DNA of 64,000 bases, from contig NC_034016.1 in NCBI RefSeq assembly GCF_000346465.2, positions 19,951,548 through 20,015,547 on the forward strand, given 5' to 3'. Source of the DNA: Prunus persica (Eukaryota; Streptophyta; Magnoliopsida; Rosales; Rosaceae). The translations under genes were made by a program, and so were the position numbers. Below the pieces are notes generated by a model. The model saw only the letters and a program-made list of their open reading frames with translations. It made no database searches and was not told the DNA's origin. Position 1 is the stretch's first letter. Each line of letters opens with the position of its first letter. Below, piece by piece: positions 1 through 64,000 of this stretch.

Positions 1-174
1 TAAACCTCCTTATGACATTCAAATCATCACTTTGAACATCAATATTCATTCATAGCCTACAAACCTACGTTCTGACATCCCATCACATAGCATTTGCTTA
101 AAAAACCAGCCTTTTGGATTGTTTTGCCCCTCTTTTACACACGAAAAAAAACACACACACACACACAAAAGAGG

Positions 175-2596
175 ATGCATCAAACAATGGCTCTGCAAAA
201 ACATTTGGTCTTGTTCTATGTTGTTGTCTCTTTCTGTGCTGCTTCATGTTACAGTAGTGGTTTCCAAGAGGTCAACTCACTTCATAGTTTTGTTGACCAT
301 GAAAAAGAGTCTGGCTATAATTCTAGAGCTCATCCTTCAAACATGAACACCATTGAAGGTGTCAAGTTCATGGAATTCATCAAGCCAAGAGCTCAGCTCT
401 TCAGTTCGAGGAAGCTCGAAAGAGCGGCCGGCAGCAAGTCATCAAGCTCGGTCAAAACGATTAGTGTTGCTAATTTTGGAGCTAAAGGAAATGGTGCCGA
501 TGACACACGGGTATAAATATAATAGATGATGGGCTTATAGGCTTGTTAATATTAGAATATTCATATAGTAATTAATGCCGCACACACACTTATATATATA
601 GATAAATATATGACCACATTAACTAATAACAACCTTGGCGGTCACAATTTCTGTTTGGTTTTGCGAATGATGTAACCAATAATGTTCGTAGAAATTATTG
701 TAAAAGTTGATAGTTTCATATCCAACCCATTAAGATAATATGTTGTTTCTTTACATGAGTTCGTGAGTAAATATGATTAGTAAACGTGGTACAAATAATT
801 ATGCGCTTGTTTTAATAGAATTTGTGTTGAAGGTAATGTTTAATTTGTTTCTTCATGTACATACTGAGTTCATTCAGGCATTTGAGAAGGCGTGGAAGGC
901 AGCTTGTTCTTCCAATGGAGCCATAGTTCTTGTGGTGCCACAAAAGACCTATCTTGTTAGGCCGATCGAATTCTCGGGCCCCTGCAAATCTCATCTAACA
1001 ATGCAGGTAATTGAGATTAATGTGTTTAATTAATTTTGGATGTTTCCATAAGCATAATGTTGCTTGTTTGGAAAATTTCAGATATATGGAACCATAGAAG
1101 CATCAGATGATCGGTCAGTCTACAAAGATGTCACGCATTGGCTTATCTTTGACAACGTCCAAAGCTTGTTAGTTGTAGGTCCTGGAACCATCAATGGCAA
1201 TGGAAATAGATGGTGGGAAAACTCATGCAAAAGAAAGCCTCAGGTACTAATTAAACCCTAGATTAATTTGCTCTATTCAACTATGAAAACTTGTAAAATT
1301 AACTTACGTACTAATTAGAATCTCTTCAATTGATTCACAGCCCCCCTGCAACGAACAGGCCCCCACGGTACGTATACAATCCTCTAATTAAAAAATTTAT
1401 GCGCTTTTTTCTAATTATAATTAGTGCCATTAATGAAGTTTGAAGTTAAAAATTGTTCATGTCCATGCCTTGGGTGCAGGCTGTGACCTTCAACAAGTGC
1501 AATAACTTGGTGGTGAAGAATCTGAAGATCCAAGACGCACAGCAAATGCATGTTAGATTTCAAAATTGTAAAAATGTTGAAGCTTCCCATCTTACAGTAA
1601 CTGCACCAGAAGATAGTCCTAATACTGATGGAATTCATATCACAAATACCAAGAACATTACCATCTCAAGCTCTGTTATAGGAACAGGTACATATATATA
1701 TATAAATATATACAATTATTCTCTCATCCGCACATAATAATGTCCGAAGAACGTCCGCATAAGAGAATTTTTGTATATATACACACATACACAGATATGA
1801 TTATCAATTGAAACTAATTAAACCATGTTGTTTGAATTGAAGGTGATGATTGCATCTCTATTGTAAGTGGGTCCCAAAGAGTGCAAGCTACAGACATAAC
1901 TTGTGGACCAGGCCATGGAATCAGGTTAATTTCCAACTCTAAACTCCAACTTCTTCAAGACCCAAAATTGAAATTGTCATTTTAAATATTATCAACATAA
2001 TGTTAATGGTTTTTATTTTTTATTATTTTGATTCCATGGGATGTGATTAGTATTGGTAGCTTGGGAGAAGACAATGCAAATGACCATGTTTCAGGAGTAT
2101 TTGTGAATGGGGCTAAGATTTCTGGTACCTCAAATGGAGTTAGGATCAAGACATGGCAGGGAGGTTCAGGCAGTGCAAGCAATATTGTTTTCCAGAATGT
2201 GGAAATGAATGATGTGACTAACCCTATCATCATAGACCAAAATTATTGTGACCACAAAAACAAGGATTGTACACGACAGGTAATTAATTTCATTAATTGG
2301 TATCTAATCCCTTCATTAATTTGTCCTACACTGGAAACTTAATCGACCCTCCTTGTTTGATTTGTAATATATTGCAGAGGTCGGCAGTTCAAGTGAAAAA
2401 TGTGTTGTACCAGAACATAAGAGGGACAAGTGCTTCAACTGATGCCATAACATTTAATTGCAGCCAAAGTGTTCCATGTCAAGGCATTGTGCTTCAAAAT
2501 ATTCAACTGCAAAATGCAAGAGCCAAATGCAACAATGTTAAACCTGCGTACAAAGGCGCTGTCTCTCCTCGATGTTCTTGGGGATTAGTAAATTAA
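175..2596 (+). CDS. Polygalacturonase (GH28), 8 exons, secreted
   Basis: This enzyme hydrolyses alpha-1,4-galacturonan (pectin) in the cell wall. Exons read at 175-510, 878-1006, 1082-1243, 1341-1367, 1480-1687, 1843-1924, 2051-2279 and 2378-2596, all with GT-AG borders and matching phases, giving about 463 aa. All four GH28 motifs are visible: SPNTDG, GDDCIS, GPGHGIS and RIKTWQGG. They carry the catalytic aspartates, the histidine and the substrate-binding RIK. The N-terminus has a hydrophobic signal peptide followed by a roughly 80-residue pro-region before the parallel beta-helix domain ([14 protein letters not shown]). The first ATG at 175 is used; an in-frame ATG at 187 is an alternative. 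The length is normal for plant polygalacturonases and no lesion is seen. Members of this clade act in pollen, abscission or fruit softening, but the sequence does not say which applies here. Confidence 0.93.
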
Positions 2597-3188
2597 AAAA
2601 GGGATTATGAAATTAGGTTTGTGGACTGTAAATCATGTATTCTTGTACCCAATAGCACATAAATAATTGTTTCTCTGTTGTAATTATATGATCATATAGT
2701 CATTGTGAATAAGCATACGTAAAGAAAAGATACAACTTTGATACAAGTTACTTTTATACAACCCAAGTGTCTTCTTTTTTTCACTTGTACTTTTGTTTGT
2801 TGGCATCAAAGTACTAGTAACCCACTGGGTATCCGTATAGATAGCTTTACATTACAACCAAGGTTTCTCCGCAGGCACCATAGCCTTGTATAAAAAAATA
2901 TAAATATGAAAAAGTGGTATTAAAAAAATAAAGAAAGTTACAACAATATAGTTTAAGACTACATTGGAGAACAAAGATCTCCATACAAGCAAAGGCATTG
3001 TATAAAATAGTTACTATATTGGGGTGATGCAGTCATCACTGTGTAGCCGGATTCGATATATCTATACTTTTATCCCGACCGTATGACGCAGCCTGAGAAT
3101 GGTAACTCAACCAAATCAGAAAATGGATCTTTTTGTATGCAGGAAATGGTTTTGAAGTTGAGAAAGGTTTGCATGAACGTATGTGTGG
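2597..3188. other. Convergent intergenic region
   Basis: This lies between the stop of the polygalacturonase and the stop of the opposing TPR gene. It should hold both 3' UTRs. AATAAA-like AT-rich stretches are present. I see no gene. Confidence 0.5.
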
Positions 3189-6100
3189 CTATCTGAAGGG
3201 TTCAACAGGAGCAGACTCTTCAAGAAAGACTGCAGCCTCAAAGCATTCCGCAGCCTCTAATGAAGAAGATGGGGTGCCCTGGGATTCGTAGAGTAGGCCA
3301 AGGTTATACCATGCAGAATGGTTCGTTCTATCAAGACTTAATGCATTCATCAGAAAGCTTCGGACAACAGTGTACAAATGGTTTGAGCGATCACCAAGCC
3401 GTCTGAGGACAACAGCTGTAGAGATTAAGCTCGGTACATGGGAAGGGTCAATATCCAAAGCTTCTGAAAAAGCTCTTAGAGCTTCTTTATAGAGGCCCTT
3501 CGTTTCATAAAGCACACCTGCAAAATCGATAAAGGTCCACATCTTTAGCACTACACACTATGCCAGGAGAAGTTTCCACAAACACAAATGTAGAGGGATA
3601 CATATATTTCGTTCTCAATTATTAATTGGTGAGTGATCTAATAGTTAGTACACAGGGAACCAGAGCAGTTCACGAAAGAACTGATTGAAAGATATAAGAA
3701 AAAACACACAGACACACACACAAACCAAGTGAGTGTCTGAATTTACCTGTGGCATGACATCTATTAGCAGAGTAAGCATTTATGGCTTTAGCTTTGGAAA
3801 GACAAATCTCAGCATCACTCCATTGTGAAAGATTTATGTAGACATATGCCAGATCATGCCATATTTCCAATTCCAACCTTCCAGAAAAATTTCCATTACT
3901 CTGTCATTTAATAAAACAACAGAAGATTACTTGCAGTGGAACAATTCAAGTATCAAAGGTATATGAAAGAGACATCCATTCACAACTTGTTTTTCAAATA
4001 GTTCTTAATAAATGGGAAAAGTAATCAAATAATGCACCTTTAGAAGCTTGTTCCCATAACCATAGCTTTTACTCTGAACATGAAGAAAAGCGAGAAGTTG
4101 AGTGTATGTTGCAATGGCATTTTTAAACTGACCCTGTGCAGTTTGAAGTTTCGCTTTGGTTCTCAGTAATTCACCTTGTTCCCATTTCCCTGACTGATCC
4201 AAAGCAGCCTCTATGATTGTTTCAGCATCCACAAACCGTTTCTGAGCTGACAGTATTCTGCTCAACAATAACCAACTTTTAATATTAGACCCACCTTCCA
4301 GCTTTAACATTTGCTTAGCACAATCAAGTGCAGCATCCAACTTTCTCTGCTCAGCATATTCTAGACTGAGATGGTAAAGAATAATAGGGTCACTCATTGT
4401 TGTCATTCTCCCAGCAGTTTCCAGGGCCTGAAGTGCCTCAGCCTGTCTTTTCACTCTCTCATAATCAGCAACCGCTGATTTAGAATGCACTGAAAGTGAT
4501 ATGCCCAATAAACAAGCGGCGGTACTTTTCAAATGATCACACTTACCATCCACACTTTGCATGGCTCTAAGGGCAAAACCTACCCCTTCTTCTGCATGAC
4601 TGGGGTTTTCCCCACATATCTTCAATGCCAATAACAAAGCTGGAAAGCACATTGGATCCTCGCTTTTACTCAACAATCTCCTCAGTAGATTTAAAGCAAC
4701 TGAATGCTCACCTGCTCCGTAGTAGCAGAGAGCTAGTTTGTAGAATATTTCTTTCCGATCCATAAACCCAGGTAACAATTCTTCAACTTGACTAGCTAAA
4801 GCCCTGGTATCCCCTGATACAGATAGAGCAAACGAAAGATGATCCAAGATTGATGGATCCCACTGAATTCTTTTAAGACACACTTTTCTAAGTAGAATCA
4901 TTAGCAGAAGAATAGCCTCTTCTAAACTGTTTCTGGGTACAAATGAACTGTCCATTTGGGAGCGGAAGTTTGGGGGGCTTGCTTCAGCTCCACTATAAAG
5001 AAGAAAAACAGCAAACTCCTTCTGAATCTTTGCAGTAGTTTCTACCTCAAGGTTCCAATGATGGAGTAAAGCCCGTCGGTAGGACAAGATAGCTTCATGC
5101 GGACAATCAGCAAGTTTCCATAATTCTGGGAGCAACTCAACACTCTTACTTACAATCTCCTGCAATTTACAGTCAGCAACAAAGTTTTGAGGCAAGCCGT
5201 CTGGTAATGAAGATTCAACAACATCCAGAATAACCTGGCAAGATTGAGCACCTTCTGCAAGAATGATTGAAGATATACATAAGCCACACGATGATGCTCT
5301 GATTATCAGGTAAAGCTCACAAATTCCTTCTTTTTCTTTACCCATCCCAAGTAAAACACTCAATATTATGGTGAAGAAGCATAACAGAGCATTATTTTAA
5401 ATTGAAATTGTTTGACGGTGGCATCATTACAAAATGTCTTAAAAGCCTATTATATTCTTACAAAATTAATGCGTACTAATTTTTTATCAGTAAAGGTAAA
5501 CTGACCAAAAACTAAACCGCCTCACTAAAATAAATGAGTGCAGGTTACAATTATGTACAGTCTCACATAATCCAAGATTCTACAAGCAAGAATGAAAAAT
5601 ATGTAAACCAGCATATTAACAGTACCTTTAAACCTCCCAAGATCCTGCAATGATTTTGCTTTGAGAAGTATTGCTTCCAGAAGTAAAGTTACAGCATTTA
5701 TAGACATTGGCGGGGTAGAAAAACTTTGAGAACGCCTCCTACGCCGCTCACCTACTCTGGCAAGGGTATTTTTTATCTTCGGAGTCAATGCAGCAATATC
5801 TATTCCTTCAAATACATGTAAAGCAGCTTCTATGTTTCCTTTCTGATATTCGTATCTTCCTAATAACGCTCTTGCTTCCTGAAAATTCAAATGTTAAGCT
5901 TTAAAATACACAAACAACTTCCAGGGTCACCAATACAAAGACTGCATTGTTTCAGACAGGCTCCTAAGGCAAAGAACTCTGCTTTTCATTGTGAGAGTCT
6001 GACTGACATGCTTTGGCATGCAAAACCACAATTGGCTGCATTTAATTATCCTCGATAGCCTCCTCCTGGGATACCTAGTTTTCTCCCTAAAAGGTCAACG

Positions 6101-6697
6101 GACAGCCTTTAGTATGCGAAGGGCCTAAAAGTAGGACTATTTTATGAACCGAACAACAGCCTTAATCTATGCAGAGTGACACATTGATCCAGGAAGGTTT
6201 GTCAAAAGTTGCAATGACTTCACCTCTCTGTTCATGATGGAGATGAACGATTTGTAAGGGTCTATGTGGAAATCCTGATCATTATGACCAAATACTCATA
6301 TATTTGAGGATAATAGAATGAAAAGGCAACGGAAACTGGGTTTGACAACAATCAGTTTAATGTCTATTTATCAAAATCCTTTCAGTTTTATTAGTTTACC
6401 TCCGGGGAGTTAAAAAAAATATATAAAAAAATTGAAATTGAAATTGAAAAGAAGAAAACAGGTGGTTCAACGGATAAGCAATTTTTAAAGCAAACAAACC
6501 TCATAGTTCAAGCATCCACTCTCACGCAGAGATGACTCAGCTTCTTCTATATTGCCAGTGTGTGGTTTCTTTGTAACCTCGACAGCTCGAGATGAAGACT
6601 CACTTGTTGTACGATCCTTGGTTGCAAGGGATTCATTTTCTGAAGGAACCATTTCATCTGCTGCTCTTAATTGCTCTCCAGAGCAGAGGCACTTCAT
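3189..6697 (-). CDS. NPG1-related TPR protein (NPGR-like), calmodulin-binding family
   Basis: This is a tetratricopeptide-repeat protein of the NO POLLEN GERMINATION family; Arabidopsis NPG1 binds calmodulin and is needed for pollen germination. Coding exons, read on the minus strand, are 6697-6500, 5878-5626, 5254-4038, 3900-3747 and 3517-3189, all GT-AG, giving about 716 aa, the family's usual length. The start at 6697 (MKCLCSGEQ) was chosen because family members begin with a similar Cys-rich MxCxCSGEQ. An in-frame ATG at 6760 would add 21 basic residues. The early block NYEEARALLGRYEYQKGN is typical of the family, and C-terminal TPRs include the AWYNLGLLYESQG block. A 5' UTR intron with a donor near 7338 is likely. 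I cannot separate NPGR1 from NPGR2. Confidence 0.88.
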
Positions 6698-7600
6698 TAC
6701 CTTTCCAAAGTTCCGCGTAGATTTACCCCTCCTCCCCTTTTCAGTTCTACTCCTCCTCATAATGCTTCACAGTGGTCCAAAATCTTCAACCAACCACCAA
6801 CAGTAATTCAGAACCTTTGTGAGTGAAATTGGAACATGCTCATTACAACAGTTAAGTGATAACTTTTAGACCATGATCAGATTAAGATAAAGATCAATCA
6901 GGCAATCGCTCAAACTTTTGCATTAAAAAAGAAGTAATTATGAGAACCCAACAACTAACTAATCCTACATATGATGGAACAAAAAATTTCGGGAACCATA
7001 ATTTTAACACTGGAAAAGAGAATACAAATGAAAATTAACATGAAGAAACTTTCTTCAATAATAAAGATATAAATTTACCAAAATTCAAGGCCAAGACCCT
7101 AACTTTATCACTCACAGAAAACAATAACTATCAAACCCAAAAACCCATCAGTCACACTTGATAAAGTCCAACAGCATCATCAAATTTCAGCCTCACCCAC
7201 ATATAACCCTCAAATGGCATCAATTAGAAAGACAAACCATGACAAATTACTAGAGCCAAATGGAAATTCCGAACCCTAGAAACTGACAGAACAACCTTAA
7301 ATTGTATAAATAACCAATGAAAAAGAAAAGCAATCACCTTTTGTTTGTGCAAAGCAGAAAAGCAGAGGCTAAGAGCTCACATGACATGAACAGCAATGCA
7401 TTACTCATCACTTCAATTTTATTTCCAACAAAACCCTCCTTTGATGGGTTCTTTTGAATCTTCCTTTTCTTCTCTTTTCCTTGTTTGCTTCTTCAGTAGG
7501 TGATTTGGGTGAGAAGAGGGCATGGAATTTTGAATTGAAGCGTAAGCTTGAAGATTTTCTAGGGGTTAAGAAATTGAGGAACTCAGAATAAACAAAATAA
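6698..7600 (-). promoter_or_regulatory. 5' UTR with probable leader intron, and promoter of the NPGR-like gene
   Basis: Upstream of the start codon on the minus strand, a leader exon ending near 7338 with a gtgattgc-type donor could splice to an acceptor near the first coding exon. The part from 7340 to 7600 is pyrimidine/purine-skewed, as plant 5' UTRs often are. No protein-coding exon is seen. The leader intron is inferred from splice-site appearance only. Confidence 0.35.
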
Positions 7601-7829
7601 AAAGTTGGGGTTTTCGGGAATTGGGAAATTCCTTTTTGGGTCCCGCCGCGTGTAGCATCTCATTTACTTTTACCACCGTGGCTGAGGCTGATTGTTCGCC
7701 ACGTGGAATGCGTTTTAAGACGCTTCGTTGGCATTAACGGTATTTAACTACACTGTACGAAAGTCAACAGTTATTTCTCCTTTTCTTTACCATATTTCCA
7801 TTAGTTTGAGCCGTTTTTCATTAATTTGA

Positions 7830-8897
7830 GTCGTTTGATAACAATTTTATTTTTATTTTTTATTTTTTATTTTTTGATGTTAGAATATAGAGAAAAATAT
7901 GAGTGAGAATGTGAGTAAGAAGAAGATTAAGAGAAATGATGAGAGGGTAGAATGAAAAAAATGAATAACAAAAGTGAAAACAATTTGAAGTAAATTTCAT
8001 TTTTTATTTTTTATTTTCACTTTTGTTACTCCTCCTCCCATTCAGTGACGATTTTTGGGGCGTGCAAAGTGAGCACATGCACAGGACCCCTTCCAAGAGG
8101 GCCCCAAAAACATTATATTACTGCATGAAATATTATTATTTTATTGAGGCTAGATTTTTCTTTTAAATAAAAAAAATATCATATTGGGATTAGTTTAATA
8201 TACTAATATAATATTAATAATATAACATATACTACATTAAAATATGCCACTAACTTTGCAGGCCGAAAAAAAAAATTCCATACTAGTCACATTAACAAAA
8301 CAAAAAACAAAAACTTTGAATACAGAATATATTAATATAATATATAACATAGCCCAACCCTTATATAGCATTCAAGTTTATTTTTCTTTTCCCCCAACTG
8401 TCATAAGCCATGTGGCCTTTTTTTGAAAGTTTCATGAATCAAGCTCAATTCTCTCTCTCAAATACTTAGAGTTTTCCCTGCCTTTTTCTAAATCATAATT
8501 GAAGAAATTTCCCAAATCAACGAGTTCATCATTATAAGATCAAGACAAATTGAGGTAAAACTTTGATAGTATAGTTATTGATCCAAGAAAATTCATTAAT
8601 TATTTGTCGGATAATTTTTATTTAATGTGACTATCTTTTGGTGAGTTTTAGTTGCAAATTTGCTATCAATATATATGGTCCAATTCTAATATTTTTGTTG
8701 AAGATTTTGTTTTAAGAGGCTCCATTACTCATTTTACACAGGGCCCTTAATATCTCAAAGACGCCCCTGCTCTCATCCTCTCCTCTCATCTTCCCTCTCA
8801 ATCTCATCTCCACTCTCATTCTTCTTCTTTTTCTTCTATATTACTAGCATAACAAATGAAAACTAAAAACTAAATTGAAATGGTTATCAAACAAGCA
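7830..8897. mobile_element. MITE interrupted by a hAT-like insertion
   Basis: The left end reads TCGTTTGATAACAATTTTA and the right end GGTTATCAAACAAGCAC, so the termini form an inverted repeat around GTTTGATAAC/GTTATCAAAC. Just inside are purine-rich (GAGTGAGAATGTGAG type) and pyrimidine-rich (CATCTCCACTCTCATTC type) subterminal stretches that pair with each other. A second, uninterrupted copy with the same architecture sits at about 31419-31681. The middle is split by the element at 8043-8769. The exact ends and target duplication of the outer element are not clear. Confidence 0.6.
8043..8769. mobile_element. hAT-like non-autonomous element nested in the MITE
   Basis: The termini read CAGTGACGATTTTTGGG at the left and, in reverse complement, CAGGGGCGTCTTTGAGA at the right, a short imperfect hAT-type inverted repeat. 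It is flanked by 8-bp sequences CTCCCATT (8035-8042) and CTCTCATC (8770-8777) that agree at 6 of 8 positions, the target-duplication size expected of hAT elements. The interior is AT-rich with no transposase ORF. The nesting shows that it inserted after the surrounding MITE. Confidence 0.55.
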
Positions 8898-11660
8898 CTT
8901 ATATTTCCGGTTTACCACAATTTTAAATTTTAAAAAATATATATATTCCTTTTTCTAAGTAAATAAAGACAAAAAATCACTCTTCATCTCTATAGTTTGC
9001 TGCATATTTAGTAATTTGACTCTTATAATTTAATATACGTTGCAATTCAAAGACATGTTCAATTTTTCGACGGAATAAGCACATACATGGAATGATATTT
9101 GGGACGAACTTTTTTATGGAATTTTATAAAAATTTGTATGTGTTTTAAATTGTGATATAATTAAACTATATGCCAAAGTTAAAATTACATAGACCAAAGT
9201 AGAAAACTAAACAAACTACATGAGTCAAAGTGACTTTTTCCAATAACCAAACATAAAGACTAAATCAACCCCATTTATGCGACAATAAATTATACACTTG
9301 CCATTTATGGGGTATTAAAAAGTGGGTGAAATTAGTACCTTTTTATTTTGCCAAAGTTATGAATTGGGAGAGAGTTTTCTCACACACGTTATTAAGATGT
9401 CATGGAGTTCGAATTTGAGACTATTAGTTTGCAAATTCATACCTCTAATCAAATTTATACTCAAATGATTAAATAAGAGTACGAAATATACAACGGGGAA
9501 CAAATCCTGCCCACCAAATATCTTTTCATAATACTATCAACAATCACGGATCATTAACTAATCAAACATGAAGATGTGGTTGCTAACCGTCTTCTGATAT
9601 ATCTAGTTATGGTTTTCAAGTGCAGATAGATTTTATACATTGTCGCCTCAGTTATCTAGTGGCGCTGACTTGTTCCCCAACCTTAACTTTTGTTTTGGCA
9701 TACAACGGACAGATTTCTTCCACATATTTGTCTTATGTTATCTAAACTTTTCAAGTTCACCGGCCACAAATAATAATGTGGCTTCAAAAAAACAATGTGG
9801 AAATTTTAAAAGAAGGAAAATAAGAAGGAATAAGACAATTTAATTGAATTGAATTAAATAAATTCACTTGAAAATCATATATATTCAATAACGAGTTGTT
9901 GATAAAGTGGTACTTCTTTTTTTTTTAAAATTAGAACATATTAAAAGTTTGAATCACCATATCTATTAACGAAATAAAAGTTCATTTATATCCAAAATGT
10001 CTTAAAAGTTGTCCGTTCTTGATATATATTTTGTGGAAAACTTCATAGTGCTAAGATTAATTAGCATGTCTTTGTATGTTTGTAAATGTGGGAGCAAAAA
10101 TTACTCCCAAGAAATCAATCCACTAGCATCCTAACCTTGAGAAAGTTGCTGCAATCAAGATACATATTTTCTATCTTCTCTCAATGACTACATGAATGAA
10201 ATCATGGAATTAGTGGGACTTGATGGCCAAGGCCTATTAGGGTAAACATGTCATGTATCCAAGATCAAAAGCTAGCATGTTTCATGCCACATGGCAAAGC
10301 CCGCATGATCACCCACTATCATGCCCATGATGGAGTGATTGTGGCTCATGAAAAAAGCCATGAAACATAGAATTTGCAGCCCAGGATTCCATTGCTTATA
10401 AACATAAAAAATAAAAAAATGGCCAATTAACGTAGTATCCCAATAGGAAAAAAAGAATGTACAATATTATTTCTAAATTCTCCTGCAATTTCTTGAATTC
10501 CTACCATCATTGTATTTTTTCGCAAGTACCTCCTCCTTCATTGGTCACAAGCAAAAGATGATGTCTTGCTTCTCAACATTAATTAGATGACCCAAAATTT
10601 TGCGCTCCAACGACAAAGTTGTTTCACATGCCAAAAAGAATCGTCGTAAAGCAACATAGATTACTTAGAAAATAATTTAATTGTCAAGGTTTTCAAGTAT
10701 TGAACAATAGGAATACAACACGAATATATTCTTAAACACAAGGTTAATTTGACTTTTGAGTAGTTTTATTGAACGTGAGGTTAATTTGACCCAAGTGTTA
10801 ACTCGACCTTCGTTTTTCGCAATTTAGAATTGATTGATTCTACAATATTACCACTGATATTATATCAAGAATTTTCGGGGTTCATGTCATATGCCATTAA
10901 AGTTGAAAACATTTACATCCTTTTACCACAAACTATGATTAGTTGTTCCAAATGATTGATGGTAGAGGTATTAGTTAAACGTGTTACATAAGTCTATGAC
11001 AAAAAGGTTGGAATAAAAAAAAAAAAAACTACAATTTGAAAACCACACATACAATAACAAGTCAGGAAACTTAAAACTAAAAGAAAATCTTCATATAATT
11101 CTAATTAAATATGTTTTTAATCTCAAAATAAGTCTTTTTTTTTTTAGTTTTTATAGATTATCTACTAAGATGGATTGTCGTTAGTGAAACTCGAATCTAT
11201 GTCTTGGTAGCGAAGAGAATGATCCTTACCAACTCAACCAATCCTCATTGACAAAATAAGTCTATTCTTCTTTTTATAGTCATTCATTTCATTCAATATT
11301 TGTGTTATTTATGCTAACATATCTCAAGTCCATATCCCATTTGGACTATAACTATGATAAATTATCTTAATTACTAATAGGAAACCTATTATTATCCCAA
11401 ACTGATTAGGATTTGAGTGCAGACTTACCCTTAGGTTAGGTGAAACCTAACCCAATATAAATGGTGAAAAAAATATGAGTTTAATGTTAAATTTTAGAAA
11501 ATTCATCCCATTTTATATTACATCCGAATTATCAAGGATGAAGTGAATTTTTGCCACATCGATTTGCCACAATGAACAAACTTTGGTGTGGCACGCAAAC
11601 TAACATTAATTGTGACTAAACAGGAATCTAATTAGTTTTGGACTAGCCAACCCCTAACCT
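8898..11660. other. Intergenic, no gene recognised
   Basis: This is AT-rich DNA with only short ORFs of no recognisable family. A stretch around 11140-11260 resembles degenerate dispersed repeat DNA common in plant intergenic regions. I see no RNA gene and no long reading frame. Confidence 0.4.
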
Positions 11661-11749
11661 CCGAAGAACCTAGGGGTATATTTGTCATTCTATCTATCAG
11701 GGTATTCTCGTAGTTTCGTGAGAGAACAAGGGGCAATCGTTCAATTCCA

Positions 11750-12240
11750 CATCTATAAATACAGAGAACTCAACCCCTCCTCCCATTCCTCTATACCATA
11801 TTTTTTTCCTCCTCTCTTTCTCCCTCTCCCTCTCTCTCTCTCTCTCTCCCTCTTTCTCTTTTTCTCTCTTGTCTCTTTGTTTGCAACAATCTTTCTCCAG
11901 ATTCCGGTTAATTGTCCGTACGGTCTCTTCTCTCCCACCAAAACCTTTGCCCTCCCGTTCTCTTTTTCTTTTTTATTTTTTTGGGTGGGTCCTGATTTTT
12001 CCTAAATCTGCTTTTGTTTTTAGGATTTTTCATCCTACAGTCAGTTTCTAATTTTTTTTTACTGTTAATTTACCGTTTTACCCCTCCATTTGGACGTTTT
12101 GTTTTGTTTTTTTCCCCTACTTACCAAACAAGTTTTATCAGATTTATCCTTTTTTTCATAAAAAATTTCCTTCTGGGTTGGATTTGTGGTGGGTTTCATG
12201 AACTGCTGCTGCACACGTGGCATGCACCCAGATAGCCATC
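11750..12240 (+). promoter_or_regulatory. CT-rich leader of the small gene at 12241
   Basis: TATAAATA occurs at about 11754, followed by a (CT)n-rich stretch (about 11805-11875) and a T-rich leader up to the start codon. This is a typical plant core promoter and pyrimidine-rich 5' UTR. The leader contains an upstream ATG at 12198. Confidence 0.45.
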
Positions 12241-12302
12241 ATGAACACCAAAACGATGCGTTTGCCACCTCGTCGGATTTCGACGACCAATGCGTCAAAT
12301 AA
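12198..12302 (+). CDS. Upstream ORF overlapping the start of the 12241 gene
   Basis: An ATG at 12198 opens a 34-codon frame that ends at TAA 12300-12302. It overlaps the main start at 12241 in a different frame. The peptide begins MNCCCTRGM and is rich in Cys and His. If the leader begins near 11780, this uORF lies on the mRNA and should reduce initiation at the main ATG. Conservation, which would separate a regulatory peptide from chance, cannot be tested here. Confidence 0.35.
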   Translation: MNCCCTRGMHPDSHHEHQNDAFATSSDFDDQCVK

Positions 12303-12681
12303 CAACAAGCGCAAAGAGAAGGAGAGTGGCTTCGACGCGCTCCACCAGTCAACAACAACAAAGATGCTCAAGCTGGCCCCACCGCCTCAAGCCGGCTCCA
12401 ACAGTCCACCGGAGCCGGCTTCGTCCGACCAACTCCTCGCCGGCTATTTGGCGCACGAGTTCCTAACCAAGGGCACCCTCCTAGGGCAGTCGTGGGACAC
12501 ATACAAAGCCGAGCCGGCCCCAGGGCCTCCGGGTGATGAAGCCGAGCCGAGTTCGGGAGCCGAGCCGAATCTTGAGAACTTGGAGAGATACGTGGAAGTT
12601 GCTGATTTGCTGAAGACGGATGGGGCCCACTTAGCTGGCATTGTCAACCCAACTCAGCTCGCTCGCGTTTTACAGTTGTGA
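12241..12681 (+). CDS. Small plant protein of unknown function, 146 aa
   Basis: A single-exon gene starts at the first in-frame ATG, 12241; the frame is open further upstream but without an ATG. The N-terminus is basic and low-complexity (N/K/R-rich, about residues 1-30). The middle is Pro/Ala/Glu-rich. The most conserved-looking block is DQLLAGYLAHEFLTKGTLLG at about residues 68-87, and a short helical segment (NLENLERYVEVADLLKTDG) follows near the C-terminus. There is no signal peptide and no membrane segment. GC content is clearly higher than the flanks, as expected for a coding sequence. I do not recognise a named family and assign no function. Confidence 0.7.
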   Translation: MNTKTMRLPPRRISTTNASNNNKRKEKESGFDALHQSTTTKMLKLAPPPQAGSNSPPEPASSDQLLAGYLAHEFLTKGTLLGQSWDTYKAEPAPGPPGDEAEPSSGAEPNLENLERYVEVADLLKTDGAHLAGIVNPTQLARVLQL

Positions 12682-13751
12682 GGCAGATGGGAGCTAAAAA
12701 GGGCAGAAACCCATTTGGGCATTTTGGCTTTCAAATATGGAAATTACATTTTTTTTTCCCTTTTTTTTTTCTTTCTTGTAGCGGGCAAAAATGTATGAAT
12801 GTATGTATGTGCTCGCAGGGGTTGTAGGTAGGCATGCATTATGAATGTTTGATAAAATCGCTTTTCAATTTAAAATAGAAATGGGAAATTTTCTGAGCAA
12901 TTACTCTTTGATTATTTTGCTATAACATCATATTTAGAACATCTGTAAATATTGAAATTGACCTTAACCAATAATAGAGATGCCACACCTAAATAACATT
13001 TACATCTAATCACACTTAAGTTACATTATCATTATCAAGTGAGATGTCAATCGGAAGCAAATTAATCATTTACTCACTCATCAACGCTAAAATCAAGTTT
13101 TCATTCATGCGTGGGCGCCTCGTCAATAGAAAAGAATTCATATGTGGCTATGTATACGACTGACAGTAATATTTTTCATATAATGTGTATGTATTGAGTT
13201 TCGATTTGTACATCTAACTTTATTTGTTAGGTTACGAATTTAAATGAGTTTCATTGAAGGTTGTAAATTATGATAAGCTTAATTGCTCTAGTGCCTTTTG
13301 AAAGCATGATTAATCTCCTTACAAAGTGACTCATTTTACACTGTATATCAATATTTTGTGTCTTGACCCAAAAAAAAATAAAAATCAATATTTTGTGTTT
13401 CGCATTATCCCTCGCGGTCGAATCCGTCAAATAATATGTTAAAAAAGCCGACGTTGGCATAAATGAGACTCACAACTTTATTCAACAAGGATGTGGGTCC
13501 CATCTGCTCATGTGGTGCAGGCAAACCAAATTGCAAGTACTTGAAATTGAAATTGGTTAACAAAACACGGCCGTTTTCAGGTAACTACTTCAACATCTGA
13601 GGCGTCATCAAGACTTTACAGGAGAAGAGGGAAGAAGAGAAAAACGAGGGAGGAAAAACAAAAACGGAATTCACAGCTGAATTAGGTGTGGCATTTTCAC
13701 AAACACTTGGGGTGCAGAGTCTGATTCACCACTGAAAAAAAGCACCAAAAA
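12682..13751. other. Intergenic; 3' UTR of the small gene and promoter of the next
   Basis: AT-rich sequence with no recognisable coding exon. The last 150 bases, with a purine-rich GAAGAGGGAAGAAGAG stretch, are probably the 5' UTR of the plastid gene that follows. Confidence 0.4.
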
Positions 13752-14928
13752 ATGCTGAGCTTTCAAACTTGCCTCCCGCCCATACTGCCTCCCGCCTCTG
13801 TGCACCGTACCCGCGCTCTAAACTCTCTTTCTTGCTTGGCAATCTCGAAAAAATCCGATTCGGAGCCCCATCCTAAACCGAGCTCCAACGCAAAACCGAA
13901 ACCTCGCCGCCGAAAAATTGAAACTTCTGAAGACGAAGATGAAGAGCAAGGCGAGACGTTCCCGACGACGATTCCGAGGAAGCCTCGGCGTGGGCGTAGA
14001 AGCGAGGCGGCGGCGGTGGAAGATTACGTGCGGGAGTCACTTGATCGAACATTTGCATCGATCAGAGAGCAGAACCCAGAAATTGTTGAGAAGAAAGAAG
14101 AAGTGATGAAGAGGAAAGTTGACGACGATGAAGAAGATGAGGGTTTTGGAAGAGAGAAGAGCATGGTGGTTGAAGAGGAGAGTAGGGATTGGCCTTTGGA
14201 TGCTGACGTGGGGTGGGGGATTAGGGCTTCGGAGTACTTTGAGAATCACCCGATAAGGAACGTGGTGGGTGACAATGGGGTTGAGCTTGATTGGGAAGGT
14301 GAGGTTGAAGATAATTGGGTGAAGGAGATTAATTGCTTGGAATGGGAAAGCTTTGCATTTCATCCAAGTCCGCTTCTGGTTCTTGTTTTTGAGAGGTACA
14401 ACAGAGCAAGCGATAACTGGAAGGCTTTGAAAGAGCTCGAAAAGGCGGTCAAGGTCTATTGGGATGCCAAAGATCGCTTGCCTCCTCGGGTATGTGTGTT
14501 TTATCAGACTCGTCATTTTCATTTTTTGCAATGATTTTTGGATGATTGTTGTTAAAGATTGTAACTTTACCTCCAATTTCTGTTTTTGTATTCAACAGTC
14601 GATTAAGATAGACATTAATATTGAGAGAGATTTGGCTTATGCTCTCAAAGTTAAAGAATGTCCTCAGATTTTGTTTCTACGAGGAAACAGGATCTTGTAC
14701 AGAGAGAAAGGTGAGAAGTTATTTTCCTTAAAAAATCAGTGCTTTTTTTTAGCTAGAACCAAAGCATGGATCATATACTTTTGCAAGTTGTTCCTATGAT
14801 ATTAAGTTTGTTTTGTTTTTGTAGAGATTCGAACAGCAGAAGAATTGGTTCCAATGATAGCGCATTTCTACTACAATGCAAAGAGGCCTTCCTGGATTGA
14901 TGTCAAGGAGCTATCTCCACCTTACTAG
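13752..14928 (+). CDS. Chloroplast thioredoxin-like-fold protein, MRL7/SVR4 family
   Basis: Exons at 13752-14489, 14599-14710 and 14825-14928 join in frame (phases 0 and 1) to give about 317 aa. The first ~50 residues are Ser/Arg/Pro-rich with few acids, as in a chloroplast transit peptide. A long charged linker rich in Lys/Arg then Asp/Glu follows. The conserved domain then starts around residue 145 with [20 protein letters not shown] and continues through [14 protein letters not shown] to a C-terminal thioredoxin-like half ([49 protein letters not shown]). Arabidopsis MRL7/SVR4 and its paralogue are needed for plastid transcription and chloroplast development. The classical CxxC redox pair is absent, as is usual in this family. 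Which paralogue this is cannot be settled here. Confidence 0.85.
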
Positions 14929-15563
14929 TGGCAATCTGGTACTTAAGAATCTGAATGCAGTAATGTTTGTTTTTTCTTTTGTTTCTTTATGCTTGAAGCT
15001 TGATTATGAGTTCTTCCTGATGGCTTCAACATCTGTTTTAATGTTTTTTTGCCCTCCAGGCTTCAGATTATGCGCTGGTGAAAGCATTGGTTAATTCAGA
15101 GCTTGGAAGCATGGAGCAAAATCGAGAGCAGGTTGCATTTGCAGGTATAAGCTGATGATCCCTGGGTATTGATTTTGAATGGGTGTTAATTAGGTAATGA
15201 ATTATTGTCATTTGTGTTTGATGATATCTTTCTTTGACCATACTGATATAATTTTTTATATGAAACGAACCTAATGGAGCTCACTCCTACAATGTCAGTG
15301 ATTATACAAGATGCTAAATTTGCACAATAAAAAGAATTAGGTACAGAGTGGGAATTGGTTAGCTGTAATTTCAATGCATTCTTCACTCATGAGCTTCTTG
15401 TGGAATATGGACCAATTGTACTAGAAGCAAATGTCATGGATATGATATATCATTACACTAATTCACGGCTTGTAAATTGCAAACAAGGCAAGGCAGTGAA
15501 GGCACTCTATTAATAGGCTCAGAATTAGAGAACAATAGATCCCAAAAAGTTACATTAGAAAAG

Positions 15564-16110
15564 ATGCATTCTTGTCAAAGGAATGTCAAAGTTCATACCG
15601 CATGTTTCTTCTTCTTCCTCGTTCTCCTGGCAACTGCAGGTCCATATATAATTTCCTATTATTCACTCATATTATCATAGGGTAGCTGATAAATACATGC
15701 GTATTCACGATTGGGATATGCCTAAACGCTTTGTTTTCGTAACATTCTTATACCAATTGTAATGTATAGGCTAGGCTGTATAAAACTGTTATAATTTGGT
15801 TTTTGTATTCTCTCTCACTTCCTAAGCAAACGCATTTTATTCCCCTCTTAGGACGTGTGACTCTCATAAGCGATACTGATTATTGCTGCATGTGTGTTTG
15901 TATGCGTTGTGGAAGCTGAAACAGAGTATGCGAGAACCAGGTGAGCAGCCTCTGTGTGTGGCATCATGGGACTGTTTTAATGGTGAAGAGGGCAAATGTA
16001 GCTTGCAGGAAAAAGTTGAAAGGTTGTGGAATCTGCAGCTATGGTTTGCTTGCTAGACATGATAAGATTTTTGCTGGTGCGGCTATGGTTTGCTTGCTAG
16101 ACATGATAAA
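15564..16110 (+). pseudogene. Decayed paralogue of the defensin-like gene at 16804
   Basis: A first exon (15564-15639) encodes a signal-peptide-like stretch (HTACFFFFLVLLATA) and ends in the same phase at the same GGTCCATATATA donor context as the intact gene 1.2 kb downstream. The expected second exon near 15915-16070 has recognisable pieces (EQPLCVASWDC, ACRKKLKGCGICSYG), but they lie in different frames. The acceptor AG is missing where the intact gene has it, and a TGA interrupts the start of that exon. It could instead be a diverged gene with altered splicing, but the frame breaks favour a pseudogene. Confidence 0.5.
16038..16108 (+). repeat. 44-bp-period direct repeat
   Basis: GCTATGGTTTGCTTGCTAGA begins at 16038 and again at 16082. 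The two copies match over about 27 bases. This local duplication lies at the 3' end of the broken defensin-like copy. Confidence 0.8.
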
Positions 16111-16803
16111 ATTTAAGTATGTATGTCAAGTGTTTAAGATACACTAAACGCAATAAGATCGTTATCCCCTTTCGTATGGTTTTTGCATTATTTAATATAT
16201 AATTACTTGTTGACTATGTACATTTTTATTCAACCAATACACGCAACTTTTCAGAAAGAGCTCAGAAATAGAGATTAATTTTCTTAAATCTAGTGTCCTT
16301 TTAAACTTACAGTTAATATCAAATTCAGATCGTTTAAGGAAAAAAAATTAAATAAAAAGAAAAATAAAAGAGGATTAGGCACTATATAAACAAGTCTTAA
16401 ATAAGATAACAAAGAAAAAAAGGCAATAAATAAACTTCTTTTTACCTGCTCATGTGAATCTTGTGGTGACTGCAGTGTTTTTGTCCTGGTATTTGGGAAA
16501 ATCATGTAATATACATGAAACAATTTCCAGTTAATTGTACTGTCCATCCCTCTTGGCAGAATCAAACCTTCACAATCTCTTCCTTTTTTTAATTTACCAA
16601 GTAAATTTTGAAAAAAAAAATGTATATATATCTAAAATTGGATATGTATTGGTTTGGAATCAAGTAAGGAATGCAGCAGCAGCAGCAGCAGCATATGGCA
16701 CATATAGAAGCTAATTGAGGTTGATACGACTCCATAAATATGCTTAGAGTCAGAATTAGAATTAGAATAAGAAGCCACCTATATATTTTTGTGAAGGAAA
16801 TAA

Positions 16804-17165
16804 ATGGCAAAGCTTCTTCATATTCATACCGTCACCACCACGGCTTGCTTCTTCCTCCTCCTCCTAGTCCTCCTAGCAGCAGCAGCAGCAGGAGGTCCAT
16901 ATATACTTATAATGGAGTTTGATTTGTGTTGGGTTTTTGCTGTGTTGTGTGTTGTTTTGTAGTTGAAGCTAGTGGAGTGGTGGGAGTGGTGGCAGGTGAA
17001 GAAGAAGGATCAGACGAAGGCGAGCCTCTTCGGTGCATAACCACGTGGGACTGCACCAGTGTCCAAGCTTGCAAGCAAGAATGCTCGCACTATGCCAGTA
17101 GCTATGGATCCTGCGTAACTTCAGAGCCTCCTCACAAAGTTTGCTTGTGCATGGTGCACCTATGA
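16804..17165 (+). CDS. Secreted defensin-like cysteine-rich peptide, 97 aa
   Basis: Exon 1 is 16804-16894 and exon 2 is 16963-17165, joined in phase 1 across a 68-bp GT-AG intron. Exon 1 encodes a strong signal peptide with a Leu/Ala-rich core. The mature part has an acidic Gly/Glu linker and then a Cys motif: C-x5-C-x5-C-x3-C-x9-C-x9-C-x-C. The CxxxC and terminal CxC spacing is that of plant defensin-like (CSalpha-beta) peptides. One intron at the end of the signal peptide is the standard gene structure for this superfamily. The role, antimicrobial or cell signalling, cannot be told. A decayed copy lies just upstream. An odd number of Cys (seven) is unusual. Confidence 0.75.
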
Positions 17166-17703
17166 CTGCCCACGCCCTCCTCCATCGCCCTATCTGCCTA
17201 TAAATTAACATACATACATACGTGTAAATAAAACCTCACATCCCGTCTGTCTGTATATGGGATGGGATATTTTAGTACTTGTGCAAATATGATTAAAATC
17301 ACATAAAATACTACAAGGCTATTGTAGTATAGATGCTCATGCAAGGTCGTTCTCCTCAATGACTATTTAGTAATTTATGTAAAATCAAGTTCCAATTAAC
17401 TACCTAAAATTAAAAGTTGAGAAAGATGATTATGAAATTGTTTGATACTAAAAACAAATTTTAAACAAAAACAATTACAATTGAAGGAAAGAGTTTTAAA
17501 TACCAATTTATAACAGCACTAGGGTTTCACCATCACCTAGCAATCCTATGAATTTTTACCAATTACTTATGATTTGCGCATGCCACTTTGAAGGTTAGGT
17601 TTTCCTGATTTATATTATACTTGTAACCTCCAACATAGAACGTATATTCAACATGCAACTCGTTCGGACGTTCGAATCAAATCTGAACATGAAAGACTCA
17701 TTA

Positions 17704-18058
17704 GGCTATCTCCAGCCATGGACTATATCCCAAATATAACCCCAAATTAATGCAAAACTCATCTCCAGCCATGGGCCAAATTTGGCCCTTTAGCCCTCCA
17801 ACCGGGCCAAATGTAGCCCAGCTTTGGCCTAGGCCAAATTTATAGTGGGCCCCATCCATGTGCTTTTCAACAACCAATCATTAAAGCACTCCCCACTCCT
17901 CTTTCTGAAAATAATAAAATATGAATGACCATAAAATATAGCTCTGCATGGCTGGAGATGGAAAAATTTAGCAATGCACTATTCTTTAAAAAATTAATAT
18001 TTTGGGGGGCTAAATTTTTAGCCCTGGACTACATTTAGCCCTATGGTTGGAGATGGCC
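17704..18058. mobile_element. PIF/Harbinger-type MITE, 355 bp, TTA target duplication
   Basis: The left end is GGCTATCTCCAGCCATGG and the right end, in reverse complement, is GGCCATCTCCAACCATAGGG. TTA sits at both borders (17701-17703 and 18059-18061), the 3-bp duplication expected of PIF/Harbinger MITEs. Inside are repeated GGGCCAAAT and TAGCCC-type stretches. There is no ORF. Confidence 0.85.
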
Positions 18059-18061
18059 TTA

Positions 18062-20605
18062 AGTTTTGTGAAAACCCTTTGAAAAACTATGCAACCCTTA
18101 AGACGTGGTGTTCATCTTAAGTGAAATTACAATTATTAATCACAAGAAGCCATCGTCAATTTTGGGGAACCTTCCGACCAAAATTGCATCAAATTATTTT
18201 TCTAAAGATCCTAATGGTGATCAGGCATTAAGACAATTAGATAATTTAAAACAGTGATTAACAATTCAAAGTATGCATGCGCACACTCATAAGCAATTAA
18301 ATAAAAATTACATATTCATGCTAAGGTTCAAGGCTTCACCCTAGTAAAAGAAAATTAGTTAAGCATATTCATAATTGAAATCCAAGAAAATATCATTCGA
18401 ATGAATAAGAATGAAAACACCTGAAAGTCACAAGAACTCCAAAACCCTAGTAATTGCTCTCCACAATGTCACGTTCAAAAGCCAAAAAGAAGTCTCCCAA
18501 AGTTGCTGTGAAAACCATTAAATACTTCCTAAAACCTAGTTGCCCAATCCCCACAAGGAAACTAAGTTAAAATAAAATAATACTATGATATAAAATCCAA
18601 ATTGGATTAGGAGAATCTGACCACAATCTGCCCAGCCACGTTTTGGCCTCAAATCTCCTCCAAATCCAACCAAGATAGCTTGTTTTCAAGACAAAAAAAT
18701 ATTCTGAACACTTCTCCAGAAGGCCACGAACCCATCCGAGGTCATCTTGGGCTCCAAAAACGCAATAAAAGCCCAAAATGTCATTATTCTAGCACTGCGC
18801 ATCGCTCCTTTATTTATTCACCAGGAAAAAACTGCTTAGTAAAAAATATGAAATTTTGATACGATCAAGCTAAGTGACTCACGAACGTCCTATAACTGGA
18901 ATCACTCCAAAATTCATCCATTTGATTATGTTTTGCTCCAGATGAAATCGAAAGTCCTATATTGAAAATATAATTCAAAGTATCAAAATTCTTCCAAAAT
19001 GTTAACCAAAATATACTAAGAATGGGGTTAAATATATAATATAAAATATACCCATCAAAATACCCCCAAACTTGCTTTTTGCTTGTCCTCAAGCGAAACA
19101 AATCTAGAAAACAAACACAAAAATTAACGAACTAAAAACTTTAAATAAAACCTAGCTAAACAAAATTTCCATTCAATTTGCAATCCATAGCAAATTTTAA
19201 AAATTAGAACATCTGTTCACTAGATCCAACTAATCCCACCATAGATTCTAAGCTATTTAGAATCGATTAGAAAAGAATTCACAAACTTCCTTCGGTGTAA
19301 AGTGAACCATCATAGTTAAGGAGACTCAAGTAAAACCTTTACCCTTCATCCCTTTTATTCATACTTCACACACTTATAGAATCATTCTTCTTCTTCTTAT
19401 TTTTATTTTTATTATTATTTTTTTCCAGTAATAGTGGTGGTTGTGCAATGTTGGTTCCCTTAAGCTTTCGATTCAACCCATGTAGCGAGCTTTAGGTCAA
19501 TGACTCCCAAATCACTAAGACTTTAGGGCACTAGGCCCTAAGGACTTATTAACTCTAAGCTGAAAAGGCTACGAAACCAACCACCCTGCCTCATGCCAAA
19601 ACTCTACCGTTTGACTCAAGAATCAATGTTGATTAGGCAGGATTGGCCCGGTTACTAACAAAAAGCTTTGGGTAAGGCAATTATTACTTTATAACACATA
19701 CTAACTCTTTTTGTTTTTTTTTTGGTTTTTGGAACAAAAAATAAAATACACTGGGACAAAAAGTAAGTATTTCAATCTCACTCTCCACAAACCATGTTGG
19801 TGTGATGTGCAAATTTCAAAGTATAATTCATGAATTAACGTATAAGCAACGATAAATAGAAAAGACTCCAATGTGAGATTGATCTTCACCATGTCCATTT
19901 GTTCTAACATTTAAAATAATCTATGGATATTAACTTAAAAATGAAAATTTTTAACAAGACTAAAAAAAAAAAAAAAAAAAAAAACTCAAATCTCAAATTT
20001 ACTATCCCACTCCCAAACTTAAATCACACATTGTCCTCAAAGTGTGGAAAAGAAAATAAAGAAGTTAATAAAAATAGTAAAACCTAAAATAAAACATAAA
20101 AAATATGCGTGTGAAAATAAAGGACAATACTTAAGAAAAATTAAAATAAGAATAGAAGGGAAAGAACACATCTTGGACGCCATCTGTTGTCAAGCCTGGG
20201 CAAGTGGAATGGACGCATGGGCAAGTTGTCAAGCATGAATTGTTGTTGACTTGACATTCAATTTTTTTTATTTCGCTATGTGATTGCATGTCACTTAATT
20301 TAGTTATATCAATCTATTGTGGTAAGGTCTCATTCCTTACTGAGCAGTGGTTGCTCATCCTTTATCCTGTTTAATTTTTCAGATGAATTAGTGGGCTAGA
20401 CGAGGACTAAATCGATTGAGGTGGAATTAGATGAGAGTAGTAGAGCTTTATTTATTTCTTGTAAAGTTGTAAGATTTCAGATGTATTTTTTTAAGAGAAG
20501 TTTATTTTAAATCCTGTTTCAGCATCTTTTTATTTTATTTTAGTTTTTATTTTCTCACGCACTGGGCGCAGGGTTTCCACAGACCCCCGGATCCAGGGCG
20601 TGACA
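18062..20605 (-). repeat. Decayed LTR-retroelement-like DNA
   Basis: The segment has no host gene. On the minus strand a TGTCACGCCCTGGATCCGGG sequence starts at 20605, typical of the 5' edge of a plant LTR. It abuts Copia gag coding sequence abruptly, as an insertion would. Phrases such as ACCCCCAAACTTGCTTTTTG (about 19060) are common in non-coding parts of plant Ty3-type elements. I could not find the matching second LTR, so the element's limits are inferred. Confidence 0.35.
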
Positions 20606-21006
20606 ATAAGTGCCATCGATAAATTTCCAGAGGTCATGATCGACTAAAAAGGGTTTGAGCTGGCGGAGCCAAAGGAGATAGTTGGAGTCAATAAGCTTGG
20701 TAAAATGAGAAGAGTTGGGGCTAGGGAGGGAGATGGTGGATTCAGACGAAGCCATGAGGTGGACCTAAATGAGAAGATGATCGAATAAGGGAGAGGGAGA
20801 AAACCCTAGGTTAGGTAGAGAATATATTTCCTTGTATTAAACTGATTATACAAAGTCCTTATTTATACTGATACATAAAATCTACTTAAGGTAGGAAATA
20901 ATATAGACATGAATACAATCCGATTTACAGCAAGAAAAACTAATTGCTAGGAGGAGATTGTGAAGTTGACTTCCGTGTGTGCTAGAAAAGGAAAGCTGCG
21001 TTAACA
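20606..21006 (-). mobile_element. Truncated Copia element: LTR and start of gag
   Basis: On the minus strand an LTR-like end TGTTAACGCAGC begins at 21006. It is followed by leader sequence and, from ATG 20755, by a gag N-terminus of the Copia type (key block LIDSNYLLWLRQLKPFL). The frame is cut at about 20606 by the LTR-like sequence of another element. Its outer end coincides with the left border of the large inverted repeat at 21007. Confidence 0.6.
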
Positions 21007-21493
21007 TTGGGACTCACAGAGGGAAGAGAGTGGCTAGAGTTTTTCCCAAAATTTTCCTCAACAAGTGTTAATTAGATAACAAAGTACGTTTAAAAGCTTT
21101 TTCCTCTTTTTATGCTTTATAAAAGCTTTCCTAGTTTTCCTGTCTATGCTAGTCTTGTTATTATGGATGTTCAGTACATGGAGAAGAGAGAGAGGGGACA
21201 TAGATTTATGCTATCCTTCGGATCTGCGGTCCCCCAACCTCAACACAACACTACATGTGAATTTCATGTTGTTTCTGTTTCTTGCTTTCTTTTATGTCAA
21301 CAACATTCCATGTGAGTGTAAATTAGTCTAAATTGGACCCATTGATGCTGATTGTGACTTTAGGTTATATATATATATATATATATATCCTTGGGATGGA
21401 TCGCCCTTCTCCATCGATAGAGATCTTCCTTAATATCTCCCTCCCTCCCTTTCTTAATTAGCATAAATTGTTGAAATATACTTAAAATCAAAC

Positions 21494-22349
21494 ATGAAAT
21501 TCTCGGAGACCATAGTTGCGAAAATCAAACATGAAATTCTCGGAGACCATAGTTGCGATGGTTTTAGGTATTGCTCTTTCCTTCAACATTGGGGGAAACA
21601 TGAGCTGCAATGCTGCTGGACAGTATGACTACTTTCAGTTTGTTCAGGAGTCTCCTTTTCTATTTTGCAAAAATATTAATGGAAAGGGATGCAACATCCT
21701 ACCTCTGCCACGGATATTTACCATTCATGGCTTGTGGCCAAGCAACTTCACACATCGTCATGAACCTTGCGTTGGTGCACAATTTAGTAGAGATGTGGAA
21801 TATCTATCATACATAAATACACATATTGAGAATAATGCATGCAACTTTTGTTATGTTTCTCGTGTTTTGTTTAGTTTACTTTTGGTTTTAGTTTTTTGGT
21901 GCTTTTTTGGCATGAATGCGCGAAATGATATTGAATTTTTCTTTGCCATTGTTAATAGATGAATGAAGCCTCCAATGATGAATTGCGAGCTGATCTGGAG
22001 TTGTCATGGCGAAGCTTCATCAGTGGGCGGTCAAATATGGACTTCTGGGAATATGAATACAACACACACGGCAAGTGCTCCGACCACAAGTTTTGGCAGA
22101 CGCGCCAGGAGTTTGTAGAAGCAATACAAACCTCATGCTCTATTTTCTAATCGCTTGCTTGAACCAGGCAAGTCATATAGTTTTACTGGCCTTGAACAAG
22201 CCATCCGATCATTTATAGGCGGGAGCAGACCTCTTCTCCTTTGCAAGCAATCCAGTCGGGGGGAACACTATTTGCTGGAAGTCGTAATTTGCTTTGATAA
22301 CAGAGCAATTAATCCAGTGAATGTGATCCACAATCACCTGTGTACGTAG
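21494..22349 (+). pseudogene. S-RNase-like T2 ribonuclease, left-arm copy, broken
   Basis: A T2/S-type RNase with one intron in the hypervariable region: exon 1 from ATG 21531 to the donor after AGAGAT, exon 2 from the acceptor ending at about 21960. Visible are the signal peptide, a C1-like YDYFQFVQ block, catalytic site I FTIHGLWPSN and catalytic site II FWEYEYNTHGKC. Three defects are seen. A 37-bp tandem duplication across the start codon makes an out-of-frame first ATG at 21494. The site II lysine next to the catalytic histidine is replaced by threonine. About 14 bp present in the other copy are missing near 22102, causing a frameshift and a stop at 22148-22150. The C-terminal third survives in another frame up to 22349. 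Confidence 0.88.
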
Positions 22350-22708
22350 CTATGTGACGCGATGAACTAATCGTGACCATGATCGTAATGCTTAATTTGC
22401 AGTCTGTGTTATATATAATCTATGTTTTGATTTCTTAATGCACATCCCCATATAGTTTTGCAACAGGCATAGTCATCATGTTTATCTGGAAATGGAAAAT
22501 CATATATGAATTTCATGCATATATCAATTAATACATACAAAAAATGAAAACTCTTGTACGTACAGTGAGAAAAAGATGAGAATTTTCTTTCTAAAAAATC
22601 AGTGCTTTTCATTAGTTGTTAGAAATTAGAAGCTTGGATCATAATGTTGTATCAAACTCGTGTACATGACACACTAAGAAATTCTATATTGCCAGATTTT
22701 CTCATCTC

Positions 22709-24017
22709 TCAAGTTTGTTGCCTCCCAAGACCTATCGAAACTATACTATTCACATAAACAATTGGCGGATCCAGATTCGACATACAAATTTGTATAGTAG
22801 GAAGAGACATTCGGTTTTCGGTGCGGAGGTTATAGCAGATTGTGCATCCATCTTTGTCAACCACAAGAAGCTCATCGCTTTTCCAGAGTGCCAATGCCCA
22901 TCCGCCCTCCCTGAGGTCCATTATGGGGATCGATGCGAGCTCAAAACCTGCGTGTTTTGTCCAAACACAAGCACCAAAATCATCATCCATCAGCCACATT
23001 CCAAAGTATGGACTAACATCATAACTGTAATGCCAAACACAAAGAGCTATGGAAGATTCATTCCACACTGTAAGCCGCACGAAAAGCCCAAAAAAAGTTG
23101 TATCATGGTCTAGCAGCTCATTTGGTAACGCTACCTCATCACTCATGTCAAACGAAACCATCACTTGCCTAATCTTTTCTTCATATCGCATTTCCTCCAC
23201 ATCCACGAATTCCTTTTGTTGCTCAGATCCCAACCAATAACACATCCCCTTCAAGTGTATCTGGAACCTTTCAGGCCAAAGGAAAGTAGTTTCTGTTTCC
23301 AAAGAGTAAGTCTTGATCTCTCTCCAAGAAGAAGATTCTTCACTACTTCCCAGCGTGTATACTTGTACTCTCAGAGGATAAATAACCACAGAATATAATG
23401 TATGAGCATGCCTTTGCGAACCATAAAATATAATGTTAACAACTTTATAAGCTTTAGATATAGGATCATACCCAAATCCCATGGCCCATTCGAGCCGATA
23501 ATCTAATGGTAGATACGGGGCACGCTGCTGATCTAGGGACTCCCAATCCGTAAAGTATTTCTCCTAGGGAAGAAGCTTGAATTCCTGAATTGCCGGATTC
23601 CACAAAAACACCTTACTATAATTATCTACGTGTACACAAATGATTCCATGACAATGGCCTACAATCCTAAGTTCTTCACCACCACTCATTACACTCATAG
23701 AAACTGGAACATTGATGTCCTCCACCCTAGACAATAGAAAACTATGCGCACCACCATCTACATCCTCGCAAAAAGTAAGCACTGAGAACACAGATTCGGT
23801 CTCGCTAGCATTCGGATCCTTATTAGGGACTAATCGCTTCAAAAAGATTGATTGATTGTTGTGCAAGCAATTGGAGAGCTGGTTGCCTACGAACCTGGGA
23901 TTGTTGATCAACGCATACCCATTTGGCCGCACACTTGAATCGCATAAGGGATTTCGGAGGTAGACTTGATAGAATTTTTACCAATAAATCTTCCCCAATT
24001 TTGCAACTGTGTGCCAT
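22709..24017 (-). pseudogene. SLF/SFBB-type F-box gene, left-arm copy, broken
   Basis: Read on the minus strand from ATG 24017, the gene starts with an F-box (DLLVKILSSLPPKSLMRFKC) and continues with the F-box-associated region typical of S-locus F-box proteins (GFGYDPISKAYKVV, IYLKGMCYW/IHLKGMCYW, ALWKSDELLVVD, IVYVNSI). Compared with the intact right-arm copy it has a 2-bp deletion near 23917-23922, which shifts the frame after about 34 residues, and a TAG at 23564-23566 replacing a serine codon. The last 257 codons are open but have no start of their own. It is convergent with the RNase remnant about 360 bp away. Confidence 0.88.
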
Positions 24018-24373
24018 TATTTCAGCTACATATATGTCTCAACCCTTTCCGTCTTTTACCTCTTCTTCTTTTGCGCACACAAACAGGAAATAACAAAACA
24101 ACACCCAGGTGAAACATGAGGAAAAATTATCATATCTGTATTATATATAAATCAAAGAGTAAAAACAACGTAAGACTTTCTAAAGTGTAATCCACAGAGA
24201 AAGTTCGATTAACATCGTATTCAGAATAACAAATATTAAAAGGGATTAAAGTATACCAAACCATATTAAACATTACAAAGAAAAATAGGTATATATAGTT
24301 ACCTTATAATGAGTGGGAAGAGGAACATAGCAAATATACAATGGAAAGAAGCAAATTTAAGGTTTGATCATGG

Positions 24374-24376
<3 letters not shown>

Positions 24377-24432
<56 letters not shown>
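24377..24432 (+). repeat. (GA)n microsatellite in the F-box promoter
   Basis: About 56 bp of GA repeats upstream of the left-arm F-box pseudogene, where the right arm has only a short CTCTCTCTC run. Reading frames through it code for Arg-Glu or Leu-Ser repeats and are not genes. Confidence 0.95.
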
Positions 24433-24435
<3 letters not shown>

Positions 24436-24659
24436 GCGGCAGTAAATCCGGATCTGTTCTCCCCAAAATTGGTGTCCTCATCATTTGTCTCTGCTTGACA
24501 TGTGTTCTTCACTTTGATTGTATATATATGAATGTGTGTATGATATTTACGGTTAATAGCATGAAATAGATACATAACTTGCACATCACATCGCTAATAT
24601 TTTCAACAATAAAATATAATAATTTCGATATTCTTATTGAAAGAATTCAATCAATTGTC

Positions 24660-25330
24660 CATGGCACAATAGGAAAAAATATTACCAGATTTTCTCATCT
24701 CCCAAGCTTGTTGCCTTCCTCCCAAGACAGAAACTATGTATTCACAGGTCCATTATATTCTTCAGTAATTAGATTTTTTTAATGGATCATAATAGGGTGG
24801 AACTCTTCGAATAGGAAGACACGTACGGTTTTTGGTACGCAGGTTATAGCAAATTGTACATCCATCTCCGTGAACCACACAATGCCAATGCCCAATCCAA
24901 CCGCCTGAGGTCCATTATGGGGCTCAGTTCAAAATCCAAGTGTTTTCTCCAAACACGCTTGGCAATGGCAACGGCAACGGCAACGGCAACATCATCCATC
25001 AGCCACATTCCAAATGATTCAAAACCATTACTATCATTCCTACGCACGCAAGCCACAAAGACCAATGCAATCATTCCACCTTACTATAATCAGCTGACTA
25101 TATTCACTTCAACCTAACAGGAGAAAGTCATGTCTGGAAATGGAAAATCTAAATATATGTTTTGCATCTTATATTAATGCAAGTTTAACTATATATATCT
25201 TGATCATCAACAACTACAATATAGAAAACCCTCCTTGTTCATCTTTACAAAGAAAATGTCAACTAGGATAAGTGGGAAGACGCGAAATTAAGGTTCGATC
25301 ATGGCATGAGGGAGAGAAATGCTGCGCTGC
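24660..25330 (-). pseudogene. Rearranged F-box unit in the spacer
   Basis: On the minus strand, 25283-25330 repeats the F-box promoter/leader module (GATCATGGCATGAGGGAGAG on the plus strand). About 24797-25075 carries scrambled F-box-associated coding pieces (ALVF.CVRRND, FGMWLMDD, IMDLR, LALCG). About 24685-24750 matches the 3' end. Sequence at 25125-25230 resembles the spacer between RNase and F-box in the right arm. Most of the coding sequence is deleted and a (GGCAAC)n run lies at about 24961-24990. It is clearly non-functional. Confidence 0.7.
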
Positions 25331-26148
25331 GAGTGAGAGAGCTTGAGCTGTGGAGGGGGCAGAGAGGCGAATGTCTCTTTTGTCTGTAAGGTGTTTTGTA
25401 GGAGGGATTTTGTCTTTATGGGAAGGTCTAAATATAACCCCCTCCTGCTGACTTGATCCACCATAAAGAATTTCATCCCAGCAATCCCCTCTTTCGTCAT
25501 ATATTTTAACTGTATAAAGAAAATACAAAAAAGGAAGAGTTTGAATAAAGAAGAAAAAAACCCTAGCAGCTGCCGAACCCCACTCGACAGTCACTCAACC
25601 CCGATAACCGGCACCCTCTGCTCCTTCTCTCTCCTCGTGATGTGATGTGATCCCACATCAGAGAGAGAGAGAGAAGTGGGGAGGGATAGTCTTTGTTGGG
25701 GTTGGCAAATTACCAGAGAATGGGGAGTAACCATTGCATATTTGCATGTTGATAGTGTGTTTTTGGCTTTCTAGCGTTCTTGTGTGAAGAGATCAACCTA
25801 TATATCCCCAACCTGAAATACTCACCCATCGAATTCCTTAACCTCATTGATAAAAAAGAAAATATCTAAAAATACTCAATCTTATACTGAATATGTAGTA
25901 GAACTCGATCCCCTTTGGAACAATTTTCTTTTCTAATTATCTGCAATATTCAAAATTCGTTGACAACAACTATAGCCTCTAAACTTGCTTTCAAACAATT
26001 TCAATTAGGATCGAACTATGCAGGTGGTGTGTTATGTAATGACATACACAAAACACCAACAGAGTACATCAGTGTCACCATAAGAGAAAAAGGAAAATAT
26101 AAAATAAGAATTATATTCATAATGTAATTATAAAGAGAATCAAGGGAT

Positions 26149-29100
26149 CTATTTCTTCAGTGCTTTAACCGCTTTCTCGGCAGCATCATCCAGATCTTCT
26201 GCTGTAATTAAAGCCATTCCACTTTCCTGCACAGCCATTAACGAACTGTAAAGTTTCTAATATACATTCTGAATATATTTTCCATGAATGACTTTTTTTT
26301 TTCTTTACTTTCATGTATTAGGATCCCAAATTTCTAATTGTTACCTTCAGAATTCTCTTTCCTTGGTCAACATTGGTGCCTTCGAGACGAACGACCACGG
26401 GCACTTCTAGTTTAACCTTGAACATGGATGAACAAAAGTTAATGCTCCTTCCTTAGTGGAATTTTTTTTTTCCCAAAATTCATCTCCCAGCAGTAATTAA
26501 CCAAATTATTTCAATCTCCTTCTTAAGCACAATCCAAAGTGATATCAAGTAAAATGAAACCACCAGGAAATAATTTGCCAAAACATGGCAATTAATTGGA
26601 GAATCACCTGTTTAGCAGCATTGACGATTCCACTTGCAATCACATCACATTTCATTATTCCACCAAAGATATTCACCAAAATGGCTTTCACTTTCTCATC
26701 AGAAGTCAGAATCTTAAATGCCTCAACAACCTGTTTCACATAATTTAAAATTAGAGAAACAGAAAGAAATTTGAGTTTCTTATGTGCTATAAATCAGTCA
26801 TATTCTTTAACAGAGAAGTGTACAACCAATAACAAAAACTGGGATTCGGCTTTAGCACTCAGACATGCATGTGCACATTGCGCAAAGAGCATCCTCAATT
26901 TTTTAACAAACTAGTGAACCATCTTAAACCCAAAGCCACATTCAAATTGAGATATAAAACGGATCCTGATATCAAAGAAGTAAAGAATAAAGCTGAAAAA
27001 GAAAAAGACTCGATGACAACAGCGGGGAAAAAAAGTCCAACAAGCAGTTCATTCATTTCCTATCACTCCATCATTACCTGGTTTTCGGAAGCATTTCCGC
27101 CTACATCGAGAAAATTGGCAGGAGTTCCCCCGTGTAATTTAATGATATCCATTGTAGCCATAGCTAATCCTGCACCATTCACCATGCAACCAATTTCCCC
27201 ATCTAATCCAATATAATTCAAATCTACTTTGGCAGCAGCCACCTGTCAGTAGGTAAAAGGCACCAGAGCAAATAAGTAAACACCAAAAAAGATTGTTATC
27301 TACCACAAAGAACTTCACATTCAAGTTGTGCACGCTTAACTTTAGACACAGCGCGTCCTGTTGTAAATGTATCAGATAACATTCAACTACCTAGATAAAG
27401 CATCTCCAACAAACAAACTCATGGGTGGCAGCTGGGCTTTACTATAACAATGAAATATTATACCCAGTAGACAATATGGGAACTTTCATTGGCCCCGTTA
27501 TTCCTCCATTCCTGTTGGGAGTGGGGATCAGGAACGCCTATTAAAAGCTGACAAAGGTTCGCTAGGTATCTCGGGGCCCCACCTTCCTCCACCCCTATAA
27601 AGGGCAGGTCTAAACCTGCCCAACCCAGATCATGATTTTAAACAAAAAATTCCGTTACAGATCAACATAAGATGTGTGAGAATAGCTGCTTGTAGCAAAA
27701 ATCCTCACCAAATTTGGAATGCACATGTTGCACATACATATAAACCAAAAAAAATTTAAATCTGTACAGGAAGGCGGGAAAAGGAAAGAAAAAAAATAAA
27801 AATTGAAATACATTAAAAGGTAGAGCCCAAAAACCCTAAACAATTAGAAATGAAATTCAAGTCTACAAAGGAAGATGGGGTGGTAAGTGGCAACAGAACT
27901 GCAACGAATGGTACTAATCAGCTGTAAAAGTGGTCAAACACAAGGATAATTAACCAAACCTCTCGAGGATCCTCTTGTGTTGGATCACGAAGAGCAAATA
28001 TCTCTTTCTGACGAAAAGCAGCGTTATCATCAAAGTTCAACTTGGCATCAGCAGCTACTAGCTGGTTATCAGAAGTCTCTGCAAGTGGATTGATCTGTCC
28101 AAAAATCAAGGGTCAGATAGGTAAAATGGAAGGAGGGGAAGTGGCTAAACAGTACAATTACTTTAACCTAAAAATTATGCTCACTTCCAGAAGTGTGCAG
28201 TCAGTCTCACTGAATAGCTTATATAATTTCTTCACTTGATCGATTGAACTACTTCTATCGGCCACTTTAGGAGCCAAACCATCAACAACCTTTGCGGCAT
28301 CTTCATCTGTAATTCCAGTGAAAACATCGACAGGTACCTATCGACCATAGAATAAGAAAACAAAAGTAAGAAGATACTAGTTAAATCACAATACCAAAGA
28401 GGAAAGAGTAGTTGCTAAAACAGAAAAATAAAAGATAAGGCTAAGTACCTTTATTATCTGATCAGGGAATTTCTCAGCAAGGTCTTCAATGCTTGTTCCT
28501 CCCTTTGCACAGGCAATTATAAGCTGAAAAATGGATATCAAAATATGCATCTTAATTCAGGAAGCTCACTTTGAAGAAAACTTACATTAACAAAGACATA
28601 GGAAAATAAAATAGGTAATTTGCACCAGACAAAGATAATGAAGTCAGTTTGAGAACATACTGGGCCAGCAGTTTTGCGATCCAGAGTGATAGCAAAGTAC
28701 ATCTCATTGACAAGCGACAACTTTTGGCACAAATAAACCTGTACAGGCAAAAGTTAGAAACCAAATTATAAGTAAAAAATTTATAGTGCTGATGTGTATG
28801 TTCAAGAAAGTTTGAGGCTTGGAACTCCTTAGCACCAAGTTTTATTAAATATAAAATAAAAATGAAAATTTGGAATCCTCAGCAACAAGGATTCCAAACT
28901 TTAACATAAAAATGAAAGTTTGGGAACTAACATGTATTGAATGCTACAAGTTAATATAAATGTACAATATGAAACAAAGTGCAATGCCAACCTTGCTGAC
29001 AATTTTTCCCTGAGGACCTGTTTGCTTGGTAACAAGAATCTGACCAAGCATCTTGCCTGCAAGAGAAGTACAAAATTGAAATAAAGAAGAGCACCAAAAG

Positions 29101-30408
29101 GAGAAAGCAGCATCACATCTTAGAAAGCAGCAACTTCCAGAATCATACAGAACAATAAATGTACAAAAGACTACCACAACATACTATTGTAAACTAACAT
29201 GCATGCATTGCTAGAGGCATTGTAATCAAACGTATCAAGCTGGGGTGTGATAGAGTTATTTCTATGAGAGCCAATGTTGGTATGCCCAGAGATAACTTTA
29301 AGAAAACAAAAACGCCAGGGAAACATTCTCATATAATAAAGATGGTTTTTAGTACCAGCGATATCTTCAACTTGGTCAGCCGGGACAATGTGAACACCAC
29401 CCTTAAGACCATTTTTAAAGGTTCCCAAGCCTCTTCCACCAGCCAAAACTTGGCTTTTAACTACCAACTGCACCAAAATCCAAGTTAGGATTGCCCCTTT
29501 TTGAACACTAAGCTAGTTTGCTAAAAAAAAAAAAGATATAACAGTATTCCAACTTTTACTTTTTCAGCCATTGAAATATGAAGATAAATTATCCTCAAAT
29601 CAGACATAAAGTTTTGTCCTGGAAAAGAAAACGAATATTGCTATGAATAATTCTTTTTTCTCGGTTTGATCAGCAACATAGAATAGTGCTTGTCTTCTTG
29701 TCAAAATAAACCTGAATATGAAAAGACCATGATTTCCAATAATTACCTCACTTTCCTTGGGGAATACATCCTGAATTGCCCTTTTGACTTCATCGACGGA
29801 TGCAACGGCAGCACCTTTCGGAACATTAACCCCATATTTGCTCATCAAATCAGCCCCCTGGTTTCAGCCAAAGTGCAAGGCATTCATCCTCAAAATTCAA
29901 ACAACATTCTCACTCTCGCACAGAAGTATAACCAACAACTAGAATGATGTAATGTGACTCGAAGATGTACACCATTCTCATAAATGAAAAAAAAAAAAAA
30001 CAGACATTTGGCACATAATTCTATACATGTATATTTCAAAATTTTGAAGTTTTTTTTTTTGTTGCACAGGAAGACAATTTTTGAGGGATGAAAATTTTCA
30101 CTGATCACTACTATTAACTTTAAACAAATGTATTAAATTAATCAAAGACAACAAAATAACTATGAAACATATAAACAAATCATAAAACGAAAAATTGTGT
30201 TCTTGACCCTCCAGAGTTTCTGGAGAATTAAAAGAGAAACAGATCAGCTACATATGAAAGTTCGAATTTGATTGTAAGTGTGAGCGAAATATGCAGAGAG
30301 AGAGACCTGATATTCGTGGATGTTGAGGCGGCGGAGCTGTTGCTGCTGCCATTTTCCGGCGATAGAGAGAGAACGAGAGGTAAGCTGCTTCAGTAATCCT
30401 CTCACCAT
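26149..30408 (-). CDS. Succinyl-CoA ligase [ADP-forming] beta subunit, mitochondrial
   Basis: This TCA-cycle enzyme converts succinyl-CoA and ADP/Pi to succinate, ATP and CoA, as an alpha-beta complex in the mitochondrial matrix. Twelve exons on the minus strand: 30408-30307, 29857-29747, 29467-29356, 29056-28992, 28738-28661, 28523-28449, 28337-28185, 28094-27960, 27242-27078, 26730-26608, 26416-26345 and 26226-26149. They sum to 1269 bp, 422 aa, matching the plant family. The N-terminus is a basic presequence ([19 protein letters not shown]), followed by the LNIHEYQ start of the ATP-grasp domain, [60 protein letters not shown] and the [10 protein letters not shown] region. No lesion is visible. 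The gene sits in the spacer of the S-locus-like inverted repeat. Confidence 0.96.
27602..27621. other. Short perfect hairpin inside an intron of the succinyl-CoA ligase gene
   Basis: GGGCAGGT and ACCTGCCC form an 8-bp perfect stem with a CTAA loop. The surrounding intron part (about 27400-27640) is more GC-rich than the rest and may be an old insertion. No function is claimed. Confidence 0.4.
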
Positions 30409-30463
30409 TGTTTAAAGCTCTCAAACCCTAAAGCAACAACTAGAGAGAGAGACGCACACAGCG

Positions 30464-30466
<3 letters not shown>

Positions 30467-30512
<46 letters not shown>
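30467..30512. repeat. (GA)n microsatellite in the 5' region of the succinyl-CoA ligase gene
   Basis: About 46 bp of GA repeats roughly 60 bp upstream of the start codon, probably in the 5' UTR or core promoter, as GAGA/CT tracts often are in plant genes. Confidence 0.9.
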
Positions 30513-30515
<3 letters not shown>

Positions 30516-31418
30516 CGTTTGCCGGACGCAGAGGCGATTTTTCTTTTTTGGACGCAGAGGCGATTGGGTCTGAGAATGCGAAAGAACCCCTACCCTAGTG
30601 CATTTTCTTTTTTAATATTCTTTTGACCCGTTTTAGGCATTTTATGATTTTCATTTTGTTTTTCTTTTCTTATTTTATGTGAGCCAATAGATCGGCGCCG
30701 CGTCATAGATCTCCGGTTCCTGTTTTTTTTTTTTTTTTCAGACTTTCAAAACCTGTTACTATGAATGAACCGGTTCTCAGTTTGATCCCAATGTCCCATT
30801 TACTTGTTGGTAAAATTTCAAGCTTAAAAATCACAAGGGTTGTGCGATTGGTAAACTGTTATTTTCAATTAGCGAGTTATTTAGTGTCTCAATGACAAGA
30901 GTTTGAAACTCATTGGAAGCACTTTGTGGTCAGAAACAAGTCAAAACACGATCGGAGATAATCTCACTCTTCGGATGTGGGGACACCTAGTAATATTTAT
31001 CAATTTTTTTTTAAAAAAAATCAAGCTTAAAAAATGTGTATGCCCATAACGGGCTAGTATTGTAGTTCAAGTGTATTTACTCTTGCATTTGATGTCCTAG
31101 ATTCGAGTTACCTCTCCTAATATCAATTGAATAAAACAAACAAAAAAACATAGACACACCATAAAATATATGGCACCATTGAACTGTGATACAATCGTGC
31201 AAAAATAATGTTGTAAATTAAATTTAGATGATATTTTTTCATAATCTATTTTTTTTAAGGCTTTTTATGGCTCCACTTTCTGAACAGCCAGAACAACAAT
31301 AGGCTATAGCAATGGAAATGTAGGAAAAGTTCAAGGTTTTTAATGATATTAGTGATATATCAATTGATATCACACATAGATTAATACATTAAATTCTAAA
31401 AAAAGGACTAATATATTA
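30513..31418. other. Intergenic, with a dispersed-repeat fragment
   Basis: No gene. CATTGGAAGCACTTTGTGGT (about 30912) and flanking sequence recur in reverse orientation near 37955, so a short dispersed repeat is present here. Confidence 0.5.
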
Positions 31419-31681
31419 GGGCCCGTTTGATAACTATTTCAATTTTAGTTTTTAGTTTTTACTTTTTGTGCTAGAGTATAGACGAAAAAGAGAGTGAGAA
31501 TGGAAGTGAGGATGACATTGAGAAAGAGGATGAGAGGGAGGAGTAACAAAAGTGAAAAAAAATTTCATCTCATCTTCTCTCTCAATCCCATCTCTACTCT
31601 TATTCTCACTTCCATTCTCCCTTTTCTCTATAGATTTCAACACAAAAAATATAAAAACTAATATTGAAATTGTTATCAAAA
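31419..31681. mobile_element. MITE with GGGCCCGTTTGATAAC-type end
   Basis: The left end GGGCCCGTTTGATAACTATT and the right end ATTGTTATCAAA form imperfect inverted termini around GTTTGATAAC. Purine-rich and pyrimidine-rich subterminal stretches are complementary to each other, so the whole can fold back. It has the same architecture as the split copy at 7830-8897. The right terminus is degenerate. Confidence 0.6.
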
Positions 31682-31721
31682 TTGTTAGTTCAATTTGAGA
31701 ACAACATATACAGACTTAGTA

Positions 31722-31724
<3 letters not shown>

Positions 31725-31771
<47 letters not shown>

Positions 31772-31835
31772 CTTTGATCAGGCCTTAATTTTGCTTCTTC
31801 CCATTGTATATTTGCCATGTTCCTTTTCCCTAGTT
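31725..31835 (+). repeat. Extra copy of the F-box promoter module with (CT)n
   Basis: A (CT)n tract (31727-31768) is followed by a sequence that parallels 31985-32065, including a near-identical ATTGTATATTTGCCATGTTCC. The module is thus duplicated in tandem upstream of the intact F-box gene. Related copies lie at about 24300-24460 and 25283-25330 (reverse) and 37690-37790 (forward). Confidence 0.65.
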
Positions 31836-32358
31836 TTTTTGTTTTTTTTTGTTTTTAATGTTTAATTTTGTCAGGTAATTTCTTTTTTGAATAACAAATT
31901 CCAGCGCGCGGTAGGTTGAGGGACATATGTCAAGCAGAGACACAGGGGAACGCCAATTTTGGAGAGAACAGATCCGGAATCACTGCTGCATTTCTCTCTC
32001 TCATCCCATGATCAAACCTTAAATTTGCTTCTTTCCATTGTATATTTGCTATGTTCCTCTTCCCACTCATTATAAGGTAACTATATATACCTATTTTTCT
32101 TTGTAATGTTTAATATGTTTTGGTATACTTTAATCCCTTTCAATATTTGTTATTCTGAATACGATGTTATCGAACTTTCTCTGTGGATTACACTTTAGAA
32201 AGTCTTACGTTGTTTTTACTCTTTGATTTATATATAATACAGATATGATAATTTTTCCTTATGTTTTAACCTGGGTGTTGTTTTGTTATTTCCTGTTTGT
32301 GTGTGCAAAAGAGGTAGAAGACGGAAAGGGTTGAGACATATATATATAGCTGAAATTA

Positions 32359-33681
32359 ATGGCACACAGTTGCAAAATTGGGGAAGATTTATTGGTAAAA
32401 ATTCTAACAAGTCTACCTCCAAAATCCCTTATGCGATTCAAGTGCGCGGCCAAATGGTGGTATGCGCTGATCAACAATCCCAGGTTCGTAGGCAATCAGC
32501 TCTCCAATTGCTTGCACAACAATCAATCAATCTTTTTGAAGCGATTAGTCCCTAATAAGGACCCGAATGCTAGCGAGACCGAATATGTGTTCTCAGTGCT
32601 TACTTTTTGCGAGGATGCAGATGGTGGTGCGCATAGGTTTCTGTTGTCTAGGGTGGAGGACATCAATGTTCCAGTTTCTATGAGTGTAATGATTGGTGGT
32701 GAAGAACTTAAGATTGTAGGCCATTGTCATGGAATCATTTGTGTACACGTAGATAATTATAGTAAGGTGTTTTTGTGGAATCCGGCAATTCAGGAATTCA
32801 AGCTTCTTCCCTCAGAGAAATACTTAACGGATTGGGAGTCCCAAGTTTATCCGCGTGCCCCGTACCTATCATTAGGTGATCGGCTCGGATGGGCCATGGG
32901 ATTTGGCTATGATCCCATATCTAAAGCTTATAAAGTTGTTAGCATTATGTTTTATGGTTCGCAAAGGCATGCTCATACATTATATTCTGTGGTAATTTAT
33001 CCTCTGAGAGTACAAGTGTACACGCTGGGAAGTAGTGAAGAATCTTCTTCTTGGAGAGACATCAAGACTTACTCTTTGGAAACAGAAACTACTTTCCTTT
33101 GGCCTGAAGGTTTCGAGATATACTTGAAGGGGATGTGTTATTGGTTGGGAACTGAGCAACAAAAGGAATTCGTGCATGAGGAGGAAATTCGATATGAAGA
33201 AAGGATTAGGCAAGTGATGGTTTCGTTTGACATGAGCGATGAGGTGTTTGATGAGGTAACGTTACCAGATGAGCTGCTAGACCATGAAAGAACTTTTTTA
33301 GGGCTTTTCATGCTGCTTACAGTGTGGAATGAATCTTCCATTGCTCTTTGTGTTTGGCATAACAGTTGTGATGTTAGTCCATACTTTGGAATGTGGCTGT
33401 TGGATAATGATTTTGGTGCTTGTGTTTGGACAAAACACGCAGGTTTTGAGCTCACATCAATCCCCATAATGGACCTCAGGGAGGGCGGATGTGTATTGGC
33501 ACTCTGGAAAAGCGATGACCTTCTTGTGGTTGACGAAGATGGATGCACAATCTGCTATAACCTCTGCACCGAAAACCGAATGTCTCTTCCTACTATACAA
33601 GTTTGTATGACGAATATGGATTCGCCAATTGTTTATGTGAATAGTATAGTTTCGATAGGTCTTGGGAGACATCAAACTTGA
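32359..33681 (+). CDS. SLF/SFBB-type F-box protein, intact, 440 aa
   Basis: A single-exon F-box gene starts at ATG 32359, the counterpart of the broken left copy's start. The F-box is at about residues 7-45 (DLLVKILTSLPPKSLMRFKC) and should bind SKP1-like adaptors in an SCF ubiquitin ligase. The rest is the F-box-associated region of the S-locus type: HCHGIICV, VFLWNPAIQEFKLLP, GFGYDPISKAYKVV, IYLKGMCYWLG, FGMWLLDNDFGACVWTK, LALWKSDDLLVVD and a C-terminal IVYVNSIVSIG. Known SLF/SFBB/SFB proteins are expressed in pollen and recognise S-RNases. Intronless structure and order of motifs fit; at 440 aa it is somewhat longer than most. No stop or frameshift is seen. Pollen expression and the RNase target are inference. 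Confidence 0.85.
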   Translation: MAHSCKIGEDLLVKILTSLPPKSLMRFKCAAKWWYALINNPRFVGNQLSNCLHNNQSIFLKRLVPNKDPNASETEYVFSVLTFCEDADGGAHRFLLSRVEDINVPVSMSVMIGGEELKIVGHCHGIICVHVDNYSKVFLWNPAIQEFKLLPSEKYLTDWESQVYPRAPYLSLGDRLGWAMGFGYDPISKAYKVVSIMFYGSQRHAHTLYSVVIYPLRVQVYTLGSSEESSSWRDIKTYSLETETTFLWPEGFEIYLKGMCYWLGTEQQKEFVHEEEIRYEERIRQVMVSFDMSDEVFDEVTLPDELLDHERTFLGLFMLLTVWNESSIALCVWHNSCDVSPYFGMWLLDNDFGACVWTKHAGFELTSIPIMDLREGGCVLALWKSDDLLVVDEDGCTICYNLCTENRMSLPTIQVCMTNMDSPIVYVNSIVSIGLGRHQT

Positions 33682-33749
33682 GAGATGAGAAAATCTGGCA
33701 ATATAGAATTTCTTAGTGTGTCATGTACACGAGTTTGATACAACATTAT

Positions 33750-33942
33750 TGTTGAAGAATACACAAGTTCCACATCGGAAACTTAACAAAATAGAAAGTC
33801 TCGTATAATAAATGGTTTCACTCCTAATAAAATCGAGGCCTTTTGTATAAAACCCCACACCTGTTAAACAGATGGTTAAGTTGGGGACAATATCGATGTT
33901 GCTAGTGGTGGGCCAAGAGTCCGTCCCTCTAAAATCTTAACA
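33750..33942. mobile_element. Solo LTR, 193 bp, ATTAT target duplication
   Basis: The sequence begins TGTTGAAGAATACAC and ends ATCTTAACA, so the ends are TGTT/AACA. ATTAT flanks both sides (33745-33749 and 33943-33947). It carries a TTCCACATCGGAAAC stretch often seen in plant LTRs. The homologous place in the left arm (about 22639-22652) has one ATTAT equivalent and no insertion. It therefore arrived after the arms were duplicated. Confidence 0.85.
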
Positions 33943-34346
33943 ATTATGATCCAAGCTTCTAATTTCAAACAACTAATAAAAAGCACTGATTTTTTAAGAA
34001 AGAAAATTCTCATCTTTTTCTCACTGTACGTATGTACATTCTAGTTGATGACCAAAAGAGATATAATTAAACTTGTAGTTGATTGACATTTGCATGCAAC
34101 TCATATAAGATTTTCCATTTCCAGACAAACATGATGACTATGCCTGTTGCAAAACTACATAGGGATGTGCATTAAGAAATCAAAACATAGATTATATATA
34201 ACACAGACTGCAAATTAAGCATTACAATCATGATCATGATTATTTCATTGCGTCACATAGCTACGTACCCATTAATTCATAGATTATATATTCCATCCTT
34301 ATTAGATTTATATCAATATAGCTTAATTCACCCTTCTACCTATAGG

Positions 34347-34460
34347 CTATAGCATATACCATACAGGTGATTGTGGAAGACATTCTTTTGACATCCTCTT
34401 GGGACAATTCACTGGATTAATTGCTCTGTCATCAAAGCAAATTACGACTTCCAGCAAATA
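34347..34460 (-). pseudogene. Read-through remnant of the S-RNase-like C-terminus
   Basis: Directly after the TAA of the RNase, the same frame remains open for about 37 codons. It contains the conserved C5-like block LLEVVICFD and two further cysteines (NCPKR, KECLP). This is the part lost by the early stop. It shows that the stop is recent or that read-through or splicing around it has been tolerated. Confidence 0.65.
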
Positions 34461-35231
34461 TTATTTTGTCTTCTTCTTGTTCTTCTTCCTCTTAGATTGC
34501 TCGCAAAGGAGAAGAGGTCTGCTCCCGCCTATAAATGATCGGATGGCTTGTTCAAGGCCAGTAAAACTATATGACTTGCCTGGTTCAAGCGAGCGATTAG
34601 AAAATAGAGCATGAGGTTTGTATTGCTTCCACAAACTCCTGGCACGGTCGAAGTATTGCGTCTGCGAAAACTTGTCGTCGGAGCACTTGCCGTGTTTGTT
34701 GTATTCATATTCCCAGAAGTCCATATTTGACCGCCCACTGATGAAGCTTCGCCATGACAACTCCAGATCAGCTCGCAATTCATCATTGGAGGCTTCATTT
34801 ATCTAATAACAATGGCAAAGAAAAATTAAATATCATTTCGTGCATTCATGCCAAAAAAAACATCAAAAAACTAAAACCAGAAGTAAACTAAACAAAACAC
34901 GAGAAACATAACAAAAGTTGCATGCATTATTCTCAGTATGTGTATTTATGTATGATAGATATTTCACATCTCTACTAAATTGTGCACCAACGCAAGGTTT
35001 ATGACGATGTGTGAAGTTGCTTGGCCACAAGCCATGAATAGTAAATATCCGTGGCAGAGGTAGGATGTTGCATCCCTTTCCATTAATATTTTTGCAAAAT
35101 AGAAAAGGAGACTCCTGAACAAACTGGAAGTAGTCATACTGTCCAGGAGCATTGCAGCTCATGTTTCCCCCAATGTTGAAGGAAAGAGCAATACCTAAAA
35201 CCATGAAAACTATGGTCTCCAAGAATTTCAT
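34461..35231 (-). CDS. S-RNase-like T2 ribonuclease, right-arm copy, altered C-terminus
   Basis: Exon 1 (35231-34968) and exon 2 (34802-34461) join across one phase-0 intron in the hypervariable region, as in rosaceous S-RNases, giving 201 aa. A signal peptide is followed by YDYFQFVQ, catalytic site I FTIHGLWPSN and site II FWEYEYNKHGKC, with the two histidines, the glutamate and the lysine all present. Near the end, the left copy's short stretch is replaced by an A/G-rich insertion encoding a lysine-rich tail (SKRKKNKKKTK) and a TAA at 34461-34463. Beyond that stop the frame is open to TAG 34347-34349 and would code for the usual C-terminal region with its cysteines (LLEVVICFD). It is either a truncated basic RNase or an early pseudogene. 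Confidence 0.75.
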
Positions 35232-35796
35232 GTTCGATTTTAAGTATATTTCAACAATTTATGCTAATTAAGAAAGGGAGGGAGGGAGATATTAAGGAAG
35301 ATCTCTATCGATGGAGAAGGGTGATCCATCCCAAGGATATATATATATATATATATATATAACCTAAAGTCACAATCAGCATCAATGGGTCCAATTTAGA
35401 CTAATTTACACTCACATGGAATGTTGTTGACATAAAAGAAAGCAAGAAACAGAAACAACATAAAATTCACATGTAGTGTTGTGTTGAGGTTGGGGGACCG
35501 CAGATCCGAAGGATGGCATAAATCTATGTCCCCTCTCTCTCCGCTCCATGTACTGAACATCCATAACAACAAGACTAGCATGGACAGGAAAACTAGGAAA
35601 GCTTTTATAAAGCATAAAAAGAGGAAAAAGCTTTTAAACATACTTTGTTATCTAATTAACACTTGTTGAGGAAAATTTTGGGAAAAACTCTAGCCGCTCT
35701 CTTCCCCCTGTGAGTCCCAAAAAAAAACTCCGTAGAGGGGGAGGAGTAAGAAGCATCATTGCCTCATGCCCCATTTAGGCATGAGAGGGAGAAGAC

Positions 35797-36720
35797 ATAC
35801 TTTACGGATTGGTAGTCCCTAGTTCAGCAGCGTGCCCCTTATCTACCATTAAATAATCGGCTCGCAAGTGCCACGGGATTTGGCTATGATCCTATATCTA
35901 AAGCTTACAAGGTTGGTAGCGTCATATTTTATGGTTCGCAAAGGCATGCTCATACAAAATATTCTGTGGTTATTTATCCTCTGAGAGTACAAGTGTACAA
36001 GTTGGGAAGTAGTGAAGAATCTTCTTCTTGGAGAGAGATCAAGACTTACTCTTTGGAAACATAAACTACTTTCCTTTGGCCTGAACATTTCGAGATATAC
36101 TTGAAGGGGATGTGTTATTGGTTGGGAACTGAACAACAAAAGGAATTCGTGGATGACAAGGAAACTCGATATGAAGATTAGGCAAGTGATGGTTTCGTTT
36201 GACATGAGTGATGAGGTAGCATTACCAGATGAGCTGCTAGACCATGATACTACTTTTTTTGAGCTTTTCATGCGGCTTACAGTGTGGAATGAATCTTCCA
36301 TTGCTCTGTGGTTGGCATAGCAGTTGTGATGTTATTACATATTTTGGAATGTGGCTGATGGATGATGATTTTGGTGTTTGTGTTTGGACAAAACACGCGG
36401 GTTTTGAGCTCACATCGATCCCCATAATGGACCTCATGGAGGACGGATGGGCATTGGCACTCTGGAAAAGCGATGAGCTTCTTGTGTTTGACATACATGG
36501 ATGTACAGTCTGCTATAACCTCCGTACCAAAAACCTAAGGTCTCTCTTCCTACTTTTCAAATTTTTATGTGGAATCCGCCGATTGTTTATGTGAATTGTA
36601 TAGTTTCAATAGGTCCTGGGAGGCAACAAAGCTTGAGAGATGAGAAATTCTGGCAATAGAATTTCCTAGTGTTTCATGTACTGTTGTACACGAGTTTAAT
36701 ACAACAATATTTTTCCAATA
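35797..36720 (+). pseudogene. 5'-truncated F-box copy outside the right arm
   Basis: Similarity to the intact F-box gene starts abruptly at about codon 155 of that gene (TTTACGGATTGG) and runs to the 3' end and 3' flank. In-frame stops (TAG just after the start of similarity, a TAA near 36062), deletions near 36177 and 36310 and frame changes are present. Recognisable pieces include FGMWLMDDDFGVCVWTKHA and ALWKSDELLVFD. It lies 76 bp beyond the palindrome border. Confidence 0.8.
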
Positions 36721-37627
36721 AGGAACTTGTTAAAAGAATCTGATCTATGCTTTTACTTCTAACAGCTAATAATAAAATGCATTGATCTCCCCACGATCCT
36801 TTTTTCTCCATACTTATATTCTCAAAGTTTTTAACCGTACAATCTGGACAAATTATTCTTATTGATATATCCTAAATCTAACTAATGATGCAAAAGCGTT
36901 CAACTGAATTCTTAGATATTGATCCTAAATCAAACAATGAGTAATACTCAGTAAGGGAATCACTCTTATTAAAATACTTAATTTTGCAGCTTTGGGGTTT
37001 TTAAATATTTCCCAAGAAACACAGTATTTTATGCTGTCTGTTTTCATTTTTCTCTTTCTGATTTTTTTTTTTTTTTGAATCCCATATCTAAAACCAAAAA
37101 AAAACTCTGATTGCCTTGCTAGCTGATATATGTCCCAATATAATTCATGTGGCTACTTTTGTGGAGGGAAATTGGAGAAAACAAGGGGCTTCAAATATTT
37201 TTGGAAATTTCCTAAATTGAAAGATGAGAAAAATTAAAAAAAAATTACACGTTTTAAGAAGAAGAGTGATTGAAAGGAGAATAGGTTCTGGTGGGCTTGG
37301 TTTTAAGAGAGGAAAAAGAGTTTGGCTGTCCAAATGCTAAGATTTAGAAGAAGAGAAGTGTGGGAAAAAAATATGTGGTGTCATGTTTTAGATAGTTTTT
37401 AAATGATGTGGCATGGTTAAAAGAAAAGTCAAGCAGATCGAGAAGAAAAAACAAGTAGAGGATCCGCGTTCGTAGAATATGCTTATTAAAATTACATTTG
37501 TTTCACAATTCAATATATCTTTTTTGGTCATTTTATATTAAGGTAAATTAGTAATTCAATAAATAGTTTGGTATTATGGTGTACTAGGTTAATTTTAAAG
37601 TTCGTTTAGCTGCACTCTATAAGTAAA
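36721..37627. other. Intergenic, no gene recognised
   Basis: AT-rich sequence with only short ORFs of low-complexity content. It separates two broken F-box units. Confidence 0.4.
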
Positions 37628-38340
37628 CCTCCATTATAGGTTGAAGACACATGTCATGCAAAGATAGGCAGACATCGATTTTGGGAAGAACATATCCGAA
37701 TTCAATGCTGTATTTCTCTCTCTCATTCCATGATCAAACCTTACCTTAAATTTTGTTTCTTTCCATTGTATATCTGTTTGTTTCAAATTATTTTTTATTT
37801 TCAATTTTGCTTGAGGAATAGCAAAAGATAAGCTTGGGGGTATTTGATAAGTCAATATTTTATATATATTTTATGTCTCTCTTTTTGGTAAATACCACGA
37901 GGTGTCCCCACACCCGAAGGGTTGGATTAATCCCCATTCAGGGTTCGGCTTGCCCCTGACCACAAAGTGCTTCCAATGGGTTTACTTATTTATTTGTTAA
38001 TTTCCTTGGATTAAATTGGTTGTTTTAATTTGTTGTGTGAGATTTGTGAAGTAATTGTGAAAAAACTTTGAATGCCAGGTCAGTTTTCCACCTCATTATC
38101 CCAAACCAATAGGATACTGCCACATGCCAATCTTTTTTGAAAACTTTTTGATGATTCAATTGATTTTCCATTTCCATATTATGAAGAATATAAGGGACCT
38201 GTTGTTTATGTGAATAGTATAGTTTCTGTCTTGGAAGGGAACAAGTTTGAGAGCTGAGAAAATCTGGCAATAGAATTTCCTCATGTGTCATGGACAAGTG
38301 TTTGATACAACATTTTCTATTGATGCTGCAAAGATGAAGA
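37628..38340 (+). pseudogene. F-box unit with its coding region deleted
   Basis: About 37640-37790 matches the F-box promoter/leader module (CTCTCTCATTCCATGATCAA). About 38200-38320 matches the 3' end of the gene and its flank (TTTATGTGAATAGTATAGTT, GAGAAAATCTGGCAATAGAA). Almost all of the coding sequence between them is gone and unrelated sequence, including a dispersed repeat near 37900-37985, lies in its place. Confidence 0.65.
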
Positions 38341-38664
38341 TTTTGGGAGGAAGTCAGGTTAAAGTTTGCAGAAATTAATGCAGAGAAAGTTGAAAAGAAG
38401 AAGATAATCGTTTTTTTCTGCATAAGGAATATTTGCCTCTTTCTTTTTCTGTTTTTTCATTCAACTCTAGAATTGTAAACCCAAACAAATATATGTATAT
38501 ATATATAAATCAGCCTATATTATTATATGCTATACGAGGAAATCGGGTTCATGTTGCAATTTTAAAATTTCTGAGTTACAATACCAATGTGTTGAGATGA
38601 TTTTTCAGAGCTTATGAGCTGCAGAAGAACAAGATAAAGCTAATAGCTAATATTATTAGGATTA

Positions 38665-41600
38665 TTAACAAATGTATTTTTCTTTTTCCAAGGACTCAGC
38701 AATCTTCTTGGAAATGCAATAAGCAGTGGATTGGATGGTAATCATGGGATTTACACCAATTGCAGTTGGAAGCAAACTCCCATCACAAACAAACAACCCT
38801 TTTGCCTCCCAGCTCTCACCATTCTCATCAACTCCTCCTTCCTCCTCACTTGCACTCATTCTGCAACTTCCCATCTGATGTGCAGAAGAGTATGTGGTCC
38901 AAAGCTCTTCCCTTGAGCTTGGCCCTGCAGCTGCAACCACACTGTCCAAAAACTCTTCCAAATCCTCATGCTTTGTCCCCTTGCATTTTATTCTCTGCCC
39001 ATCATTTCTATATGTTCCCACTTCAACAGCTCCTGCAGCAATCAAGATTCTCAAAGCCTGCCTAAGCCCAACTTGAAGATTCTCTTTATCCAACTGGTCT
39101 AGTGTGTAGTGGATCCTACCCTCTCTCTTCACCACCCCTGAACCCTTATCTCTGACCAATGCAAACAGGTGAGCTGTTCTTGCATACTTCTCCATCCTGT
39201 CCTTCATGTCAAGCCTTGAAATCCATGGAGACAGTGTAGCAAATGAGGCAGGCCCTAGTGCAGGAGTTTCTATGATTGCCCGGACGTTTGTGGTATCGGA
39301 AACCACCTTATGGAGTGAAGTGATGATCCCTCCCTCATAAGTTCTGCCTCTAAATTCTGATTCGTGTTCCGGAAAGTATCCCCAGGACAACAGAACAGGG
39401 TGAAGGTGGAGGTTCCTGCCGATATTTGGGTTCTTGAGTCCACTGGAGATCATCAGAGGAGGCGTCAAGAGGGATCCACATGCTGAAATTGTCACCTTGG
39501 CCTCAATTTGCAGCTTCTTTTTCATATTCTTGCTCAAAGATGTTGCTTCCACACCAAGGCATCTTTTTCTTGTACCTCCTCCTTGACTGTCATTCTCCAA
39601 TATGAACTTCTCAGCTTTGCATCCAGTCAAAATCACTGCACCACATTTCACAGCATCAACTAGCCAAGTAGAATCAGTCCCTTGCTTTTCTCCTGTTGGA
39701 CAGCCATAGTTGCAAGAACCACAGTAATGATCTCCCGGGGAATTCCTAGGAACCAAATCAACTTTCAGACCAAGAGTGTCGCACCCTTTTCGCAGAATCT
39801 GATTCTGAAAGTTTTCTTCAGTACAACTATCCGTGACACTAATCCTCTTACACACAACATCCATGGCATATTTGTAATCAGAGCTTGCATAAAGTGGAAC
39901 CTTATGATCCACAGACCACTCATGCAGAACCGTATCCGGTGTTCTGATCGATGCAGACCAGTTTATAGCAGAACCTCCTCCAACTGTTGAGCCAGCTAAT
40001 ATCATTATCATCCCATCAACTGATGACATAATTCCACCTGATTCATATAGTTCATTCATTGAGGGGCCTTCTAGAGAAGAGTAATCTTTGGGCAGAAAAT
40101 AGTTTCCTTTCTCGACAACCATCACTTTTTGGCCAGACTGTGCAAGAACTGCAGCTGCAACTCCTCCACCACAACCAGAGCCAACAATGACAACATCACA
40201 TTTGATCTTGTGGATGTTGTGAGTCGTATCATCCGAGACCTGAAGGCCTCTCTTAGTGAGAGATTGAACAAATGTAGAATCACTCTCATTCAGGGTTTCT
40301 ATGATTCCCTGTTCAAGAGGTCTCTCCTTTGGAGTTTTTATCAACTTTTTATTGGTGTTCAAATCGTATCCAACTGCTTTCCATGCTGGGTTTCTTGAAT
40401 TTTCATCAAGCTGCAACCAACCAGACAAAGTGATATTAAACTTCAATTCCTATAATTGAAAGATGAACACATATATATTCTGCTATATATCTTTCTATCA
40501 GACATTTCTTGTAGGATTTTGTTATTTAGATCCACATTTTCCAGCAATTTTACATCATGTTTTGAGCAATTATATATAAATAGTTGAGATGCAGAATGAG
40601 TTTACGTGCATCTACTCAGAAAACATAATCTTATTTAAGGATTAGCATAAAAATAATAATTATATTTCTAATATATAATGCATATAAAGTTAGGGCCTTA
40701 AATAAAGATATTATTGAAGACATCATAGACGTTGCAGATGAATGCTACAAGATATTATAGACGGTCTCCTGTTCACTACAAACCGTCACACATTTTTGTC
40801 ACAAGAGAAACAAACAGAAATATATACTAAAATCCGCACTTTGAATTTATAATTTATTTTTTTAAAACTGACCGACATTCTCAGACCCTCTTGTCATAAA
40901 TTATTAAATACAGCACTAATCTGTCTCTTTGATTTTTCTTTCTAGTTTAAAGAGTTTTTTCTTCTTCTTTTACTTGGAAAGTGTCACGGAGGTCAGTAGG
41001 AGTTAAAGAATATTTGTCCTTTTGCTTTGCCTTACCATTATCAAAGCAACGAGCCATGAGTTAAGAAAGGAACAGATAACATAAATTATAAAGAAAAAAG
41101 GCAAAAAGAAAGGACAAGGGCCAGCTGACAAGTCTGACAAGACTTGCATTATGTAATAGTGGAGGAGAAAAACTAACTTCTCTATTCCCGTTTTATTGTC
41201 CGTTTCATTGTCTCCGGCATAGAGACAGAGAGAGCGGATAATGAAACGGGGAAAGTGAAGTATGACTCATTGTGGGGAGAGGGGGGTTAAAATCAGATGC
41301 AAGATTACCCTGGAGAAGAAGGTGTAGAAGCAGAAGATTTTGACCACCAAGAACATCAATCTGAGTGTGAGCACAAGCTTTTCCTTTGACCATTTCTTGA
41401 GGACTTCTTCTCTTTTCTCCAAAGACATTTCAGAGAAGCTGTGGATGAATGGCCATTTCCAACTAAGGCAACGATGCCCACATAGTAATAATGTTCCTAA
41501 TCTGAATGACAGCATCTTCAGAAATAGCTTCATTCCCTCCATAACTTCTGGTAGAGCCCTCTTCAGCATCAATTCTGCTACCTGTTTGTTTACCAAATTG

Positions 41601-42067
41601 ATGCAAAAAAGAAACAGAACAAGTTGAATATTTCCTAAACTAAAAAAATAAAGGGCATTGACTTGCAAACTCTCAAGTTCGAACCATTGCGACACCTTAA
41701 GGGTTTCTTACACGCTACAGCTGTACTAAAAAGATTTATAAAATTTATAAAAATAAAAAAATAAAAAACTGAACAGAAGAGCTTTCCTATAAACGTCAAT
41801 AGAAACCAACATGAAATTCACCTCATCTGGTATAGGAGGCTGAGACCCAGAAGCTCTGTAGATGGAATGAAGGGCTTGGTCATCTGGGCTTTCCTCCTTG
41901 TTGTTATTGTTGTTGTTTATGGTGTCTTCCAGTGACAAAGGAGGTACCAGAGCTTCACAGATGGCAGCCAGAGATTGGATTTGAGCTGGAGAGAAACCAT
42001 GGCTGAATTTGCTTTCCTTCCTTCCTCCTCTCAACAGAAGATGGCAACTGCTCTCTCTTCCCTCCAT
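38665..42067 (-). CDS. Long-chain fatty alcohol oxidase (GMC-type flavoenzyme)
   Basis: Oxidises long-chain fatty alcohols to aldehydes with O2, usually as a membrane-bound enzyme of microsomes or peroxisomes. Three exons on the minus strand (42067-41822, 41581-41309, 40410-38665) join in phase 0 to give about 754 aa, the family's length. After an N-terminal domain ([19 protein letters not shown]) a hydrophobic helix lies near residues 150-170 ([18 protein letters not shown]). The FAD-binding start is [20 protein letters not shown] with a later [11 protein letters not shown] features follow ([10 protein letters not shown]), then [11 protein letters not shown] with the catalytic histidine region and the C-terminal [13 protein letters not shown]. 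Splicing from exon 2 to exon 3 skips a short in-frame ORF start at 40446, which is not the true start. No lesion is seen. Confidence 0.92.
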
Positions 42068-43740
42068 CTCTCTCTAAGAAGATGCTTTGTTCTTGTAGGG
42101 GTGTGTATTTGGCTTCGTGTATGTTCTATAAAGAACAAGCATTGCCAAATTTATATAAAAACAGGAGAAGAGAGATGGTGTGCCGTGCGGAAACAAACAG
42201 ATAACAATTATTAATTTGTCATCGTCTAGAACAAATTAGAACGTTGAAACCAAACACTTCACTCATTTAAACATTTTAGGATTTGTATATAAACCAAATA
42301 GTTGCACATTAAATGGGCCTATAGTCAAGAGGTATAGTTCAAATTATTAGATATAATATACTCATTTTGCGTAAATCTTTTAAACATCATTGTATTTATA
42401 TATATATATATATATAAATATAAGTCATAGTCTAAAACAAAACAAAAAAGAGAAAAAAATGTTTCTATAGATTTCATAGGATGGATTCAAAGATCAGATA
42501 ACTGATATATGAGTTTTCAAGTTAACTTTTATTCATTAAAAAAAAGGTGGTGTACTCATATTTTGTCTAACAAGTGGCATTGAAAATGGAGATCATACCA
42601 GAAAAATAAAACCCTCTTCCCAGTTTTTAAAAAGAAAATTAGAAAATATTATTACGTACATTCGTATTATTCTATAATTTCTCTTATTATAGTAAAATTC
42701 TTAAATAATAAAAATAATAATAGATAGTTGTGTTTCATAAAAATAGGATTCATTATCTGAGTGTGAATTTACCATATTATCCTCATTTAATTAATAATTT
42801 CAATTCTTAATATTTGCATTAACCAAGAGTATTTTCTGGTATTTTGAATGTTTTACCATTCTCTGCCTTTTACTTTATATATATAGATAATATGTTGATA
42901 GGTAGGTGCCTTAAAAATCTAACATTAATATCTTTGCCTTTTAAGAAGACAGATGTTATGGTCGATCTCTGTCAATCGCCCATTCAATGTTAAAAAAAAA
43001 ATAAAAAATAAAAAATAAAAACCTATTATGGTGATGCATACCCCCCCCCCACACTGCTAAATTTTATGGGCCTCCGATCTGTGAATAGTTGTTAGCCATT
43101 TCTGAGTGTAGCTACAGTTTGAACAACTACTGGTTTTGGTGAAGCACTTATGGCTGAATAGGGCCATGCATGCATAATATCCCACCCATATCAAACATTT
43201 CTTTTATTTATGGATTGCCTCCACATCTTTACTTTAGAAGGATTCAAATTCAACAACCACCACCAAGTCAACCTGCCTGAGTTTCAAAATTAAATCAGTA
43301 TTATGTATGGAAAATATTTGACTCATTGCATATAATATGTGTGCAGTTGGTAATTTTAATGAGTTTGTTTTGCATATGTATAAACCTGATTCGTTTGTGA
43401 TGTCTCCATTATGTATGAGCAAGACTGCCATCAATACAGAGAGTCCATACAGATGGATTTGATTGAAGATCGTCAGGCAATGTCCAGTGACCCCACCATT
43501 TGTGGTCACAAGACAACTCACACCTCAGACCTGTTTTGGGGGGGAACGAACACCGAAAATTTGCTCACTATCTATGCCATTGTTTTTACTTTTTGTTACT
43601 GTTGACGGTGGCTGAAAACGTTTGCCACTGGGCCTTACGGCTTTAAAAGGATCGACCCTATAGGCTATATGTTAAGCCTATAATGAGAAGACCAAATTAT
43701 GAGCTTCTGAAATTTGACTTAGAAGGAAATGTTGGTCGAA
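42068..43740. other. Intergenic, no gene recognised
   Basis: Very AT-rich, with (TA)n near 42395-42415 and a C10-type run near 43041. The ORFs are short and unlike known families. Confidence 0.4.
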
Positions 43741-43759
43741 ACAACATCCAAGAAAGATA

Positions 43760-44480
43760 TCACCTTGTTCAAATAAAAGAGTTCAGATTCTTTCAGGAAT
43801 CTTAAGGCCATGAACATGATCCAATTCAAGGAAGGTGTCTCAGGAGAGCGACAAACCCTAGTTTACAGTGGCAAGGTGCTAGATCAAGACGAGGAAACCC
43901 TAGCAACATCCAACGTGGACAGCTGGTCTGCGGTTCATGTAATTTTTTTGGTCCTGAAGAAATCAATCCCAAGGTGGACATGGTATGAATATGCTTCCCA
44001 GGTACCTGGCTGGGGACCAATCTTGATGGAAGTAAAACTGTGGCATATTGCCGGGAAATGAAGGCATTGATGGAGAGCACGGTAGGGTTTGATTTGGATG
44101 ATTACGTGGTAAGCCATGGTGAGAAGCTTATAGAGGAGTCCATGAGAGCATAAGTGAGGGCAATATCAATAAAGATTTCCCCCTTAATTTGAAAATTTTG
44201 CTCAAGTGCAACTTGACAAACTAGAGCTTATATAATAGTGACGATGATGAGAAACCCCTAGGGTTTTATCATGTAAAAAAGAGATCAACGATTTGGGTAT
44301 TTGGTTCTTATTCGAAATTGTCGAAACAATCAGGCTTAACTCCATAGAGGGCATTAAGCGCTATATGTGTGAGAAGATGGGAGGGATCCCATGTAGCAGC
44401 CAGAAACTCTTTTATAAGGAGCAGTTACTTAAGGAAGTACGAGGCACTCCTCTAAGGTGGAAGTTTTGTGTGTGGTAGTT
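43760..44480 (+). pseudogene. Ubiquitin-like (tandem ubiquitin) pseudogene
   Basis: The first ubiquitin-like unit runs from about 43760. It contains KSSDSFRNLKAM then IQFKEGVSGERQTLVYSGK and the TLATSNVDSWSAVHVIF end, aligned to the ubiquitin fold's usual order, but with an in-frame TAA before the SSDS block and extra residues. A second unit at about 44320-44440 (IRLNSIEGIKRYMCEKMGGI, KLFYKEQLL) is in another frame. There is no complete reading frame. The divergence is too great for functional polyubiquitin and fits a decayed ubiquitin-like gene. Confidence 0.6.
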
Positions 44481-44947
44481 CTTGGTCATTCTTTTGGCCT
44501 TCATGCAAAGCATTGCACTGCTGACTAGCATTTCTTTGTACATGTAGGCTACTGGTAGCAGAAACTCAAAAAAAAATGCATGGCTTCTCTAGTTTATTTG
44601 ATTTAATGGCTTTCGTTTCCAGAATAGGTTTCAATCTCCCCTCTCCCAATATTGTTTGTTTTAAAAAATAAATAAATAAGGCTTTTCTGGATATTTCCAA
44701 TGATTTTTTCTACTGAATGCCAATTGATAAAACTAATTTTTCTACTGAATATTAGTATTACAGGCATGCATAGCTTATGAGTACATCTACAGACTAGAAA
44801 GCAATCGTAATTTGAAATGAAATTACATGATAAAACCAAAATATGAATTTCACCAAATCTTACCAAAATTGTCACTTTTTTGGGTTTGTTTTTGGGTGTT
44901 TCCATGTTTTATGCTTTAAGAACTTAAGCAAAAGAAGAAAACATATG

Positions 44948-47900
44948 TTATGAAAGAGAACCTGCTACATTATCAGTCATGAGGAAGTGGATTTGCCGTC
45001 GCAAGTACTGAACCTGCCACAGGCATTCAATCCATGAGTTACTAGAGATAAGGTCTGTGCTTCTCAGCGTGTGTGTGTATGTCTTAAAATAAGTGTGTTA
45101 AAGGATTCAAGGGTTCTCCATAAGAAAGTGCTTATTATAGTACTAGTAGTAGGATGGGTTGGGCAAAATTAGGTGTTGGGTTCTAAACTGATCAGACAAT
45201 GGAGAAAAATTGGAGTTGTAGTAAAGAGTCGAGGCTCCAAAGAAAGAGAATTTACCTCCCCTTGAAGCAAAGTGGGCAGACAATCAGTTGATATGAGACT
45301 ATTAATTTCTGCAAGTAGCTTCTCTTCTTTAATGCCAGACCATGTGTGTTGAGGCAGAGCCAACAGAAGTACTGTTAGAATATCGCCCGTAGATGGATGC
45401 ATCCCTACGCAGCTGCCATGATAAAAAGAACACAGACTGCTTGGATCTGTTTGACATGAGGGAACCAGCATATCAACTGCTTGTTCCATGCCATTAGTTG
45501 TTACAGTTCCTGAGACCACTGTTACGGGCTTTTCACCATTGGATTTTAAGACTTTCATGTCAGTTTTTCTACAACACATTCCATCTAATGAACTGACTTT
45601 CCCAGCCAAAACTTTAGCTCCTTGGCAACACACATTTGCTGCAATTTCAGGCAAGGTATCTTTACCACCCAGTGATACGGTATCCTTACAAAGTGAATTT
45701 TTAGCAGCCAACCATTTGGTTACATGCTTGAAGAGTTCCATTTCTTTTACTTGTTTCAATACCTCTTCCTGAAATCCCAATTTTAGAAATTCAAAATCAG
45801 AGATCCCCCACCTATATATTACTTTTCATTTCAAGTATAAGAAGAAAAAGGAAGGAAAAGAATTATATGATAAAAAGGTGTGCTTCAAACTTTGCCCCCC
45901 TTGAGGATTACAAAGCAAAAGCAGAAAATCAGAATGCATGAATTAAAATAGGAAAAGGCTGTAATAAAACCTTGATAGCTAGCCTTCCTTTTTCCTCTTT
46001 GTTTACGATCGGATTCCCATCCTCTTGTCTCCGAACTTCGGCAACCCATTTAATGAACTCTCTCAAGTCAGCAGGTGGTGATTTGAATACAACTGAGATC
46101 ACATTCTGGACGTCTTTTACATCTTCTGACTTCAACAGGAGAGGAACATCTTCTATTAAGTACTTCGCAATACTATTCCAACCTTCATGTCTGCAACTCT
46201 GGGGAAAATTCACAGTTACATCAAGATCTAAATGTTTTATGGCAAGTGGAAATAGAATAGTAAAACAAAAATGTGCCAACCACAAAAAATAACAAATATC
46301 TAGCAGACTACCACGGAGAAAGTGAGCAATAGAGATGTGTAGGGAAACAAAGCCTGCCACCTTTATATGTATAAGGAACCAAATAATGTGGATTTTACTT
46401 TTACCTTCCAGTCTCTAATTTAAACATCTCAGTTTCAAATCATAAAAAGCCAAAGAAGTTCAGAATAGAATGTAAAATGCATGAATTTATTAAACGACAG
46501 GGTTTTCGTGTCAAATTATCATAGTTAATTTTGCTCAAGCCTATGAAGTTGATCCAAATTTAGTTATATCTAAGTTTTTCCACAAGGATACAAGTGTAAT
46601 ACTGAAATTTCGCATGAAGGCTAACAGAAACTAGGTTACGTAAAACAGATATGCCAACAAGAGCAATACCACAGTGTAAAGAATAGATGGACTTCTGTTA
46701 AGCCTTGAAATAATCATGTACCTGAAAGAGCCAAATTACAGAATGCAAACGGATTGTAAGTGACATTTGTCAGTATAAAAGAGCCTGCAGCCAATGACTC
46801 ATATTAAATTAACAACTATGAACCCCAGGAGGACATAATGCAAAGAACAAAAAGTGAGCAAGAAATACTACTGCAGTTTGAACAACAAAATTCTATGAAA
46901 TAAAGAAGAAGGAAAAAAGCCTAACTGGCTACTAAAGCTTTGAATTTCATACTTCAATACGTGGAAGGTTTAAAGTGAAGGGCATACCCTCGACGATGTC
47001 CAGTGGCTGCATCAATAGTATCCATTCCCTTCCAAAGAAGTGAAAGTGGAACCCAATGAGGAGGATATTTAAATCGAGCAACATCCAAAATGAGAACCAT
47101 ATCTCTTCCAGCATGATAACCCCCAATCGGTGAAAAATGGCCAGTTCCAGTCTGTAACCAGACAGTACAATGCCAGTAAGTCACTAATGATTATAAATAG
47201 AACTCAAAGACATCAGATAAATCTAACTTAAATTCTTAGATATAAAAAGGAAAATAAATCCAATATTGAGACAAATGTGTGACAGAAAGAACGGTGTTAC
47301 AAAACCTGGCTAAATACACCTCTGTGGTATGATGTGATGACATGACAATCCTCTGAAGAAGTACACGAAATAACATGGTTACGAAAATCATGAACGGAAT
47401 TGAAAGGATATACATAGAATAATACTCAACGCAATTACCACAAAATATACAGACTCCGAAATCAATACTGTAATTTCGGCTTTGATTTTTTCCAAAGGTT
47501 CGCAGCAATCCAGCATTGAGTCATCAAACCATCTCCATGGGCCTGAGCTCACAGAAAGTCACAGGGCACATCATGAAAATAAACAAGTATATGGCTTTAT
47601 AACCCAAGTGCATTTGAGTAAAACCAACTGAAGAAAACCCAAAATCCAGTTCCTAATTTAGCTCAAAAAGCAAAAATAAAATAAAGTAAAACTGAGAAAA
47701 TTAATTACCTTTCCATTTTCTCCCGGGATCGATAGCGAGGGCATTAAGGACGACGGCAAGGGTGCCCAGCCCACAATACGCGGGCTCTGATTGCGTTTGG
47801 TAGTAAGAGATCAGCTTGAAAAACCCTTCCATGGTTCCATTTCCTAGAGCTTCAGTAAAGAGCTTCTGCATAACAATGAAATTTACATTGACAGACCCAC

Positions 47901-48060
47901 CAAACCCCTCGTTCAATTCCACACACACACAGACAGACAGAGAGAGGAGGAGGGGGGGGGAATTGTTGTGTGTGTTGTATCGTACCTTTCCATCTGGGGA
48001 AGCAAATTCAATTGCAGGAGGAGAAGGAAGCTCTCTGCGATAGAGACCAGCCACTGCCAT
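44948..48060 (-). pseudogene. Phytochelatin synthase copy B, frameshifted in exon 3
   Basis: Eight exon equivalents on the minus strand: 48060-47986, 47865-47709, 47542-47306, 47151-46988, 46721-46670, 46198-45971, 45768-45256 and 45013-44948. Splice sites are kept and the catalytic residues of the papain-like fold are recognisable: SEPAYCGL (Cys), [13 protein letters not shown] (His) and LILDVARF (Asp). Exon 3 is 237 bp against 239 in copy A. Its middle is strongly diverged, the [13 protein letters not shown] block is gone, and an in-frame TGA appears at 47390-47388. Exon 4 onward is therefore out of frame. The C-terminal end is shorter than in copy A and differs in sequence. Alternative splicing could rescue it, but I see no good candidate. 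Confidence 0.75.
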
Positions 48061-48974
48061 CGAATCTGCTGCCTTTTGTTGTTCTGGGATTCAAATTTTC
48101 CTTCTCGCTCGGATTTCAGAGGCTTTGAGGTTAATTGAAAAATCAGAATGAGAAAACTGAAAGTGAGACTGATTTCTTGAGCAAAGGTCTCTGCTTTGGG
48201 CTTCTGCTTAGAAATTCAGCAAATAAATTCTCTTTTTTTGTTATTTTAAAATTTGACAAACGGAATTGGTTGACCGTTTTTTCCTTTTTATTTGTGGCGG
48301 GTAGGGTACCGACCATTCCATTTTGGCCTTTTAGAATTCAAAACTGAAACCTAAGGAAGTCATGTTTACAAGCGACATGTCGTTTTGATACCACAGGTTG
48401 TTACAATACACAATACGACAAAAAGAGTGCTCTGCTTGGCGGTCAGCCCAATGCTTTGAGCTGATTGGGTGATGGGTGGTCATATTATACATAAATAAAT
48501 TTTTTTTTTTTTTTTAAAGAAAAAGTCTCATTGTTAATGAGATGAGACCATATGTCATTTATGAATGGGACCTTGCAAAAACTCAATTCAAACGCCCTTG
48601 ACTTGAAGAACAGTCACAGGTTCGAACTTTCATAGATATACATAATAAATAAATAATTCATGGTTTGAATTTTGATAAAAACTCTCTCTACAACAGAGTC
48701 AAAAATACATACAGATAGATGTAAATTGTAATGATCAAGAATTTCGTCTGTAAAAAATTAACATTGTATGTGTCCTAACATCAGTATTTAAGTTCGCACA
48801 TGACCCGGTCAGCAGCTTTATCAAGGGGAAACAATCGTCTCTTCACCATGACTCTTCTGCATCATCATGAAGTATTCAACTCTACAATATAGCCCCTCCA
48901 CAATGCCTCTCTTTCTGTAACAAATTAATAAGTACATCCGAAACGGGAATTGCAAAACGGGTTAGTAAAGAATT
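48061..48974. other. Intergenic between the two phytochelatin synthase copies
   Basis: This holds the promoter of copy B and the 3' flank of copy A, on the same strand. It is AT-rich with no coding exon seen. Confidence 0.45.
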
Positions 48975-51900
48975 CTAAGGAAAAGGAGCGCCAAGATCCT
49001 CATCTACCCTATCCTCTTGGCATTTCTTGAGAAGTTGGAGCTGACGCCGTAGGTGCAAAACCTGTGCCAAGCCAGTAGTTAATGTTATGAAATCTTTGAA
49101 ATGAAAGTAAAGTGTCTGTGAAATTAGCAGCAGAAAGATTAATTTGGGCATGAAAAAATATTGGAAATCATATACATTGACCAACTTTGCAGAAAAATAC
49201 GCAAACTTTCCTTCAGGAAATATAGGGTGAAGATATCCAAACTTCAAAAACGTACATAAACAGTAGAATTAATTAACAACTTATCTGAATAACGACACTA
49301 ACAAATGAGAAAGCTAACTGAAAAGTACCAATGAAGTGAGAAGTTGCAGAAAGGATCAAAATACACAAGTTTAAATTTTACCTCTTCTTGAAGCAAAGTA
49401 GGAAGATTATTAGTGGAAACAAGGTTATTTATTTCTTTCAAAAGCTTCTCCTCCTTAATCCCAGACCATGTCTCCGGAGGTAGGGATAGTAGAAGTGCTG
49501 TTAGAACATCACTGCTAGCTGGGTGCATGCCAATGTGATTTATTGAGCCTCCACAAGAGCAACCTGAATTTTTTCGGGATGAAGGAACTAGCATGTCCAT
49601 CCGCTCCTCAGTTTCACCGTTTACCACTGTCCCACTCACCACTGTGACTGGCTTCTCACCATTAGCCTTCAAGCATTTCACACATGTTTCCTGACAGCAG
49701 TACATCTCTGAGGAGGCAGACTTCCCAGACAAAATTTGTGCCCCTTGGCAGCAAACACTCGCAGCAATGTTTGGCAAGTTTTCTTCATGACCAGAAATTA
49801 AGTTTCTGCAGCATGAATTTGCTAAAGATAATAATTCTGCCACATGTTTAAAAAGGCCAGTTTCCTGCACTTGTCTCAGTACCTCCTCCTGCAAATAAAA
49901 ATTTGGGCATTGAGATTTTGAGGTGCAATAAACTAGAAAAATAGTATGGCGTTCATAAAGGTAAAAACAGAGACAATTCTCTGCAGAAAACAGGGGAAAA
50001 GAAGAAACGGAAAAATAAATGAGAAGCTGTAGAAGACTAGATTACCTTGAGGGCAAGCCTAGCTTTTTCCTCTGGGCTTAAGCTTTGGTCACCATCTTCT
50101 CGTCTCCGAACTTCTGCAACCCACTTGATGAACTGCCCAAAATTGGATGGGAGAGACATGAAAACAACAGAGAGGACTTCCTGAATGTCTTCCACCTCCT
50201 CTGACTTTAAGAGAAGAGGAACATCATCCATTAAGTATTTAGCAATACCAACCCAACTCTCATGTTTACAGCTCTGCAAGAAGCCCCATAGACAAATATC
50301 TTCAGCAAGCATACAATATGTAAGAAATTCCAAGATTTCAGATTACTCTAGTACACAAACATACTTCCAAACACATACTAACACACAACATATAGGAGAG
50401 ACGGAATACAATAATGACAATTCAAGAGATCAAGAGACAGACTTCTGTTCATCTCTCTGATATGTCCAAAATCAGAAATTGAGGCACTCATCAAGGAACT
50501 ATCTTCACTATCAGTTAAAGCAACAAAATTAGCTCTTAAGAAGAGGATACGGAAGTGAAAACATCAACCTTGCTTCTCAATTATACTCATCTCTTATAAT
50601 TCTGAACGAAAGAAAAAATGCACAACGTAGGTAAAACTCATATTGACTACTAGACAGGAAAACGCATATAAACAAATTACTAACCCTAAAAGAAAGGGAA
50701 TAAGACATGCACATCAAGACAAAAGAAAGAAAAAATGCACAATGTAGGTAAAACTCATATTGACTACTAGACAGGAAAACGCATATAAACAAATTAATAA
50801 GCCTCAAAGAAAGGGAATAACACATGCACATCAAGACAACCAGAATGTACTGTGTGTTAGTGTAAGGGGGAGTTGGGTTTGGGTTTTGAAGTCATAAAAT
50901 TGCCAAATTCAATCATACCAGGGTATAAAGTTGTCCTGGCTCCCTGTGAGGCCTAGATATAAGCATGAACCTGGGCAGAAAATGGAACTTAAGAAGTGAG
51001 AATGTAATTTACATTCAATGCATCTCATAATTTAGCGAAATTATACAGAAATTGCTTCCAACATGCATATCCGATTTAATTGCCATTAGCTGTAATATTC
51101 ACTGGCACACAAGAATGCATACCCTCTGCGTTGTCCAGTAGATAAGTCAACATTATTCATGGCGTCCCAAAGAATTTTCAGGGGCACCCAATGAGGAGGA
51201 TACTTAAAACGTGCAACATCCAAAATAAGCGCCATGTCATTTCCAGCATGATAGCCACCAATAGGTGAAAAATGACCAGTACCCGTCTGCAATAAAAATT
51301 TGATTCTTACTAGTCAATACCTGATCAATTTTCAAAGAATTGGAGAGTGTGACAGAGGGAAATTTAAGCAGAATCCTTAGATGAGATAATCATCAGTATA
51401 GCAGTATAGTAATTCATAAGGCTGAGAATACCAAGCATATCTACAGCTAACTTAAAATAATGGTTCCACCAAAGGAAATGCACAGTAGTATGGCAATTAA
51501 TAATACCTGTTTGAGAACTGATCTATCATATGATGAGATCACATGACAATCATCAGAACTAGAACATCTCATGACATATTTACGAAACTCCTCAATGGTG
51601 CTATGATTTGTGCGGAAGGCTTCAACTTTTGCTCCAGCACAGTGAGCCAAGCATACAAGCTTCCCAAATGAGATGCCTCTAGCTTTGACTGTCTCCAACG
51701 GTTCGCAGCAGTCTAACATAGATTCATCAAACCATCTCCAGGGTCCTGTGGGATAAGTTTAAGTGTATAATACATTTGCATTATAGGATCTAAATGGATG
51801 GAAAATCATGGACCAGAAAAGTTTACTACATTCAAGACATTTGCAAACCATGATGGAGTCAATAATGAGAGACAACATCTACTATATTGTGACAATGTGT

Positions 51901-52958
51901 TTATACTATGTAAAGAATACCAATATTGTATCAGAAGTTTAGGAGCAACAAAAGCTCAAATGCTGATGATTAGTAGCATATCAATTGAATATTAAGCATC
52001 AAACCCTCAACTAATTAGGTAATGACGCTGATTATAACAGTTAACACAGTTTGAGTATCAACAGTTCAAATCATATCAACATGGACAATTTCAAAATCCA
52101 TGTAAGCTTAAGTTGTCAAATAAAACTAAAGGATGTGATTAACAAAAATTGGCCAAATATCTATGGCTTATACAATAAAACTTATGCCATTCACCAGATG
52201 GAAAACAAAATGATATTTTCAAACCCATTAGATGATGAATCTTACCTTTCCATTTCCTTCCAGGATCAATAGCAAGGGCATTCAAGACCATGGAGAGGCT
52301 CGCCAATCCACAATAAGCCGGCTCCGATTGTGTCTGAAAATTAGAAATTAACCTATAGAAGTTTTCCATAGTTCCATTATGAATGGCTTCGAGAAAAAGT
52401 TGCTGCAATTCAAAAAACAACAAAGTTAGGAATAATAAGCAGAAAAATCACTCACTGCCTAGAAAAACATAAGGCCCACATAATGTGACTAACAAACTAG
52501 TACAGTCCAAAACACAGCCTTACTCTTACAGTGAACTGAAAAATTCTTATCAGATTTTGCTTAGCTACATATTTACCTCTCCTCCATTCTACAACTAACA
52601 TTACATCAACTGTAAGTACGACACGAACACATTGTACCAAAATTTTACACACACACACAAAATATACGAAAAAAGAAATTCAGACTGCAGTATCAAAATC
52701 CTGTGAGTTCTTTGTAAAAACAAAAGCATTTTACAGAACAAAGTTGCAAGCTTTAATTCTAAAGCATAACAGAATCGCAAACCAACAAATAAAAAATAAA
52801 ATAAAATAATTGGGATCATAAAAGAAAATATGATTTTGAAGGATATATAAGGGAGTGAGTGACGAAGCAACTAAAGCTTGTACCTTTCCTTGTAAAGAGG
52901 CAAATTCGACTGCAGGGGGAGAAGGAAGGATTCGCCTATACAGCCCAGCCATAGCCAT
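48975..52958 (-). CDS. Phytochelatin synthase copy A, intact
   Basis: A cytosolic gamma-glutamylcysteine dipeptidyl transpeptidase that makes phytochelatins from glutathione to bind cadmium and other metals. Eight exons on the minus strand: 52958-52884, 52402-52246, 51745-51507, 51286-51123, 50970-50919, 50273-50046, 49888-49382 and 49061-48975. They sum to 1509 bp, 502 aa, the plant family's length. The catalytic triad is complete: Cys in SEPAYCGL, His in [12 protein letters not shown] and Asp in [27 protein letters not shown] and the Cys-rich C-terminal sensor region ([21 protein letters not shown]) are present, ending in [16 protein letters not shown]. Activity depends on metal-blocked glutathione. 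No lesion is seen. A broken copy lies downstream and an orphan first exon upstream. Confidence 0.94.
50608..50841. repeat. 117-bp tandem duplication in an intron of phytochelatin synthase A
   Basis: GAAAGAAAAAATGCACAA begins at 50608 and again at 50725. The two 117-bp copies are nearly identical and sit in the intron between the 52-bp exon and the 228-bp exon. An ORF running through both codes for a repeated peptide and is not a gene. Confidence 0.9.
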
Positions 52959-54137
52959 TTTTAATTATTTCTTTTTATTTTTTTCAAAATTTAAACCGAG
53001 AAAAAGCAAAAAAAGAAAGAAACAAATAAGAGTATGATTTGGTAGGACTGAGAAATGTGAATTATTGAGATGTCCAAGTCAAAAGGGTTTCTTTCTGTAT
53101 GTGGGAGGCAGAATGCTTGCTAGGGTTTTGGTAGGAAAATTCTCTGTTTGGGCGAATAGGAAGGAACCCGCGTAATTAACTGTTTCAAAAAGCGAGAGTT
53201 TTAGTCAAAAATGTGGTAGAAAACAACAAATGAGTCCAAAAATAAAACCCTTCGAAGAATAATCAACGAATAGGATAAGATTGTCATTTTGCTGCAAGGG
53301 GGCTGCAAACTTGGCGTTGGCGATGGCGATGGGATGGCGATGGCTATGATGACGAGGTGGGGATTACGTAACGTGGGTGGATTGAAGATTTTGTTTGTTT
53401 TTCAAATTTGGACTTATTTGGAAAATTAAGTGTGTTATTAAATAAGCATTAACCTTAAGATGTTGGTGTTATCAAATCCATTATATGATACTGTAACTTA
53501 GATTAAACATATCAAATTTTATCTTTGGCTAATAGTATAACACGAGTTAACAGTGTGATTATCACATTTTTATATTTCTCGTACTTCTAATATAACAACT
53601 TGAAAAACTAACCATATTATTATTTTTTTTAAAATTATATGAAATTGAGCTGCAAAATTCGAAACGCAAAATTTTTGAGCTGCAAGCTCTTTCATAATTA
53701 CTTTGATACGATGAACAAAACAATAAAACTCTAGCTCATTAAATAATACACGAACTAAATAAGTTTATATATATATATATACACACAATTGAGGTTGAAG
53801 TAAGGAGAGATTCGAAACACAAGACCTTTGAGCTACAAACCCTTTTGAAAATTTGCTTTTATACGATGAACAGAACAATGAAACTCTAGCTCACTAAATA
53901 ATACAAACTCGATAAGTCTTACGTTTTGTTAAGACAAACTAATTTGCTTTTATCTAATAATTGTTATAGTAATTACGTGAAGCCCTAGCTAAACTTTCAT
54001 GCTAAACACCCCTTGAATCATAAAAAGATCATTTAAAAACGATGAACCAACCTAACACCAATGTGTTTTTGAGACACCAACATCTCCAATATTCAAGCTA
54101 ACTTAAAAGACAACATTAAAATCACAAAGCCACAAAC
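52959..54137. other. Promoter region of phytochelatin synthase A
   Basis: No coding exon seen. It holds short GATGGCGATGG-type repeats near 53318-53347 and two copies of a degenerate stretch around 53650-53720 and 53800-53890 (GAACAAAACAATAAAACTCTAGCTC-like), so part of it is a local repeat. The orphan first exon lies just upstream. Confidence 0.4.
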
Positions 54138-54245
54138 CTTGCCATGAGAAGAAGCAAACTCAATTGCAGGAGGAGAAGGAAGAGGTCGTTTGTAAAACCC
54201 AGCAGACATGGAAACTTTCTTAGGTTTCTGGTCTTGCTCCACCAT
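54138..54245 (-). pseudogene. Orphan first exon of a third phytochelatin synthase
   Basis: From ATG 54245 the minus strand codes for 36 residues. The last part ([20 protein letters not shown]) is the conserved N-terminus of phytochelatin synthases, ending at a GT donor in phase 0. No further exons of such a gene follow before the start of copy A, 1.2 kb downstream. It may be the remnant of a third tandem copy or an alternative first exon. Phase 0 would let it splice to exon 2 of copy A. Confidence 0.6.
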
Positions 54246-55560
54246 GGTGTTTCTGTGAGAATGCTTTGCTTGGGAAAATTTTGATGGGAAATCACAAGTA
54301 GAGAGAAAAAAAACAGAGGAAGAGAAGTTGAGTTCTTTCAAGTGGCTGCACAATTTAAGAGGAAGACAACATGAGACGAAAGTATTAGGACTTTTCCAAT
54401 CAGTGCTTAAAGTACACCACGTTTGATTCATTATTGTTTTGGACAATGTGGTCAAATAAATAAGCAGATAATTACTTAGTTAATCTCTGTTTTATTTGCT
54501 CTTCATCTGGTGTGTTTTTATTTATTTAAATAATTTAATTTGTTCTGTTCCAAGCAAAATCTCAGTTATTTGAGTGGATAAGAAAGGAAACAAAAGATGT
54601 TGATTTGCTTGTTCAAGTCAACAAGGAATGAAGAAAAGAGGGAAGTTTGATTCTGGTCAATGAACATCTGGGAGGGAAAAAACGAGGAAAGTACTCTTCC
54701 GTCCTCGATTTGGTATATCTTTTTTAGCCCAGGCCCAAGTTGGCCTGTGATACACAGAGGCCTTTAAGCCCAATCAAATGGGCCAGAAGTTTGTATATAT
54801 GAATAAATGATAAAAATTAAAAAAGAGGCCCAAATGTAAAACGCTAGATTTCCTTATATTTTTTTATTTTTCATGCATGGAGGAGGGTCGAAACCGAACA
54901 AGAAAACCTAAGTGCCGATCATCGTAGGCCTAGAGTACTAAAAAATTCCGACTAGTTAAAAGAGGTTTTAAGTTCAAATATATTCATCTTTTTTAATTAA
55001 TAATAAAAACAAGTAGCGTTATCATAATGGTATAAAATACTTCACGGGTTCACGAAACAATGTTATTGTAATCTAGTACCAACAAAAACAAGTATGAGTA
55101 CCAAAGAAAAATACTAGTACCGGTTAAAACAATTCCGTAATCGTAAACACCAAATGATGCGACAATTGTAAAATTGATTTTATGTGTTAAATTTGTCAAA
55201 CTTTTAAAAATTAAAATAATAATAATCAATTTATAAAATAAAAAAAACAACATCATCTATTTTGAGCAGATAAAACACTGTCATATCATCCATCGCTTGA
55301 TATCTAAATTTTGGGATCTACCATTGAATTCTTTACTCAAAATTATGCGAACAAAACAAACCCTAAGCTAAAGGTATGCAAATGGAGTCAGTGTTTTCCT
55401 ATGAATCCCAATGATTCCATTTTAGCGTTATTTTGCATATTGTATGTGGACCACTCTCTATCCCTCTTTTCCCTAGTTTCAGAAATCAGAGCCCCACCTC
55501 CTCTAGGCTCTGTTTGCTTTCCTTCCACTCCAAGACGCAGCAAAAAGGTCAAAAGCCCAA
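54246..55560. other. Intergenic, no gene recognised
   Basis: AT-rich sequence without a recognisable exon or element border. Confidence 0.4.
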
Positions 55561-56070
55561 AAGCAATAACAGCAAAAACGCATTTTGAACATGTGGGTCC
55601 CAATGGTCCCTCCCGCGACCTTACAGCTGCGATTGGAGCAAAACGACCCCGTCTCCAACATGGAATTCGCATGCCTCTTACATTTCCGCAAACGGATCCT
55701 CCGTACAACTTCCACGTGTCGACACGGTCCAAGCCGTGCCCCTGATGCGCCTCGTTTTGATCGGTTAGGCGTCGCTTTCATGGTACAGCAGCTGACACAA
55801 GACAGTAAGTCGGCGGGTGCGGCGCAGCTCTGTCGCTTCGCGGTTGCCAATGTCCGCGCAGGTTCCTGTCGGCTCCTCCGCCGGCTAACTCCTCCGAGCC
55901 CAGCCTTTCTGCCGGTTAAAGGTCGAACGCCTTTTAGCGGCGAGGGCGGGAATGTGTCCGTTGAAGCACTTTGGGGTACGGGGTTGATGTGGTCGAGGTT
56001 TTTATCCGGTTCAAATCTTAGTGGTCTTCTGACTTCTGGCCCCGATGTCTTCTGCTTTACATAATTTGCA
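55561..56070. other. GC-rich island with long overlapping ORFs, unassigned
   Basis: Composition changes sharply to GC-rich and CpG-rich. Both strands have open frames here (plus 55585-56064, minus 56099-55503), but neither protein resembles a known family and both are Arg/Ser/Pro-rich, as random GC-rich DNA is. CCACGTGTCGACACG at about 55712 contains an ACGTG core (G-box/ABRE-like). A promoter or first exon of an unrecognised gene, or an old insertion, are all possible. Confidence 0.3.
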
Positions 56071-57024
56071 GAAGGTTGGTGGAGAGCTATACGGTCCATG
56101 TTGTAAATGTCTGCAGTACCCCTGTCAGTTTTTATCCTTTTGGGCGAACTGCATTCTGTATTTATGTCATTTCAAATTTATCAATCCCTTTTTGACCCCC
56201 CAAAAAATCCCTATGATATATTGTTTTCTGGACCGAAGTTTCTATGATTATTGGGTGTTGGTGTAATTTTATTTTTGAAAATAAAATGAGATTTGGGTAA
56301 AGGAGGTTAATTTAATTCTGGTCATCTAGTTTAAAAAATTTGTGAGAATAATTTTATTCTTTATAATAAAATAACTTGGAACAAAAATGTAATAGTCATG
56401 GTGATTGTCGATTTTTTTTTTGGACACATATCAATGTCATGTCCCGTTTATATACAGTGATATACAAATTTTACTTGAACGTACTATGCATGAGTAATTA
56501 ATATTAAATTATGTGACAATTTCAAGCATTTTCACTTATCGATTTTTCACTTCATCCAATTGTTGCATTTCGGTCCTTAACCTTAAAGCAATTTTTGTAA
56601 AACCAAGAAGGCAAAAATTATCTTGCAATAAATACTGTATGCAAATCTAAAAATGTATATAAGAAGAAATTCCCCTAACTTTACTTATATCAAAATGGAA
56701 ATATTTAATTTAAAAGAAAAGTTGGTAATTGTTTGGTCTTCTACTCCAGTCCAAAACCAAGGCCACGTTGGTAAATTCACTAAAATTTGCAGAACCAGCA
56801 GCAGCATCAGAAAAAAGCCAGCCTCCTCCTCATTTAAACACCATGATCCAACCACTTCTCTTCCTCAGAGAGAATGAGAGATTGAAGAGACCTCACCTTA
56901 ACATTCCTACACCCTACCACACCCTCCCTTTTTTCTCCTTATATCCACCAGTCTCCACCTCCTTCTCTCAAACCCACTTATTCACAGACTCCAAAAAACC
57001 TCTCCAACTTCCCTTCTCTCTTCA
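56071..57024 (+). promoter_or_regulatory. Upstream region of the LRR gene
   Basis: AT-rich up to about 56880, then a pyrimidine-rich leader (CTTCTCTC/ACCCTACC type) running to the ATG. CTTATATCC near 56937 could serve as a TATA element. No coding exon is recognised. Confidence 0.35.
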
Positions 57025-58431
57025 ATGGCTCAGTTTCCTCTGTTCCATCCATTTTCCAAATTTGCCCTCCTCTTCCTCGCAACCCTCCTGTCCACAGTCG
57101 TCCTTTCGCACCAGCAGCAACCCCTCCTCAGCTCCACCGAGCAAGACGCCGTCTACCAAGTCCTCGACTCCATCAACTCCGCCATCCCCTGGCGCTCCCT
57201 CTTCCCCGACGACCTCTGCTCCTCCGCCCCACACGGCGTCGTTTGCGACTTATTCTCCAACCCCGACGTTTCTTCCCCCGAAACGGCTCACGTCACCGAG
57301 CTGAGTTTCGGTTACGTTTCGGACTACACGCCCAACCCGCCTTGCTCTTCCAATTCCACCATCGACCCACTTCTCTTCACGTCCTTCAAATACCTCCGCA
57401 AGCTCTTCTTCTACCAATGCTTCACCGAAACGCGGGTCTCGGTCCCCGAAATTCCGCCGAGTTTCGGTTCAAGTTTGGAGGAGCTCGTGTTCGTGGACAA
57501 CCCGTCTCTGGTGGGCTCCATCGGTGGCATACTGGGTAATTTCACCAACTTGAGGAGGGTAGTTCTGACCGGAAATGGGTTTAATGGGAACATCCCAGAC
57601 GAGGTTGCCCACTTGGTCAACCTGGAAGAGTTGACTCTGTCTCGGAATCAACTCGGCGGCGAAATTTCTCTGAGTTTTGCCAAGTTGAAGAAACTGAAGG
57701 TTCTTGATCTGGGTGATAATGATTTTGCCGGAAATGTCCCTGAATCGGTCGGTAATCTCTCGGAGCTGTTGAAGCTGGACTTGACCTCCAACGGGTTTTC
57801 TGGTCAAATCCCAGAGAGCTTAAAGAACATGCAAAGGCTAGAGCTTTTGGACCTCAGCCTCAACCAGTTTAGTAACTCTGGGGTTCCTCTGTTTTTGGCT
57901 GAGATGCCTCAGCTGAAACAAGTGCATTTGAGTGGGAACTTACTGGGAGGGAAGATTCCGGAAATATGGAAAAACCTGGGAGGTCTTTTGGGAATAGGAC
58001 TCTCAGATATGGGACTGGTTGGGGAAATTCCATCTTCAATGGGTGTGCATTTGAAGAATCTGAGATACCTTGGGCTTGACAATAACAAGCTTGAAGGGAC
58101 AGTGCCTGAGGAGTTTGGATTCTTGGAATCTGTGAATGAGATTAATTTGGAGAACAATAGTCTGAGTGGTAGGGTTTCATTATCTCGCAGTTTTTCTGCC
58201 AAATTTGGGCACAAGCTGAAGTTGGCTGGAAACCCACAACTCTGTGTTGATGGCTTCATCTTCTTCTCCAAGACTAAGAGTGCTGCTGGTTTGGAGCAAT
58301 TGAAGGTTTGCAGAAAACCGCATAAACCTAATCCTGCGCTTCTCAGCGTGGTTTCTTCTTCAGTGCAGGTTGTTGTTCCTTCTAAGCTTCTGTTTGCCAC
58401 TTGGGTTTTGTTTATGCTTATCTTTGCTTAA
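57025..58431 (+). CDS. Secreted LRR protein, PII-2-like/receptor-like protein, 468 aa
   Basis: An intronless gene starts at ATG 57025, whose first ~28 residues are a clear signal peptide. An N-terminal capping region with paired cysteines (DDLCSSAPHGVVC, PNPPCSS, FYQCF) precedes about 9-10 plant extracellular LRRs of the LxxLxLxxNxLxGxIP type (LRRVVLTGNGFNGNIPDEVA, LEELTLSRNQLGGEISLSFA, LLDLSLNQFSNSG). The C-terminal cap has CVDG and KVCRKP. The end is a hydrophobic tail (SKLLFATWVLFMLIFA) with no cytoplasmic kinase, as in GPI-anchored proteins. Order, length and single-exon structure match the PIRIFORMOSPORA INDICA-INSENSITIVE 2/RLP29 group, implicated in growth responses to a root endophyte. 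The orthology is inferred. Confidence 0.85.
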   Translation: MAQFPLFHPFSKFALLFLATLLSTVVLSHQQQPLLSSTEQDAVYQVLDSINSAIPWRSLFPDDLCSSAPHGVVCDLFSNPDVSSPETAHVTELSFGYVSDYTPNPPCSSNSTIDPLLFTSFKYLRKLFFYQCFTETRVSVPEIPPSFGSSLEELVFVDNPSLVGSIGGILGNFTNLRRVVLTGNGFNGNIPDEVAHLVNLEELTLSRNQLGGEISLSFAKLKKLKVLDLGDNDFAGNVPESVGNLSELLKLDLTSNGFSGQIPESLKNMQRLELLDLSLNQFSNSGVPLFLAEMPQLKQVHLSGNLLGGKIPEIWKNLGGLLGIGLSDMGLVGEIPSSMGVHLKNLRYLGLDNNKLEGTVPEEFGFLESVNEINLENNSLSGRVSLSRSFSAKFGHKLKLAGNPQLCVDGFIFFSKTKSAAGLEQLKVCRKPHKPNPALLSVVSSSVQVVVPSKLLFATWVLFMLIFA

Positions 58432-58631
58432 TAACTGGGATTAGACTTAATTGAGTTTTTTTTGTTTTTCCTTGAGAGAGCTTGGGATTAGGTCATCTAA
58501 CAGATTAAGAAAGGAACAGGTTTTATACTGACATGGAGATGAATTTTGGATGTGCAGTCAATGTGGTGATACTGTGGAAAAAACTAATGTAATTGTGGAC
58601 TTTTTTTTAATGGAAAGTGCATATAAATTAT

Positions 58632-58982
58632 TGTTAGAGTTTTGAACAGATTTTGGAGAAGAAAAGAAAACAATATGCAGGGAAAAACCAAGAGACCAGC
58701 TAAACAATTCTTCTGTATTTTTGTATTGTATTCTCTGCTTCTTTTTGGGCAAGCTCAGTGTGAGCAATTTAACTGTTAGAAGCACAGCTGGATTCTCTTA
58801 CATCATTAGAGAATCACAGCCTTACATTCAAAACTGATATCTAAGATCATTACACGTGTCTATAGCCACTTACCATTTAACTGACGCCTAACACTTGCCT
58901 ATCTTAGTGACTAAGTGAATACACAATCTCAGATCAGAGGCCTAACATCATTTATATCAGCTCACACACTTATATTTCAACA
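58632..58982 (-). repeat. 3' LTR of the Copia element
   Basis: 351 bp, TGTTAGAG... to ...TTTCAACA on the plus strand. It matches the other LTR throughout. The stop of the polyprotein lies 13 bp inside it. Confidence 0.95.
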
Positions 58983-61900
58983 CTCCCCTTTAAGTTGTGA
59001 GCTGATTTCACACCAAGCTTCTCGCGTAGATAGCTGAAACGATCCTTGGCCAAAGCCTTTGTAAAAATATCTGCCAGCTGCTCATTCGTAGGACAATAGA
59101 TCAAATCTACAATTCCTTCTTGCAAAGCATCCTTAATAAAGTGATACCTTCGATCAATATGCTTGGTTTTCTGGTGAAACACAGGGTTCTTTGTAATGGC
59201 AATAGCAGAGGTGTTATCACAGTGTAGTGGTGTGGCCTCTGTTTGGAACTCTCCGAAATCTTCCAATACAAATCTCAACCAAACAGCTTGTGTTGTTGCT
59301 TCAGAGGCACTAATGTACTCTGCCTCTGCAGTAGAGAGAGCAACACAGTGCTGTTTGACTGAAGCCCAAGCAAACACTCCACTACCGAAAGAAAATGCAT
59401 ATCCAGAGGTGCTCTTGCTATCATCCACTAAACCACTCCAATCACTATCACAATAGCCAATTAGAACTGCCCCTTTTCCCTTCACATACTCCAGACCATA
59501 GTCAAGTGTTCCTTTCACATATCTAAGAACTCGTTTAGCTGTTCCAAGATGTTTGTTTGTGGGGCAGTGCATAAACCTTGCAAGCAAGCTAGCTGCAAAC
59601 ATGATATCAGGTCTTGTAGCTGTGAGATACAGCAAACTTCCAACTATCTTTCTATATTGCTCCTCACTTGCAGAGCCACTCCCATCATCCTTACTTAATT
59701 TTTCAGTTGGAACCAGAGGAATAACCACAGGTTTACAGTCACTCAGACCGAATCTGCTCAACAGAGTTGATGCATACTTCCTTTGATGAAGGAAGATGCT
59801 CGTTGGTGTCTGAATTACTCCCATCCCTAAGAAATGATGCAAGAGTCCCAAATCCGTCATCTCATATTTCTCCATCATATCTTGCTTAAATTCTTCTATC
59901 ATGGTGTGACAGTTTCCAGTGTATACTATGTCATCTACATAGATAGACACTATCAAGATGCTTGCTTCACCTCTAGTTTTGACATAAAGAGTAGCCTCAC
60001 TTTGACTCTTTGTGAACCCACACTTAGCAAAATAACTATCAATTTCACTATACCAAGCTCTTGGCGCCTGTTTCAAACCATATAGAGCTTTGTTTAGCTT
60101 GTAAACTTTGCTTTCACTCCCCTTCACCACAAATCCCTCCGGCTGGTCTACATACACTTCTTCTTCCAAAACACCATTTAGAAAAGCTGACTTAACATCT
60201 AATTGGTACAGCTGCCAACCCTTCTGTGCAGCTAATGCAATTAGAGTTCGGATTGTGTCTAATCTAGCCACAGGTGCAAATGTTTCATTGTAGTCCACCC
60301 CTGGTTTCTGAGAGTATCCTTTAGCCACTAACCTTGCTTTATTTTTCTGCACTGAACCATCCAGATTTAACTTGGTTTTAAACACCCATTTAACTCCAAT
60401 AATTGGTTTTGATGAAGGTCTGTCAACAAGCTCCCATGTAGCATTTTTTTCTATCATTGACAACTCATCCTTCATTGCCTTTATCCATGATTCATCCTTG
60501 ACAGCTTCATCAAACTTCTCGGGTTCCACAATGTACAGATTGCATTGTGCTAGAATATCATCCAACTTTCTCCATTTCAATGGAGTGTGATCAAACTGTT
60601 GAGTATCCTCTACCCTGCTGCTTTGTTTGCTTGATTCTCCTTGTGAAACACGACCCCCTGACATGAGATCATGAGTCTGATTCCCTACAGGTGTTTCAAA
60701 TGGTGTTGTTGCAGGATTTCTAGGCTGCTCTTCATAGTTCAGCACTTGCATTTGGTTCTCAGTCACTTCTTTCCAATTCCAGGTTGCTTCCTCATCAAAT
60801 ATAACATCTCTTGACAACAAAAGCTTCCTAGTAACAGGATCAAATACCCTATAACCCTTTTCACAAGTTGCATAACCAACAAATACTCCCTTTGTGCTCT
60901 TGGCATCCAGCTTCTGTCTCCCTTCAGCTGGTTTATGTACAAAACAAACGCTCCCAAACACTTTGAAGTGAGCAACACCTGGTTTCCTTGTACTATAGGC
61001 CTCAAAAGGAGTTCTGTGTTTGAGTGCCTTGGTAGGACATCTATTCAGTATATACACAGCAGTGTGTACAGCTTCTGCCCACAGATAATAAGGCAGATCC
61101 TTCTCATGCAACATAGCTTTTGCCATTTCTGCAACTGTCCTATTCTTCCTTTCTACCACTCCATTTTGTTGTGGAGTATATGCCATAGAAAACTGCCTTT
61201 GAATACCTGTTTCTTCACACAACTTATTGAATTCACAAGATGTGAACTCTCCCCCTTTATCACTTCTTACACATTGCACTTTAAAACCACTCTGCAGCTC
61301 TACCATAGACTTAAACTTTCTAAAACAGTTTAGTGCATCAGACTTGTATCTAAGAAAATAGACCCAAATCATTCTTGTACAGTCATCTATGAGGAGCATG
61401 AAGTATTTGTTACCTGAAATAGACTCGTTTTGCATAGGCCCACACAAGTCCATGTGTATCAACTCAAGAGGAGTACTTGCCCTCCATGCTTGGTTCTTAG
61501 GAAACCATTCTCTATGTTGTTTCCCAAACTGGCAGCCTTCACAGACTCCATTTACAGCTTCTAGATGTGGCAGGCCGTGCACCATCTCCTTTTCCTTGAG
61601 TTGGTTTAGTCCATTTAAATGTAAATGCCCCATTCTTTTGTGCCAAATCCACGTGGAGTGAGACACACCAGCTCTTAAGGCAACATAGTCGGTTGGAGAC
61701 AATGTCAAAGGATAGCATCTGTTTCTTTTCATTTCCACTTTCATGATGAGCTTCTCCAGTGAAGAGTCATCAAAAATACTGCACATATTGCTTCCAAACA
61801 CCAAGTGATAACCATGCTCATCCATTTGACCCACACTCAACAGATTTTCTTTCAATCCGGGTAAGTACATGACTTCTCTGATATGCTTTGTACCAGTGCT

Positions 61901-63103
61901 TGTGTTAAGCACTAAAGTACCCATACCAGTTATGTTTATAAGTTCCCCTGTTGGCATCTGCACCTTACCTGTCACACTTGTGTTCATATCAATCAGCAGC
62001 TCCTTGTTCCCAGTCATATGGTTGCTGCAGCCGCTATCCACATACCATTCTTCATTTGCACTCCCTTTTGAAATAGCACAATTTGCATAAAACAGGTTTC
62101 CTCCTACTTCCACTTGGCTTGCGTTATTAGCTTTCTGCACACTTTTGTTTGTTGTGCACTCTCTTGCCAAATGCCCAAATCTTTCACACTTGTAGCACTT
62201 AGGTTGTCCCTTAAATCTACATTCTCCATAGTGAAATTTAGAGCAGACTTTGCATTGAGGCTTCACCCCATCTTGCTGCACAGAATGTGCTCCATTTGAA
62301 GTCTGTCCAGTGCCAGCTTGCTGTGGCTTCTGTCTAGACTCCCATGGTTTGTTGTTAGGCTTCCAACTCTTCTGAGACTTGGCAGTACCAGACTGAGCAT
62401 TATTCTTGTTCTGCCCCTTTTGATCGATTGAGAAAGAACCAAATGCTTTCTCAGCTATGTCCACAGTATGCATGTCAAAACGTTGCTCTTGACTCTTCAA
62501 GATTGCAATAACCTCCTGCAATTCAATGGTCTCCAAACTCTTTGTATTTTCAATCACCAAACAGATGGGATCATAAACTCGACTAAGACTGATTAACACC
62601 TTTTGAACCAGCCTCTCGTTTGATAACACCTCTCCAAATGTTTTCATTTGATTTATCAATTCATTTAATCGAGTAAGATATGCAGTAAGTTGTTCACCTT
62701 CACGCATCCTCATATACTCAAATTCTCGTCTAAGATTCTGAAGTTTTACAGATCTAACCTGATCACCTCCATGATATTCACTGTAGAGCAAAGTCCAAGC
62801 CATTTTTGCAGAATCGGCATTTGCAATCCGAGGGAAGATCTGGTCAGAGACAGCGTTTTGTATGATGCCCAGTGCCTTTGCATCCTTCATGAGCACAGCA
62901 CACATCTCTGCTTCAGCTTCTTCCTCCGATGATGCTTCAACTTTCTTGGTCTTCATCTTCGAATCAGAGACTGAAATCCCCTTTTCTACCAGACTCCACA
63001 GCCCAAGAGACTTGAAGATTGTCACCATCTTGATCCTCCAGAACTCGTAGTTCTCACCGGAGAAGATTGGAGTTCTTACTTCTGAACTTCCAGATCCAGC
63101 CAT
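58970..63103 (-). CDS. Copia gag-pol polyprotein, 1377 aa, uninterrupted
   Basis: Order of domains is that of Copia: gag (1-~290, with [10 protein letters not shown] near the start); zinc knuckle [17 protein letters not shown] near residue 305; protease with [11 protein letters not shown] near 355; integrase zinc-binding [12 protein letters not shown]...CEGCQFGKQ and its D,D,E core ([32 protein letters not shown]); reverse transcriptase with [11 protein letters not shown] and [10 protein letters not shown]; RNase H with [22 protein letters not shown] and LHCDNTSAI. There is no internal stop. The ATG at 63103 is the first suitable start after the leader. It could still be active. Confidence 0.96.
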
Positions 63104-63222
63104 TGTTTGGTCTGAATCACAGCAGCTTCTCTTCTCAGATGTTCAGCTGAGCTTCGATTGAGCTCAGTAAACTTCACAGTTTTCACGCCCAGATCAAGAG
63201 ACCCAACCTGGCTCTGAGGCCA

Positions 63223-63573
63223 TGTTAGAGTTTTGAACAGATTTTGGAGAAGAAAAGAAAACAATATGCAGGGAAAAACCAAGAGACCAGCTAAACAATT
63301 CTTCTGTATTTTTGTATTGTATTCTCTGCTTCTTTTTGGGCAAGCTCAGTGTGAGCAATTTAACTGTTAGAAGCACAGCTGGATTCTCTTACATCATTAG
63401 AGAATCACAGCCTTACATTCAAAACTGATATCTAAGATCATTACACGTGTCTATAGCCACTTACCATTTAACTGACGCCTAACACTTGCCTATCTTAGTG
63501 ACTAAGTGAATACACAATCTCAGATCAGAGGCCTAACATCATTTATATCAGCTCACACACTTATATTTCAACA
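63223..63573 (-). repeat. 5' LTR of the Copia element
   Basis: 351 bp, identical to the other LTR; the promoter for minus-strand transcription would lie here. The primer-binding site follows immediately at 63222 going down. Confidence 0.95.
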
Positions 63574-63596
63574 ATTATAGCATTATCTTTAAGCAT

Positions 63597-63635
<39 letters not shown>

Positions 63636-64000
63636 ATATTGGTGCTTTTGGTTTCTTTTATTTTAGATTTCATTTTAGTTTAGTTTTATCACATTTTCCC
63701 AAATTTCCTGAGATTCTGCCCATCAGTGAAAAAGTTGGACATGATCTCAACTTTTTGGTATGTAAACAACTATCTATTCTGCAAATGTTTATTTTGAAGT
63801 GGGATTTTTGAGTGGGGATCAAGCAACTATTTTGGCATTTGATATGGTAAAAGGAGAGAGAATCTGAAAGTTTCCCAGAATGGTTGCTGTTCAGTCTCGA
63901 GCATGTTTTGGCTCTTATCTAATTGAAGGCATAATTGATCACAAATCATGAAGAGAGAGACAAGAAAATCGTCTTTCTACTGTTGGACAAGGATGGATAG
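63574..64000. other. Intergenic tail with (CT)n microsatellite
   Basis: After the target duplication a (CT)n tract (63599-63634) is followed by ordinary AT-rich sequence. No gene is recognised up to the end of the window. Confidence 0.5.

What the first reader, a model, noticed from the sequence alone, without database searches (positions are those of the whole stretch)
21007..35720. Palindromic S-locus-like cassette: S-RNase-like plus SLF/SFBB-like genes in two inverted arms
Each arm has an S-RNase-clade T2 RNase and an S-locus-type F-box gene in convergent orientation, the same two-component pairing that makes up the self-incompatibility locus of Rosaceae. The arms are ~3.5 and ~3.8 kb, about 7.4 kb apart, and match in inverted order. 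Seen: the motifs, gene order and arm borders. Known: RNase plus F-box linkage defines the S locus. Inferred: a duplicated, decaying paralogue of that locus.
Basis: partly seen in the sequence, partly recalled or inferred. Interest (0 to 1): 0.88.

Follow-up and report, generated by a model that had tools for sequence, protein, structure and literature searches.

The report
Decaying mirror-image self-incompatibility relic in peach
Peach chromosome 8 carries an old spare copy of the gene pair that lets related trees reject their own pollen; the copy has been doubled in mirror image around an ordinary gene and is falling apart, so it is a known kind of genomic relic with some new details.

Summary
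In peach (contig C8:19951548-20015547), two inverted arms (21007-24386, 31993-35720; 153 differences in 3326 aligned bases) each carry a T2 RNase and a convergent F-box gene, 7.6 kb apart. The F-boxes sit in the SLFL clade, not with apple/pear SFBB (AU p 4e-5) or SFB (p 0.005).

The right-arm RNase corresponds to a published gene ("S-RNase lineage 1", ppa024151m, with a neighbouring F-box), so the locus is known. I saw no report of its inverted doubling, lesions or extra F-box remnants.

Both RNases are broken: the left by a frameshift and a lost motif lysine, the right by a stop that removes its C-terminus. The left F-box is broken; the right is open, but its changes look neutral. Apricot holds L-type and R-type sequence, one gene being a mosaic, so both types predate the peach-apricot split and later mixed. 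A succinyl-CoA ligase gene fills the spacer. A 2022 paper explains peach self-compatibility by a reactivated S-like locus; if this one is meant, its RNase genes argue against that.

The parts
21007..24386 (+). Left arm of the inverted repeat
31993..35720 (-). Right arm of the inverted repeat
   Evidence: further inner-end homology at 31727-31830 and 31917-32002
21531..22333 (+). Left T2 RNase pseudogene: exon 1 21531-21794, exon 2 from 21959. Lesions relative to the right copy: 37-bp tandem duplication over the start, lysine lost in the second active-site motif (THG for KHG), 14-bp deletion (frameshift), 25 bp missing near the C-terminus
   Evidence: family matches
34461..35231 (-). Right T2 RNase: exon 1 35231-34968, exon 2 34802-34461, ends at a premature in-frame stop after residue 201; homology to longer orthologues continues to about 34350. 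Listed as ribonuclease S-2 [Prunus persica], 193 aa, with another exon 1 end
22709..24017 (-). Left F-box pseudogene, frameshifted near codon 33 and with an in-frame stop at 23564-23566; its C-terminal part is held in the protein database as P0007 (257 aa)
32359..33681 (+). Right F-box gene, open, 440 aa, SLFL-type
35774..36632 (+). Third F-box copy, 3' part only (13 stops in the one frame counted)
24708..25050 (-). Older F-box remnant (42-65% protein identity pieces)
   Evidence: DNA match
37637..38314 (+). Probable fifth F-box remnant: upstream-like piece 37637-37782 and 3'-end-like piece 38202-38314, most of the coding region gone
   Evidence: no protein match at E 1e-3
33750..33942 (+). 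193-bp LTR-like repeat with 5-bp target duplication, in the right arm only; many genome copies
26152..30408 (-). Complete-looking 12-segment succinyl-CoA ligase beta subunit gene in the spacer (exon borders not all checked)
20606..21006 (.). Dispersed repeat whose copies run to the left arm border

Best explanation
A relict S-like locus. An ancient copy of the S-locus gene pair (a secreted class III T2 RNase made in the pistil, and an SLFL-type F-box protein that would feed such RNases to an SCF ubiquitin ligase) sits on peach chromosome 8. A block holding one RNase and one F-box gene was later copied in inverted orientation on the other side of a succinyl-CoA ligase gene. The two-copy state predates the split of peach and apricot, and the copies have since exchanged sequence. 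In peach neither arm can now encode a complete RNase, one F-box is dead and three more are fragments; the right F-box is open and either drifts or keeps a minor role unrelated to self-recognition. Shown here: the arms, gene order, lesions, kinship to the chromosome 6 S locus, and both sequence types in apricot. Inferred: the ancestral pistil/SCF function, loss of RNase activity, gene conversion as the cause of the mosaic, and that apricot's two copies are also inverted.
For: Arms and gene order. Kinship: F-box, (82 places listed; six lie in the window, and the best of the others are on C6 at 28.18-28.38 Mb); RNase, (10 places: 5 in the window, 2 on the C6 S2-RNase, 1 on C5, 2 on class I genes on C1). 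Trees: searches (52 rows: window F-boxes in one clade with peach S-locus SLFL1, 28283 and 28334 at 97/92; sister to apple/pear P0009-P0012 at 100/99; 16 rows: with Malus P0125 96/90, Rosa P0126 80/76; class I apart 100/99), clade tests. Identity with the published locus: ppa024151m at scaffold_8:19241555-19242552 maps to window about 32536-36008 if the shift of ppa009963m on the same scaffold holds; that stretch holds the right RNase and not the left. Decay. Neutral-looking right F-box: 6 synonymous and 27 non-synonymous changes unique to R in 283 codons. Age and exchange: apricot P0001 matches L at 16 of 19 informative sites up to codon 265 and R at 19 of 23 after it (permutation p 1.5e-4).
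Against: The order of the window RNases among S-RNases is unresolved in my 16-row tree, and the Malus relative P0125 is acidic (pI 5.9), unlike S-RNases. The F-box has stayed open at 440-442 aa in peach, apricot and cherry, which hints at constraint and sits uneasily with the neutral ratio. No expression data for peach were available; the P. mume orthologue is reported as expressed in pistil and buds (PMC4438004). In one search the split at 265 was chosen after seeing the data (the permutation test scans all splits), and the clades were named after the tree was seen. That the palindrome itself, rather than two copies, is shared with apricot was not tested.
Confidence: 0.88

Rival explanations
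1. The locus is a working, reactivated S-like locus that interferes with the true S locus and so makes peach self-compatible, as proposed for peach in PMC9250077 (route c).
For: [quoted passage not shown] The right F-box is open. The P. mume orthologue is reported as expressed in pistil and buds.
Against: In this assembly the left RNase is frameshifted and lacks the motif lysine; the right one ends before the last conserved strand and cysteines that longer orthologues keep. The true SFB on C6 lies in two frames here, enough on its own by the usual account. The text I read does not say which peach locus is meant.
Confidence: 0.04
2. An unrelated defence-type T2 RNase and an ordinary F-box gene happen to be neighbours; no S-locus kinship.
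For: F-box genes are numerous in this genome (82 places, a lower bound). The nearest listed Rosa relative of the RNase is named ribonuclease MC-like, and the Malus relative is acidic.
Against: Genome-wide, both genes rank the C6 S-locus genes next. The RNase is basic (pI 9.5 as truncated, 9.1 for the cherry orthologue), has one intron in the hypervariable region, and lacks the class I/II CPS..G motif seen in the C1 genes. The pair is adjacent in cherry too, to judge by consecutive locus tags and one contig length (P0008/P0122).
Confidence: 0.03
3. The second arm is an assembly artefact (allelic copy placed in inverse).
For: The arms are 92-97% identical over most of their length, and only one assembly was read.
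Against: The arms differ by 4.6% and by nine indels of 8 bp or more. L-type and R-type states are both seen in apricot, and two apricot F-box proteins have one contig length (P0001, P0006). The peach reference is called a doubled haploid (start of the abstract of PMC4046826, listed).
Confidence: 0.02
4. The RNases are dead but the right F-box was kept for another job, for example as a general remover of foreign RNases in pollen, so the locus is partly alive.
For: Open at 440-442 aa in peach, apricot P0001 and cherry P0002. SLFL proteins of the peach S locus are reported to act on S-RNases without allele specificity (PMC5826962 passages).
Against: Changes unique to the right copy look neutral (6 synonymous to 27 non-synonymous). 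Its F-box domain scores below the Pfam cut-off (19.8 against 24.3 bits) while the apple relative scores above it.
Confidence: 0.15

Closest known systems
Peach S-RNase lineage 1 gene ppa024151m with neighbouring F-box ppa024694m, linkage group 8 (Aguiar et al. 2015, PMC4438004)
   Same: Same chromosome, and the mapped interval holds the right-arm RNase; basic T2 RNase of the S-lineage with an F-box gene nearby
   Different: The parts I read list one RNase and one F-box there; the second arm, the inversion, the lesions and the extra F-box remnants are not described in them
Type-1 S-like locus, e.g. Antirrhinum hispanicum chromosome 7 (PMC8774079)
   Same: RNase linked to SLFs outside the S locus, one SLF a pseudogene, inferred degeneration
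   Different: No inverted duplication is reported in the passages read; there the RNase is still expressed at a low level in styles
True peach S locus on C6 (S2-RNase, SFB, SLFL genes)
   Same: Convergent RNase and pollen F-box order (SFB plus strand, S2-RNase minus strand); the closest paralogues of both genes
   Different: Other chromosome; 35-49% (RNase, cherry orthologue as query) and 35-44% (F-box) identity; no stop in the matched S2-RNase exons
Gillenia 'Mal S-locus' segmental duplications (PMC12033343)
   Same: Repeated blocks, each with an SFBB gene and a full or partial RNase gene, bordered by repeats; gene conversion suggested
   Different: 18-22 kb blocks, SFBB-type F-boxes, Maleae-lineage S locus; no inverted arms mentioned in the passages read

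Membership tests
S-lineage (class III) T2 RNase | Ribonuclease T2 domain (PF00445) | tested here: met
   Right-arm database protein P0120 99.7 bits, cut-off 26; genome hits over the right arm and two left-arm pieces
S-lineage (class III) T2 RNase | Both active-site motifs (FTIHGLWP and KHGxC) kept | tested here: inconclusive
   Both present in the right copy; the left copy, apricot P0121 and P. brigantina P0123 have THG in the second, and the P0123 model also departs in the first
S-lineage (class III) T2 RNase | Class I/II amino-acid pattern 4 absent, basic protein, at most two introns | tested here: met
   the peach C1 genes show CPS..G; the criteria are those of PMC4438004
S-lineage (class III) T2 RNase | Groups with S-RNases in a tree | tested here: inconclusive
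   Apart from class I at 100/99, but unresolved against peach S2, Pyrus S3 and N. alata SF11 (16 rows)
S-lineage (class III) T2 RNase | Complete C-terminus with the last conserved region and cysteines | tested here: not met
   The right copy stops after residue 201; the left frame is broken
SLF/SLFL F-box family | Falls in the clade of S-locus F-box genes | tested here: met
   With peach SLFL1 and two more S-locus genes at 97/92; best genome matches outside the window at the S locus. Two other S-locus F-box genes (28263, 28376) fall outside that clade
SLF/SLFL F-box family | F-box domain plus associated domain | tested here: inconclusive
   FBA_1 over the cut-off; F-box-like 19.8 bits, under its 24.3 cut-off; a PF08268 genome search (54 places) did not list the window copies
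Pyreae SFBB | One clade with SFBB genes | tested here: not met
   13-row window clade plus 13-row SFBB clade held together: AU p 4e-5
Prunus SFB | Close to SFB at the S locus | tested here: not met
   SFB place on C6 matches only at E 7e-5; one clade rejected at p 0.005, C-terminal SFB piece only, long branch
Functional S locus | Intact RNase and intact pollen F-box at the mapped S locus | tested here: not met
   Contig C8, not C6; both RNases broken
Functional S locus | Allelic diversity, pistil and pollen expression, pollen rejection | not testable with these tools
   One haplotype, no RNA data
Inverted repeat with arm-to-arm exchange | Sequence exchange between arms | tested here: inconclusive
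   Apricot protein P0001 is a mosaic of L-type and R-type states; one predicted protein, arrangement in apricot unknown

The most novel reading that the evidence does not exclude
The mirror-image S-like locus is older than the peach-apricot split and its arms convert each other. That exchange has kept one F-box (antidote) gene open in several species after the RNase (poison) partner died, so Prunus carries an orphan antidote gene outside the S locus that could still act on S-RNases in pollen.
Probability: 0.12. Interest if true: 0.6.

Novelty: new member of a known kind. Interest (0 to 1): 0.4.

Why it matters
Duplicated S loci are central to models of how self-incompatibility is lost and regained. 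This one can be placed in time against species splits and its decay read base by base. It also bears on a printed proposal: PMC9250077 ascribes peach self-compatibility to a reactivated S-like locus. If this locus is the one meant, neither of its RNase genes encodes a complete enzyme in the reference assembly, and the ordinary cause (a broken SFB at the true S locus) is left. The mirror-image layout around a housekeeping gene, with apricot sharing both sequence types, makes it a small natural test of arm-to-arm exchange between S-locus paralogues.

Tried and rejected
First F-box tree: the left F-box row was cut one base off frame and went in as nonsense; discarded, corrected. Six distant rows (all six flagged as long branches) and the 7-residue SFB N-terminal row were dropped, and four more Prunus rows were added. 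The clade test printed (p 6e-62) was badly posed: it held the two window rows with 11 SFBB rows but left out their own close orthologues and two apple rows nested in the SFBB clade. I replaced it (p 4e-5 and p 0.005); the conclusion stands, more weakly.

Codons 266-440 of R against L have 26 non-synonymous and 3 synonymous changes. Tempting as positive selection, but L is dead, the counts are small and the changes polarised by the third copy are neutral, so I reject it.

Spacer as a captured gene fragment: rejected. Twelve exon-like segments totalling 418 residues were found. PF08442 found one place on C1 only and missed the window's own gene, so copy number stays open.

Transposon as the cause of the inversion: the repeat at 20606-21006 touches the left border and the 193-bp insert is in the right arm only. 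I saw no element bounding both arms, but the right flank 35721-35773 was not searched by itself; the cause is not assigned. A counterpart of the third F-box fragment left of 20606 (15001-20606): only short matches of 12-20 bases.

Papers: searched; no paper describing the inverted arms was seen in those listings or in the parts read. Morimoto et al. 2015 and Akagi et al. 2016, the likeliest places, were not among the papers listed; I know them only through passages in PMC6450939 and PMC8774079. Supplementary files (0 look-ups allowed) were not seen, so ppa024694m was not mapped.
Full report
Where it is. The window is G000:C8:19951548-20015547 of a 227.5-Mb assembly in 192 contigs. C8 is 22,573,980 bases long, the same length as the contig given for a protein named ribonuclease S-2 [Prunus persica], which is the right-arm RNase. 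C6 likewise has the length (30,767,194) given for a peach F-box protein. So this is peach; the equation of C8 with chromosome 8 rests on the contig number and on the published scaffold 8 position below.

The arms. Inverted repeats 21007-24386 and 31993-35720 are real, with 153 differences in 3326 aligned bases. Divergence is uneven: 0.7% at 21307-21456 and 1.3% at 24157-24306, up to 16.7% at 22507-22656 between the two genes; nine indels of 8 bp or more lie inside the arms. The right arm holds a 193-bp repeat with a five-base target duplication that the left arm lacks; it has many copies elsewhere, so it came after the duplication. A dispersed repeat reaches the left border at 21006 (10 other places listed).

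The genes. In each arm the RNase and the F-box gene point at each other. The RNase has one intron (164-165 bp) in the hypervariable region, with GT..AG ends; the database peach protein uses another donor (P0120). The left RNase carries a duplicated start, a frameshifting 14-bp deletion and 25 bp missing near its end, and the motif lysine before the second active-site histidine is replaced, as in apricot P0121 and P. brigantina P0123. The right RNase stops after residue 201, while the P. campanulata (P0122) and P. brigantina proteins read on through the last conserved strand and cysteines. Apricot P0121 as predicted is shorter still, 177 aa. The left F-box has a frameshift and a stop; the right one is open for 440 codons. 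A third copy (35774-36632) and an older remnant (24708-25050) are clear. A fifth (37637-38314) rests on non-coding DNA matches only. No other F-box or T2 RNase of this kind was found at E 1e-3 in the window plus 20 kb on each side (10 protein queries).

Kinship. The genome-wide ranking is the plainest test. For the right F-box, 82 places are listed; leaving out the six in the window, the best are at C6 28.18-28.38 Mb: 43% at E 2e-73, then 44%, 43%, 40%, 35%, 41%, 36%. An eighth C6 place and the best place outside both loci, on C3, are level at about 1.5e-17. C6 there is the S locus: it has the S2-RNase (28311599-28312521), SLFL1 (84% to P. yedoensis SLFL1-S4) and an SFB that lies in two frames. 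For the RNase (cherry orthologue as query) the order is window, C6 S2-RNase, C5, class I on C1. In the F-box tree (52 rows picked from the held proteins) the window genes sit in a clade with three S-locus SLFLs (97/92) and are sister to four apple/pear genes (100/99); two further S-locus F-box genes fall outside. Held together with the SFBB clade the tree is rejected at p 4e-5, with SFB at p 0.005 (groups named after the tree was seen, SFB a long branch). In the RNase tree (16 rows) the window copies group with Malus P0125 and Rosa P0126, apart from class I; their order among S-RNases is unresolved.

Already in print. Aguiar et al. 2015 (PMC4438004; outline, passages, section 10 part 2 and section 12 read) list peach ppa024151m on scaffold 8 as an S-RNase lineage 1 gene with an F-box gene nearby, and report the P. 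mume lineage 1 gene in pistil and buds. If the shift of a second gene on that scaffold holds, ppa024151m falls at window about 32536-36008, over the right RNase (34461-35231) and 10 kb from the left one. Morimoto et al. [quoted passage not shown] PMC8774079 (passages) reports duplicate loci in P. mume. So the kind and the right-arm pair are known. Further papers seen in passages only: PMC7881130, PMC12033343, PMC5598434, PMC7527504, PMC5826962, PMC12403065.

Age and exchange. Silent divergence between the F-box copies is 0.055, and 0.12-0.15 to the third copy. I give no date, since no rate was measured here. At residues where L and R differ, apricot P0001 has the L state at 16 of 19 sites up to codon 265 and the R state at 19 of 23 afterwards; six sites where it matches neither, among the 48, were left out (permutation p 1.5e-4). 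Many of the early L matches may be the ancestral state, but at four early sites (163, 177, 255, 265) the shared state occurs in no cherry row and not in the third copy; of the 19 later R matches, 13 are states absent from L and from the cherry rows (my reading of the table). The other apricot proteins, P0003 and P0006, are L-like early, and P0003 is mixed late (P0006 does not reach that part). Both types therefore existed before the peach-apricot split and were mixed later. Two apricot F-box proteins and the RNase P0121 share one contig length, 23,045,982. Whether apricot's copies are inverted was not seen.

Selection. Changes unique to the right F-box number 6 synonymous and 27 non-synonymous in 283 codons, as expected without constraint (p 0.83). 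Against that, the frame is open at 440-442 codons in peach, apricot and cherry. I lean to drift and leave a minor role open.

Spacer. The 7.6 kb between the arms holds a succinyl-CoA ligase beta gene on the minus strand: 12 segments, 418 residues, each free of stops; not every exon border was checked. Three joined pieces match a solved mitochondrial ADP-forming enzyme at E 3e-27. Recombination between the arms would merely flip this gene (inference).

Bearing on peach self-compatibility. PMC9250077 (passages, sections 8 and 12, section 9 part 1) infers that peach lost self-incompatibility by reactivation of its S-like locus. The text I read does not name the locus. If it is this one, the RNase lesions stand against it.

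Scores. Interest 0.4.

Noticed in passing
58632-63573: Copia-type retrotransposon (recalled motifs) with a 1390-aa open frame (58970-63142, minus) between two identical 351-bp repeats (58632-58982 and 63223-63573): a very recent insertion; described only
   Followed up: partly
45169-54479: Two tandem genes and a third start that look like phytochelatin synthase (recalled motif, no family search), minus strand; the repeats match at 74-79% DNA identity
   Followed up: no
38665-42073: GMC oxidoreductase gene (long-chain alcohol oxidase-like by recall; domain), minus strand
   Followed up: partly
56902-58431: Leucine-rich-repeat protein in a single open frame of 509 codons, directly beside the Copia element
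   Followed up: partly
31416-31680: About 265-bp repeat, matching itself on both strands, many copies in the genome, MITE-like
   Followed up: partly
C6:28260001-28400000 (L021-L034): True peach S locus: five open F-box genes, an SFB in two frames, S2-RNase, and Copia-like frames (recalled motifs) between SFB and S2-RNase
   Followed up: partly
P0004, P0008 (P. campanulata): One cherry F-box copy (P0004) lies on a contig of another length than the copy next to the RNase (P0008/P0122 by locus tags); perhaps a moved copy or another assembly
   Followed up: no
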